Shown: piece by piece, positions 1 to 64,000 of the stretch
How positions within the stretch are numbered: position 1 is the first letter of the stretch
How the letters are laid out: every line of letters begins with the position of its first letter
Program-made: the position numbers and the translations under genes
From: Gracilariopsis chorda
Lineage: Eukaryota > Rhodophyta > Florideophyceae > Gracilariales > Gracilariaceae
Length of the DNA stretch: 64,000 nt
Assembly: GCA_003194525.1 (NCBI GenBank)
Contig: NBIV01000275.1
Location: 48,868-112,867, forward strand
Reading direction: 5' to 3'
The notes under the pieces: generated by a model
Told to the model about the DNA's origin: nothing
What the model saw: the letters and a program-made list of their open reading frames with translations, nothing else
Database searches by the model: none

Positions 1-2
1 TC

Positions 3-1462
3 AATTCGGTCACGGTTAAGGATGTTTATCCTATTCCAAGAATGGATGAATACATCGACTCCCTTGGGGTTGCTACTGTGTTCACTACCCTCGATGCGAA
101 TTGGGGTTATTGGCAAGTTCCTATCAGGAAAGAGGACCGAGATAAGACGGCTTTCGTATGTCATCAAGGATTGTTCCGGTTTCGGAGAATGCCCTTCGGG
201 CTTACGAACGCTCCTGCTACCTTTCAAAGGGCAATCGACATACTGCTAGCTCCATTCAAATGGAAAACGGGTCTTGTTTACCTCGACGATATAATCGTTT
301 TCTCCAATACCTTGGATGAGCACTTATCCCACGTTCGGGAAGTAATGAAGGTACTGCGCGACGCAGGTATAACTCTGAAACTCAAGAAGTGTGAGTTCTT
401 TACCGATTCGGTGAAATATCTGGGTCATATCATCCGTCCCGGAAAGCTTTTGATCGATCAAGTGAGAGTCAATTCCTTGAAGGAAGCGAAGCACCCAACT
501 ACTCAGACTGAGCTGCATTTCTTTCTAGGATTGTGTAACGTGTACCGTCGTTTCTTTCCGAGCTTTGCGGAGATTGCTACACCTTTGAACAGGTTACTGA
601 CCAAAGGTCAACCAGTCCAACTGGGCCCTTTCGGGTACGCGGAGTCATCCGCTTTCACGGAATTGGTGAATGCCGTAACGTCCCCACTGATTTTGGCATT
701 ACCCACTCTGGATCTTCCATATGAAGTCGATACCAACGCTAGTGCTAACCAAATTGGTTTTGCGTTGTTTCAAACCAATGAAGATGGTGAACGACACCCC
801 ATCGGGTTTTGGTCGCGATCTCTAAACGTGCATGAACGTAATTATTCCGTCTTGTAGAAGGAGTGTCTCGCCGTTGTGTGGGCACTCTCTATTCTACGAC
901 CCTATTTGATGGTGTTCACTTTACCGTACATACGGACCATTCCTGCCTCCGTTGGCTTATTGAAATTACCAAACCGTCGGGCCGGTTGATGCGTTGGTGT
1001 CTCCGACTGTCGGAATTTGATTTCAATATCCTGTACAGGAAGGGTACCCTGAACACCCAGGCGGATGCGTTATCCCGTTTGGGAACCAATTCTGAAGCAC
1101 TGCCGACTACGGACTTGGACATACAATGTTTTATGGTGGAAGACTTGGATGACGGAGCCGAAATCCTTTTGAATGATATATGTGACGACATTCTCGTCAC
1201 AAGAGATGTAGAACCACCTATTGGTTCGTTTATACCAATTACTCCGGAGGAGTTAATACGTGAGCAACAGACAGATCCGTTCTGTACTAAGATCCGTGCT
1301 CGCCTCAATGGAGGATGTCAGATACCGTTTTCGGTTAACGATCAAGGCTACCTTGTCAGGTTTGGTAACTCGAACCCACAAATCGTGGTGCCTCACTCAC
1401 TACAGCAGCGAAATCTTCACTTTTCACATTATGTGAAGGGTGGCGCTCATCCTGGTGGATGA
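3..1462 (+). pseudogene. pol: gypsy A pol: reverse transcriptase and RNase H (broken)
   Basis: The frame opens at base 3 with the RT fingers/palm region (PIPRMD, DANWGYWQVP, FGLTNAPATFQ) and the catalytic YLDD near base 280, followed by the thumb/connection (YLGHII) and RNase H (FWSRSLNVHERNYS, TDHS..RWL, ADALSRL). A TAG at 855-857 ends the first frame where copy B reads EKE, and about 55 bases later one base is missing near 912, moving the reading frame. In RNase H the usual first catalytic Asp (VDTDSS in copy B) reads VDTNAS here. The second frame continues into the linker and the start of the HHCC finger and ends at a TGA (1460-1462) in place of an Arg codon. RNA-dependent DNA synthesis would have been its role. 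Confidence 0.92.
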
Positions 1463-3085
1463 AAACTGTATCTCACATTGAGAAGGGATTTCTACTGGCC
1501 AGCTATGGCATTCGACTGCTACGTAGTGCGCCGTTGATGTACAGGATGTGCGAAGAATGACGTTAAGCTACGCAAATACTCTAAAGAGTTAACGTTATTC
1601 CCTGCCAGGGCACCGTTGGAATTCGTGGCCATCGATCTCCTCGGAGAACTGATTAGAACTCCCCGCGGGAATCGGTACCTATTGGTAATCACAGACCGAT
1701 TCTCCAAATTGGTTCGGACAGTTCCGCTCAAGCGGATTACGGCAAGTATTGTTGCGAAGGCGTTCGTCACCCATTGGGTATTCGTTTATGGACCACCCGT
1801 ACAGGTGCTTTCCGACAACGGACCTCAATTCACGTCGAAGTTCTTTCAAGACGTTTGCCGAATCCTGGATATAAGGAATCTGTTTGTAACAACGTACCAC
1901 CCTCAGGGTAATGGTCAGGTGAAAAGGTTTAACCGAACGATGCTTAACGCATTACGGTCCTACGTTGCGGATCAACCCAAAGATTGGGACCTGTACACAG
2001 ACGCAATCACATATGCGTACAATACCCAAGTGCATAGGGTTACGTCTTTATCACCATTCGAACTGGTACTGTCGCGTATACCGCCGCCGGTTTCTATTGA
2101 GGCACAGCCAACACTGGCAACTTACCCCTCGCCGGGTTTGTATCGCGAATCCTGGAAAGGATGGCTAAAGAAGATGGTTCCGGTTGCACGGAAAACTATG
2201 GCAAAGGCGCAAAACGCTTACAAGCGTAACTTCGATCAGAAGATTCGGAGACCTTTACCGGAAATTCGGGCGAACGAGTTTGTCTTCCTTCGAAAGGAAT
2301 ACTACAATCCTCAGAAGGAAGGTCACCATAAGCTTTCTCCAATCGTGGATGGACCCTACCGTGTGGTATCAGTCGCACAGGACACTGTCGTGTTGGACAT
2401 TAATTCTCAATATGAGAGGATATCACGCGACCGCGTTACTCGGACACCCAATCCAAATCTGGAAGTGTTGAACTCACCTACATTCCTTTCAGGGAATGCT
2501 GACACGGTTGACCAGCCTTCTGGTAGTGGAAAGCCGCGTCCGGCAATTCTTCCGCACCCGGATCGCGGAGTAACTGATCTGCCGCCTACCGCTTCCAACA
2601 ATGGAAATGCTGACCCACTACTCCCCAAACGGGTTCGGCACAACGACTGTCAGAGAGTAACACCCCCACAGGAGGTTGTCAGCAGACCCCTGGCTCCGCC
2701 TAAGGAGGGGGAGGAGAATACCGTTTCGGTTTCGGCGTCGCCCGCTGCAACCACGAATGGTAACGCCCCTGCCGAAGAGACAGTTGTCCCTACTGGGAAT
2801 TCGCTGCAAACTAGCACATCACGCGATGGCACCGCAGAACCGGTAAGGAATAACGGCAGAAGCAATGAAAACGGTCCTGCAAAGGATGATGAACAGAACG
2901 ACGAAACAAACCAATCTGGTAACCTGTCAAGTGATACTTCTCGCATGCGCGATTGTGCTATTGCGTCACCGAAAAAGACGGTCTCCGAAGACCCAAATTG
3001 GGTAGTGTCGGCCGACCCGCACGCGGGAGAACTCGATGGCGAGGACGGGGATCCAGCTTGGAACGACGTCTGGAACTGGGAGTAA
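1463..3085 (+). pseudogene. gypsy A integrase with long C-terminal linker (broken)
   Basis: After the TGA at 1460 the finger continues (RRDFYWPAMA) and another TGA interrupts it before CTGCAKN. The core is open from about 1616: first Asp in AIDLLG, second in SDNGPQF, but the third catalytic residue, normally Glu in GQ.ERFNRT, is Lys (GQVKRFNRT), so this integrase could not cut or join. After the core come the GPY/F-type region (DGPYRVVSV) and a hydrophilic Ser/Pro/Asn-rich tail of about 200 residues (PKEGEENT is shared with copy B) ending at a TAA at 3083. The linker joins integrase to the chromodomain found further on in another frame. Confidence 0.9.
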
Positions 3086-3602
3086 GAGAACTCCGAAGGA
3101 GATGCGAAACCATGATTGGTGGACAATTGGACCGTGAAGGACCCGCTCAGGGTGTGCATTACGTCATAACGCGGTGGCGTGCGCTCGCGCTTTCGAAATG
3201 AATGGCACTCCGTGACTCCCTGCCGGGAACGGACAAACCCTAGACGGGCACGTGCCAGAGATGTGGCGCGCAAGCGAACCTTCCGGCCAATCGGATGTTT
3301 TGGAAAATTCCCCGTGGACCGGTGGTCCGCCGCCCTTGCACAGGGAGTGTAGAAGAGGTGCACCACCGTCAGAACGGTCTTCCCGCTGAAGCGGTTTATC
3401 GCCTGAATTGCCGAAGCTACTGTTCGTCGGTTAGGACTCCGTTACGGAAGAAACAATACTTCCTGGACTCAGGAAAGCGAGACCTTCCGAGTGAACCCAT
3501 TCGGGTGACGTTTGCTCTCCGCTAACGGAAATTACGCCTTCTCTGTCACGACGGATACTGCACAATCACCGTGGTGAGCGACGCGCTTCCGAGACCGGAA
3601 TA

Positions 3603-3902
3603 TTGCCGCCAGGCACTCTGAAGCTAACCACAGTGGTTCTATTGCCTCTCCCTTCGCCAGAGATGGCACGGGAAAGTTCCAAACTGGATTTCTACCACAT
3701 GGAGTTCGTGGTTGAACGCATTGTGCGTCATGAAGCTACCCCGGAGGGTGAGTGGTTCTATCAAATCCGTTGGTACGGATACTCTCCCGAGGACGATACG
3801 TTGGAGCCAGTCAAGCACCTCCCGAGGTCTAAGATCATATCCTATCACCGACGGATGCGGTTGGCTCTACCTCCAAATTTGGATGAAGCAGTAGTTGGCT
3901 AA
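3603..3902 (+). pseudogene. gypsy A chromodomain
   Basis: A segment of about 60 residues near 3700-3890 matches chromodomains: EFVVERIV, then FYQIRWYGYSPEDDTLEP, then HLPRSKIISYHRR. The aromatic Trp and Tyr of RWYGY are kept, but the Trp normally found in DTWEP is Leu here (copy B has Trp). In chromoviruses this domain sits at the integrase C-terminus and steers integration to marked chromatin. It is separated from the integrase frame by 3086-3602, where I see only broken linker sequence, so it can no longer be made as part of pol. Confidence 0.85.
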
Positions 3903-4198
3903 TCCGAATCCGGAAACACTACGTGACGACGATGGTCGTTCTTGGGGAGACTCTCGCGAGTGCGACTTATGTTGGAAGGGGAAACAAGAAGGGGAATACC
4001 GGAAACGGTTCAGAACAACAAACCGGAAACGGTTACAGAAGCAGGGATACTGAAGAAATTGGATCCTGGAATAGGAAGAATGAAGTGGAAAGAAGATCTC
4101 AGAAGAGAAGAAGAAGAAGCGAAGAATTACCACTAGCTGGTTGTACTAATTCACAAGTCTATCTGTCTACCGCAAGGGTCGCCGTCACCATCAATTGG

Positions 4199-4579
4199 TT
4201 AGCCACCCGTACTGGGTCCGGCTCCTGATGAGGCTCCCGCTCCGCTGGGCGGATTGGTTGGACCTACACCAAAGTTGGCGGCGAACGCCAGCATCTGGTC
4301 GATATCCGTCATTGCCGGAGGGAGCGGGACCCCGAACCTTTGCAAGGTTTGTCGAAGAGTCGCAGCTTGCGGCGTCAATACCGGCCCCGGTTGCGAAAGA
4401 ACATTCCAGCCCGTTGGAGCTTGAGAACCTGCCACAGGTGTTCTTTCGGTCCCGCCGACAGCTATCCCACCAGGTGGTACGGCCACGAGCGGCGCAGACG
4501 ACCCAATGGGTAATTCAGGCTCCTCCGTCACTGTTGGATCATCCCAATCCACCGGAGGCTGGTACTCATTGTGGAACAC
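4199..4579 (-). CDS. Antisense reading frame in gypsy A 3' region (fragment)
   Basis: On the strand opposite to pol, between chromodomain and 3' LTR, a frame of about 126 residues is open. It aligns loosely with the C-terminal part of the much longer antisense frame of copy B (60645-62411): an acidic block (DDPTVTEEPELP versus DDPMVDNEPEEP) and a helical stretch (ATLRQTLQRFGVPL...MTDIDQMLAFAANFGVGP versus the B region ending LAYRLAGGYAP). It starts on GTG with an in-frame TGA just upstream, so the N-terminal part is gone. Function unknown. Similarity between two old copies is the reason for not dismissing it as a chance frame. Confidence 0.5.
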   Translation of the reverse strand: MFHNEYQPPVDWDDPTVTEEPELPIGSSAPLVAVPPGGIAVGGTERTPVAGSQAPTGWNVLSQPGPVLTPQAATLRQTLQRFGVPLPPAMTDIDQMLAFAANFGVGPTNPPSGAGASSGAGPSTGG

Positions 4580-4729
4580 GAACCCTCACGGGTGACCTAC
4601 GGGAACCGAGATCAGTTGGCTCAACATCCCCATGGCATGAGCTTGGGAAACACCCATGATGGGAGTCGTACTATATATACGCTTTCGCGTCACGTGAAAT
4701 TCCGCGTCGCGGTGTGGCTTTCCCGGCTT

Positions 4730-4742
4730 AAGAAGGGGGAGA
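4730..4742 (+). promoter_or_regulatory. Polypurine tract of gypsy A
   Basis: A run of purines (AAGAAGGGGGAGA) directly abuts the TG that opens the 3' LTR. This is the expected position for the primer of plus-strand DNA synthesis. Copy B has a comparable tract at 62473-62480. Confidence 0.75.
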
Positions 4743-5699
4743 TGTGGAGCAACGCTTTCCCGTCGGTTGGGAGTTGTTCCTATTCATAGTAATATCCACT
4801 GGTGGATTGGTTCGATACCTCATTTATGAGTTGATCCCTCGCGGGATAGCGATGAGGTGGCACTTGAGGGACCTGGACAGGTATTACTAGTGGCATTCTG
4901 GTGACAGATGGTACGCTGTACGCGTGTGGTAATTTCGGTTCCAATTTTGGATATTTAATTTTATGGTTATCGCCACTTGTGGCCCAGAAAGTGGGAACTC
5001 CACGTGTATGGACCTCAAGAGGTGTGCACCAAATTAGTTAATTTGTTTAGTTTACTGTGGTGCAAACCTACTTAGGTAATCACAGCCTCGCCGTCCGCAC
5101 CAACAGTAAATGGTAACCTTGGTTCTCTTTCGAGATATACTCTTTGCAGAGTAAGGCTCTTGTAAGAAAGGCCCTCGTAGGGATAATGACTCCTCGTGGA
5201 GAGTATCCACGAGTGGATTCCGTCTACCATCCCCTTGGGAACATTCAGGCGTCACTACTGCTACAGTATCACCGTGTTCGGTATTGGTTATTTGTTCCAC
5301 TGTCAGTCTTGGATTCCGCCCCAGTATTGGGTTATTCGTCGTGGTTTTTACCACATTCCCGTTTGGGATTCGTTCTTTATTTTGGTTCGCCCCGTCGCCG
5401 TGTCTGTTGCCGCGTGTTGCACGCCCCGTCGCCGGTTCTCTTGGGTTTCCCCTTTTTCATTTTGCTTTCCTTCACAGGATATCGTGTCATTATACACTCA
5501 CGTGTGTACCATCCGTCCCTGGAGTTTACCCTTCTTCTGGGCCATTCCCGAACCTCTGAAGGTATAGCCAGAACCACGTTGGTCTTACAAGCCAGCCTTT
5601 ACGTGGCGCAGAGGGCTCTCTCAACTGAGACACCATCCCATAGGCAGCGAGGTCTCGAACAGCTTGAGGGTACTTCCCGCTTCCGGATTTTGCTCTACA
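4743..5699 (+). repeat. 3' LTR of gypsy A
   Basis: It begins TGTGGAGCAACG right after the purine tract and ends TTGCTCTACA, an imperfect inverted match to its start, giving TG...CA termini. Its 957 bp compare with 804-910 bp for the related LTRs at 45668, 46911, 51646 and 62484, whose ends follow the same scheme. The right border is fixed independently because a copia gag frame runs up to it on the other strand. Long open frames on both strands inside it are by-products and not genes. The 5' partner is outside the window, so no target duplication can be tested. Confidence 0.8.
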
Positions 5700-6255
5700 C
5701 AACTTGGTCATGTTCTCTATCGTTGGCGTCTGCGAGTAGCGTGATAGCCATAAGAGAGTCTGGTAGAGTTCTGAGTAAGCAAGCAGTTCTCTCCTTATCG
5801 TTGAGAGCATCTCCTAGGCGTGCCAGTTCTAGAAAGATTGTTTCCATTTCGTGGAGATGTTCAAGGATATATCCATCGTTCTTGAAAACGAGATTGTTCA
5901 GGCGCTGTCGAAGGGTCATCTTGGTTTGGATGTTATCCTTCTTGTACCTGCGCTCCAGTTTTCTCCAGACGTCCAACGCAAAACATTGTTCGCGTTCCAG
6001 TAATTCAGAAACGGCAACTACTGGTTGTGTTCCAAGGTTTTGAACAATAATCGAACGAGCTTTTCGACCCGCATCATCCCATCGGTGGCGGGCTTGGGCT
6101 GAGCTCTCGCCTTCCAATGGTCTGGGTTCGGTTAAGACGAAGAGAACTTGGTCAACATTCATCAGGTCCCTTATGTAGATCCTCCATGTGTAATAGTCCG
6201 AGGATCCTTTAAGGCGGGAAATAGTGCACTTGCCTTCTTCTCTGTTCTCACTCAT
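5695..6255 (-). pseudogene. gag: Ty1/copia gag (UBN2-type), truncated by the gypsy LTR
   Basis: The product starts MSENREEGK with an ATG at 6255 and follows the copia gag-polypeptide pattern: Y.TWRIYIRDLM, W.DAGRKARSIIVQNL, ALDVWRKLERRYKK, LRQRLNNLVF, EHLHEMETIFLELARLGDAL, LLRTLPDSL. About 185 residues are left. The zinc knuckle, protease, integrase and RT expected downstream are absent because gypsy A occupies that place from 5699 leftward. The terminal stop codon is formed by the LTR end itself (the TAG lies in the LTR). Upstream (6256-6700) should lie its leader and 5' LTR, but I could not fix LTR ends there. Confidence 0.82.
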
Positions 6256-7593
6256 GTTGATGTCTTGTGAATAGAGAAAGAGTGAATTGACCTCTGGTTA
6301 CCGAGGTACCTTTTGTTAGTCTACTTGACCTCTGGATAGCGAGGTACCCTTTATTAGTCTTCTTTCGAGCGGGCGCACTGACAGGAGAAACTACCTCCGC
6401 TACCCTAGCGGTTCAACCCCTGGAACCGGGTCACACTCTCTCGTTTAGTCGCTTTGATCTGCCTGCTAAGCTTCCCGCGAAAAAAAGCAAAGTGCCTTGA
6501 ATCCTTACGAAGCTTCCAAGGGAGGTTACTAACTAAAGATAATTTTTCACCAGTTGATCCCTTCTGGCCTCTTGCAGGAATGCTGCGAGGCGTTCTGCGG
6601 AGCGATAGGTTGAAGCAGATAGTACAAAACTCCACTGGTGTATGCGGTAGCTTGGGCCGAACGAAGGCACACCGTGTTACCACTAGCAGACAGAGTGTCT
6701 CCCAGCAGAGCCGGTTTTCAGAAAGGATGTGAAATCTAGCAGCTTACTTCAAGTGCCCAATCGATTACCGTACCAGTACTCAGCTTGCAAGCTACCACGC
6801 CATTATCCGTTCGACGAAAAGAGATGAAGAGAAGAGGAAAAAGAAATACCACAAATATACAAGATGAACGAAGCCGTTTATCAGCGAGAAGAGAAAGATT
6901 GTACGTTGATGCTTCTGTGAGTGAAAGGAATGGTTCGGTACAGAGCGTTGCGGAGCGCCAGTTGAATGTTGGTCAGCGGTTGTCGAGGGGAGAGGCTGTG
7001 GGGAGGGTTGAGCGAGTGCTACCATGTGAAAGGTATGAAGGGTGTTCCGCTCTTCCTCCGGCCGGTGGTGCTCAGGTCAGCGCCGCCGGCCGCTCTTTAT
7101 AGTCCTACAATTCTAATCAAAATGTACGTAATTAGGAGAGGTCTGCATTTGTAATCAAGAGAGTTGGGCAAGATTACAAATGCAACTGACACTGAATTAC
7201 AACAGCCGATAGTGCAGCCGTACAATTGCGTGTCCTCACACTGAGATTGGCCGCAGCAGAATGTGCATATGCGGGTCATTGAGCTGGGTCAGTTTTCTGG
7301 AGAGCTCGTGCTGAGCTGTTCCTTTTCAGTCAACTTCCAACGCCGGCTACGCCGTGTAGATTATCCCTTGGCCGGCGCCAAACACCTCCGACTACTGGGA
7401 GCCCGGGCACCTCGACGGCCATCGGAGCAAAAGCCACTGCCCAACCGGTTCTCACTCACCGAGGGGAGGAGGCAACCGCTTGGGAGGGACTCTGTTCCCG
7501 CTCCTTTCTCTGATCGACGCGAGCGCGACTCGGTATCCGCGAACCTTACCCCTTTCCTGCGCTTGCTGACGCTTCCTCCGCACTGCGTCTACC
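6256..7593. other. No gene seen; probable copia leader plus intergenic DNA
   Basis: Nearest the gag start there is a near-tandem pair of about 38-bp repeats (6285-6360, each with TTGACCTCTGG and GAGGTACC), probably part of the copia leader. The rest shows only short unconvincing frames on both strands. A stretch near 6400-6440 has a T-arm-like word but no tRNA fold. Confidence 0.5.
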
Positions 7594-10500
7594 TCACTCG
7601 GACATGTCAATACACCAGAGAGCCGCTTCGAACGTCGCAGAATAACAGAACATCACATCCGTCAGATTTCGGGCATCCTTCCTCGCTTCCCATGTTCCAA
7701 ACAAAGCAACCACTAAGAGTAACTCCGATAGTCCACTCTCTTCCATACTCTCTTCACATCTGAACACCAGCTTCTTGCAAGTCTTGAACACAACACCTCT
7801 CACTGCTTCCAGTATACCCGAACTCATTCTCCTCTCAATCAGCATTCCACTCGGAAGAGTGTACCCGACAAACATCTCTACCACCTCAACTGCCCGCGTA
7901 TCCGATACCCGACTGCTGCGTAGTATCAGGTCCACACACTTCTCCAGCGCCTCCTCGTTTCCAAACTCCCCTACCGCTGCCTCATATAGCAACAGCGCCC
8001 TCTCCACGTCACCTTCACCATCCTCTCCTCTACTTAATCTCTCCGCGTTCCACACCGAACCATCCGGCGTTGACACCATCCCAGCTTCACCCCCAACTCC
8101 TACATCGTTCTCCCCGGTCTTTCGTTCCTCCACAATCGATTCCCGAATCAGGCTCATCCCATGGAAAAGTACACGCATCTCAGCCTCCTCGTATGTCACA
8201 ACTCTTCTCTTGTGCTTTCGAAACCCAAGTTCTGTCGTGACGTATCCCAAATCAACTTGTCGTGACGGTTCATGCTGTATCTTCGCACTTTCTTTCAGCA
8301 GCCCACTACCTTGCATTTCGAACATGCATATCTCTGCTCGAAATGGTCTCCACCCTTTCCAAACCTCAAACTCCTCCTTTGTCACAGTTTCATACCTCTC
8401 AAACTCACTATCCATAGCCCCATAGGATCGTATCACACTCAGTGACGTCTCCATATAGTGCTCACTCTGCCATTCCCTCATCCCCTCTAGCCGACCAGTG
8501 AACGCCTCCCGCCACAACTCCCACACAAACTCCCTCTCTTCTCCAAAACAAATTGAAACCAGTGCATTCCTCCTTCCATCTGAATCATCGTCATCGAAAC
8601 GAACTTTGATTTGGCACCGCTGCGGTCTACACACCGGTTCAAAAACTATCATCCTCTTTCCAATGCAAGCCTGCTTCTCCTCTATGCTTTCGGACCCATC
8701 CTCAGAGAGCCATCTCAGTGGGATCCCACGCCACTCTCTTGTCCTCGTCATTGCACTCGCCTCATCCTCCTCCTCATCTTTCACATCTACGGGTAGCGAC
8801 GGAAACGAAAGAACACACAGCGCTATGGCCTCAAAACTCTCTGGACCATGTTGCGGGACCCTTTCACCCTTGCACTTCTCATCACCTTGTATGCACTCCT
8901 CCAGGTGCTCTTGAAGCTCCCACAACAGCCGAACATGCAACTGCCTCGACTTCATGTTTGATTCCACCCTTCCCGCTCCCAGCGCCAATGATAGTTCTTT
9001 GCTCAAAACACATCGTCTGGTCATACTGTGCACACCGCCTTCCAGTTCTCCTAGCCCTCTTCGAAAAGCTGAGCTACACTTCCCCTCGTCGCGCTTCTCA
9101 TGCTTCTGATGTGCCCACGCAGCAAGCCGTGATCTTACGGATTCCATTTTGTAGCCCATGAATGTCATTCCGAAGTTTACGCCCCACTCGCACCGGCACT
9201 ATTCATCCCCAAATTGGAATTCCAGTCTCAGCTTTTCCACTTCCTTGTGCACATTCCGCAAACCCCCTTCATCCTTTTGGTCTCTATCCCCACCCACATT
9301 TCTGATGTCAATACACTCGTTGGAGTCTCCTTCTTCTTCTCTCTTCTCTCTGTTTTCGTATCTCACTCCTCTACAAGCGGTTGACCATTTCTCATTCAAC
9401 TCCAACACAAACCTCAATCCATCTCCAGCAATCATCGATAGCCACGCATCAACCATCTCTCCAACCTTTAGAACGTGACGGTTCCTAGACCTCGCCCTCT
9501 TCCATCTCGTCGAAAACGGGAACGATGGCAAAACTACTCCCCGCTCCACCCCCGATTCATCCTCATCTGATTCCCTTTTTGCTTCCCTTCCCAATGGTCG
9601 CGATAGCTGCTCACCAAGGTTTCTGCTCGCCTGGTCCACCGAAACTTCTACACTCTCGTCTTCGCTATCCGATAAGCCTTCTGCGTTTCCACCACTCACA
9701 CTCCTCTCATCTTCCTTACTATCATCTTCACTACTAGTTCCCCTTCCCTCGCGCAGTTTCACCGACCTGCGTCCCATGTACAGCAAAATCGTTAGCCATT
9801 CGAGCATCTCCACATCCAGCTTACCAATCTCTGGCCAAAACTCCTTTCTCACGTCCAAGCTCCCGACCTTGTTCACTACTTGCCGCCCGTAATCATTGTA
9901 TCCAACCTCACCGCCCGTGTTTCCCTTCGCCTTCAACACCTCCTCGTGTGCCACACCAAACGGAAGACCCTCTCCACTCCTCATCGCGTACTTCAGTAGT
10001 TCTTCCTTCACCATTCTTCCACGATGCATCTCCGACCCCTCCTCCCACCCACTCCACAACATCGGCTCCATGTCTTTCTTCCCATCTATTCCACCTTCCA
10101 CTTCCGGCCACAACTGCATGATACATGTTGCAAGCACCTCGGACGCAAAGTCCATTCTCCGTTTCTCCCACTCTCTTACTCCCTTTCTCCCCTTACCACC
10201 CTTCCTACCTCTTCTACCTTTCACACGAACCTTGAAACCCGACAACCACTCCCCAAGCCCCTGAGCTGCAAACACAATCGCCCAGTTCATCCTCACCTCA
10301 ACCGGCTGATTCGGAACTTGGCGAACCTTCCCACTAGTTCCCAGCCCCATCCTGAACCGAATACCCTCCAAAACAATAGCCCCCAAACAGAACATCGTTT
10401 TCAACAAGAATACCAAATACCTCGGAACCAGTTCAACTGCGCTTCGCCACGCCATGTAGTACGGTACCTCGGCTTGCACACGTATGCTATTCCCGTATTG

Positions 10501-11024
10501 TATGTGACATACTGTTTCCCCGTTCAGAATTGGTTGTCCACAACCCTATTGTTTACCAGCATCTCGTCGGCCTTCTCCCAAGCGCTCTTGCAGTGTTTGT
10601 CTACTACATCACGCCGATTCTCGTCACAATAGCGGTACGTTACTCCCATCGCTTCCAGTGCCTCAATGCTATCAGCGCACGATGACCGGAACAAGTACAA
10701 TTGCCACAGTCCCCACCCCAACCGAAACCCGTGGAGCAGCGCGAAAGCTAGCGCTGCAACAGCAGCACATCCTTCTTTCCAGTCAAGAGCAAAAAACTGA
10801 ACACGGCAGTACAACACAATGTAACACGCCGGGACAATGGCGAAAAGCAGATTAATATACCCGGCCTGACGTGTGTGCCGTGTTGATTTCCATTTGTCGC
10901 TGATGAAATCCTTCGCACTGAACGCCGTCCACGGCATGAACGCCGCAATGTACGCAAGAACCACAATGTAGAATACATCGCTTAGCGCGGCCAGCTCCAT
11001 TCTGTCGCTCGGCTTTGTGAACAT
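7594..11024 (-). pseudogene. Large unrecognised gene with N-terminal membrane region, two lesions
   Basis: Reading from 11024, the first 166 residues contain three hydrophobic segments (around VFYIVVLAYIAAFMPW, INLLFAIVPACYIVLY and CAAVAALAFALL). Near 10530 the frame shifts by one base (after VVDNQ) and continues with a fourth hydrophobic segment (PRYLVFLLKTMFCLGAIV), a Lys/Arg/Gly-rich patch, and a long acidic/Ser stretch. An in-frame TAG near 9199 is followed without frame change by another ~530 residues ending at 7594; a late part (ERALLLYEAAVGEFGNEEAL) resembles a Sel1/TPR helix pair, a weak hint only. In total about 1,140 residues would be encoded with no intron needed. I do not recognise the family. 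Either a recent pseudogene or two sequencing errors; continuous frame on both sides of each lesion argues it was a real protein. Confidence 0.6.
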
Positions 11025-14000
11025 GAACAGCGTCTTTTGGGTGCAGTGACGAGGCTAAGAAGAGGCGGTCTCTAGAAAGCGGTTATCGTCTCCGAGGGGA
11101 GTGAAGCCAGGAATCGCCGTCGGACTTGGTGGCTATGGTGACGGGGTATCCAGGCGGAAGGCGAAAGCTTGGTTCTACGAAGGTACCCTCGGTCCTATTG
11201 CCAACTCCACCCTTCCACTGCCATGTCTCCTACCGTGAGATGCAACGTGCTGGAGTACCGTTGGCAACCTGAGCGGAAAAATCCAAACCTGGATTCGCTA
11301 TTGAGAAATAACCGGCTCTCACACCGTGCAATTGCGATCCCATTGAGCGATACTTAACTGAGTTTTCGACCACCCACTTCGCACGAGGCTAGCGGCGGAT
11401 TGCTTTCGAAGAGAGCAGCTGGGCACTGCAGCTCTGTCCGACGGCTGTGAGCATCAGCATGACGTAACCTCAACAGCGAGCAGGAAGATGAACCAGCATT
11501 CTTTCTCATGCAAATCGTGTTCAGTTTCTTCGTGCCCACGGCCTCGCTGTGAGGAAATGGTCTCTCCCGGCGATTGTATTCCTCGATTGTATTGTAGAGA
11601 CGCGGAACGATTTCAGACCTGTCGAGTGCCATCCGATTTTGAGTTTAAAGCATCACTGTGTTGTATCAGACACCTGCGCTTTTGGTCCGGGGATTCGGGA
11701 GCCGAGCACTTTCCAGACGTCCTGGTATCATCTCAGTTCATATCACGACTTTCGGAGATGTGTCACGTGTGCAACTATCGCTTTTCTGTTTCGATACGCA
11801 CCGCAACGGGTACATAAGAACAGCGGCAAACGGGGGGAGAAGATATAAATTCTGAACCGTCTTGAGCTTACCTACGCTTGCTGCGCTGATTTGTGAATGC
11901 TTGCCAGTTGGGTTCAAAGCTAACGATGTGGATGACAGGTGTCTTTGCCGATTAACCCACTACGTACATCTTCACGCCATAGTTTTCTCAACAATCTCTT
12001 ATTCTTCCGCTAATTCCACTAGATCTGGAGAACAGACACGAAGTTGCAAGAGAAAGCGTGGCAGCGGCACATTCTTGAAACACGTTGCAAGTTGAACTTT
12101 GAGCCACGCAGCGTTCGGATCTGTGCAAAGGGGCTCCAAGGTCACCGCTCGGACCGAATTCACCGAGCACAGCGTCCAATATCTTTGTGTTTCTACGCAG
12201 CGTTTGCCGGGTGAGGTGGCATGACACCAATACTTCTATCGCCTACGATTACGTTGGGACATCATCGGTAGAATATACCCACGGCATACTGACGCGCTTT
12301 CGCTTGATCGGCAAAAGGGCAATTTCGATGAGGAAAAGTTGGGAACGAAATAGGAAACTGGCTGGGCAAACTTCGGAGAGCATATCAAGTTTTCCTCAAT
12401 GGATCGCCTACTTCCTGTTTCTCGTGATTGCAAATGGCAACTGGAAGCGGATTTGCCCCGATTTTCATCACGATTGCACGAAAGACCATTCTTGACAGTT
12501 CGGGGGAATCTTGCTTGTTAATGGAATCAGAGCGGGTGAGAGCACTTAGTGCACTGCCACAACTGATAAGGTTACGTCGGATCTCATGTTCTTTTGCTTG
12601 CGGAGAGCGTTCGACCCTCTACGCATTGACGTGCTAACCCACTTCGCCCCCGTGTTGGACTGTCTGGTACCATAGAAGCAGGAGTGGTTGTAAGTGCAGA
12701 TTTCCACAAGCCGTAAGCAAGAGTTTTACTTGGGATAAACTGGAACAGGGAAGAGTTCTGCCACTGAAAAGGTGATTTAGAGCGTACTCGAAGTTTGGTT
12801 GCTACGATTCCCATGCCAATCCATCACCTCGCCGCGCTCCAGACATTTCCACCTCTTGAATATTTGGTCGTCTACTTTCCGTCACTCTTTTCCGGCGATA
12901 TCTGCTTCTCTCCGATTACGAAGCTCTCTTATCATCTGATTTGAGAGTTCAAACCAAAATGGTCAAGAATGCACAACGAACGATGCATAATCCGCTTTCA
13001 ATAAGCTGACCACAGGATTCTGCGAAAGAACTCCGGAGTGGTGCCAGTACCAGCTTCGAACTCTCAAACACTGCGTAAAGCACCACGTGTTAAGCGTCAC
13101 TAGGGAACATGAAGACTTGTCACTAGGACGGTAAACCTCATGTTTGAACGCAGCGTGAAACTAAAGGGAAGGCTTTCCATAGAGCCACCACTTCATTTGA
13201 GCACAACCACAATGCAAAACCTGTATGAACTGTGAACAAGGAATGACTGGATCCAGTCTCGTATGTCAACTTTCAACCGTGTGTAACTGGTCGTCACTAG
13301 TTCCAGAGATGCGCCTCAACGTTAGCGTGGTTGTTGCAAAGCAACCCTCGGAATTCTTTTCGATTTGTGCAATAGATCGATGCAGGACATGACCTTAGGA
13401 CGTTTGAACGAACTTGTACAAGAGTGATGTACTGGATGTTTGTTTGAAGCTCCACATGTCATGCATATCTCCTGGCTGTTCAAACTGGGTTTACAACCAC
13501 GGAACGCCGTTCTCCGTTGAGAGCTCTCAAACGCAACCAAAGCAGTGAAGAGCTTTGGTCCATGTCTTACTGCGTAAGAACGAAGCATTTGTATGGTGGG
13601 TGAACTAAATGTGGGCACAAACAGACAATCCCTCCATTTGAATGCCCCTGAAGGGACCGGAGAAGCGGGTTTGGAAAGAATTTCGCTGCCTTTCCGTCAT
13701 CACTTCTTCACTGAGTGTGAAATGATGAAGTCATGTATCGTGTTCTGCCGTGAACGTCACAATTCATGCTGACAACCATGTTTATGGAGTCATCTTCAGC
13801 AAGAATGCCGTTCACAACGCGCTTGAAAGTAGACTCGGATAATTGTTTTTCTACTTCAGTGTAGAGGGAATGGATTTGTCAGAAGGATGAGAGAAAATGC
13901 TGCAATTAGACTAGGCAAACTGAAGACATCGAATTGGGAAGGTGTCAAACAAAGAAATGACAAGGGTCTCAGATGTCTTGTGTGCGGCCAAGGTCCTACG

Positions 14001-17000
14001 TACACGAGAGCGGGTGCAGCATCGAATTTGAAGGCCGGACACAGTTCGTACCTGCTTCTTGACACGCGATAACATCCGCGGACAAAAGATTTTGTACCAT
14101 ACACTCGTTCCCTGTTTGAACATACTATACCGTATCACATGTATTAGACTTGGAGAGTAGACGTCAAGGTGTGGTCCATGATCTCTTTTTGTTGCTTTTG
14201 CATAGTCGTGGCAGTGTAAAATTACTTGATGTGCGTGTGCTTATCAGCAAGTGGAGGCGATGCGCAAGAAAGGAATGATGAAGCTTTGAACATGACTCAC
14301 CCCCTTTCTGTAAACGGTTTAACCAATGGTAAAGTTCAGCCGTTCAAGAGAGCTCAGCCTCGAGCTGTTGATGTCCCAGCAATTCGATGCTTTGGATTTG
14401 TTTTTCTAAAGTGTGCTCCCAGGACGGAACAGGAGAGTTATCTGACGCACATCGTTCCGAGTATCAAGGGTATGGCTTAGCATTCTACTTTCGCACCTCG
14501 TTTCGAGCTGTTTTGACTAGTGTTCTGAAAGTTTGGTTGTGCCTATTGTAGTTACTGACAACAGACGGTTCCTTACCTAGACAGGCGATTGCTTCTATTG
14601 TGTTTATGACTGATGCAAGCAACACAATCTGTTCGTTTTTAAACTATCCTCTACGGGGAATGACTGGTTTGGGGACGGTGAAGAGCGCAAGGTCAGAGCT
14701 GGACCACCGTCGCGATGGTAAAGTGCGCCAAGTCTCAACCCAAGTGACTGGCATAAAACAATGGTTGCCAGAGCTAAACAGTACAGTACCGGTTAAAGGG
14801 TTAAGATGGTTCCCGTTCCGCAGGAATGGAGACCCGTCTTGTTACGAAGGCGTGAATGTGTCCAGCACGTCGCTGCACGCCTCTCACATGATGTGGAACG
14901 AGAAAAACGTATGTGTCCTGCGGACGTGATGTTCCAAGCTTTATGGTCGTGGGACCATAGATTGCAGTAAGTGTTCAGAAGGTGACAAAGGTTGGTCAAG
15001 CTTTGAAACGTCGGACTGTATCCAGATTCTGGATTCCAGAAGCTCCGGAGTACTGATGCTCATTTGAGGATTCGTGAGCGCATCGGAGGGGGCCGATACG
15101 GGTGTGGTATGTGCATTACAGTTTCAAACCGGCATCAGACACGAGGCTTTTGTACGGCGGTAGCCTAACCAATCAGGGAGGGCACTGAACGCTGTTATTC
15201 GGATATGACACCGCTGTGCGAGCTGAAGGGAGGTGCCTTGCTCGAAAAAGAAATGCGTGACTCCAGTTTCGGGATGAGACTTTCATCATGACAGTAGAAG
15301 AGCCAACGGTGACTGAGCGTAGCTGGAAGCTTTGACTTGTATGGTGTATGTCTTGCATGCGTGCGTTGGAATCAAACGGTTCGATGTGTTGCAGAATGCA
15401 GACTATTGGCTCACTAAAGTGGTAGGCTAAGGTTACTGTACGAGATTGGAGCTTCACTGAATGAGATGTGCCCTAACCCGAAGAGCATAACATGTAAATG
15501 CCAAATGTTGGCAGCCAGAGCGACGACCTCGTCTTTGGAAGAAATAAAGGATTAGCCTTGGTAACCGTTTATCATACCCGGCGTACAAAAATTGTCCTTG
15601 TACAGCTTCATAGCGTTTCATTTTACCTGCTACCTGAGCGCTAGCAAGAGTGACGAAAGATGAGACATGTAGACGAATAGTGATTGCTCTTGAATCGCGA
15701 GTCGGATGCAACATGAGCCTGCGACTGAACACATCGTTTCCCTTTGCCTGCAGGGCGCTTCAAGATAAAAAGCTCATTCACAGATCAGTTAACGCTGTTA
15801 ACCCTCAACACGTGTTCCAAGAACTGTCCAACCCGCCGCTGCGTTGTGACGGTTGCCTTGTACTGTAGCATTCAAAAACCGCCGCATAATGAGAGCTCAC
15901 CATTTGAGCGTGCAGAAGAATTATGACGCCAGCGGGAGTGATGGTGAACAGATGTTAAAAGCACGCCTCTTATAACTCATGTGCAGACGGTCTGGTCAAG
16001 CACAAAACGTTCGAAGTCCACTCTCCAGTATCGGCCAGAACGGGGCCTTTTATGAAAGCCATTCGCCATGCCGTTTGATGCACGCACGGTTTATCTCAGT
16101 CAGTTGGCAGCTTGTCTTGTGTGTTTCTGCGCGATCTTTGGCAAAGTGATGTGACGCGTTTTTAAGTTGGCTGGTGACAGCGCTTTCTTGTGCTTTGAAA
16201 TCTTCATCTGCATCAAACGGGCTGTTGTGTTTGAAAGCCAATCGTGTCGTGTGAAGCTTGCCCACACAAGCTTCAATGAGTAAATCCTTGTTCTCTCGTT
16301 AAAGCTAATATTACATTAACTAGCGCCAGCCACACGTCGCCATGTATCCTGCTCTCGAACGGTGGCTTTCAAAAAGAACTATTTTAGAAATGTCCGGAGC
16401 AAAACCGTCAAAGCGATCTTATCGAAGTGAGTGCCTTCCCCAAGGCAGAAAGAGAAAGAAATGATGAGGCGCCATAGGCGGAAGACAATTTGGTGAGGGT
16501 GCGGGAAACTTGACACGGGCACGTGTGCTTTGTATATTCGTAACTTTGTTTTATCTCTGCAGCAGTTTGGCTTGGTTGCGGCTGTATGACTTTGTGATCA
16601 ACTGAGGGTTGATGCCAACGCCGCAAGTACAGTAACTTCGTAGACGCTCTGTGGTTCTTTCCTTTTTTTTGTGGCATAGACTTGGTTCCAATGAAGTTAC
16701 TTTGCATTTGCTCACGTGAGGTGCTGTGCCGTTGAAACCAATATCAGTCTTATACTTTTGCTTCAGCGCTTCAAGCGCAGATAAAATGTTCATTGAACAT
16801 TTTATGGCTCAAGGATACAGTGTACTCATACTGCAGCACATGCTGGCGCACTGCGCTCGAAGCTTCGAATATAACATCGATCACGTATCTAGCAAACAGC
16901 TTCCGAAGAAAAGAGCACGCGAGCGGGCCATTTGTCCACAACTGGTCTCGCAAGGCAAAACGGAACCGTTCACTTCACCAGTACCAGGAGTACAGCGCTC

Positions 17001-17998
17001 TGCGCAACTTTTATCCCACGTACATTCTCGGTCACCCACTTGCTGGTATGACAAAAGACTGATCGTCATTATACCATTTACAAAGCGTAGAACCACTTTT
17101 TACTAGTTGTTTGCGCGGATCACCCACTGTGAGGCACAGTGCGGCCATGATTACACCACCAAACTCACCGGGAATTCTCGCCAGTGCCAAGTTTGGAGGG
17201 GCGGGTGTCTTTAATGCCCAACGACTGGCACGATCTCGTGATAGGTTAATTTAGCGCGCATCACCCATCCCTGCAGCATGGCTCAAAGCGATCTCCATAA
17301 CCTACCCTTGGCAAAGTTGCACCCATACATGTCAAGCCCAATGGAACACAACTCACGTCAGCGAATGAGAGTCGGTTCCTTTGCCCAACTGCTCCCTCCC
17401 GGCCAGTCGCGTGCCCAATCCGGAAACCGTGCAGCCACTGGACCATCTCGAGCGAAGCGGTGCATAAAAAGCTCCACGACTGGCGCCGCAAAGCCCTGTC
17501 CGCGTGATACGGGCAAACCGGTTACAACGCCAGCTTTGTCGATCCAACTACGTGCGCGCGAAGTACACTCTCCCCCGAAAAAGACTGCTGGATTGTCAGC
17601 ATGACGACTTGCTGCTGCCATTCTGTTGCAGTTGTGCATTCCTGCCGCATTCCGGCAACGTTGCCAGCCATGGACGGTTTAATGGCGATAATCTTCGACA
17701 AACGACCTCAAGAGCCCCCACCGATAGCCCTATCAATACTGCGTCGGCCCGAAAGGCATCAAAATCAACCGGCACCGTCGCAACGGCGGCACCGCTCAAA
17801 AGACGCCAGTCATGCCTTCCCCCGGCCAGCCTTTCCGGCACGCGCGTGCCGGCAGATATGGTCAGAACACACTTCACGGCTGCACGCCGCTCATTTTAGG
17901 CGCGTCGCATGTGTGGCACGTGCCGCTTTGCGGGTCGTTCCAAGTGCTTGCGAACTTATCATAACCTGATCTTGTCCACCGCGCCTGCCAGCGCGCCG
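11025..17998. other. Seven kb without a convincing gene
   Basis: Both strands carry only short frames with no recognisable motif and no long run of codon-like bias. No tRNA, rRNA or transposase motif was found. One perfect 25-bp palindrome occurs at 16781-16805. A Cys-rich peptide near 13970-14040 was considered as a zinc-finger remnant and rejected. Confidence 0.5.
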
Positions 17999-18004
17999 TA
18001 TAAA
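17999..18004 (+). promoter_or_regulatory. TATA box of the first GATA gene
   Basis: TATAAA stands 160 bases before the ATG chosen for the GATA gene. A transcription start about 30 bases after it would exclude the in-frame ATG at 17909, which is why I start the protein at 18164. Inferred from position only. Confidence 0.5.
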
Positions 18005-18163
18005 GTGCCCTCCCACTTTTTCCTCGCGCAATTCCTCCCATCGTTCCGTCCTGCCCGCTCTCACCCAACTCTCTCCGCAGACACGCGCAACTCACCGCTC
18101 CAATCCGTCCGCCCCGTTCTCTTCGAGCTTTCCAAGCCCGTCTTCAACAGCCGATCCACACCC

Positions 18164-19004
18164 ATGTCGCACGCCCATTCCAGGCACCCCATCACTTCCG
18201 TGTCTGCCCTTACCCATCCTCCCGCCGAGCCGTGTCGCCCCTACGTGCAAACCATGGCGCAACCTGTATCGCTCTATTATGACAGCCAGCCACAGCTTCT
18301 TCCACCCCCGCATCGCCGTCTTCCCCAACTCTCCGCAAGGCCGCGTAGCTACAACGGTCGCTTCCTCCCGGAAACCGACTTCAACAGGAAAGTGTGCGGC
18401 TGGTGCAATACCCAAACCACCAGCCAGTGGCGCGTTGGCTGCACTACTGGTTCAGAAGGTAAGAAGCCATCCCATCGCCCACCCCACTCAGTTTCACATT
18501 CCAAACAATCACATGCTAACCCCTTCACTCTCCTCAGCAATGAAAACGTTATGTAACGCCTGCGGAATCAATTACCGTCGTACGCAAAGAAAGGTACCCA
18601 ACTTGGTTCTGGATCTGGACGTCCTGGCACAGAATCACAGCAAGCGCCTCTCCATTCTGAAGGAGTTCAAGCGCCAGCGCAAACTATCACCGGCGCTCGA
18701 TCGCTTCAAGACCAAGCCGCGCAAGCTCATTCATCGTGCGCGTCCAAGGTCTTCAAATCTCAACATGCTACTTTCAGATAGTGCTCCGCTCTTGTCGCGT
18801 CAACCACCTGCAGCCCCGATGCACACCCTCACAACTCTGATCCCGCCGGCAAGTGTCCCAACCAGACGGACTTTCACCAGTACCTGCTTTCCTCTCGTCC
18901 CTGCCCAACCCTTGTCTTCTTTGGTTCCACACTCGCCACATACAAGATATAGACTGCCATCTTTCAAAGAGGTTACTCGGAACTTGTCTCAAATGAACCT
19001 GTAA
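18164..19004 (+). CDS. GATA-type zinc-finger transcription factor 1 (one intron)
   Basis: Exons are 18164-18458 and 18538-19004, giving 253 residues. The 79-nt intron has GTAAG at its start, CTAAC at 18516-18520 and CAG at its end; removing it joins CGWCNTQTTSQWRVGC to NACGINYRR and completes a single C-x2-C...C-x2-C GATA finger (final CNAC), which binds WGATAR-type DNA in other eukaryotes. A basic helix-prone stretch follows (KRLSILKEFKRQRKL). The N-terminal part is His/Pro/Ser-rich, as in many regulators. TATA box at 17999; possible AATAAA at 19242. A paralogue with the same intron position lies convergently at 21703-22528. Likely a nuclear regulator; targets unknown. Confidence 0.85.
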
Positions 19005-21702
19005 TAAGTGTACCATCGGATCAGACCCTCTCTGGTTGTGTATATACGTGAGAAGCTGGTGAATCGGCAACATCTTGGTGGCCTGGTTCGCGCAGTGGGG
19101 AATCGCTCTGCCATATTATGTGACGTCTGGTTACAGCGATATGCTAGGCATTAGGGCTCAGATTGCGAGGACTAGTGTGTTGTATCTTATACTCACTCCG
19201 CAAGACGCTTGATAGTTGTTGGCAATCAAATCAACTCATGTAATAAATACTATCTTCGTCATGAAGCGCTCCAGCTCCACACGAGGGTCACCACCAAAGT
19301 GGGGGGCTGTGGAAACTCAGGTAGGAAGTAGTCCCTACTGCGTCATAACATAGCTAACGCACGTTCGAGAGAGAATTCGAATACAAGTTGCTTCGTTTCT
19401 ATCAATGCGTTCCCTTTGAACATATGCTTCTTCACTGTCACTTCCGATGAATGCGCTGAAGCTTGTCGTTGCAAACATATCACAGTTGGGATTGGAAGGT
19501 GTGACCCATACGGACCCCTGCACACAAGCGGCAGTTCGCATGCGCTATTGCATCCATTCCTATGTCGAGCACCCTCACTTGTCAAGCAGTGATTTTGATG
19601 TATAGCTAGCGCCCTTTCGCGACGTACTGTTGTTGGTTGAACCCTCAGCAATTCAACCACACTGTACGTCCAAGACCTCATATCTTTATCTGATATCTCA
19701 AGCCCCACACCCGGTTGTTGGCTTCCATTGCAATAAAGAAGTGTCCCTCGCGAGACTCAGGAAAAGGTGAAGGCACAGCTAATTTGGTAGGGACTCTCGG
19801 TTCCTGCCCCTTTCATCTTCATCAGGAGATAGCGGTACCCTTTTGGAGTGTTACGTCAGACAGGAAACCTTTGCCAGACCGGGGCGGAGATCCCAACCGA
19901 TGAGTGCTACACCCAATATCTCTTCCGCTGTGCAACGACAAGCACGACGGAAACCCTTTTCAGCGGTCAAAGCAACAAAGTGGCCACGATTGTCGTTGTC
20001 GCTCCTGCCGGTCACTGCCCAAGCAACCCCACTTCTTCACGGGCTTTCTCCAGCGGCCGTCGTTTAGGTCGCGCAATTCGAAATCCAAACAAGAGTGCAG
20101 CCAAAACTTGAAAGTTAGAAGACGATGTTGGCATCGGCCTGGGATGTCGTACAACTCGCCGCTCTAAGCCGTGCGAAACAGTAGGCAAACGGCACACGCC
20201 TCCTCATGGGTCCCGCCACCTTTTCCTGACCTTTCCCATGCGGATCATCCTTCCTTTGGAAATGGAAGGGTGCTTTGCTCACAAGACCTGGGTGCCATTG
20301 AAACATGGCGCCGCGCAAGCCGACATGGCATCTGGCCTGGCCTCACATCTCCCCAACGGTTTTAGTAGGGTTTTTGCGGACATTACACCGGGATCTGAAG
20401 GAGGTGCGTGTTGCTAGCTGATTCTACCGCCCGAAATCGTAGAGGACAAAGAGGACAGGGACAGTAGGATGCCGCCAATGCTTCTGGGCGGCAAGAACGT
20501 GGTACATGCAATCTACCTTGTCGTGGTGTGCCCCTTTGCTGGCGTCCTCTGGAGGTGGAGAAGGGAAAGCAGAGAAAAGCGTGGAAAAGGGCGAGATGCG
20601 ACAGAACGAAATGGATGCACAATCAGGTCTTTCCGCAGAAGTTTAGTATGGGATATTTGCTAGTAAGCGTGTGACGGCTGCTGCAAGGTGAGAGTATGCA
20701 GTAGTCAATTGGCTATATTCAGGTGACAGAGGCTCAAATAGGTGTTACGGGACAGAGAGTCATTCTTGGTCAAGCAGTGGCCACAGTGTCTGTGGCTATC
20801 ATGCGACAAGGTAGTCTGTTTTTCTTCGAGTATTGTCGTTAGGCTTTTTGCCGAGAGAACGCGTATCTTGAAGGGTTAGAATCCACATCATGTCGTCGGA
20901 AGAATGGGACATGTGCCCAAGACATACGATACGATATTCGCAGCTAGGCTTCCGCTGAAGAAGGCACGACGCGAACGAAACATCTGGAGCTTCCATCAAG
21001 TTCAGCATTGCAATTTTATCGTAGACTACCCTAAGGCACCAAGGAACTGGAACGAGTAATCGAAGCGCACCATGAAACATCGTCAAACTAACCCACCTTG
21101 AACCCTAGAACCGGCTGGTTTATTTTCGGATCTGTAACGATAGAGTTGGTTAACATGTATGCTAATTGACGACAAGAAAATGACGTGTCAACATTGATAA
21201 ATGTCAGAGCGCTGTTCCCCACAACGCTATAAGACAAAGATGTAGTTACAACCAGGAGGATTAGAAGACTGCTGCCTGATAAATACCTGTTGTCACATGT
21301 TGTTGTGTTGTTTGCGGGCGGACGAATCCTGATTCCGACTTCGGCGTACTAGCTCTCTTAAGAAGTTGGTATTTGCAGCGAAGGCAAAGTTCTCGAGGCA
21401 GACCCACTTGCGGACCCATTTCGTCTTCCTCCTGACTCGTATCAGCACAAAGCCCAGCCAGCACAGCAGGCGGATTAACGCATTTTGCCCAATGCAGAGC
21501 CACTGACGGTTTCCGCCTGATCCATCAGCTCAGCACTAATCCAGCAATAGGCGGCTTGGCACCACAGCTCTAAAGATGAACGGGGACAGCTTCAACTTCG
21601 ACCTATTTCGTCTGTACGGGCCCAACATGTTCTGTTCTTTGGAGATTTGTCCACTTTCGCGTACATAAAACGAGAAGGAAAAGCACCACCCTCCAGTGAT
21701 AT
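19005..21702. other. Spacer between the convergent GATA genes, no gene seen
   Basis: About 2.7 kb with only short frames on either strand, none with a motif or similarity to anything else in the window. Apart from the possible poly(A) hexamer at 19242, nothing could be assigned. Confidence 0.5.
19242..19247 (+). terminator. Possible poly(A) signal of GATA gene 1
   Basis: AATAAA about 238 bases after the stop codon on the sense strand. It is a common hexamer, so this is suggestive only. Confidence 0.3.
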
Positions 21703-22528
21703 TCATTGAGGCATGTTTCTAATGAGCTCCTTGAAAGGTGGTAGTACTACCCTTTCTTGCGGCTCGACTGGCGCGAAGGAAGAAGTTACGGGAAGGGCCT
21801 GCGACGCAGGCAATCGTTCGTTGTAAAACTGTCTGTTACGTTCAAACAGCGGCAGTGGAAAATGTGTCTGGCTGTCAGTCCGAACTGTGGCTTGCTCCTG
21901 AGATGAGAGTATAGATCCATCCGATAGCATCATCCTCAAGCCTGTGTCTCGGGGACGACCACGCTGCGCTTGTTTCGTGCGCTTAGATTGAATGAGCATC
22001 TGTGAGAGTTTGAGTTGGCGCTTCAACTCTTTCTGAATGGACAGCCTTACACGTTGTTTCTGTACCAAGACATCGAAATCCACAACCAAAAAGGGGACCT
22101 TTCTCTGCGCACGACGGTAATTGATTCCGCACGCATTGCACAACGTCTTCATTGCTGAGGGGCACGGTCAAGACAGTAGAAAGTTTCCACACGGGTTAGA
22201 GGCTATAGCGAGGATTGTAACGCTAGGTGTGATGTGCGACCGGATGTGTCTTACCTTCTGAACCTGTTGTACAGCCAACACGCCACTGGATGGTGTCTTG
22301 AGTCTTGCACCAGCCGCATATTCTCCTAGCGTGATCGGGTTTGGGGGGGAAACGACCGTTGTCGTTGCGCGATCTTGCAGAGATCTCGGTAAGTGGACGA
22401 GGATGTGGAAGGAGCTGCGAATAGTTATGGTGAAGATCCTTCGGAGGTTCTTCCACGGCTTGTCTGTCGATGTGATATGCCTCAGAGTGGGGATAATGAA
22501 TGCCACGCGGGGAGTTCAGGGGCTGCAT
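21703..22528 (-). CDS. GATA-type zinc-finger transcription factor 2 (paralogue)
   Basis: Exons on the minus strand are 22528-22255 and 22154-21703 (241 residues). The 100-nt intron (22155-22254) has GTAAG, a CTAAC at 22195-22199 and CAG, and interrupts the finger at the same codon as in gene 1 (after GCTTGSE, before MKTLCNACGINYRR). The finger reads CGWCKTQDTIQWRVGC then CNACGINYRR. After it come similar features: VDFDVLVQKQRVRLSIQKELKRQLKLS, and a C-terminal PPFKELIRN matching PSFKEVTRN of gene 1. The start is less certain: the frame is open for another 50 residues but without an upstream ATG, so I use the Met at 22528. No TATA box was obvious. Confidence 0.82.
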
Positions 22529-22942
22529 AATACGGGCGTGTGACTTGGGCAAAGACGACCTGTTGGGGAAGGTGGGAAAAGCTTGGGCGAGGGGCTTGAG
22601 CGAGAAGCCTGTGTGACGGTGCGGAATAGAGAAGTCCCCACTAGCTTTTACGGAAGACAAAAGAGATTGGGCGGGCAATGTGAGCCAAGACGTGAAGAGA
22701 GGCCTCGCTAAACTTACACAGTGGTACTGGAACCAACGGTACAGGTACCTGTACCTGTATGATGAAGATCAGGATATGAGAGGCTCCGAACTCTGGTGAT
22801 CAAACGCGATAAAAGGCTTGTACATGCAAGCCACGCGACGATCCTAAGTGATGTAGATGAATAGAAGCATGCGTGCCTAAAGGTCGTGGATGAAAGCAGA
22901 TGTGACCTCGCCAGCAGCAAAATCTTTGTGTCTCTATTAGAA
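22529..22942. other. Upstream region of GATA gene 2
   Basis: Non-coding except for the open extension of the GATA frame up to about 22678. A short GTACCTGTACCTGTA run lies at 22744-22758. It ends at the A (22942) that is the left half of the Helitron target site. Confidence 0.5.
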
Positions 22943-25900
22943 TCTCAACACCCCACTCTTAATGATTTACACATGTATGAGGGGGGTGTTGTTGATTGAC
23001 AGGAGGCGGTGCGCCAATAAACCGCCCTGTATGCCCCTCTACGCGCATGCAAAACTGCCATTTGGCGCAACGCCTCCCTACCACTTAAAAAATTCAGCAG
23101 CAGCAGCAGCAGCAAAGCTTCCTGCTTACTGGCTGGCACTCCCATAATGACTGCAGTGCCATCCAGTTACAGAAAGCAACGTGTCGCGCTTTCTCATCAT
23201 TGGCTGGCACTGCAGTCAATTTAGGCACCTAGGCGCCGCGGCGCCCCGTGGTTCTACGAGCGCTATTGCGAGCGCAAGCGAGCAAAGTGCTCGGAGAGCC
23301 TCCGAACGCCACGAAATACAAAAAGCTACAAAACCAACGCGGCGCGCAGCGCCGCCCACGGCCGAAGGCCGTTTCCACTTGTCTCAACACCCCACTCTTA
23401 ATGATTTACACATGTATGAGGGGGGTGTTGTTGATTGATGGGAGGCGGTGCGCCAATAAACCGCCCTGTATGCCCCTCTACGAGCATGCAAAACTGCCAT
23501 TTGGCGCAACGCCTCCCTACCACTTAAAAAATTCAGCAGCAGCAGCAGCAGCAAAGCTTCCTGCTTACTGGCTGGCACTCCCATAATGACTGCAGTGCCA
23601 GCCAGTTACACAAAGCAACGTGTCGCGTTTTCTCATCATTGGCTGGCACTGCAGTCAATTTAGACACCTAGGCGCCGCGGCGCCCCGCGGTTCTACGAGC
23701 GCTATTGCGAGCGCAAGCGAGCAAAGTGCTCGGAGAGCCTCCGAATGCTACTAAGTACACAAAGCTACATAAACAATGCGGCGCGCAGCGCCGCCCACGG
23801 CCGAAGGCCGTTTCCACTTGTCTCTCCATTATAATGATTTGTTCCTCTATGAGGGGGGTGTTCTTGATTGAATGGAGGCGTTGCGCCATAAAATCCTCTT
23901 CCACGCCCCCGTTTGCCCATCCAAATCGCCCATTTGGCGCAACGCCTCCCTGCCATTTAAAAAAATTCAGCAGCAGCAGCAGCAGCAAAGCTTCCTGCTT
24001 ACTGGCTGGCACTCCCATAATGACTGCAGTGCCACCCAGTTACACAAAGCAACGTGTCGCGCTTTCTCATCATTGGCTGGCACTGCAGTCAATTTAGACA
24101 CCTAGGCGCCGCGGCGCCCCGTGGTTCTACGAGCGCTATTGCGAGCGCAAGCGAGCAAAGTGCTCGGAGAGCCTCCGAACGCCACGAAATACACAAAGCT
24201 ACAAAACCAACGCGGCGCGCAGCGCCGCCCACGGCCGAAGGCCGTTTCCACTTGTCTCAACACCCCACTCTTAATGATTTACACATGTATGAGGGGGGTG
24301 TTGTTGATTGATAGGAGGCGGTGCGCCAATTAACCGCTCTGTATGCCCCTCTACGCGCATGCAAAACTGCCATTTGGCGCAACGCCTCCCTACCATTTAA
24401 AAAATTCAGCAGCAGCAGCAGCAGCAAAGCTTCCTGCTTATTGGCTGGCACTCCCATAATGACTGCAGTGCCACCCAGTTACACAAAGCAACGTGTCACG
24501 CTTTCTCATCATTGGATGGCACTGCAGTCAATTTAGCCACCTAGGCGCCGCGGTGCCCCGTGGTTCTACGAGCGCTAATGCGAGCGCAAGCGAGCAAAGT
24601 GCTCGGAGAGCCTCCGAACGCCACGAAATACAAAAAGCTACAAAACCAACGCGGCGCGCAGCGCCGCCCACGGCCGAAGGCCGTTTCCACTTGTCTCTCC
24701 ATTATAATGATTTGTTCCTCTATGAGGGGGGTGTTCTTGATTGAATGGAGGCGTTGCGCCATAAAATCCTCTTCCACGCCCCCGTTTGCCCATCCAAATC
24801 GCCCATTTGGCGCAACGCCTCCCTGCCATTTAAAAAATTCAGCAGCAGCAGCAGCAGCAAAGCTTCCTGCTTACTGGCTGGCACTCCCATAATGACTGCA
24901 GTGCCACCCAGTTACACAAAGCAACGTGTCGCGCTTTCTCATCATTGGCTGGCACTGCAGTCAATTTAGACACCTAGGCGCCGCGGCGCCCCGTGGTTCT
25001 ACGAGCGCTATTGCGAGCGCAAGCGAGCAAAGTGCTCGGAGAGCCTCCGAACGCCACGAAATACACAAAGCTACAAAACCAACGCGGCGCGCAGCGCCGC
25101 CCACGGCCGAAGGCCGTTTCCACTTGTCTCAACACCCCACTCTTAATGATTTACACATGTATGAGGGGGGTGTTGTTGATTGATAGGAGGCGGTGCGCCA
25201 ATTAACCGCTCTGTATGCCCCTCTACGCGCATGCAAAACTGCCATTTGGCGCAACGCCTCCCTACCATTTAAAAAATTCAGCAGCAGCAGCAGCAGCAAA
25301 GCTTCCTGCTTATTGGCTGGCACTCCCATAATGACTGCAGTGCCACCCAGTTACACAAAGCAACGTGTCACGCTTTCTCATCATTGGATGGCACTGCAGT
25401 CAATTTAGGCACCTAGGCGCCGCGGCGCCCCGTGGTTCTACGAGCGCTATTGCGAGCGCAAGCGAGCAAAGTGCTCGGAGAGCCTCCGAACGCTACTAAA
25501 TACACAAAGCTACAAAACCAACGCGGCGCGCAGCGCCGCCCACGGCCGAAGGCCGTTTCCGCTTGTCTCAACACCCCACTCTTAATGATTTACACATGTA
25601 TGAGGGGGGTGTTGTTGATTGATGGGAGGCGGTGCGCCAATAAACCGCTCTGTATGCCCCTCTACGCGCTTGCAAAACTGCCATTTGGCGCAACGCCTCC
25701 CTACCACTTAAAAAATTCAGCAGCAGCAGCAGCAGCAAAGCTTCCTGCTTACTGGCTGGCACTCCCATAATGACTGCAGTGCCACCCAGTTACACAAAGC
25801 AACGTGTCGCACTTTCTCATCATTGGCTGGCACTGCAGTCAATTTAGGCACCTAGGCGCCGCGGCGCCCCGTGGTTCTATGAGCACTATTGCGAGCGCAA

Positions 25901-26437
25901 GCGAGCAAAGTGCTCGGAGAGCCTCCGAACGCTACTAAAAACACAAATCTACAAAAACAACGCGGCGCGCAGCGCCGCCCACGGCCGAAGGCCGTTTCCA
26001 CTTGTCTCTCCATTATAATGATTTGTTCCTCTATGAGGGGGGTGTTCTTGATTGAATGGAGGCGTTGCGCCACAAAATCCTCTTCCACGCCCCCGTTTGC
26101 GCATGCAAAACGCCCATTTGGCGCAACGCCTCCCTACCATTTAAAAAATTCAGCAGCAGCAGCAGCAGCAAAGCTTCCTGCTTACTGGCTGGCACTCCCA
26201 TAATGACTGCAGTGCCACCCAGTTACACAAAGCAACGTGTCACGCTTTCTCATCATTGGCTGGCACTGCAGTCAATTTAGGCACCTAGGCGCCGCGGCGC
26301 CCCGTGGTTCTACGAGCGCTATTGCGAGCGCAAGCGAGCAAAGTGCTCGGAGAGCCTCCGAACGCTACAAAATACACAAAGCTACAAAAACAACGCGGCG
26401 CGCATCGCCGCCCACGGCCGAAGGCCGTTTCCACTTG
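22943..26437 (+). repeat. Helitron units 1-8 (non-autonomous, ~433/439 bp)
   Basis: Two start types alternate: type A (439 bp) opens with a hairpin AACACCCC...GGGGTGTT; type B (433-434 bp) opens CTCTCCATTATAATG and lacks it. Order is A A B A B A A B. Each unit then has an inverted pair GGAGGCG.TGCGCCA / TGGCGCAACGCCTCC, a (CAG)6-like run, an inverted pair TGACTGCAGTGCCA / TGGCACTGCAGTCA, a perfect GGCGCCGCGGCGCC palindrome, and the terminal hairpins GCGGCGC.CAGCGCCGC and CGGCCGAAGGCCG. Units 3-4 and 5-6 are near-identical dimers. Short frames in them are translations of these palindromes and not genes. Confidence 0.9.
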
Positions 26438-26720
26438 TCTCTCCATTATAATGATTTGTTCCTCTATGAGGGGGGTGTTCTTGATTGAATGGAGGCGTTG
26501 CGCCATAAAATCCTCTTCCACGCCCCCGTTTGCCCATCCAAATCGCCCATTTGGCGCAACGCCTCCCTGCCATTTAAAAAATTCAGCAGCAGCAGCAGCA
26601 GCAAAGCGTTCAGTTAATTAGCTGCTGCTGCTGCAAGTTGACTGTGCAATGGCTGCTGAATGGCTTGCAATACAATCAAATTGTTGTGCCAGCCACTCAG
26701 CAGCAAAACCCCGCCTGTTC

Positions 26721-26840
26721 ATTCCGACACGTGGCAAATTGCACTGCGCCAGTGCAGTGCATTCCGACACGTGGCAAATTGCACTGCGCCAGTGCAGCGC
26801 ATTCCGACACGTGGCAAATTGCACTGCGCCAGTGCAGCGT
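26721..26840 (+). repeat. Three tandem 40-bp repeats in Helitron leader
   Basis: Three copies of a 40-bp unit beginning ATTCCGACACGTGGCAAATT, each containing the hairpin GCACTG-cgc-CAGTGC. The equivalent place in copy 11 (29146-29185) has a single unit, so the repeat number varies between copies. Confidence 0.92.
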
Positions 26841-27116
26841 ATACTGAAGTTTCATTGCAGACTTGCCTGCAACAGACGTATATACTGCACTGGCGCAGTG
26901 CCCAATGCATCTCGCTTGCTGACCCTAACCACTTTTTTGCATCCCATTCAGGCTTGGCCAATAGCGCAGTGTCGTAACCTTTTGCTACTTTGGGCACTGT
27001 TTGCTGGCCTGGGACCTAGGCAAGGCCGAGCTCGTGTGCAGGTCGCCACAAGAGTAACCCACTAAGTACCACGGATCTGGGAAAAGTCAGGTGCTCTTCT
27101 GTGGTATACTGGTCGT

Positions 27117-27262
27117 TTGACGGCGATCAGGAAGTCTGAGGGTTTACCGGACCTAATACCAGCTTGCTGTGCAGGGTCCGGGGCGGCCGCCGTGTCGTAC
27201 CTCTTGGGGCCGGAAAGCACACTTCGGTGTGTGAGTAAAGGCAGACCAATCCTTACAACCGG
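27117..27262 (+). other. Candidate structured leader RNA (copy 9)
   Basis: The segment folds on paper into CCGGACC (27147) / GGTCCGG (27175) enclosing CAGC-tt-GCTG, and a very stable CACAC-TTCG-GTGTG hairpin (27218-27231). The same sequence recurs in copy 11 at 29462-29607. A regulatory or processing role is inference; a short frame overlaps it. Confidence 0.4.
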
Positions 27263-28268
27263 ACTGCTTCCAGTGGTGCCGCAGGTGTACATGGAGGCCG
27301 AGCCAAGTGGTAATGTGAGACGAGTGTACACAAACATTCTCAACGAATTGCCGTGGAAGAGTGATCTGTGGACATTGTGCTCGGTTCAAGTGCTGTACCT
27401 CACGGAACAAGTACGCCAAGCGGATGATCCGGCATTTGCGTCGCTGTTGCGTTCCATTGCACGAAACACAATATCCAACAACGCTCCACTACCACTCAGA
27501 TCTACCGGTGGCATGCAAACCGCCTACCAATTCCTGTGGAAGTGGCTCACAACACGACGCAAGGAGGATGTGGATCTCAGCAAAATGCTCATTGCCTCCA
27601 CAAATCAGTTGGTCGATGAACACAATGCGGCAGCGCTGGATCTGTTTCCTGGTGAACGCTTCACTCTTCCGCCAGCTACGACAGTACAACCTGACGGTGT
27701 ACCAAACTCAGAGCCCGACGTCACCAATACCTTTGTTCCCGAGTTTGCGTATCAGTATGCGCCTACTGGAGTACCGCCTCATAACTTGGACTTGAAGATT
27801 GGTGTGCCAGTTATGGTCATTCGGAACGTGCTGCATCCCGCTGTGGTCAACGGAAAGCTGTTCGTAGTCGTGCGTGTCGATCAATTTACGATGCAGGTGG
27901 CTCGATTCGACGAGAACAGACAGGTGCTCGAACGACAGCTCCTGCATCGTATCGACTTCGAGTTTTCTTTCGCAGATATTCGCTAGATTCGAAGGCAGTT
28001 TCCCATTCGTCTCGCGTTTGCAGCTACCGTTCACAAAGGACAGGGAAAGACGTTGGATGGCTTGGTTGTGGATGTGCGATCCAAGTTGTTCTGCGCTGGT
28101 CAGTTGTATGTCGCATTGTCGCGCGTTCGAAGGAACGACCATGTGCTGCTCCTGCATGATCCGCAGCTTACACCCTCCAATGCGCACACAATTCATCCCA
28201 TGCCTGTTCCCATCGCCAACCCAGTGCTGCCTGAAGCTATTCAGTTCTGCATCCCTCCACAACCGTAA
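27117..28268 (+). pseudogene. Helitron copy 9: leader frame fused to helicase C-terminal half
   Basis: A leader frame (MTAIRKSEGLPDL..., about 48 residues, also present in copy 11) runs in frame through the deletion joint into the helicase (LLPVVPQVYMEAEPSGNVRR). The Walker A and B motifs are lost, the later region (LYLTEQVRQ, TNQLVDEHNAAAL, GVPVMVIRNV) is kept, then a TAG at 27984-27986 interrupts before the conserved [15 protein letters not shown] and [11 protein letters not shown]. The product would be inactive as a helicase. Confidence 0.85.
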
Positions 28269-28415
28269 TCATATCTCTTGCATTCTTCTTTCATTGAACT
28301 AAACTACTTGCTTTTCTGCTTTTGCATTCTCCACCCTCTTTTTTCCTCACCGCTGTTTATCACTCCTCCACTGCGGCGCGCAGCGCCGCCCGCGGCCGAA
28401 GGCCGCTTCCTCTTG

Positions 28416-28854
28416 TCTCAACACCCCACTCTTAATGATTTACACATGTATGAGGGGGGTGTTGTTGATTGATAGGAGGCGGTGCGCCAATTAACCGCTC
28501 TGTATGCCCCTCTACGCGCATGCAAAACTGCCATTTGGCGCAACGCCTCCCTACCATTTAAAAAATTCAGCAGCAGCAGCCGCAGCAAAACTTCCTGCTT
28601 ACTGGCTCGCAATCCCATAATGACTGCAGTGCCACCCAGTTACACAAAGCAACGTGTCACGCTTTCTCATCATTGGCTGGCACTGCAGTCAATTTAGGTA
28701 CCTAGGCGCCGCGGCGCCCCGTGGTTCTACGAGCGCTATTGCGAGCGCAAGCGAGCAAAGTGCTCGGAGAGCCTCCGAACGCTACAAAATACACAAAGCT
28801 ACAAAAACAACGCGGCGCGCAGCGCTGCCCACGGCCGAAGGCCGTTTCCACTTG
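28416..28854 (+). repeat. Helitron unit 10 (type A, 439 bp)
   Basis: Full-length type A unit lying between the two gene-bearing copies, with the usual start, CAG run (one GCC variant) and double 3' hairpin followed by CTTG. Confidence 0.9.
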
Positions 28855-29909
28855 TCTCAACACCCCCACTCTTAATGATTTACACATGTATGAGGGGGGT
28901 GTTGTTGACTGACGGGAGGCGTTGCGCCACAAAATTGTCTTGCACGCCCCCGTTTGCCCATGCAAAACGCCCCATTTGGCGCAACGCCTCCCTACCACTT
29001 AAAAACTTCAGCAGCAGCAGCAGCAGCAAAGCGTTCAGTTAATTAGCTGCTGCTGCTGCATGTTGACTGTGCAATGGCTGCTGAATGGCTTGCAATACAA
29101 TCAAAATGTAGTGCAAGCCACTCAGCAGCAAAACCCCGCCTGTTCATTCCAACACGTGGCAAATTGCACTGCGCCAGTGCAGTGTATACTGAACTTTCAT
29201 TGCAGACTTGCCTGCAACAGACGTATATACTGCACTGGCGCAGTGCCAAATGCATCTCGCTTGCTGACCCTAACCACTATTTTCCATCCCATTCAGGCTT
29301 GGCCAATAGCGCAGTGTCGTAACCTTTTGCTACTTTGGGCACTGTTTGCTGGCCTGGTACCTAGGCAAGGCCGAGCTCGTGTGCAGGTCGCCACAACAGT
29401 AACCCACTAAGTACCACGGATCTGGGAAAAGTCAGGTGCTCCTCTGTGGTATACTGGTCGTTTGACGGCGATCAGGAAGTCTGAGGGTTTACCGGACCTA
29501 ATACCAGCTTGCTGTGCAGGGTCCGGGGCGGCCGCCGTGTCGTACCTCTTGGGGCCGGAAAGCACACTTCGGTGTGTGAGTAAAGGCAGACCAATCCTTA
29601 CAACCGGACGCGGGTTAAACATCAAACGGCTTGAAAACCGGCTGGGCACACCCCGCCCGTCATAATCCAACAGGAGTGTGTCGAGAGTCCCTGTGCTGCG
29701 CACGACTGCATCGGGTAAATATAAGCCTTGCAGCAATTTGTTTTTAATTGCTGCATGCGACTAGGCCCGGTGGGTGCAACGCAACAAACTGCAACCAGTT
29801 TTTTCACTTTCAACTTTGTGTTTTATTGGGAATTATTCTGGAACTCTGGCAAATTTTTTAACGGTTTAAAAACATAGAATTGTTCTTTTCTTTTCTTTGG
29901 TAAATTGAA

Positions 29910-31965
29910 ATGGCGAGAGGAGGGCGACGTCTGAACTCTGGTGGCATCCGATCTAACTCGGGAGGTGCCAGAGATAATTCTGGAGGTGCCAGGTTGAACG
30001 CAGGCGGTTCAAGGCAAAACGCTGGTGGTCGTCGCGTTGGCAGTGGTGGAGCACGGGCAGGAGCTGGAAGACCCCGAAGAGAACCAGCTCCTCCAGCTCC
30101 AGATGAGTTGGAAGTACATGAGAGCGGAGCACACGTTCAAGGACCTATTGTTCCAGTGGTTGAAGAAGACGAAATTACTCCTGCACCTACTTCGGTTGCA
30201 GCAGCAGTTAGCACAAGCGGCGCTGGAGCCAGTGGGTCCGCTGCCACAGATCTACCAACTTCGTGCCCAATTCCTGGATTTCTGGAGTTTGTGAGAGGCC
30301 TTCCAAGTCACCTTGCACCGCCTCCGATGCCTCCCCCTCTCCCACCGATGCCTGCAGAACAGATGCCTATTGCGATGGAATTGGAAGAGGATGAGATCAT
30401 CCCTGCTCCCTCACAGCCACCGCCATCACAGCAGCCTGCTTTGCCACAAGCTGAACAAGAGAAAGAACAGATGCCAGTCCCGATGGAAGTGGAAGAGGAT
30501 GAGATCACCCCGGCTCCCTCACACCCGCCGCCGCAGCCTGCGTTGCCACAATCGGAACAGGAAGAACAACAGATGTCCATTCCGATGGAGGTGGAAGCGG
30601 ATGAGATCACACCGGCTCCCTCACACCAGCGGCAGCATCAGCCACAGCAACAGCTTGATACGACGGTCATGCACTGTGCTGGGCGTCCTGATCGAGGACT
30701 CTATCGCGTGTACTATGCGTGGGATTCCGTGGCAGCTCAGGCGAGGAATGATCCGGCCATCCGTGCAAGCGTGCCGGAGTTTGAGACGCTTCCCACTGCA
30801 GGTCAAAGGCGATGCGGAAGATGCGGCGAGCACGCACACACGCTCTCCTCCTGCCCGTACCGGGACTGGACATTGAGAATTCATAGCTGCAAGTACTGCG
30901 GATGCGTTTTGCTTGGCAAAGAGACCAATGGAGTGTGCTGTGGAATGAAAAGAATGTCAGGGTGGGGCGTCACGTTCCGCAGAAGGCATAGCAACGAGTT
31001 GGTTCGCAGTCTTTATAGTCTGAGAGCCTTCCACAGCCATTTTCTCAACTTGAATACGCTCTTCGCTACGACGCAAGCGTTCATGGACATGTCGTATGTG
31101 ACGGGAGGCGGTCCCTCCTTTCTGAGACTTGAGGGAAACGCAGCTCTCGCTCTGCCCACGCAGAACCAGAACAACACGCGCTACAGCTTTCTGTGGGGTA
31201 CTGGTCCACCTTCCTTGGATCCCTCTCACTATGCGCGTGCCAATTTGCGTGCGTTCATTCAAGACATCAACGTACGAGACATCGTGCCCAAGTTGTACGA
31301 TGTGATCCAGCCCAAGCCAGACGTGGTGCGTGAGCGGTACCGATCCATGCTTAGCACACAACAACAACAACAAAATGCAGATACCGCCGTCGATATCAGC
31401 ATGCAGGCAGCAGAAGAGGGAGTAGTTGTGCGTGGTTACGAAGGAACCCGAAGTGCCACAGTCAGTGCTCCTCACGTAGGTGCTGGGCCTCTCCCTGAAG
31501 ATGCTCCTGGTGGGGGGCCAACCATGATGAGAACGCTCGTCGTGGATCCGACTGGATTGTACCGAGTGGAGTCTCAAGTACCGCGCTTGGTAGAAGGAAC
31601 CGTAACAGAAGAGCACGCTGCAATGACTACTGCTGCTGCTGCTGGAGCCGGGGCGACTGTAGATGCCGCAAACAATGCGCAAGTGCGGTACCGCCTTCTA
31701 AAACCGGCATCCAAAATGGCAGAGAAAGGCACTTTTCCTCTTCTCTACCCGTACGGAGATCAGCACGAACCGTTTGACATTGGCGTGTTTCTGGAGGCAA
31801 AGAATTCAACACAGCAAATCTCAGGTCTCAGCGTCAACGAGTGGAAGCTCCGAAAGCTCACCTGGACTGAGAACGCGAAGAGACGACTGTACTCAGACAA
31901 CATCCTTCTGAACAGTGGACCGTTGATGCAGATGTGGATGCTTCGCACCACACAAACATTGAGGA
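29910..31965 (+). pseudogene. Helitron 1 protein, N-terminal region
   Basis: From the ATG at 29910: a low-complexity head with repeats of the type N.GG.R (NSGGIRSNSGGARDNSGG), a Pro/Glu-rich part with three repeats around EMPVPMEVEEDEITPAP, then Cys pairs (CGRCGEHAHTLSSCPY; CKYCGCVL...CCGMKR) that look like zinc knuckles, a conserved block (SLYSLRAFHSHFLNLNTLFATTQAFMDMSY), and YRLLKPASKMAEKGTFPLLYPYGDQ, the usual lead-in to Helitron Rep proteins. A frame change around 31935-31975 links it to the Rep segment. No lesion lies before that. Confidence 0.82.
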
Positions 31966-33622
31966 CATGCGACTGCGTTTCCTGGAAAGAGAACAACGGG
32001 CACGCATTGTACAAGAGCAAGAAATGCAGCAAGCACAACAGAAAACCGGTCACGTGCCACAATCCCAGTTCGTGCTAATGGGACGTATCTTTCTGCCCGA
32101 TGACTCGGTCAACTCAGCAGCATACTGGAAGAACAAGCGCATGGATGTACAGGCGATCGTGGCGCGGAGAGGACCGCCTTCTCTGTTCATTACAATCAAC
32201 ATGAACATCTGGCGAGAGGACATCCAGCGTCTTGGGATGGACAACACCAATCGTGACGCATTTACGGCACAAAGTAACCACCCTCGACCGTTTGACCGAC
32301 CGGATCTGATTGCGAGGGTGTACAACCAGTACGCAAACGACTTCATGAAGGACTTGGAGAAGAACTCGCAGCACATATTTGGATTGAAGTGCCTGGGGCT
32401 TGCATCAAAGCTCGAGTTTCAAGAGCGCAATGTGCCTCATCACCACATGCTCGTGTGGCTCGAAGGAGGCGTGATTGAAGACTTTGATGTGATCGACGAG
32501 CTGATTCGTGCAGAACTTCCTCTTCCCGGTGAAGACGACGCGTTTCGTGCCCTCATTCGTTCCATGCACAGGCACCGCCACTCCACCTATTGCCGGAATC
32601 GCGCTGGGCGTTGCAAGTTTGGATACGACCGCAACATGATTGTGCCGGAGACGTACATTGAAGAAGGCACGAATCGCGTGGTCTACCGCAGAAGAAGGCA
32701 ACATGACCTCAAGATAGTGCCGTACAACCCAACTCTGACCAGGAAAAACCGCTCTCATATCAACGTAGAGCGCACCCAAGGAGGGGGCGCAGTGGCTTAT
32801 CTGATGAGGTACGCGTTTAAGCAGCCCAAAGCTCAGGAGGTGGTGCTCAACGTGAGTGGTGCTAATGAGAAAGGCACACACAACGAGCAGCAACAAGAGC
32901 CGCAGGTGCAGAACGACATTCGTGCATACATGCGAGCACGTGTGGTGGGCGCTGTCAATGCAGCTTGGAGACTTTTCGAGTTTCGACATGTTCACATCGT
33001 ACCAAAAGTAGAGCGACTGGCCATTCACTTGGAAGGAGAGCGCACATTTCTGCTGAGAGGTCCAAACCAGCTCTCTTCTGCATCACAGCCGTCTACACTG
33101 GAGAGATACTTTGCAAGGCCCGAAGCATACGCGAACCTCGACTACCTTTCGTACTTTGAAAAAGTTCGATTGTATCGCACGCTTACTGCCCGCGTGCTTA
33201 ACCAATACGACGGAGACAGCACTCAGGTGCCCACAGACGACTGCGATCCGCCCATGTACGTGGTAGAGCTCACGGACGACGAGCAGTGCGTCGCAAGGAT
33301 CAGAGGTGTTTCACCGTCGGCCATTGAGCTCTTTGCTCTGCGCTTGCTGCTCATGAATCACGGCTCGAGCTCTTATGAAGACGAAAGGACTTTCAACGGA
33401 CAGCAGTATGGAACGTATCGTGAAACTGCGATTGTAAGCGGACTGCTCGCGGACGGATCCGAGTTTGATATTGCATTCCAAGAAGCAGTGCAGATATACA
33501 GCACGTCCTCAGAGCTACGACGTCTGGTTGTCACACTATACCAACAAGGCGCAGACCCAGAAAAAATGGCCGTCGAAAACTGGGAGGCACTATGTAGCGA
33601 CCGACATACATACAGGAGATGA
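31934..33622 (+). pseudogene. Helitron 1 Rep (HUH endonuclease) region
   Basis: Rep nicks and joins single-strand ends in rolling-circle transposition. Visible: a divergent Helitron-like N domain (GRIFLPDDSVNSAAYW...PPSLFITINMNIW), the HUH motif as PHHHMLVW, a CRFGYDR-like CKFGYDR segment after CRNRAGR, and the tyrosine motif AYLMRYAFK with one Tyr pair. The frame ends at 33622 by a one-base shift; the next residues (DIHTGDEQQRKQEMYRR) continue in the following frame. Motifs are shifted from the second Helitron at 39-44 kb (PHTHIIFF, YLFKYVCKG), so they are different lineages. Confidence 0.88.
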
Positions 33623-35330
33623 GCAGCAACGAAAGCAAGAAATGTATCGACGTGTGGTGGAAATCTCAGACCGGCACGGAGGACGACTGCTTCGCGATCA
33701 CAGCTTCTTCTCCCAGCACCTACAGCAGGATCATACAGCATTGACTGAGGCAAATCGAGCTGCAACAACTCGAGACGCACGAGTGGTGCGAAATTCGTCA
33801 ACTTTGCAGTAAAGGTACGCCACCTTAAAACCTCGCCAAAGACAAGTCATTGACACCGTCATTGCCGCATTGCAACAAAGACAGGCGCTGCAGGGGCGAA
33901 AAAGCACTCCTGGAAATGTGTTCTTTGTGCAAGGATCCGCAGGAACCGGGAAGACATACGTGCTCAACCTCCTTCGTGATATCGTTGAGTCGGAAGGAAT
34001 GCTCGCTGAAATGACTGCTACAACAGGAATTGCAGCTTCGTTGTAAGAAGGTGGCCGCACTTTACATAGCCTGCTCGGACTGGGTGTAGCTGATAGGGAC
34101 AGCACAAGCAGCACTACAGCCACTCTGTCAAAGTACGGTCCCCGATCTCAACGTGCAAAACTGCTACGTGAAATACAACTGCTCGTCTTGGATGAAGCGT
34201 CCATGCTCTCACGAAAGCTCTTCGAACTCATGGATGCGTTGCTCAAAGATCTTCGCTGCAGTGGAATGGAAAACCCGCCTCCGTTTGGGGGCTTGACCAT
34301 TGTTCTATCCGGCGACTACTCCGAGCTGCTTCCAGTGGTGCCGCAGGTGTACATGGAGGCCGAGCCAAGTGGAAATGTGAGACGATTGTACACAAAACTT
34401 CTCAAGTAATTGCCGTCAAGGAGTGATCTGTGGACATTGTGCTCGGTTCAAGTGCTGTACCTCACGGAACAAGTACGCCAAGCGGATGATCCGGCATTTG
34501 CGTCGCTGTTACGTTCCATTGCACGAAACACAATATCCGACAACGCTCCACTACCACTCAGATCTACCGGTGGCATGCAAACCGCCTACCAATTCCTGTG
34601 GAAGTGGCTCACAACACGACGCAAGGAGGATGTGGATCTCAGCAAAATGCTCATTGCCTCCACAAATCAGTTGGTCGACGAACATAATGCGGCAGCGCTA
34701 GATCTGTTTCCTGCTGAGCGCTTCACTCTTCCGTCAGCGACAACCGTGCAACCTGTTCGTGGACAGAACCCAGAGTCATACTTTGCCAGTTCTATCGTCC
34801 CCGAGTTTGCATATCAGTATGCGCCTACTGTAGTACCGCCTCATAACTTGGACTTGAAGATTGGTGTGCCAGTTATGGTCATTCGGAACGTGCTGCATCC
34901 GGCTGTGGTCAACGGAAAGCTGTTCGTAGTCGTGCGTGTCGATCAATTTACGATGCAGGTGGCTCGATTCGACGAGAACAGACAGGTGCTCGAACGACAG
35001 CTCCTGCATCGTATCGACTTCGAGTTTTCTTTCGCAGATATTCGCATGATTCGAAGGCAGTTTCCCATTCGTCTCGCGTTTGCAGCTACCGTTCACAAAG
35101 GACAGAGAAAAACGTTGGATGGCTTGGTTGTGGATGTGCGATCCAACTTCTTCTGCGTAGGTCAGTTGTATGTCGCATTGTCGCGAGTTCGAAGGAACGA
35201 CCATGTGCTGCTCCTGCATGATCCGCACCTTACACCCGAGAATGCGCACACAATTCATCCCATGCCTGTTCCCATTGCCAACCCAGTGCTGCCTGAAGCC
35301 ATTCAGTTCTGCATCCCTCCACAACCGTAA
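33623..35330 (+). pseudogene. Helitron 1 PIF1-type helicase region
   Basis: PIF1/RecD-like helicase that unwinds the strand during transposition. After RQRQVIDTVIAAL come Walker A GSAGTGKT, motif Ia (ATTGIAASL), Walker B LLVLDEASM, FGGLTIVLSGDYSELLPVV, then LTEQVRQ, GVPVMVIRN and [19 protein letters not shown]. Stops: TAA near 33811, TAA near 34043 and TAA at 34407-34409 (copy 9 has a sense codon there). The last frame (34410-35330) is clean. Helicase similarity to copy 9 is nearly perfect at the DNA level. Confidence 0.9.
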
Positions 35331-35477
35331 TCATATCTCTTGCATTCTTTTTTCATTGAATTAAACTACTTGCTTTTCTGCTTTTGCTTTCTCCACCCTC
35401 TTTTTTCCTCACCGCTGTTTATCACTCCTCCACCGCGGCGCGCAGCGCCGCCCGCGGCCGAAGGCCGCTTCCTCTTG

Positions 35478-36343
35478 TCTCTCCACTATAATGATTTATA
35501 CGCGTATGAGGGGGGTGTTCTTGATTGAATGGAGGCGTTGCGCCATAAAATCCTCTTCCACGCCCCCGTTTGCCCATCCAAATCGCCCATTTGGCGCAAC
35601 GCCTCCCTGCCATTTAAAAAATTCAGCAGCAGCAGCAGCAGCAAAGCTTCCTGCTTACTGGCTGGCACTCCCATAATGACTGCAGTGCCACCCAGTTACA
35701 CAGAGCAACGTGTCGCGCTTCCTCATCATTGGCTGGCACTGCAGTCAATTTAGGCACCTAGGCGCCGCGGCGCCCCGTGGTTCTACGAGCGCTATTGCGA
35801 GCGCAAGCGAGCAAAGTGCTCGGAGAGCCTCCGAACGCTACTAAAAACACAAAGCTACAAAAACAACGCGGCGCGCAGCGCCGCCCACGGCCGAAGGCCG
35901 TTTCCACTTGTCTCTCCACTATAATGATTTATACGCGTATGAGGGGGGTGTTCTTGATTGAATGGAGGCGTTGCGCCATAAAATCCTCTTCCACGCCCCC
36001 GTTTGCCCATCCAAATCGCCCATTTGGCGCAACGCCTCCCTGCCATTTAAAAAATTCAGCAGCAGCAGCAGCAGCAAAGCTTCCTGCTTACTGGCTGGCA
36101 CTCCCATAATGACTGCAGTGCCACCCAGTTACACAGAGCAACGTGTCGCGCTTCCTCATCATTGGCTGGCACTGCAGTCAATTTAGGCACCTAGGCGCCG
36201 CGGCGCCCCGTGGTTCTACGAGCGCTATTGCGAGCGCAAGCGAGCAAAGTGCTCGGAGAGCCTCCGAACGCTACTAAAAACACAAAGCTACAAAAACAAC
36301 GCGGCGCGCAGCGCCGCCCACGGCCGAAGGCCGTTTCCACTTG
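35478..36343 (+). repeat. Helitron units 12 and 13 (type B, 433 bp each)
   Basis: Two nearly identical type B units (both with TTATACGCGTATGAGG in place of the TTTGTTCCTCTATGAGG of other B units) close the array. The last ends CCACTTG, followed by the target T at 36344. Their near identity suggests a recent duplication. Confidence 0.9.
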
Positions 36344-38931
36344 TAACCCTCTGCATCATTATAATTATTGTTTTCTCCGGGCCATGCTGAGCAATCTTGA
36401 TAGGCTGCGTGATAGCTGTCGAAGGTTATACACAAAACCACACGGACAGCTGAGTTGGGAGGGAATGCGCAACTACAGTAAAAAAGGCTCCTTGCTTGGA
36501 GTCATACTGACGATGTGGTCTTCTTTTTTCAGAAAGAGCTGACTCCTGGTGCTCGAGAAGTACAGCAGTAGGATCCGTGCGTGCTGATGCAGAGTCCCGC
36601 GCCTGGGTACTGTGCATCCAGGACGCTATCTTACATCGCTTGATCATTGGTCACTGCGATGCCGTGTTTGAAAAGCTTTCATTCCGACTTGGCCAGAAGC
36701 TTGGAAGCTGACTGGTCGTTGCAAGAGCATTGTCACAACGTTGCATCCGAGATCACTTGCTACCTTTGGTACAGTATGTAATCGTTAAACGTGCTGGCCC
36801 CACACAAGTTTTGCATAGTACGCACAACAGGTCAAGCAAGGGTAACCCTTTAACCCTTTAACCGACTTGAGGCTCTCTGGAACGGTACCGTCAGGTACTG
36901 AAATCAAGTATATCGCGGTCGTGAAGTGTTTCATACAATCCCGCCACTGCTATTGGGTGGTCGAAAATGGATTGTTCGTGAGCTATTCACCCCTAAAGCT
37001 AGTGGCTTCGAATGACCATTCCCTTTTTGGCTTCATTCGTATGCAAGATATCAATGTTTTTCTTAAGGGCTAGCGCGCCTTGCGACAGGTTCAAACCTTT
37101 CCTGCGAAAGCCCACAAGCTCTGGCAGTGAAGCACTAAAGCATTATTTTCATTCTGTACTATTAACCTTATCCGGTCAGCTTAAGATTAGGCTGATTTAA
37201 GATTTTGAATTCCCTCTACCCTCGTCACTAACGTTAGACCGGATTAACGGAGTGTAGGACACCTCACGCGAACAAATGGAAAAGTTTTGGAACCTCCTCC
37301 CGTGGAAATCTGGGATAGAATTTTGTGTTGAATTCTTTGTCTTCAACTGTCATCACTTGCATCAACCTCATCGATCACTTCGTCATACACCAACAACGAC
37401 AAACACCTTCGACGAAAAAACAGAACCATGTGAGTGTCTTCCACCAATCGCCGCGAGTCGTGAAAGGTGCAAACCATCCGCAAGAACGAGCTGATTAATT
37501 CTGCGTAGAGGGTATAAAACGCGACATTCGGAGTGCATTCGTTCAAACGGCCCAATTGAGCGAAGTCTACGAATAGGAATATCACCAGCGCAAACCCCCA
37601 ATAACCTCTTCTTGCACATTGGTATACGCGGCTTCAAAGACGTTATCTGTTTGATGCTGTTTCGAAGCAAGAGCTCATGTCGATCAACGTGCCACAATGG
37701 ACAACGTCGGTTCACTACGCAATACACGTGCAAAAAGTGATTGATTGAAAATGTGCATCTAACTGACCAAGCTGTAACAATAGCCGCTTGGTTGCTGGGC
37801 CCGTCAAAGAAGTCATGATTCATCGGCCTTCTGAGAGAGTGGACTTCCGACGGCCATCTAACGTTTCACATAAATGTGCGCGGTCTTGGACGGCCACCGA
37901 ATCTGATGAGCTGATGAGATCTGATGCCATCAGAGTGGACTCCTTACTACGATGTGATGATCGTGCACTTTGCGAGATGCAGCGGTAAGAGTCGCACTAA
38001 AAAAGAAAAACGAGTTTGAAAGTGAGGAGGAAGAAAGAGGTCAGAAAGGCGAAGAATGCGTGTGTGTGTGTTTTCATGGGCTCATGTCCTTATTTTCCAA
38101 GAGCACGGTACGCGGTAATCTGTGAAGAATTCCTCCCTCACCAGATAGACGAAAGCAAAAAACAGCAAGGTAGAAATATCTGGCCGTTGTGGTGTCTTTC
38201 TTGTCTCTTGGGCTCTCCAGTCTCGATCGCACTCCCCCACTCAAAAGCGTATACGAGTACCTGTACAGCCAAACCGGGCTGGAGCTGCAGAATCTGTCAA
38301 ACAACCATTACAGTGGAGATGTGCCACTTCAGCAGCGACTGCACGAGCTTCAAGTGAAACCGGGCCAGTGCAATCATTCCATAGGATATGTGTGTGTGTT
38401 CTATGCTCTTGTCGCTACTTTCAGGGCTACGGTAAGAGCAAGAATAGCAGTGAGCTATAGCGCCCAAAGTTCGAAGTACAGCACCGTAAGGCACGACTTG
38501 AGACTGCTAGCGGTCCTCAAGGTTAAGGCGATACGTGATTTGGAGATAGGCGGGGCTCAGAAAGTCTGGTTGGAGGGGTTGTTCTATCGTGTTGCGCTTC
38601 TAAGTTGTGAGAACGCAAAACGAATATTTGCATCTGTTCTTCGTGAAGGTAAGCTTTGGAGTTCGAGCAAAGGGTGGTAGATTTGCTTTTCGATGGTAAC
38701 CCTCTCAAAGGCTTAATTTAGTACAGTGCGCGCAACTGCTTTAGGCACACCATGCAACAAGCCTTTATTGTCAAATTGAGCATGCAGCAGCAGCACAAAG
38801 CTGTGCTTGCACGTTGAACATTACCCTACTAACAACAGTTGTAGTCACTTCTCCCCATAGAAACCATCTAGGGTTATGATATCAATAAAACATGTCATGA
38901 GATTCATTTAAACACGCGAAATAGTATATGA
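36344..38931. other. Spacer between the two Helitron loci, no gene seen
   Basis: About 2.6 kb. It has a short telomere-like tandem (AACCCTTT, about 2.5 times, near 36844-36862). Frames of up to 163 codons (38189-38680) show no motif and no support. It may be older, eroded DNA. Confidence 0.45.
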
Positions 38932-38937
38932 CAAGTG

Positions 38938-38970
38938 GCTCCATTGCGTGCTTCGCACGCGTTATGGAGC
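38938..38970 (-). other. 3' terminal hairpin of Helitron 2
   Basis: An interrupted 13-bp stem: inner arms GCGTGC and GCACGC around TTC, outer arms GCTCCAT and ATGGAGC. It lies six bases before the CTTG terminus, where Helitrons carry the hairpin that stops rolling-circle replication. Confidence 0.75.
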
Positions 38971-39121
38971 AAAAGAAGCATTAGAGTGAAAGGAGTATTT
39001 GGGTAGCGTGTTTTAGGTAATTTGTTTGTAGAATGAAGTATTTTTGGGGAGTAAGAAGGGAGAAGAAAAGAAAAAAAATGAAAGAAAAAAGAAGAGGTTT
39101 ACTTAAAGCTATCAAGTTCGT

Positions 39122-42100
39122 CTACGAAAGAACTTCGGGGTACACTACATTATTGGTAGAGCTGCTACCAACAGGGAGACAGGCTACGATGTTGGGCGGG
39201 TTGGTGGTCAGAGAAAAGGCGACGTACAGCTGGCCATGCGTGAAACAACAATCATGCAAATCCAGTCTGATTCAACCACTATACGACTGACTCTGTGCCT
39301 TATTGGTAGTGATGACAAAACAGACACGTTCTGGGAACTGGGTGCGAGTGAAGTTGGGAGCAGGAAAGTTGTCGTCTCCAGGTCCTCAGGGCATGCGTTG
39401 CATGCATAGTACGTTGCCACGATTTACTCTAGAAGCGAGTCGAAAGAACAGTACGTTGCTTTGCATGTCTTCTACGGTATAGATCGCACCATTTACGTGG
39501 CCGTTTGAGGGATCCAAGTTGCGGAGGAGCATAACCACAAAGCCTTTTTTGAGTTTGAGGCGGCAGTCCGGCAGCGCTGACCCGGCAGTCAGAGTGTTGA
39601 ACATCTTGACAGGTTACTGCAACGCGGCACAGTCGTAGTCGCTCACCTTGTCCGCACTGAGATACGTGCGATACGCTCCAGGTATCATGTGGCCTACATA
39701 GTCGTTGAGCTCTGGTAGGCGATAGTTTCGTGCGGTTATAATCACCGTTGACGCTAGCCAATCCGCGTCTATGTACCTTTCAGCGATACCATGAAATACC
39801 TTACGGACCATGGTGCGGAACGACTCCACACATTATACGGACTCTGGGAGGGCGAAGGGGTGCTTTGGCGAGACAGTGCCTGGCAGTTTGCACTCTCCAA
39901 TCTGCAAGAGCGTGTTTGGAAACTACAGTGCCTCCTGTGTCGCTGTGGGGTCTCGACGGAGCGCAGAAAGCCGCATGATCTCAGTTAATCTCAAGGTGCG
40001 AAAGTGAGAAAAGAGACTTGAGCGTTTGATGCATGCGTTGACAATCACTGATCGAGAGCCGCCACGAACAACGGGGAGAATCTGCCGAAAGTCGCCAGAA
40101 AGCAATACGAACCTGCTTCCAAAGGGGAGCTGCGAGCGCGTTATGTCACGGAGAGTGCGGTCTACGGCTTCGACGCAGAAGCGATGACATATTACGATCT
40201 CGTCCCAGATAATGAGGTCGACGTTCTTCATCCGATTGGCCAGGTGCGAGTTGACCGGGATGTTGCACGTGCTTTCAGAGGTGGCTGGGATGGGAATCCT
40301 GAACACGGAGTGGGACGTCCGACCGCCCTCAAGCACTATGGCTCCTACAGCAGACGTGGCTACCGTAAGGAAGGACTTGCCACGAAGGCGTAACGTGGCC
40401 TGAATTGCCTTGGAGAGGCAGGTCTTGCCGGTTACACCCGGAGCATCCAAGAAGAAGATGCGAGTGGTTGGCTGCGTTTCTGTAAAAGGACCACCAAGAC
40501 CCTGCAAGCTCTCCGCGGACACACCAGTAATGATGGCCCCCACGACGGTATTGAACGCCAGACGCTGACGCTCATTAAAGAGAGGGAGGGCAGCTTGCAC
40601 AGTGTCGTTCAGCTCCGACTGGATTTGCTGCGGAGACCGAGCTGGAGTGCGCATTTCCGGTAGGTCCTGCGTGGGTGTCGGGAGACCGTACGTTGAAAGA
40701 AACGCCAGTGGGCCACCCATTTCTTGCAATGCCTTTTGCACTTCTAAGAGAACGTAAGAGCTGGCTCTTTCGTCTTCGGCCAGTGCGTGCATCATGCCGC
40801 GATGTCGAGCGCGTATATCCTGCAGGAACATCGATAGATGCTGCTCCCACAGAAAACGGGGGTCCGATGGCTTGCAGTAAAGCAAGACGGTGGCAAACAA
40901 ATGAGAGAGCGGAAAAAATGAGGAGCGAAAGGACTCGCGTAGTGCCCGTCTCCACTCGCTGTTGTCGGCGAGAACGCCCTTCTTGAGGCAGGCCTCCCTG
41001 AAGCTACCACACTGCAGACCATCCACTTTGCGGAGATGCTGAAAGGAAGTAGCACCCGCTGTGTGGGTCAAGAGTAAGTGGAGGTAGTACCGCTCACCCT
41101 CTCGTGGACTGGCAGTGTAAATGCGCCCAACTACATGCGCACCGCTGCCATTGAAGTCGTATAGATCGGCTGCTGCAGCGGCCGCTGAGGAAGAGGTGGG
41201 CTGGCTTCGAGGCACCGAACGACGTCGAGGACATGCACGCGGCTTCCAGCATTTGTTTGATTTTTTCCAAGTAAAGTACCTCGGGAACTGGGCATAAGGG
41301 ATATGCTGTGCAGTGGGGTACTTTTGGTTGGCCACAAACCACTCAGTCAGCTTGGTTCCTGCCCGCTCTCTGCTAGCAGCAGAGTGCTCGTCACCTTCCC
41401 GGAAGAACACCGTATGGTGATCTTCCAATTGTACTTCAAGGCGCACGACGGGTGGATTGCGATCGACAATGTCGAAAGCAAGCATCCGCCACACTGCTTC
41501 GGAGGCTGACACACGTGCGTCCTGGAAGTTTTGGATCTCGTCATGGCGATCGTTCTCATCTGCAATCTCCATGGTGACTCTGTCGGAACCCTTGCACACA
41601 TACTTGAAGAGGTACTTGATACCGCCAAGTCGCGATACGCATAGCTCAACGTTGATGTGGCATGCAAACCGGCGGAGAAGCTTTGGGCAATGTGGAACCA
41701 CCCACGAATTGTCCGACGTCACTACGCGCTGTCGACGGCCGACCCTGCAGCTTCGTTCTATAGACACCCCGCCCTCGGAAGGAGCGCGTCTTCGGTAGCT
41801 GATGTAGTACTCATTCTCAAGCCGTGCAGTTTCGGAGCGAAACGGCTTCGGAAAGTGCTTCAAGCAGGTCAGCTCGCACATACATAGCGCTGACCGGTTG
41901 CCTGCACCACACAGAGTGTGAATCGTGTGCTTGAGCACCAACTCTTGTAAGGTGGCGTCGGAGGAAGGAGGAATCTCAGCTGAGATGAGCTCGTCAATGT
42001 GAGCAGGGCCTCGGAGCTGCTGCTTTGCATCTTCGTTGAGGAAGAAGATAATGTGCGTGTGCGGTAGGCCTCGCTTTTGCAACTCGATTACCCGCACGTG

Positions 42101-44011
42101 AGCAAGAACGGCTCCAAAGAACTGTTCATCAATGACAAACGACATCAAGGCTTTCATCTTGAGACGAAACACTCGAGCACAAAGATCGGGTCGATCGGGT
42201 GCGCGCTGACCATCGAACAGCGCTCTGGTGATCTCAGGCCAGTTCGGATTGCACGTCATCGTGAGAAAGATATCGGGGTGCCCAATGGTGTTGGATATGG
42301 CGATGATGTCGTGCATTTGCTCTCTCATGTATTGGTCACCTCCTACAAATGTGGAGGGTAACACGAACAGTCGTCCAGCACAAACAGCACCGGCCTCATC
42401 CACGCCCAGCAGAGAGTCACCCAGGCTCTCCCGCAGTGATGTATAGTCCGCAGCTCGAAGTCTGTCCTGGTTGTGTCGTAAGTAAGACAAACGCTCCGAC
42501 TCAAACTTGCAGAACTGGTCAACCATGTACTTCTGGAAGAGCCGTTTGCCGCGTAGAATCGTACTGAACTTGGTCGGTCTCTCGAAAAGCTGCCACGAAT
42601 AATACATCAGCGGAGTCACCTTCTTCTCTCGCGAGGCGTTTGGTGGGCAATACCTCATCTCAGGGTGCCATCCGTCCTGGCCACATGGGAACAAAAGAAC
42701 GTAGCTCAAGGGATCGTACGATCTGTGACTGACGGGGATAGTGTCCAGCACCTCATCACCATTTACAGTCAGCTCTCCACGCCTACGCAAAACAATATCG
42801 CGCGTCCCAATCTCGCCGTCCTCCTTCCCTGGAATGATGGCGGCTACTTGCGACGCCTCGGGCCCGTTGTAGCGACGAACATGCTCGCCGCAGGGCCGTC
42901 TATCAGCATGGATCAGCATCTGATACGTAATTGCTGGCGTATCGGTGATAGCCCACTCGCGCAGGCTGCAGAATGTCTGCACGTATAGATTCCCCGTGTG
43001 CAGCATGGCTGCCAACTGAGACAGCAGTTCCGGTTGGAGGCGGGGCAGCAACCCCGCTCGCCTCGCAGACTGCGTGTCATAGTCGGTTTCATAGATGTAC
43101 ACAGACAGAAATGCGGGCTGGACACCCTGAGCGGGAATGAGCGGACCCATGTAGTGATAGATCTGTCCCTGCATGGTGATCGTAGGATTGAAGGTAGAGT
43201 CTCCTAAACCACGACTCACCCAGTTTGCCTTGACGGAAGCCATAGACATAACTGTGTTGTATGCACGGATCTCAGCACGAAAGTGGTTCTCTCGGGGCCC
43301 AGTCCCAGTCAACAGTTGACGTAGAAGAGGTGGAGGCTGCAGAAGTACAGGGAAGCTGAGATGCCCTTTTGCGCAGCACTGCGAGAAAAGCGGGTTCCGG
43401 TGAGAGCTGTTCACCACTCTCTCCTCTCTGAAGTGCAGTGCCTTTCAGAAGCGGCACTCGACATTCATGAGACCAAGATCCATGTAGCCACTCTCATCGA
43501 CATTACCCGAGTCAAACAATCGACGGGTGACATTTCGGTTCTCTCGCTCAGCTTGAAGACGCTGTTGTCGATCAGCTGCGCTCTCGAGCTCTCTTGATGC
43601 CTGTCTAGATGTTCTTTCAGAGTGACGGCGAGAATGTTCAGCAGCGGGGTCATCCTGTTGCCATGCAGCACGATGGGCGTCACGATCGTTTGCCTGACGA
43701 TTTACGAGATTATCTGGCGTCTCTGAAGCTCGTTCCGAAGCAGTGGCTGTACGGTTGGCCTCACGAACGTCATCAGTGTGCCCGGCGGAAGTTGTAGCCC
43801 TTCTTCTACGCGCACGTTCCCTATCAGCTGCTCTTCGTGCTTCACGCTCTTCCTCAGTTTCATTTGCCCTCCGTATGGCTGCTCGCTCTCTAATACGACG
43901 TCTCCTCTCTGCCTGTTGCTCACTGGACTCTGCTCGACGTCCTGCAGCAGTACGTTGACGGTTCTGCTCACGTGTGGCATCGTCTGAAGCACTGGTCTGG
44001 GTTGGAGGCAT
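39122..44011 (-). pseudogene. Helitron 2 Rep-helicase transposase, one stop plus decayed C-terminus
   Basis: From the Met at 44011 (MPPTQTSASDD) comes a basic coiled head (RRRIRERAAIRRANETEEERE) typical of Helitron proteins. A TGA at 43445-43447 stands where a CxxC pair expects Cys (CRF-stop-KALHF), then the same frame stays open for 1,170 codons: Helitron-like N domain (GRLFVLPSTFVGGDQYM...PDIFLTMTCNPNWPEI), HUH motif PHTHIIFF, Tyr motif YLFKYVCKG, a (Ala)-rich insert, helicase Walker A DAPGVTGKT, Walker B IIWDEIV, LLSGDFRQILPVV. After about 39923 the frame breaks; the rest (NYRLPELNDYVGHMIPG, LKKGFVVMLLRNLD, TNKAQSQSY, HGQLYVAFS) appears in other frames down to 39122. Otherwise full length. 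Confidence 0.9.
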
Positions 44012-44672
44012 CGTAAAAGAACTTAAGCACACCAAACAAAAGACAAACTGTGCAAAGAGCGGCAAAGCAAAAAACGAAAAGGAAAAACAATAAAAGGATA
44101 TGGTCGAGAACAATTGTGCTACGGGCTGCGAAACCCTTTTATGCACCTAGCACCGAAGTTTTGGATCGTTGCAACGAAGATAAAATATCTTGACCACAAA
44201 GATACCGCCTAGATTGAGAACTGACCTGTACAGAGTAAACAGGGGGCCGTGACTGGAGAGTCTGCCAGAACTGCGAGATTTACAATCCCAAAATCGCTAG
44301 GCAACTCTGTGCTGGACGTACTTTAGTCCGAAGACCGTTTCCCTTTAACAGTTCCTTAGATCCAGACAGAGTCGCTGTTGCTCGACTCGTACTCTGCTGT
44401 CCCCTTTCTAGACTCTTCAAGGGCTACACCTTCCGCGCAAAGCACGTTTGGTGGGGAGCTATCGTACCTCACGTGAACGCCACCCAGAAATAGTTGCCGA
44501 ACCAATTAAATCTGGATGAAGAACGCGTTATTTGGTGAGAAAGTTAAACTTAACAGGTCCCGCCGGTACCACCAGCGTACCTTTTTCAGACGTCCTGACT
44601 CGCCCAGAGTGCTAGAACCCACACCGTAGGTTAATCAAAGCGAAGGAGAACGCGAGCGCTCAGTGGGCGAGT

Positions 44673-44703
44673 GCATTGCACGCTTTCGTGTAGCGTGCAA
44701 TGC
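44673..44703. repeat. Perfect 12-bp stem hairpin
   Basis: Arms GCATTGCACGCT and AGCGTGCAATGC with a 7-base loop. It may be part of the Helitron 2 5' region or a small independent foldback. Confidence 0.8.
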
Positions 44704-44708
44704 CATTG

Positions 44709-44754
44709 GTGCACATGACCGTTGAAAAATAGTAATTAAAACGGTCATGTGCAC
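44709..44754. repeat. Perfect 15-bp stem hairpin
   Basis: Arms GTGCACATGACCGTT and AACGGTCATGTGCAC with an A/T-rich 16-base loop, five bases after the previous hairpin. Confidence 0.85.
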
Positions 44755-44836
44755 TGCACTGCAACGGCTCGGTTACTGCAGTGTAACGGGTGGGCTACTT
44801 TGGTCAAACGAATAGGCTACTGTGGCGTGCAAACGG

Positions 44837-44955
44837 TGCCAGGTGGAAACGTGTCACATTATGCGGTGCAAGATGCCTCTTGGAGCTCATAAAATGCCAT
44901 TATGCGGTGCAAGATGCCTCTTGGAGCGCATAAAATGCCACGTTTCCACTTGGCA
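44837..44955. repeat. Foldback element with 17-bp inverted ends and a 41-bp tandem pair
   Basis: Ends TGCCAGGTGGAAACGTG and CACGTTTCCACTTGGCA pair at 16 of 17 positions. Between them lie two 41-bp direct repeats (44857-44897, 44898-44938) beginning CATTATGCGGTGCAAGATGC. A MITE-like element is possible; no clear target duplication. Confidence 0.7.
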
Positions 44956-45667
44956 GCCTCCTTGCCGATTTTTCAGCCATTGAATGGGCGTTAGCTGGCA
45001 CACAGACACACAGACGGACAAACTTCCGCTTTAGTAAGGGGGGACACATGTCATGAAAAGGCGGAACTTCCTCAGAATTCAAATCTCTTGCCTCATAATC
45101 CTTAGTACCTGTTACTGCCAGTATTTACCTTCACTCCTATGTCCTTCGTAGCTTTAAAAACTGCAAGAGGTAAGTACTTGACCCAATACGAAAAAGGGCA
45201 AATATCTGCACTCCGCCATGAAGGAATATCTCTCCCACAGATAGTAGATCATGTCCAGCGCTCCCTAGGAGCTGTACGCAGCTTTCTCAGTTCCAAAACC
45301 CAGCATAAACCCCCTTCTATTGCGAAGAAACTCCGAAGAATCTCTCCACAGCAACATCGCGCTCTTCTATGCGAAGTGCGAAAATGTAATGCCAGTGCTT
45401 CTGACCTCAAAAAGGACCTTAATCTGCAGATATCCGTGCGCCGCGTACAGCGGCTACTCAAATAGGATGAGAATCTAAAATATTCGAAGATGAAGCAGGG
45501 CCCAAAGATGACCAAAGCTCATAAAGTCGCACGTATTCAATGGGCCCGGCGCAATATTCCGAAGGGAGAATATTTTTGGAACAAATGTGTTTTCTCAGAT
45601 GAGAAGAAGTTCAACTTAGATGGCCCTGATGGATTGTCATATTATTGGCATGATTTAAGGACGGAAC

Positions 45668-46569
45668 TGTAGTGCAATACCCGCAAGCGGGACAACACAC
45701 GAAGACGTTCGGATCTTCCCCTCTGGAGGGTAACACAGCGAACGGAGCCTCTCCGGATGAGCACGACGAAGTCGGGTTGTAAAGCCGAGGCTCACCCTCA
45801 CGCCAAGCGGGGAGAGTTGAAACGGTAGGATTAGGATCACCACGAATGGGAAAACAGCCCTTCCAAGTAGTACGAGTCCACGTAAGTGGGGGAAGACGTC
45901 ACGGGATACTGGCACGAGAGACACGCGTCAGCGGTGACGAACAACCTCACAAAAGGGTAGAAACCACGAGAGTGGGGTAAGGGAAATACGGGGGATGCCC
46001 GATTGGGGGCGACGGGGGTGTGGGCCAACGGGACCACGGGAAAAGGTACAGAGGAACCCTATACAGGGGCGAGAACACGGCGGTGGTGAATTAAGTGACA
46101 AGTGCCCAAGGTGGTGATACTCCTAGTGACGCAGGGTGGATAGGTCTACCGTTAGTAACGCGGCTTTACCTCCGAGGAGCGTAGAAGACTCGCGAAAGCG
46201 GAAAAGACTTAGAGCCAAGAACCCCTGGTTGGGGAAGTTTACTCAGTGTCAGGGCGAGGTCACCGAGCCACTATATAGTGTAGTAATCTCCCTACTGTAG
46301 CGTAGATAAATAATAAATAATAAATATAAGTTAACTAAATGTCCACACTGTGGTGCCAACCTCCTCTTGACTACCCGTGTCTCACGTGGTCCAATCACGC
46401 CTTGGGCGGCACACGGCGCATGCACAGGTGTGCACCTGGCGCACAGTGCGGATCCGCTGAGGGCTGAGACACCCGCTAATAGCGGTAGTAATCATAAACA
46501 CGCGAAAGCGGCAAAAACAACAAGTCCACAGGGCATCGCTGAGTCTTCCTCCTTGAGGATTGCACTTCA
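45668..46569 (-). repeat. Solo LTR 1 (gypsy B-like), inverted, TSD GGAAC
   Basis: Runs TGTAGTGCAATACCC...GCACTTCA as read on plus, i.e. the reverse complement of the LTR 46911-47820. GGAAC occurs at 45663-45667 and again at 46570-46574, a perfect 5-bp target duplication. Only one LTR remains, so the internal part was lost by LTR-LTR recombination. It splits the Tc1 gene. Mini-hairpins such as CCCGC-aa-GCGGG (45680-45691) are frequent in it. Confidence 0.95.
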
Positions 46570-46910
46570 GGAACCGAGATGCTTGTCCTCCCGTGTCGGA
46601 GGAGGTAATTTGGTCATGGTCGGGGGAGCTATATCTTTCTACGGGGTGAGTGATTTGATGTTTTTGACTGGCACTCAGAATTGTAGGAAGTATTGTGAGA
46701 CTTTGGAGCTTGGTTTACTACCGTGGACTGCAGAACGTTTTGGACCAATGTCAACCTGGATCTTCCAACAGGATAATGCTTCAATTCATGGCTCTAATTA
46801 TACGCGAAACTGGCTACAAGGACACCACGTTCGTACTCTACCATGGCCGGCTAGGTCTCCAGACCTAAATATTATAGAAAACCTTTGCGTACTAATGGCT
46901 AGGAAGATGT

Positions 46911-47820
46911 TGAAGTGCAATCCTCGAGGAGGAAGACTCAGCGATGCCCTGTGCACTTGATGTTTTTGCCGCTTTCGCGTGTTTATGATTACTACCGCTA
47001 TTAGCGGGTGTCTCAGCCCTCAGCGGATCCGCACTGTGCGCCAGGTGCACACCTGTGCATGCGCCGTGTGCCGCCCAAGGCGTGATTGGACCACGTGAGA
47101 CACGGGTAGTCAAGAGGAGGTTGGCACCACAGTGTGGACATTTAGTTAACTTATATTTATTATTTATTATTTATTATTTATCTACGCTACAGTAGGGAGA
47201 TTACTACACTATATAGTGGCTCGGCGACCTCGCCCTGACAATGAGTAAACTTCCCCAACCAGTGGTTCTTGGCTCTAAGTCTTTTCCGCTTTCGCGAGTC
47301 TTCTACGCTCCTCGGAGGTAAAGCCGCGTTACTAACGGTAGACCTATCCACCCTGCGTCACTAGGAGTATCACCACCTTGGGCACTTGTCACTTAATTCA
47401 CCACCGCCGTGTTCTCGCCCCTGTATAGGGTTCCTTTGTACCTTTTTCCGTGGTCCCGTTGGCCCACACCCCCGTCGCCCCCAATCGGGCATCCCCCGTA
47501 TTTCCCTTACCCCACTCTCGTGGTTTCTACCCTTTTGTGAGGTTGTTCGTCACCGCTGACGCGTGTCTCTCGTGCCAGTATCCTGTGACGTCTTCCCCCA
47601 CTTACGTGGACTCGTACTACTTGGAAGGGCTGTTTTCCCATTCGTGGTGATCCTAATCCTACCGTTTCAACTCTCCCCGCTTGGCGTGAGGGTGAGCCTC
47701 GGCTTTACAACCCGACTTCGTCGTGCTCATCCGGAGAGGCTCCGTTCGCTGTGTTACCCTCCAGAGAGAAAGATTCCGAACGTCTTCGTGTGTTGTCCCG
47801 CTTGCGGGTATTGCACTACA
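46911..47820 (+). repeat. Solo LTR 2 (gypsy B-like), sense orientation, TSD GATGT
   Basis: Runs TGAAGTGCAATCC...TTGCACTACA and aligns along its length with the LTRs of gypsy B (for example the A/T-rich TTATTTATTATT block and CTCCTCGGAGG versus CTCCTTGGAGG). GATGT is found at 46906-46910 and 47821-47825. It is a second, independent insertion into the same Tc1 gene, in the opposite direction to solo LTR 1. Confidence 0.95.
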
Positions 47821-47986
47821 GATGTACGCCAACGGAAAGCAGTTTGAAAATGTTGAGGATTTGAAGGAGTCCATGGTCACTGTTTGGCGCAGTTTAACGG
47901 CACATTACATGCAAAAGCTCTTTCGATCTATTCCCAAACGTCTCTTGGCTGCGATGGACAAACGTGGCAGTGCTACAAAGTACTGA

Positions 47987-49559
47987 AAGAATAAAGATTA
48001 TGTGTGTCATATACTGTTTCGCGTGCCTAAAGATGTTTCGTGGCATTAATTGCACCTGTGGTCCGAATGATACGGAACTGGTGCAAACGGTTCTATAGGT
48101 TATGTTTGACAACCTTGTTTTGTGTGTGCAAACATCATTTGTGTCATGCTTGCAGACGCAGAACACTTCTTTTGTCAGTTGGGTGTATGTGCTTAAAGGA
48201 GTTGCGCGCACTGTACATGGCATAATTTGAAGCGGCTTATTTTGTCTGGGTCTCGTAAACACACCTCTTAAATTGACGGTTTTGGAGGTGCCCACCGTCA
48301 GCCCACGCAATGAGCACCAAGCAAAATCCCGCTCCTTCCAAGATGACGACCGGTTTGTACCGCCACGACAATCATGGCACCTTCGATGCGGCTCATGTCC
48401 GCGACATTCAAAACACGGCATAAAGACCGTAACATTCAACAAATTCGAAGAGAGGCTGCTTTGGAGCTGTTAAAAAAGGGAGTCTCCATCCGCATAAGGT
48501 CAACAGAAACTAATGTATCTGTTAGTCGCGAAACTTGTAGAGTGTTCCGGCACAGCTGGAACACACGTGTAGAGTGTTCCAGCAGCTCCTAGAGCATTAT
48601 TCGCTTCGCTGGCCCAGCCGTGCTACTGTATTTAAATGACGCTGGCGCCAAAAGACGGAGTGTTATTGGTTAGCGTGCAGCTCCAGAGGCTGCTAGAAGC
48701 CAATGGAGTAACCTATACGCACACATAAGTAAGTAGACAGTAGTAATGCGTTCCTGCGATGTTACAAGTGCTTTTAGACGCTATAAAAGGGCAAGTTGAG
48801 GCCCGAACTTCGGTGTGGACTCAGCTCAACATCACACTCATACACATATCTCACCCCCCCAACCTTTCCCACTCTTTCAACCAAAACATTCAACCATTAT
48901 CTGTATCTTATAAGACGTATGCCGCTAGGTACATACTTAAGGTGGGGAACTGCCGTCGCTAAGACCGATTAAATCTTCTTAAGCCTGGACGGGAGACGGG
49001 CAGTGTGTACAAAAGGTGCTTCTGTCATCTGTGAGCCCCATCGGAGCTTTCTTTGCTTAGATAAAGGTGTCCGTCGAAACACCTGGCGATTTCTGGACGG
49101 ACGTGATAGATGGGAAGCTTTCCACAGGTGACGTGCCGTGCAACCTTTCCTGCAAAGGGCCAGACGGGGTACAGAGTGAAAGCATATCCCGCTGTTAGGA
49201 GCTCTTCTTTGGAAGCCCTGTAAGGATTTTACGCTCCTGCTTCTGGTTAGCGCAGAAGTAGAAAGGCTGAAGAAATCGCTACATACCCGGAGTGTCTGAC
49301 CCGAAGCCGGGAGTGTGACTCCTAGTGGCCATTGATATAAGTCTTTGGCCGCGCGCCGTCTCAAGAAGTTTTGAAGAATTTTTCTGGGATTGAGACTCTT
49401 GCTCTCCTTTTTGTTTTTATATTTGCTTAGCAGGTCAAGTCCTTTTGTTCCCTGCATTTCCATTGGTTCGCTCTTTCTGTTTATCTTTTTCATCTCTACA
49501 GGGCTTTTTAGCAACGAGGACACCCTTTTTAGCCTACTTTATTGCTAAGTTTGGCCCCC
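47987..49559. other. No firm gene; possible transposase N-terminal remnant
   Basis: Around 48390-48580 a peptide (IQQIRREAALELLKKGVSIRIRSTET) looks like a helix-turn-helix of a DDE transposase but has no partner domain. The rest is short frames only. A putative promoter-like stretch was not found. Confidence 0.4.
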
Positions 49560-51390
49560 CTGCGTCACTGTTTTGTAATGGCGCCCACAGTATCAGCAGC
49601 AACCGTACAAAGCTTTCAAAAAACATTACAAACTAAGAACAAAATACAACTCCAAAAGCTCTTGGATACCGTAACGCAGGCCGCCCATTCGGTGTCTCCG
49701 TTTCTGAACAAGTTTTGGTAATAGACCGAGCTTTTGAAGCGGCTAAGCGAAGATTTGCACTGGGCAACGGACAGATGAAGTTCGCTTTGGCTGGCATAAC
49801 GGAGGACTGACAGAAGGGTTACAGGAATGGTCTTCCCAATGACAATACAATGCATTGATTCCGAGCAAAAAATTGCGAGCTAACGCTCCGTAACGCCGAA
49901 AGTATTACATAAGCTCGTCTACCTGCCGAATCGTTTCATCATGTGAGGACACTAAAAGAATTGTTGACGCAACTTGACAAAAAAACACCCGAGTCTTTCG
50001 TCAGATGCAACCCATATTTGGAACTAAGATGAAACTAGCCTACTGACTGAGTTTGGACGACGGGTAAAGTGCTTTTGCCCATCTGAAAGTCACAAAAGTA
50101 GAACAAAGCTGTCCATAAAAAAAGTGGAAAGCACGTAACTGCAGGAATAACGGTGTCAGCTGCGGTACATATCGCACCGATTATATTGATCGCGGCTGGT
50201 AAGCGTAAAATGTCACACTGGTTTCAACCACTTAACTGGAAGGAATTTTTTGAGAAAGACAGTAGCCCACATTGGTGGACAAGGGAAGACTGATGCCCAT
50301 CGGATACATGCCTGTTGGTTCGTGAAAATGGTTCTGTAGAAAGCCAAATTATGCCTCTTATTGTAATGCACATTGACAATTTCATTCGAACTGTTGTGTC
50401 GAAAGAGAAGCCGTTCGTTCTAGTTTTGGATGGCCATAGTTCACGCCAGAGCGTTGAGTGGCTTGAAGTATGCGAAGTCGCTAATATCGAGTTCATAAAG
50501 CTTCCTGCTAACACAACTCACTTTTTGCAGCCCTGTGATAAGGCTGTGAGCAAGACCTTCTAGGGGTGCATTCGTAAGAAAAGAGACGCATTGATGCGAC
50601 AGTGTCACATTTCGCACTCGATTGTTGCACTGAAAGTGAAGATCGGCATCGCTGGACTTCGAGTCACTGCACCGCCCGTCACTCGTAAAGCATTCAGGGA
50701 AGCCTGACTGTTACCGAAGGATTATCGGTTTATGGAACCAGTTACCAAACAGAGTTACTCTAACAACGCTCACAAGATGTTGGAGAGCGGGTGTCGTATT
50801 GACCACGATACGTTTAACCTTGACACTCTTTCCGTTTTCCACAACCAGCCCGCTAGTCGCCATCTTGTGTCACAAATTTACCGCATGGCACTTCTTGGCT
50901 CTCGTGCGTCTTTAATGCTTGCGGGGATTGCGCTCCTTATGTGCAATTCGTATTTTATGAATTGTTGCTGCACAAACTCATTACGCCTATCCACGCCGCG
51001 AACAAAGCTTCAATGCCAAAAGAAGTAATTGGATCCAGAAATTGGGTTGAGTTGTTAACTGTTGGGGATATGTGAGTCAAGTTGGCTTCAATGGGAAGCG
51101 CTGAAGCAGAAAAGAAGGCGACAGCGTCTGGTTGTGGGTTTTCCAGAGCGGGTGTCGCGGCAAACAAGAAAAACCAGCCGCAAACCGATCAAGAAAACTG
51201 CAGAAGGAATTAAAACGAGTAAGAAGTGGAGCGTGGTGATGATATTCCAATTGCGCTGTGGCGTAAATGCCGGAAACGACCTGAGGCTGATGGAAAGCTT
51301 TTAGCCGGAGTACACTTCAATCGTAACGCCACAGAAGCGCTGGTGACGCTCTCTGAACAACTTGATAAGCATTTCTTTTAAGAAGGCGCC
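49560..51390 (+). pseudogene. pogo-type (DDE_1) transposase remnant
   Basis: Pieces in changing frames follow the pogo/Tigger/CENP-B order: an N-terminal GRPFGVSVSEQ segment near 49670, then GITVSAAVHIAPIILIAAGKRK near 50150, then the best preserved part 50315-50563 with LVLDGHSS (catalytic Asp) and LPANTTHFLQPCDKAV (third Asp, 35 residues on). A TAG follows, then IRKKRDALMRQC and a C-terminal part to about 51390. Many stops and shifts: an old dead copy. It lies just left of gypsy B. Confidence 0.82.
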
Positions 51391-51645
51391 GCTTCAAGTT
51401 GTGCCCGCCAGGGTAAACGGTGTTCTTGTTTCTGTGTCTCATGGCAGCAGAATCTTAGATTTTACCCATGTCTTTGACTTTTTCCAGCCTCTTTTTTAGT
51501 GCTTCGAATTGCGCTGGTGAGAGGGTTAACCCTCACAAGGGTTTAATTTGGCAGAGAAAAAAATGTTAAAATAGTTGTTTCTTCGACAGATTTGGCGGTA
51601 CTCATGACATGCACAAAAACTACAAGTGTTCAATTTGGCAGGATC

Positions 51646-52449
51646 TGAAGTGCAACGCCCTCAGGCAGGGATTCTGGGTACTTGAACGCTTTCCCGATAT
51701 TATCGGTTGTGTAGTGTGTATATGAACTACGCCCCACTATGGTGGATATGGAAACGTGGGACACGGTTTTGGGTCAATTGGCGGTTGGCCACAGTAGTGG
51801 ATGTTGCCACGAAATGTGGAGTATTTTAGTTAATATTATTTATTATTTTCACACCCATTTCTGGGAAGCTAGTACTTAGTGCGACGGCGCACTGCTGTTG
51901 CACCAGTAAACCTTCCCCAAGAAGGGACCCCGAACCTGGGGAATTGGCTCTAGTTGTTGCCGCTTGCGCGCGTACTCTACTCCTCCTTGGAGGGAAACGC
52001 CGTAAACCACGGGACATCTAACCCCCTTGCACATCTAAAGGGACCCATCACTGGGAGTATAATTGTTCCAATTGCATTGGTGTTTCGCCCTGATAGGGAT
52101 ATTGTTACCGGCATCGCCGTTCGTCCCCGTCGCTCTCGCGACTCACTTCGCCTTTCTTTTTCTCCTTTTTAGGGTAGCACCTCCCGCTATCCGCGGCCCT
52201 CGTGTGCGCATCCGCTCACACACCCCCACTTACGTGGAAACATACCTCTACTGAGGATCACACCCCGCTCACGCGGATACCGATTCTTCGCCTTCACCTC
52301 CCTGCGCGAGTCGCGACAGGTGTCCCTGGTCTTACAAACCGGCTTCGCCGTGACACATCTGGGAGGGCTCTACCCAACTGGGTTCACCTCGTGAGAGGAA
52401 GATCCCGAACGTCTTTCGGTGTTTTTCCCCTTTGGGGCATTGCACCACA
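51646..52449 (+). repeat. 5' LTR of gypsy B
   Basis: 804 bp, TGAAGTGCAACGCC...TTGCACCACA. It matches the 3' LTR (62484-63304, 821 bp) along its length with scattered differences and small indels. It contains a chain of small stem-loops (CCTCC-tt-GGAGG at 51982-51993, CCCC-ttt-GGGG at 52427-52437). Confidence 0.93.
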
Positions 52450-52452
52450 AAG

Positions 52453-52470
52453 TGGTCTCCTGACTTAGAA
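52453..52470 (+). promoter_or_regulatory. Putative primer-binding site
   Basis: TGGTCTCCTGACTTAGAA begins three bases after the 5' LTR. TGG is the complement of a tRNA CCA end, as expected for first-strand priming. Which tRNA cannot be told from the window. Confidence 0.5.
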
Positions 52471-52554
52471 TCGTTTTTTGTTTTCCCTCTTACGAGGTTT
52501 GTTTTTATTTACCGGAAGTTCCGTGATCGTTTCCCATCGTAACGGTATTTTCTC

Positions 52555-54730
52555 ATGTCGAGAAATCCCTCCGACGCGGAGCCAGTGGTTACGCGTAGTC
52601 GCTCCCGCGACAACGCGGACACTTCCGAAGTTCGGTTCGTACCCCGTATCCCCATACGGACAAGTTCCAGCCATGCTGGCGCCGCTTCATCGCGGAATGA
52701 TACCCCCGACCGGGAACCCCGGAACCTCCTTTTGCCCTCGTTATCACCCCCGCAGGGGAATGCAGCATCGACTCCGGCTGTTGCCGCAGTGCCCCAGGCA
52801 CCCCGGCCTGCTCCCGCTGTCACGGCTTCAAGCCCCCGTGGAACGGGCAATAACAACCCCCCAGGGGACTTCCCTGGAACCCCAGGTCCACGATCTGTGG
52901 ACCGCCCATTACACCCTTGTAGGGGAACTAAAATCCCTCCAAGAGGTGGTCTCGGCAACCCCCGTAAAGGAGGTCGCCGAGGAACTCCGTATTTTACGGT
53001 CTGACGTCAACTCCGTGTTGGAGAGTTTGGGACAGCCCGCCACCTTCATCGAAGGAGTTGAAGCCCGATTTGATCGGATTGGTGCCCGCCTGGAGACGCT
53101 GGAGCAGTTCGTCCTCATGGACAAACCATCCCCGGGTGATCCGGTAAACGAGGCATCGCACAACGACCAGCTTGCTGGGAAGAAGAAACGCCGTCATCGA
53201 CGGAAACACCACCGAAAATATTCGGACTCCGATTCTTCGACATCGTCGGACTCATCCCGAAACCATTCGGTTAGCTCGAGCTCCTCGGACTCCGACTCGG
53301 AGGACGAGAAGCGAGGCTACTCCTCCCACTCGAAGCGGTCATCGGCCACTGAAGGTGTGGTCCGAACCCGCCAGAAGGGGAGAAGACACCCCGGTCTCCG
53401 GGAATTGAAACCGACAAACCCGGATTACCGGAAGCTTTTATCATACCGGTACTACCGGCTCGAAGATTCGTCACTTGGACGTAGGCCCCGTGGTACGGGA
53501 AAGGTGCGAGAATGCATTAAGCGAATGCAGCTCTCGCTCCGCAACCAGTATTTTACTGGAGAGGACCCAGTCCTAGTACTGGATTTCCTATCCCGCTTTG
53601 TAGCGGAGGCCGATATCCTCGGTATGAATGAGGGACAAGCCTATTTGGCTTTACCGTATTTCTTACGGGGAGTGGCGGAGGACCAATACACCTCTGTCAG
53701 AGGATCTTCTCGCGCCTCCGAGGGAGGAGTTACTTGCTGGCCGGAGGCTGTGCAGTATCTTCTGCGCTCCTACGCCACCAACACCGCTATTCAGCAGGCT
53801 ATCCTCGCTTTGCGAGATACACGCCAGCGTGCTGGAGAGACCGAGACCGATTACTCGGTGCGCCTTAACAAGGCTTTCCACAGATGTGGTAACGTATACC
53901 CCGCTGGGGAGCGCAGTACCATGTTCATCGATGGTCTTGACCCGGCAATCCGGAGTTTAGTTACCCGTTATCGGGAGGACAAGCGGAGGATCACCTACCT
54001 CGAGCTGGTCCAACACGCTCGAGCAGAAGGGGATGCACTTCGTGCAAGAACTCCGAACAATCGGTCTAAATCCGCCAAGGTGTTGTTGCTGGAAAGCGAA
54101 GCTTCCTCTCTCCCGCTCACCGCGGATGGGAACCCTGGACAGGGATTTGATACCGTGCATTTAGTGCAGGGGGATGGTGTGTCGATACCCACCAGTGAGT
54201 TACCGTCAACGACGGAGATGACCCATGATACGGGAACAGAAGATCCCGTTCTATACGGTGGTAACAGTCGGGTTCAACCCCAACGACTCCCGTTTTCAAA
54301 CGGTCAATCCCATTATCAACGGCCTGGATGGACTGACACCCGCCCTGCGGTTCGCTTCTCCGATACTCGGAATAATAATCCGCGTGTCGCGGTGCTGGCT
54401 CTCATTTGCCACCTGTGCTATGCCCATGGACATACCTCTCCTCATTGTATTTGGTCACTGAAGGATATGGCCAAGGTGGTGGCAAATTACGAGGCCCTCA
54501 CTCCAGAGGAGAAACGTTCCGTCCCGACGGCTTCCTACCTCCGTGCTAAAACGGACTTTTCCCACGCCCTACCACAGACCCCGCGTGGGCGGCAAGCTTC
54601 ATACACCCCGATTCGGGAGATCACGCAACCATCCGTTGCAACCCCCGCTTATGCGGATAGAAACCCCCGTCAACGGGATGAAGCACTCGTTGTCGACGAA
54701 ACCAACCCACCGCCGAAGGCGGAAAACTAA
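52555..54730 (+). pseudogene. gag: gypsy B gag with CCHC knuckle
   Basis: The ATG at 52555 (MSRNPSDAEPV) opens a Pro/Ser-rich N-terminus; this frame ends at 53004, while the rest of Gag is open in another frame (from before 52890 to 54730), so a frame change lies in the Pro-rich part. Then a coiled part (ELKSLQEVVSATPVKEVAEELRILRSDV), a Lys/Arg/His and Ser/Asp tract (KKKRRHRRKHHRKYSDSD), the capsid-like retrotransposon gag domain (YLALPYFLRGVAEDQYTSV, WPEAVQYLLRSYATN, FHRCGNVY), and one CCHC knuckle CHLCYAHGHTSPHC. Forms the particle and binds RNA. Confidence 0.88.
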
Positions 54731-54747
54731 CTGAGGGAGTCTCCCCT

Positions 54748-55740
54748 TTGGGAGAGGCGTCCTCAAGAACGAGGCTGTTGGCGCCCGAGGCGTCCTCGCC
54801 TCGCTCCCCGGTGAAAGTCCTCTCGAGGAAAGACACCGCTGACGCGGACTCTGCGCACCTCGGTGTGTTGCGTCGCCCGTGGATACGGAGTAAAAATCCC
54901 CGGATTCCCGGTAGAGTCTTGGTCTTGGCCAAACGCAATTATAAGGTCTATGCCGACCTTGGCCTTGATCCCCAGTTTATGGTGAGGTTTCTCACCGTCC
55001 TGGATACAGGTGCAGGCCCCAACTTCGTTGTGGAATCATTGTTACCCCCGCTTGTGCGGTCGCGTATCCGCTCTGACGCGGTCCCCGACATTTCGGATGC
55101 GAACAACAATCCGTTACAAACGGTGGGCACAGTGGACCTCTTCGTGAGACTTGGTACCTCTGTGGTGAAGTTGGACTTCATCGTTTGCCGTTCATTGGCA
55201 GCACCAGTCATACTGGGATGTGATTACTGCGACAGATTCGTCGACGCAATCAGGCCCCGCCTCAGGCGTGTAGAACTTGACGACGGATCGTCGGTTCCGA
55301 TTGTTCGCCGCCCGCTAAAGCGGTCCTCTCGGAAACAAGTTCCGCTCCCTGCTGCGCAGGAACCACCGCCCGCGTCCGGCGAGTCCACCAAGCTCCGCGT
55401 CGCTGCCTCGGTTTCTATACCGGCTGAGTCCCAAGTCTGGGTGCAGGTAAACTCCCGTCAACACGGTTTTCGGGTTATACAACCCCTCGCCTCGTTGTAC
55501 GAGAAATCCCAGCTGGCGCTGGCTAATGGAATTGTCTCCATTTCCCGGGATGTTCCTTTCCGGATATTGGTTGCCAACCTTGGCAAACACCCCCAGTATC
55601 TGGTAAAACACCAAGTAATGGGGAGTGTAACCCCCCATCCTATGGGAATGCTGCCAACAAAGATGACAGCCGCCGATGTACTCGGAGTTACCACCTCTTC
55701 TGAGGAGTTCGCCCCGCCGTCCGAAGACGTCAAGTCTAGG
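54748..55740 (+). CDS. gypsy B aspartic protease
   Basis: A frame opening 18 bases after gag, in a different phase, has the protease signature LDTGAGPNFV (catalytic Asp near 55000) and ILGCDYCDRF, followed by a region of unknown function (LRVAASVSIPAESQVWVQV...), which resembles the post-protease segment of other chromoviruses. The frame formally runs to 55992, but after about 55740 the RT-linked sequence is in another phase. Would process Gag-Pol. Confidence 0.8.
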
Positions 55741-57340
55741 GAGGGGAGGAAACCGCTACTTCAGCGTCGAACATACCGAGTAACTCGGAATTGCGAACCA
55801 CACCTGTTCCACAGGACAATGCTCCATCGAGCAACGACCGGATTGATCCGGAAAAAGCACTTGAAGCGCTGGACTTCAGCCACGTGCCAGAGTCGCACCG
55901 CGACAAACTCCGTACTATGTTACCGTAATTCACCACAATGTGGGATGGTTCGCTTGGCGAGATTAATGCAACGGAACACCGGATCGATTTAATCCCCGGT
56001 GCGCGACCGGTTGCACAACCCCCTTACAGGGCAGGTCCGAAAGCTCGGGAAGAGGAGCAGTCCCAAGTGGACAAGATGCTCCGCGCAGGTGTGATTGAGC
56101 CCGCTCAATCACCCTGGGCATCCCCAGTTGTACTGGCTTTAAAGGCCGACGGAACCTGGAGGTTCTGTGTCGACTACCGCCGGCTCAATGCCGTGACTGT
56201 TAGGGACACGTACCCCATCCCTCGTATGGACAAGTGCATTGACTCCCTTGGAGACGCCACCGTGTTCACGGCCCTTGATGCCAATTGGGGATATTGGCAA
56301 GTACCTGTCAGACAGGAGGATCGCGACAAAACCGCATTCACCTGCCATGCAGGAACGTACCGCTTCAAGCGGATGCCATTTGGGTTAACCAACGCCCCCG
56401 CCACCTTTCAGCGTGCAGTAGATATTCTACTCAACCGCTTTAAGTGGCGGAGTTGTCTGGTCTACCTTGATGATATTATCATCTTCTCCAACTCGTTGGA
56501 CGACCATCTCACTCACGTCTGAGACGTGCTGACCGTACTCCGCGATGCGGGAATTACCCTCAAGTTGAGGAAATGCGAGTTTTTCACAGATACTGTGAAG
56601 TATCTGGGTCACATTATCCGTCCTGGACGGTTAGCGATCGAGAACGCTCGAGTCAAATCCCTCGTTGAGGCGAAAGAACCCCGTACGCAAACGGAACTGC
56701 GCTCCTTTCTGGGGCTGGTCAACGTCTATCGACGGTTTATCCCGAACTTTTCGGATACTGCAGCGCCCCTGAACGCGTTGTTGCGAAAGGGGAACCCCCC
56801 AAAACTGGGAACATTTACGCCCGAGCAATCGGAAGCTTTTAACTCCTTAAAGGAGGCTGTCACATCAGCACCAATCCTACATCTCCCAAAACTTGGGTTG
56901 CCATACTCCGTAGATACGGACTCGAGCGACTACCAAGTCGGGTGTGCTCTTTTTCAAACCACCCCCGAGGGGGAACGACATCCAATTGGTTATTGGTCAC
57001 GTTCGCTCAATGTTCATGAGCGGAACTACTCCGTATCGGAGAAAGAGTGCCTCGCCGTCGTATGGGCGATGACCACTCTGCGCCCCTACCTTATGGGAAT
57101 TCACTTCACCGTGTACACGGATCATTCCTCATTGAGGTGGTTGATGAATATCTCCGACCCGTCGGGACGCCTCATGCGCTGGAGACTCCGCCTCGCGGAA
57201 TATGACTTTCAAGTCATTTATAAAAAGGGTGCGCAGAACACCCAGGCCGACGCTTTGTCGCGGTTACCCACAAGTGGGGAAGCCCTCCCAACGGAGGATG
57301 ATGAAGTCCCATGCTTCATGGCTATAGACCCGGTGATCCG
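55741..57340 (+). pseudogene. pol: gypsy B reverse transcriptase and RNase H
   Basis: The frame picks up near 55780 (NSELRTTPVP), is broken by TAA near 55927, then runs through the full RT (AGVIEPAQSPWASPVVLALK, FCVDYRRLN, DANWGYWQVP, FGLTNAPATFQ, YLDDIIIF). TGA at 56521-56523 interrupts DHLTHV-DVLTVL; the same frame goes on to YLGHII, connection, and RNase H with its first Asp kept (VDTDSS), EKECLAVVWA, TDHSSLRWL and ADALSRL. Near 57330 the phase changes again. Confidence 0.92.
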
Positions 57341-58640
57341 GAATATGCCGTTGAGGCTAGGCCAGAAACCTGGGACGATGATGCTGATTTTGACGAACTA
57401 CTCGCATCGCGAGATGAATCTGAGAACCCGTTACCGGGAAACTTTGTACCGGTATCACCGGAAGAAATGATCCGAGAACAATTCGGCGACCCATTCTGTG
57501 CGAGAATTCGTGCCCGTATCAACGGTGGTGAAGATCTCCCTTTCGGGGTAAACGACAAAGGCTACCTCGTAAGAAAGGTCGAAGCCCGCCCACAGATTGT
57601 GGTACCACATTCCCTGCAATCGCGGGTGTTACATCTATCACACTACGCCCCCATTGGAGGTCACCCAGGTGGGAGGAAACTCTACGTAACCCTGCGAAGG
57701 GATTTCTATTGGCCCGCCATGGCTGTGGATTGCTACGCAACCGTGCGGCTCTGTAGCAAATAGGCGAAGAATCGCGTGAAACTCCGCAAAAATGCGAAGA
57801 AGATGAAACTATTCCCCGCAAGGGCGCCGCTCGAGTTTATTGCGATCGATATTCTCGGACCACTACTCACCACGAAACGTGGAAACAAGTTTCTACTTGT
57901 CATTACCGACCGCTTTTCTAAGCTGTACGGACTGTCCCTCTTCGGAGGATAACCGCTCTCACGGTGGCCCAGGCTCTGGTGACGCACTGGATTTTCGTCT
58001 ACGGTCCCCCTGTGGAAGTGCTCTCCAATAACGGGAAACAGTTAGTGAGCAAGTTCTTCCAGGATGTTTGTCGCATCCTGGATGTCAAGAACTTGTTCAC
58101 GACTACCTACCACCCCTAGTGTAATGGGCAAGTTGAACGGTTTAACCGGACGTTACTCGCGGCTTTACGTTCCTACGTCGCAGACCACCCAAAGAACTGG
58201 GACATGTACGCTGATACGGTAACCTACGCGTACAATACGCAGGTACACCGGACTACCGGAGTTTCGCCATTCGAGTTGGTTCTATCTAGAACACCCCCGC
58301 CTGTGGCGCTGGAACCCCAAGCTACCTTGGACAATTTCCCATCTGTGGGTATCTACCGGCAGCAATGGAAGCAATGGCTTTCCAAGCTGGTCCCCGCTGC
58401 GCGGAAGTCTATGGCACGGGCCCAAGCCGCTTACAAGCGGGATTTTGACGCTCACTTGCGAGGAAAGACCCCCCGACTCAGGCAAATGACTACGTCTTCA
58501 TCAGGAAGGAGTACTACAACCCGGAACGGGAGAAGCGTCAAAAACTCTCGCCTGTGGCGGATGGACCCTTCAAGGTCATCTCTGTTAACACCGACACTGT
58601 CGTGGTAGAGATGGGCGACACGCACGAACGGATTTTCCCG
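57341..58640 (+). pseudogene. gypsy B integrase
   Basis: HHCC finger: HLSHYAPIGGHPGG..., then C-pair damaged by a TAG at 57761 (LCSK-stop-AKN). Core: first Asp in AIDILG, frame slip near 57925 before the LRRI segment, second catalytic Asp replaced by Asn (SNNGKQ where copy A has SDNGPQ), TAG at about 58119 in the HPQG region, Glu kept (GQVERFNRT). C-terminal GPY/F-like part follows in other frames to about 58640. Inactive on several counts. Confidence 0.88.
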
Positions 58641-60073
58641 TGATCGTGTTGTCCTTGCCCCTCCTCCCTCGTCAGAGGTAGTCCTGGATCCAGGCAACCC
58701 CGTTTCTACGGACTCTGCAACACCGGAACCATCCGGGAGTACTAGACCTACGGTACTACCAAACCCCAGCCGGGGACTCTCAGACCTACCGACTCTGTCG
58801 GACTCACCGGCTCAGCCCGGTAATTCGGGCCCCTCAGCGCCCGCCCCTACCACGTCTGCCCCACTGGCGCGCATCTATACCCGCCAGGCGGGGAATGTTA
58901 TCCCTTATCCCGCCGCTCCGTCTAAGGAGGGGGAGGAGAACACTCGTTTTCGAGGAACGATATCGCCGTCGCAACGGGAAACACACCGTAACATACGGAA
59001 CACTGACCGTGGAGCAACGGAGTATGTCACGCGACACTAATCCCCGTTCCCGGGCAGTGCTGCGCAACAGGAACCAGACGCGCAGGCCCCGCAAAAGCGG
59101 CAAATACACCGTTTGTCACGGGAAAACGAGAAGCCTCACTCCAATACCGCAGCAGCGGAAAGGCAATCGCCCAATCCATCCCCTGAGGCATCGTCACAAA
59201 CGCGGAAAACATACCGTGCTACACGGGAAGTTGAAGCGCAACTACCGCACACCCCTGTCAGGGAAGGATCCCCGATAAGGGAGTATGGTGACGATTGCCC
59301 CCAATCCCTGAGCAGGGCGATGCCTCGAAGCCGCCGTTGGCTGAAGTCCCCGCGGAAGCGGTTCAATCAGGTCGATCAGACCCGCGCCTTGCGGAGAAGG
59401 GGCGCCCAGATACGCCGGCCTCACAGGGAAATACCCATACCCCTCTTGGGGAAAAAGGCAGCCAAGCCGCAGTTGAAGCTTTAAGCCCTGGCTCGCAAGC
59501 ACCGGAAATGCCTCCCGTCGTTGACGGAATCGAAGCCCCCGCTACGGGGAATAATTTGCGCCAACCCCCGCATCGCTGCGGCGACGAACCGAGGAACTCG
59601 GGAAAAACGCGCGCCATCGCACGCTCGAAACCGGTCGTACCGGACGCTGCTCCTCCTCATGGAGATGGTGCACCGCGCTTAGCGGCAATTTCCCTGAAAA
59701 GGGTATCATCGGCACCTGCCCGGCACCCCCCAAAGGGGAATTTTGACCAAAATACCGGTGTACCGGAGTTAGCCCCAGGCAACCCGTCAGTAGCCGGAGA
59801 CACCACGGCATCGCCGGAACGTATGGTGCAGAGCGCTCGTGCGCCTGGCAGGGAGGCGGTTTGCCACCCAATCACCGTGTCGCACGGACCCCCCAGGGGA
59901 TTGTGGAAATGCCGATCCCGCAGGAGCGGTCATCTTCCCGCAAACTCGCGATTCGTGAGCTCAAACCGCGAAGGCGGAGCCCAAGTCCCCCGCCGACTGG
60001 CGGTTCGCCCGCAATACCGCGAAAAGCGGAAATGAACCTACCCCAATGGGGAATGACTTGCTGGTGAAAAACC
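58641..60073 (+). other. Pro/Ser/Arg-rich linker between integrase and chromodomain
   Basis: About 1.4 kb in which broken frames encode low-complexity sequence. PSKEGEENT near 58918 matches PPKEGEENT of copy A, so this part belonged to the integrase tail. The DNA shows recurring GGGAAACACACCGT-like words and many CCGC/GCGG stem-loops. The linker is much longer than the corresponding part of copy A (about 2460-3680). Confidence 0.6.
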
Positions 60074-60454
60074 GTGGCACCACACACCCTCTTGAGGGAT
60101 ATCTTCCCGCATGAGCAGCGGCCGCTATCACAGCGCAAGGCAACGCCGGAGTTATCGTCGAACACCCTGCTAAGGGACATTATACCGCACAGCGGGCAGC
60201 CCCCGCAAGGAAGTACAACCACCACCCGGCACGGCCGGCAGGTCTACGAACGAGAGTTCGTAGTAGACCGACTTGTCGGACACACCTGGGACCAGGATGG
60301 TATTCTACAATACCACGTCCGCTGGTACGGGTACGACCCCAGTGGGGATACGTGGGAGCCAATTGAACACCTCCCACGGTCGCAGGTCCTGCGATACCAC
60401 CGTCAAACGGGAACTGCAGCCCCAGCCACCCTGGTTAATGCCCAAGTTGGGTAA
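60074..60454 (+). CDS. gypsy B chromodomain
   Basis: An intact chromodomain at the end of pol: EFVVDRLV, YHVRWYGYDPSGDTWEPIEHLPRSQVLRYHR, then a short tail ending NAQVG (copy A ends DEAVVG). Aromatic cage candidates are Phe of EFVV, Trp and second Tyr of RWYGY. In chromoviruses it guides the integration complex to chromatin marks. The ATG at 60074 is in frame but probably not a true start. Confidence 0.88.
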   Translation: MAPHTLLRDIFPHEQRPLSQRKATPELSSNTLLRDIIPHSGQPPQGSTTTTRHGRQVYEREFVVDRLVGHTWDQDGILQYHVRWYGYDPSGDTWEPIEHLPRSQVLRYHRQTGTAAPATLVNAQVG

Positions 60455-60644
60455 CGTTGCCGCGCGAGCGGAGAGCGAAAGGAAAGGATAACAAGACAAG
60501 GTCCGTCGAAGACGGGGAACTCAACCGAGAAGCACCGTTCTAAACGGAATGTTTATTCAAGGGAGCAGCTAGCTCCCCACAATACTACACTACACTAACT
60601 GGCATAGCCAGGGAAAGAAGAACCAGGAAACTGGACTAGAGATT

Positions 60645-62321
60645 TCACTCACCCCCATCGTCCGGGGCGTAACCCCCAGCAAGGCGGTAGGCCAACTCGT
60701 CCGCCATGGTGGTGACATCCCCCGATACCTCGGCAGCGCTAAGACCGGCACCCCGGAGGAAACGTGCGATGATTTCGTTTTCATTCGCCGTCACCCCGCT
60801 GGGGATAGAAAGTCCGGCACTTGCCGCCGAAGGGTCAGCAGCCGGCTCGGCCGGAGACACCCCCTCTTGGAAAGCTTCCGCGCTAGCGCCGGTCTCCTCT
60901 ACGTCCATCTCCCCGGGTTCTTCCGGTTCGTTATCCACCATTGGGTCATCCCCGCCGTATGCGCGGTAGTAGTCGTCAGAATCGACGTACCCCACCGGGT
61001 GGTCTTCCGGCACATGCCGGGGCGTATCGCGAAGCTCGCGCGCCTCCTCGGAGGAAATTTCCCGGAACTCCCAGGGGTCGAAGTAGATAAAATCCCCCGC
61101 AAGGGCGGTGTTTCTACCGAGTCCCGGACCACCGGTGTTACCGCTACCGCCATCCAGACGACCGCTTTGCTCCAGCGGGACCTCACTCCAGCTAACGCTG
61201 TCGATGTACCCAAGTAATTGGAGGACCTCTTCATTGTTGGCCTGGCCCCCAAGGGGGATGCGAAGATCCAGGTTTGGGATCGCTGCCCGCACACGCGGTT
61301 GAAGGAACCAGAGACGATACTGGTCGTACGCCTCGTTGAGGATATAAGCCGCAGTGCGGGCCGCCCACTCCGTAACCACTACGGACCACAACCCCGACCG
61401 GGGATCCTGCATGAGCAGCGAACCGAGGTACCTAAGTACCGGCGGGAGTTCTATGTAGCACCCCAGCAGGCTTCATGGAAGCGCCACCACTAGGGGAGTG
61501 CTACATACCGACCTAGTCGGTGAGGCGGCGCAATCCGCTCTATCTCCACGTTCTGATACGGGATAAAATACCCGAATCGGGATCGCCAACGCCGCTCGTA
61601 GCGGATGAAGTTTTGGAGAAAGTTGGACCGGTATTGCCGGGGAAGGTACCTGAACTCCGCCCGAATAATCGGTCGCTCCCAGCAAAAAGCTTCTTGCCGC
61701 GCTGCGAGAAAATTCCTCCAAGCGAGGGTCTCGAGGCGGAACAGGTTCTCGCCGTACCCAATCTCCCCGCGAGTGCGGAAATAGCTAACGTCGAAGCCAA
61801 ACTCCGGTGGGACCGGTACATCGAATGGAGCCCGGCTCTGCCGTTGGTACGCCATGCGCGTCAACGCGGTCTGCGCTGCAGCGACGGTCTCGCCCAAATT
61901 TCTTCGGAGGTGGTGACGCGGAATCGCAATCCGGTGACGCCAATCCTACGACGTGGTGACTGCTCTGGGCAGATCCCCCGGAAGGGTGCCTGAGCCATCC
62001 GCAAAGCGGTGACCAATCCCTCATTGAGGACAGCGACCGGGTGAAACCACGGGGCAAGGCGCAGGCGCGACGCGTGATTCTGATTCATCGGGTTGAGCCC
62101 ACCAGGGTGTTGTAGGTTGGCTAGTTGGACACCGGAGTGGTTCCGGAGGACATCACCGAAGGTGGTAGTGCGAAGGGATGGTCGGCTGCAGCAGCCATAT
62201 TCCCCGGTTGTACCGGATTTCGATCGCCCTGAGGCAGGGGAACTGACCGGAAACCGGTGGTGTATCGCCTGAGAAGTCTCGGAGGTTGGCTTTGGTTATT
62301 GATGTTGTTGTCGTCGTTCAT
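60645..62321 (-). pseudogene. Long antisense reading frame of gypsy B (unknown protein)
   Basis: Read on the minus strand from an ATG at 62321 (MNDDNNINNQ), frames follow each other with slips near 62130, 61920 and 61480: a Pro/Gly-rich head, NPMNQNHASRLRLAPWFHPV, QTALTRMAYQRQSRAPFDVPVPPEFGFDV...FIRYERRWRSRFGYFIPYQNVE, then MQDPRSGLWSVVV...LGYIDSVSWSEVP, an acidic part with EEPGEMDVEE, and a helical C-terminus (LAYRLAGGYAP). About 560 residues in all, no membrane span or signal peptide. Copy A keeps the C-terminal part (4199-4579). No family recognised. Antisense extra frames at this place are known in some plant Ty3/gypsy lineages (Retand, Grande). Confidence 0.6.
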
Positions 62322-62472
62322 TTCTCCCTTGTCGAGGGTGGCTGTTGTTGTCGTTTGTGTGCCTTGTGACTCTGGTGCAGAGGGATTACCGGAGAACCGG
62401 AGACAGAGCACGCGCTTTTATCACCCATTTTCGTCTGGGAATCCTCCGCGTCCGCGGTCGTTTTCCCGTCTT

Positions 62473-62480
62473 AGGGGGGG
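62473..62480 (+). promoter_or_regulatory. Polypurine tract of gypsy B
   Basis: AGGGGGGG three bases before the 3' LTR, the expected primer position for plus-strand DNA synthesis. Confidence 0.7.
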
Positions 62481-62483
62481 ATA

Positions 62484-63304
62484 TGAAGTGCAACGCCCTC
62501 AGGGAGGGATTCTGGTACTTGATCGTTTTCCCGATATTATCGGTTGTGTAGTGTGTATATGAATTACGCCCCACTATGGTGGATATGGACACGTGGGACA
62601 CGGTTTTGGGTCAATTGGCGGTTGGCCACAGTAGTGGATGTTGCCACGAAATGTGGAGTATTTTAGTTGATATTATTTATTATTTTCACACCCATTTCTG
62701 GGAAGCTAGTACTTAGTGCGACGGCGCACTGCCGTCGCACCAGTAAACCTTCCCAACAAGGGACCCCAACCTGGGGAATTGGCTCTAGTTGCCGCTTGCG
62801 CGCGTACTCTACTCCTCCTTGGAGGGAAACGCCGTAAACCACGGGACATCTAACCCCCTTGCACATCTAAAGAAGCCCATCCTTTGGAGTATATTGTTCC
62901 AATCATATTGGTGTTTCGCCCTGTATAGGGAGTCCTGTCCACCGGCATTGCCGTATCTGTTCGTCGCTCTCGCGACTCACATCGTCCTCTCTTCCTCCTC
63001 TTCGCCCTTCCTTTTTCCCCTTTTTAGGGTAGCACCTCCCGCTATCCGCGGCCCTCGTGTGCGCATCCGCTCACACACCCCCACTTACGTGGAAACATAC
63101 CTCTACTGAGGATCACACCCCGCTCACGCGGATACCGATTCTTCGCCTTCACCTCCCTGCGCGAGTCGCGACAGGTGTCCCTGGTCTTACAAACCGGCTT
63201 CGCCGTGACACCTCTGGGAGGGCTCTACCCAACTGGGTTCACCTCGTGAGAGGAAGATCCCGAACGTCTTTCGGTGTTTTTCCCCTTTGGGGCATTGCGC
63301 CACA
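62484..63304 (+). repeat. 3' LTR of gypsy B
   Basis: 821 bp, TGAAGTGCAACGCC...TTGCGCCACA; same family and layout as the 5' LTR, with a few substitutions and a small insertion near 62990. Beyond it the pogo-type frame on the minus strand begins at once. Confidence 0.93.
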
Positions 63305-63855
63305 TTTCTCATGTGGGCAACCAGTACTTTTGCATTCGTGGCTTCAAATCGCTTAGCGTTCTGTCGAGATGGCTTGCAAAATATGATTCTATGGCTATGA
63401 CAGGCTTCAAATAGCTCACAAAAGCGCCTTCTGGGCCTGCCGTTGCGAAACTGGAGAGATTCTTTGCGCCAAGGGGGAAATGTCTTCACAAGCATCTCTA
63501 CGGTATCCATCAAATCCTGCCAAGACAAGGGACGAACACGGTTGGCATGCTCCAGGGGAATATCGACGACGTGTTTCTCCTCGGATGCTGTTAGGCATGT
63601 CCTGGAGCCCTTTCTCTGCTGTGTTTCTTTCGATTGTCGGTGGTAGTGGTAATGTAGTGCTGATGGGTACAAGTGAACTTCCTCTGCGGCTTTGCAGAAA
63701 GAATAACCTGCATCAATCAATTCGATTCTGCGTGAGATGTAGCGCTCAAATCGGTTGCTACCGAGCACATAGAACTGGTTTCGGCACACTGGGCCATGAT
63801 GGATGGAAGTGGTGTGGACGGGTACATCCAGCAACGCTGGTGGTGATGAATACAA
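63305..63855 (-). pseudogene. pogo-type transposase N-terminal part, cut by the gypsy LTR
   Basis: The frame reads a HTH-like segment (ISRRIELIDAGYSFCKAAEEV), then CLTASEEKHVVDIPLEHANRVRPLSWQDLMDTVEML and GRPRRRFCELFEACHSHRI, the CENP-B/pogo DNA-binding pattern (EE..LV, P...DL, GRPG..W...F..RH). It ends where the 3' LTR of gypsy B begins (63304), so the DDE part is missing. The frame has no ATG at its beginning; the start may lie further right or in another exon. Not obviously the same family as the remnant at 49.5-51.4 kb. Confidence 0.7.
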
Positions 63856-64000
63856 ACGGGACTTTATATACTGAAAGAAATGATGTTATAGTCTAAGATG
63901 CGACTGATGATGAATTTGTTGGAAGATTGAGATTACGTCAAGCACTTCTATGTGATTGGGTTAATGAAAGGGAATGGCCTTCGCTAGTGAATTGCGCTTG
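63856..64000. other. Right edge, upstream of the pogo-type frame
   Basis: 145 bases; on the minus strand it should be the 5' side of the truncated transposase. No feature could be fixed. Confidence 0.4.

What the first reader, a model, noticed from the sequence alone, without database searches (positions are those of the whole stretch)
51646..63304. Gypsy family saturated with perfect mini-hairpins that covary between copies on the same codons
Short perfect stems occur about every 20-40 nt through coding DNA. Within 392 nt of RT I verified eight, including TGATTGAG/CTCAATCA (56092-56111), CTGGG/CCCAG (56114-56127), GAACC/GGTTC (56152-56165), TGCCAAT/ATTGGCA (56279-56299), CCTGT/ACAGG (56304-56316), GATGAT/ATCATC (56469-56483). 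Copy A shows hairpins at the same codon centres with different arms: ACCGA/TCGGT (402-412) versus TTCACAG/CTGTGAA (56583-56599), both centred on the third base of the same GAT codon; ACGAT/ATCGT (286-298) versus GATGAT/ATCATC; GCGGA/TCCGC (639-652) versus CCGA/TCGG (56821-56832); CCGCT/AGCGG (1724-1735) versus CCTC/GAGG (57937-57948). Four of four checked keep the centre while bases change, mostly synonymously. Either RNA (or cDNA) structure is selected along the whole genome of the element, or its reverse transcriptase repeatedly corrects imperfect palindromes by template switching. I know of no described element like this.
Basis: partly seen in the sequence, partly recalled or inferred. Interest (0 to 1): 0.95.

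Follow-up and report, generated by a model that had tools for sequence, protein, structure and literature searches.

The report
Retrotransposon packed with selected mini-hairpins
A group of jumping genes in a red seaweed genome carries short, perfectly paired hairpins along its whole length, about three times more than chance, and evolution has kept the paired bases while the loops drift, which hints at a dense built-in signal whose reader is not yet known.

Summary
Element B (51641-63304), a Ty3/gypsy element of the chromovirus kind, probably from the red alga Gracilariopsis chorda, has 610 stems of 4 bp or more (loops 1-7) against 286 expected, 239 of 5 bp or more against 74. The excess stops at the element's ends, covers both LTRs and the coding parts, survives synonymous-codon shuffles (z about 11), and is absent from the Helitron ORFs, three Copia loci and two distant gypsy families tested. 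The stems look like true hairpins: loops 3-5, random bases inside the loop, Watson-Crick pairs. Over the element's last 4 kb, differences between two subfamilies hit stems at 0.32-0.47 of the local rate (p<1e-8); mutations private to one copy, measured in pol, hit stems freely. Compensatory changes are few. This fits purifying selection on hairpins in a single-stranded stage and argues against template-switch correction. 'Same centre' is overstated: 3 of 4 examples hold, but over all A-B stems it is 8 against 3.7 expected. Likeliest role (unproven): dispersed binding sites for the element's own nucleoprotein.

The parts
51641..63304 (+). Element B, Ty3/gypsy element of the chromovirus kind with mini-hairpins along its whole length (degraded copy)
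   Evidence: LTR pair, Pfam RT/RNaseH/integrase, stem excess per kb and per part
51641..52449 (+). 5' LTR, 28 stems vs 7.2 expected
52478..54730 (+). gag-like ORF with one CCHC knuckle and a basic Ser/Arg-rich stretch; 77 stems vs 21.7
   Evidence: 31 homologues, some with a retrotransposon gag Pfam (PF03732; name recalled)
54748..60450 (+). pol region in broken frames: RT 55938-56522, RNase H 56526-57470, integrase zinc part 57311-57763, disordered linker and, by alignment to L072, a chromodomain near 60.26-60.40 kb
   Evidence: chromodomain seen in L072, window position from the offset, approximate; stems 114 vs 37.3 (54748-58830) and 52 vs 15.5 (58831-60450)
60830..62471 (-). Region of an antisense ORF that is 566 aa long in subfamily copy L072 and broken here (borders approximate)
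   Evidence: 60480-62450 has 55 stems vs 20.4
62479..63304 (+). 3' LTR, 29 stems vs 7.1; stems nearly unchanged from subfamily G2
56092..56111 (.). Example hairpin (9 bp, 2 nt between arms, so 8 bp with a 4-nt loop)
56583..56599 (.). Example hairpin (7 bp, loop 3), same centre as 402-412 in copy A
1..6000 (+). Copy A: part of a related gypsy family (about 64-71% nucleotide identity to B) with its own hairpin register (one mostly A/T pair outside CC); cut by the window start, right border approximate

Best explanation
A clade of Ty3/gypsy elements in a Gracilariales red alga carries several hundred 11-14-nt hairpins per element. SHOWN by computation: mostly 4-5 Watson-Crick pairs closing loops of 3-5 nt; C-rich 5' arms with a family-specific register of a CC..GG clamp; in B a sense-strand A next to the hairpin; stems resist change between two subfamilies while loops and linkers drift. 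INFERRED: they work in cis while the element is single-stranded (sense genomic RNA and/or minus-strand cDNA), and selection acts through the transposition cycle, because mutations private to one copy hit stems freely. INFERRED, less sure: they are dispersed binding or nucleation sites for the element's own nucleoprotein (Gag is the first candidate), in the manner of the multiple packaging signals of ssRNA viruses. I put the first part (real, selected, single-strand hairpins) at about 0.8 and the binding-site role at about 0.45.
For: Sharp element borders and excess in LTRs, gag, pol and antisense-ORF region. Synonymous shuffles z about 11. Loop 0 and loops of 6 and more near chance for arms >=5, inner bases of 3- and 4-nt loops pair at random, 0.24 and 0.25. 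Inner pairs strictly Watson-Crick given CC..GG: 1204 vs 653, G.U and other mismatches 0.64-0.77. CC-N9-GG 306 vs 150 but GG-N9-CC 185 vs 148, though both would be about equally stable (recalled). Family-specific registers; sense polarity in B: A after the hairpin 136 of 244, T before it 38 of 244. Stem differences 23 vs 72.5 and 35 vs 75.2 in 59.2-63.3 kb, while singletons in pol are 123 vs 113.9. Trait limited to one gypsy clade. MS2 and Qbeta, whose RNAs are structured, show a like but weaker signal, x2.08 and x2.10 against x3.06.
Against: No protein or RNA experiment. Loops carry no motif, unlike the known MS2 packaging signal (passage). Folding-energy z is modest, about -0.4 to -1.1, on both strands. 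Sense polarity is clear in B only. In pol the stratified conservation is weak, 0.81 and 0.78, and the neutral baseline (singletons) was measured in pol, not in the region of strongest conservation. B's own two LTRs also differ somewhat less in stems (6/205 vs 40/597, p 0.054; 9/218 vs 37/584 the other way, p 0.31). Few compensatory changes. No other species' DNA could be examined.
Confidence: 0.45

Rival explanations
1. Generic structure selection: hairpins formed in both complementary strands keep sense RNA, antisense RNA and cDNA from annealing into long duplexes, or compact the RNA, as in leviviruses; no specific reader protein is needed.
For: Watson-Crick without G.U preference, as expected if both strands must fold; MS2 and Qbeta show the same lack of G.U excess (1.07, 1.00). 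Equal folding signal on both strands. An antisense ORF in L072 makes antisense RNA plausible. A paper states that secondary-structure optimisation is needed to prevent longer duplexes in Qbeta-type replicons (PMC6847885, passage).
Against: CC..GG is preferred over GG..CC, registers are family-specific, loop-3 arms stop at 5 bp (9 of 112 longer); stability alone gives no reason for these. Phage arms are not capped and not C/G polar.
Confidence: 0.25
2. Sites read in double-stranded DNA or extruded as cruciforms (chromatin or integrase binding), not in a single strand.
For: CC-N8-9-GG is the same on both strands; Watson-Crick only.
Against: Random 3- and 4-nt loops, complementary but variable inner bases and sense-strand polarity in B point to folding of one strand. 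Arms of 4-5 bp are short for extrusion (recalled knowledge).
Confidence: 0.1
3. Evasion of host small-RNA defence: a hairpin about every 20 nt hides the transcript from guide-length pairing.
For: Centre spacing peaks at 18-20 nt (108 pairs, 1.62 of expectation).
Against: Copia loci and distant gypsy families of the same host lack the array; a fixed CC clamp would not be needed. No small-RNA data here.
Confidence: 0.08
4. Mutational origin: the reverse transcriptase copies one arm from the other (quasi-palindrome correction by template switching) or another unknown biased process.
For: Perfect Watson-Crick arms; restriction to retroelements of one clade. Compensated doubles between families somewhat above slid partners: 176 of 358 vs 116 of 306, B-A 22 of 36 vs 9 of 32.
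Against: Stems are conserved, not turned over fast, in 59.2-63.3 kb; one compensated pair per direction in 59.2-62.35 kb, none in B-G2 LTR comparisons; in pol 3-12 compensated pairs per comparison, fewer than the single breaks in each.
Confidence: 0.07

Closest known systems
Multiple dispersed packaging signals of ssRNA viruses such as MS2 (PMC6281560, passages read)
   Same: Many short stem-loops with a shared recognition feature spread over a genome, in coding sequence too.
   Different: Here the host is an LTR retrotransposon, the shared feature lies at the stem (CC..GG) and not in the loop, density is higher (x3.06 vs x2.08 for MS2), and no protein contact is known.
Levivirus genomes (MS2, Qbeta, PP7) as structured RNAs
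   Same: Excess of short hairpins with loops 3-5; in MS2 and Qbeta no G.U excess.
   Different: Phage arms run longer (7 bp and more enriched), have balanced C and G in the 5' arm, and lower excess. Replication differs.
Ty3 genomic RNA structure (PMC11381356, passages read)
   Same: A Ty3/gypsy RNA with dispersed well-folded regions.
   Different: The passages describe 14 well-folded regions in vivo and undefined packaging sequences, not an array of uniform mini-hairpins.
Genome-scale ordered RNA structure (GORS; recalled, and named in papers listed)
   Same: Selection for structure along a whole genome.
   Different: GORS is defined by folding energy, without a fixed unit (recalled); here energy z is modest and the unit is 11-14 nt with a motif.

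Membership tests
Ty3/gypsy chromovirus | LTR pair and RT-RNaseH-integrase order | tested here: met
   LTRs 92.6% identical; RVT_1, RT_RNaseH, Integrase_H2C2 in that order in B, rve in copy A
Ty3/gypsy chromovirus | chromodomain at the C-terminus of pol | tested here: met
   PF00385 E 1.5e-10 in subfamily copy L072; not tested in the window's own broken frame
Multiple dispersed packaging signals | many stem-loops with a shared motif under selection | tested here: met
Multiple dispersed packaging signals | recognition motif in the loop, as in MS2 | tested here: not met
   loop compositions close to background and loops drift at 0.108
Multiple dispersed packaging signals | specific contact with Gag or coat protein | not testable with these tools
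   no binding data
Genome-scale ordered RNA structure | folding energy clearly below shuffled controls | tested here: inconclusive
   mean z -1.04 (B), -0.56 (A), -0.83 (L002), -0.44 (L006) against +0.12 for 6-22.9 kb, 120-nt windows
Both-strand hairpin selection as in leviviruses | no surplus of G.U over A.C in stems | tested here: inconclusive
   B 0.84 vs 1.05, A 1.22 vs 1.34, L006 1.21 vs 1.17, but L002 1.33 vs 0.93 (L002 77 vs 53.0)
RT template-switch palindrome correction | arm mutations turned into compensated doubles | tested here: not met
   some in pol

The most novel reading that the evidence does not exclude
A sequence-specific hairpin code: an LTR retrotransposon lineage whose whole genome, LTRs and genes on both strands included, is written as a quasi-regular array of 11-14-nt Watson-Crick hairpins with a family-specific clamp, read by an element-encoded nucleoprotein and kept by purifying selection on top of the protein code.
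Probability: 0.35. Interest if true: 0.95.

Novelty: new variant of a known kind. Interest (0 to 1): 0.84.

Why it matters
If true, selection for short hairpins shapes every part of a eukaryotic retroelement, more densely than in the three ssRNA phages measured here and on top of coding constraint. It gives a countable motif for testing how an LTR element recognises and folds its own RNA; for Ty3 the packaging sequences are said to be not precisely defined (PMC11381356, passage).

Tried and rejected
Chance clustering: rejected by dinucleotide and synonymous shuffles. Host-wide trait or composition: rejected by flanks, Helitron ORFs, three Copia loci and two distant gypsy pieces. ssDNA-phage-like need: phiX174 x0.84 and M13 x1.08. 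Codon-level cause: stem centres fall in every codon phase, and LTRs and the antisense-ORF region are affected. Tandem repeats inside B: none found. My first reading that 58.3-62.4 kb is non-coding was wrong: L072 has a sense ORF to about 60.45 kb and a 566-aa antisense ORF; only the LTR is treated as non-coding. My first pol comparison (about 7% vs 12.5%; MK-like p 0.014) is confounded, because G1-G2 divergence in pol is about 1% in the first 2.2 kb and about 25% after; stratified values replace it. Relatives in viral contigs: 19 stretches matched a pattern, none confirmed. Structure prediction of the antisense protein family had not finished at the last poll; nothing is claimed from it. No PDB sequence match for the antisense protein at E<=1. 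Rows dropped: L028, L043, L047 for short overlap; 10 of 56 aligned rows identical to another row where they overlap, some being one place fetched twice.
Full report
WHAT IT IS. Element B has LTRs at 51641-52449 and 62479-63304, 92.6% identical, with RT, RNase H and integrase zinc domains in its frames. A subfamily copy (L072) has a chromodomain at the end of pol (PF00385, E 1.5e-10). Among 120 listed RT relatives the highest identity is to Agarophyton chilense, 90% over 76% of the query. A relative of the element's antisense protein is annotated BWQ96_10156 of Gracilariopsis chorda on a contig of 70,517 bases, the length of contig C355 here. The species name is thus an inference.

THE EXCESS IS REAL. 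Against dinucleotide shuffles B has 610 stems of arm 4 or more and loop 1-7 (286.4 expected) and 239 of arm 5 or more (74.1); copy A 146 (71.7); Helitron ORFs 83 (85.6) and 72 (91.1); 4000-22900 452 (435.4), with a small surplus of arms of 8 or more, 6 vs 1.6. Bins of 1 kb rise to 2.1-4.3x from 52 to 63 kb and lie at 2.45-3.12x in 1-6000. Flanks of B have 8 vs 10.5 and 6 vs 5.9 stems, its LTRs 28 vs 7.2 and 29 vs 7.1. Shuffles that keep protein and codon counts give z 11.1, 12.0 and 11.0; loops of 8-11 stay near expectation there (52 vs 46.7, 43 vs 49.1, 37 vs 30.4).

GEOMETRY. For arms of 5 or more (52450-62478) loop 0 has 8 vs 10.0, loops 1-4 have 30-67 against 8-11, loop 5 17 vs 8.6, and longer loops are near chance. 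Loops 1 and 2 follow from loops 3 and 4 whose inner bases pair by accident: the inner pair fraction there is 0.24 and 0.25. So the unit behaves like a hairpin with at least 3 loop bases. Main classes in B (exact run, first loop): 5 bp/3, 65 vs 8; 4/4, 91 vs 28; 4/3, 60 vs 26; 4/5, 56 vs 27. With loop 3, only 9 of 112 runs of 5 or more in four pooled families go beyond 5 bp, where about a quarter would by chance extension. Centres are rare under 15 nt apart and commonest at 18-20 nt (108 pairs, 1.62 of expectation, six pooled sequences).

MOTIF. The 5' arm is C-rich and the 3' arm G-rich in each of the six sequences measured. In B and L002 CC forms the outer two pairs; in A and L006 another pair, mostly A/T in A, lies outside CC. 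CC-N9-GG occurs 306 times against 149.6, GG-N9-CC 185 against 148.5. Given CC-N7..10-GG, inner bases pair: Watson-Crick 1204 vs 653.5, each of the four types 1.5-2.2x; G.U 0.69, A.C 0.77, the rest 0.64-0.72; loop positions show no clear dependence. In B a sense-strand A follows the hairpin in 136 of 244 cases while T precedes in 38 of 244, with the same direction in LTRs, gag, pol and the antisense-ORF region. This polarity is clear in B only.

SELECTION. Subfamilies G1 (B-like, 35 distinct copies) and G2 (11) differ very unevenly in pol, about 1% over 2.2 kb and about 25% over the rest, so I rely on counts stratified by 200 nt. In 59.2-63.3 kb (end of pol, antisense-ORF region, 3' LTR), one copy of each: stem differences 23 vs 72.5 expected (B's stems) and 35 vs 75.2 (G2's stems), p 9e-13 and 8e-9. 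In pol (L048, L058) 83 vs 102.8 and 68 vs 87.5, p 0.009 and 0.006. Among G1 copies in pol, singletons hit stems at 123 vs 113.9; variants in 2-3 copies 20 vs 26.0 and in 4 or more 9 vs 12.3, neither significant. By position (unstratified, both directions pooled) CC hairpins differ at 0.031, 0.031 and 0.044 in stem positions 1, 2 and 3+, 0.058-0.065 at the flanking base and 0.108 in the loop; hairpins without the CC clamp at 0.067-0.081 in stems. In the LTR, B-G2 stem differences are 4/206, 1/218, 3/212 and 8/212 in the four comparisons, with 6-11% in loops and elsewhere, p 5e-5 to 0.007. Against this reading: B's own two LTRs also differ less in stems (6/205 vs 40/597, p 0.054; 9/218 vs 37/584, p 0.31), which purely post-insertion change would not give; its 5' LTR is further from G2 than its 3' LTR, so the copy may be recombinant.

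NOT COPYING. Template-switch correction should leave compensated doubles. One was counted in each direction in 59.2-62.35 kb and none in the B-G2 LTR comparisons, though 40-50 stem differences are missing. In pol 3-12 compensated pairs were seen per comparison. Between families compensated doubles are 176 of 358, against 116 of 306 for slid partners (sums). Stem centres coincide 117 times against 30.9 over 15 family pairs, B-A 8 against 3.7; part of this follows from conserved amino acids. So the density is kept while most single hairpins turn over between families.

SCOPE. Eight gypsy loci from the RT search, apparently two families, have 2.26-2.76x. Of seven further RT pieces four show 21-25 stems vs 9.7-10.3 (three of these are 99% identical to the two families already sampled), L078 is weak (14 vs 9.3), and distant L076 and L079 (about 46% identity) have 8 vs 9.7 and 14 vs 10.0. 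Three Copia loci are at 1.10, 1.03 and 0.80. The trait appears limited to one gypsy clade; the sample is small.

YARDSTICKS. The same count gives MS2 x2.08, Qbeta x2.10, PP7 x1.65, phi6 L x1.69, lambda x1.35, phiX174 x0.84, M13 x1.08, gypsy B x3.06, A x2.66, L002 x2.73, L006 x2.28; E. coli rRNA x1.17. MS2 and Qbeta lack G.U enrichment as B does, so its absence does not exclude RNA; it fits hairpins needed in both complementary strands. PP7 (1.41), phi6 L (1.25) and L002 (1.33) show some G.U surplus. Phage arms are not capped and have no C/G polarity of the strength seen here.

HOW IT MAY WORK. Shown: hairpin geometry, motif, selection signal, clade limits. Inferred: action in genomic RNA and/or cDNA, and a reader protein, because GG..CC would be about as stable as CC..GG (recalled) and because registers are family-specific. 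Gag, with one CCHC knuckle and a basic Ser/Arg-rich stretch, is a candidate by analogy with packaging signals (PMC6281560, passages). The main rival is prevention of sense-antisense or RNA-cDNA annealing.

LITERATURE. Nine searches of open PMC text listed no paper on a retroelement with such an array; listings were capped at 8-15 titles, and subscription papers and preprints are not held, so this does not prove novelty. Seen: passages of PMC11381356, PMC6281560 and PMC6847885; the rest as listings.

Noticed in passing
L072:2466-4163 (-); window about 60.83-62.47 kb (-): An antisense ORF of 566 aa in a subfamily copy, broken in the window. Five homologues (38-65% identity) were returned, two of them annotated hypothetical proteins of Gracilariopsis chorda; no Pfam match above cut-off and no PDB sequence match.
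   Followed up: partly
22943-26611, 28373-29184, 35431-36344: A tandem array with a unit of about 436 bp and further copies beside Helitron pieces. It has its own hairpin excess without CC..GG: 9 vs 4.6 and 11 vs 4.8 per unit, 29 vs 10.4 in 35431-36344.
   Followed up: partly
45667-46569 and 46911-47821: An inverted repeat (97.9%), 75% similar to the end of B's LTR over about 118 nt, with CC..GG doubled in the first arm (33 vs 16.1) and 25 vs 14.6 in the second: perhaps a head-to-head pair of related LTRs.
   Followed up: partly
pol of subfamilies G1 and G2 (window about 55.03-58.83 kb): Divergence jumps from about 1% to about 25% within pol, which suggests recombination between subfamilies.
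   Followed up: no
51641-52449 and 62479-63304: B's two LTRs differ by about 7%, and the 5' LTR is further from the G2 LTR than the 3' LTR is: an old or recombinant copy.
   Followed up: no
L087 (lambda 1-12000): Lambda late genes show a mild excess of loop 3-5 hairpins (x1.35, z 3.8), not explained.
   Followed up: no
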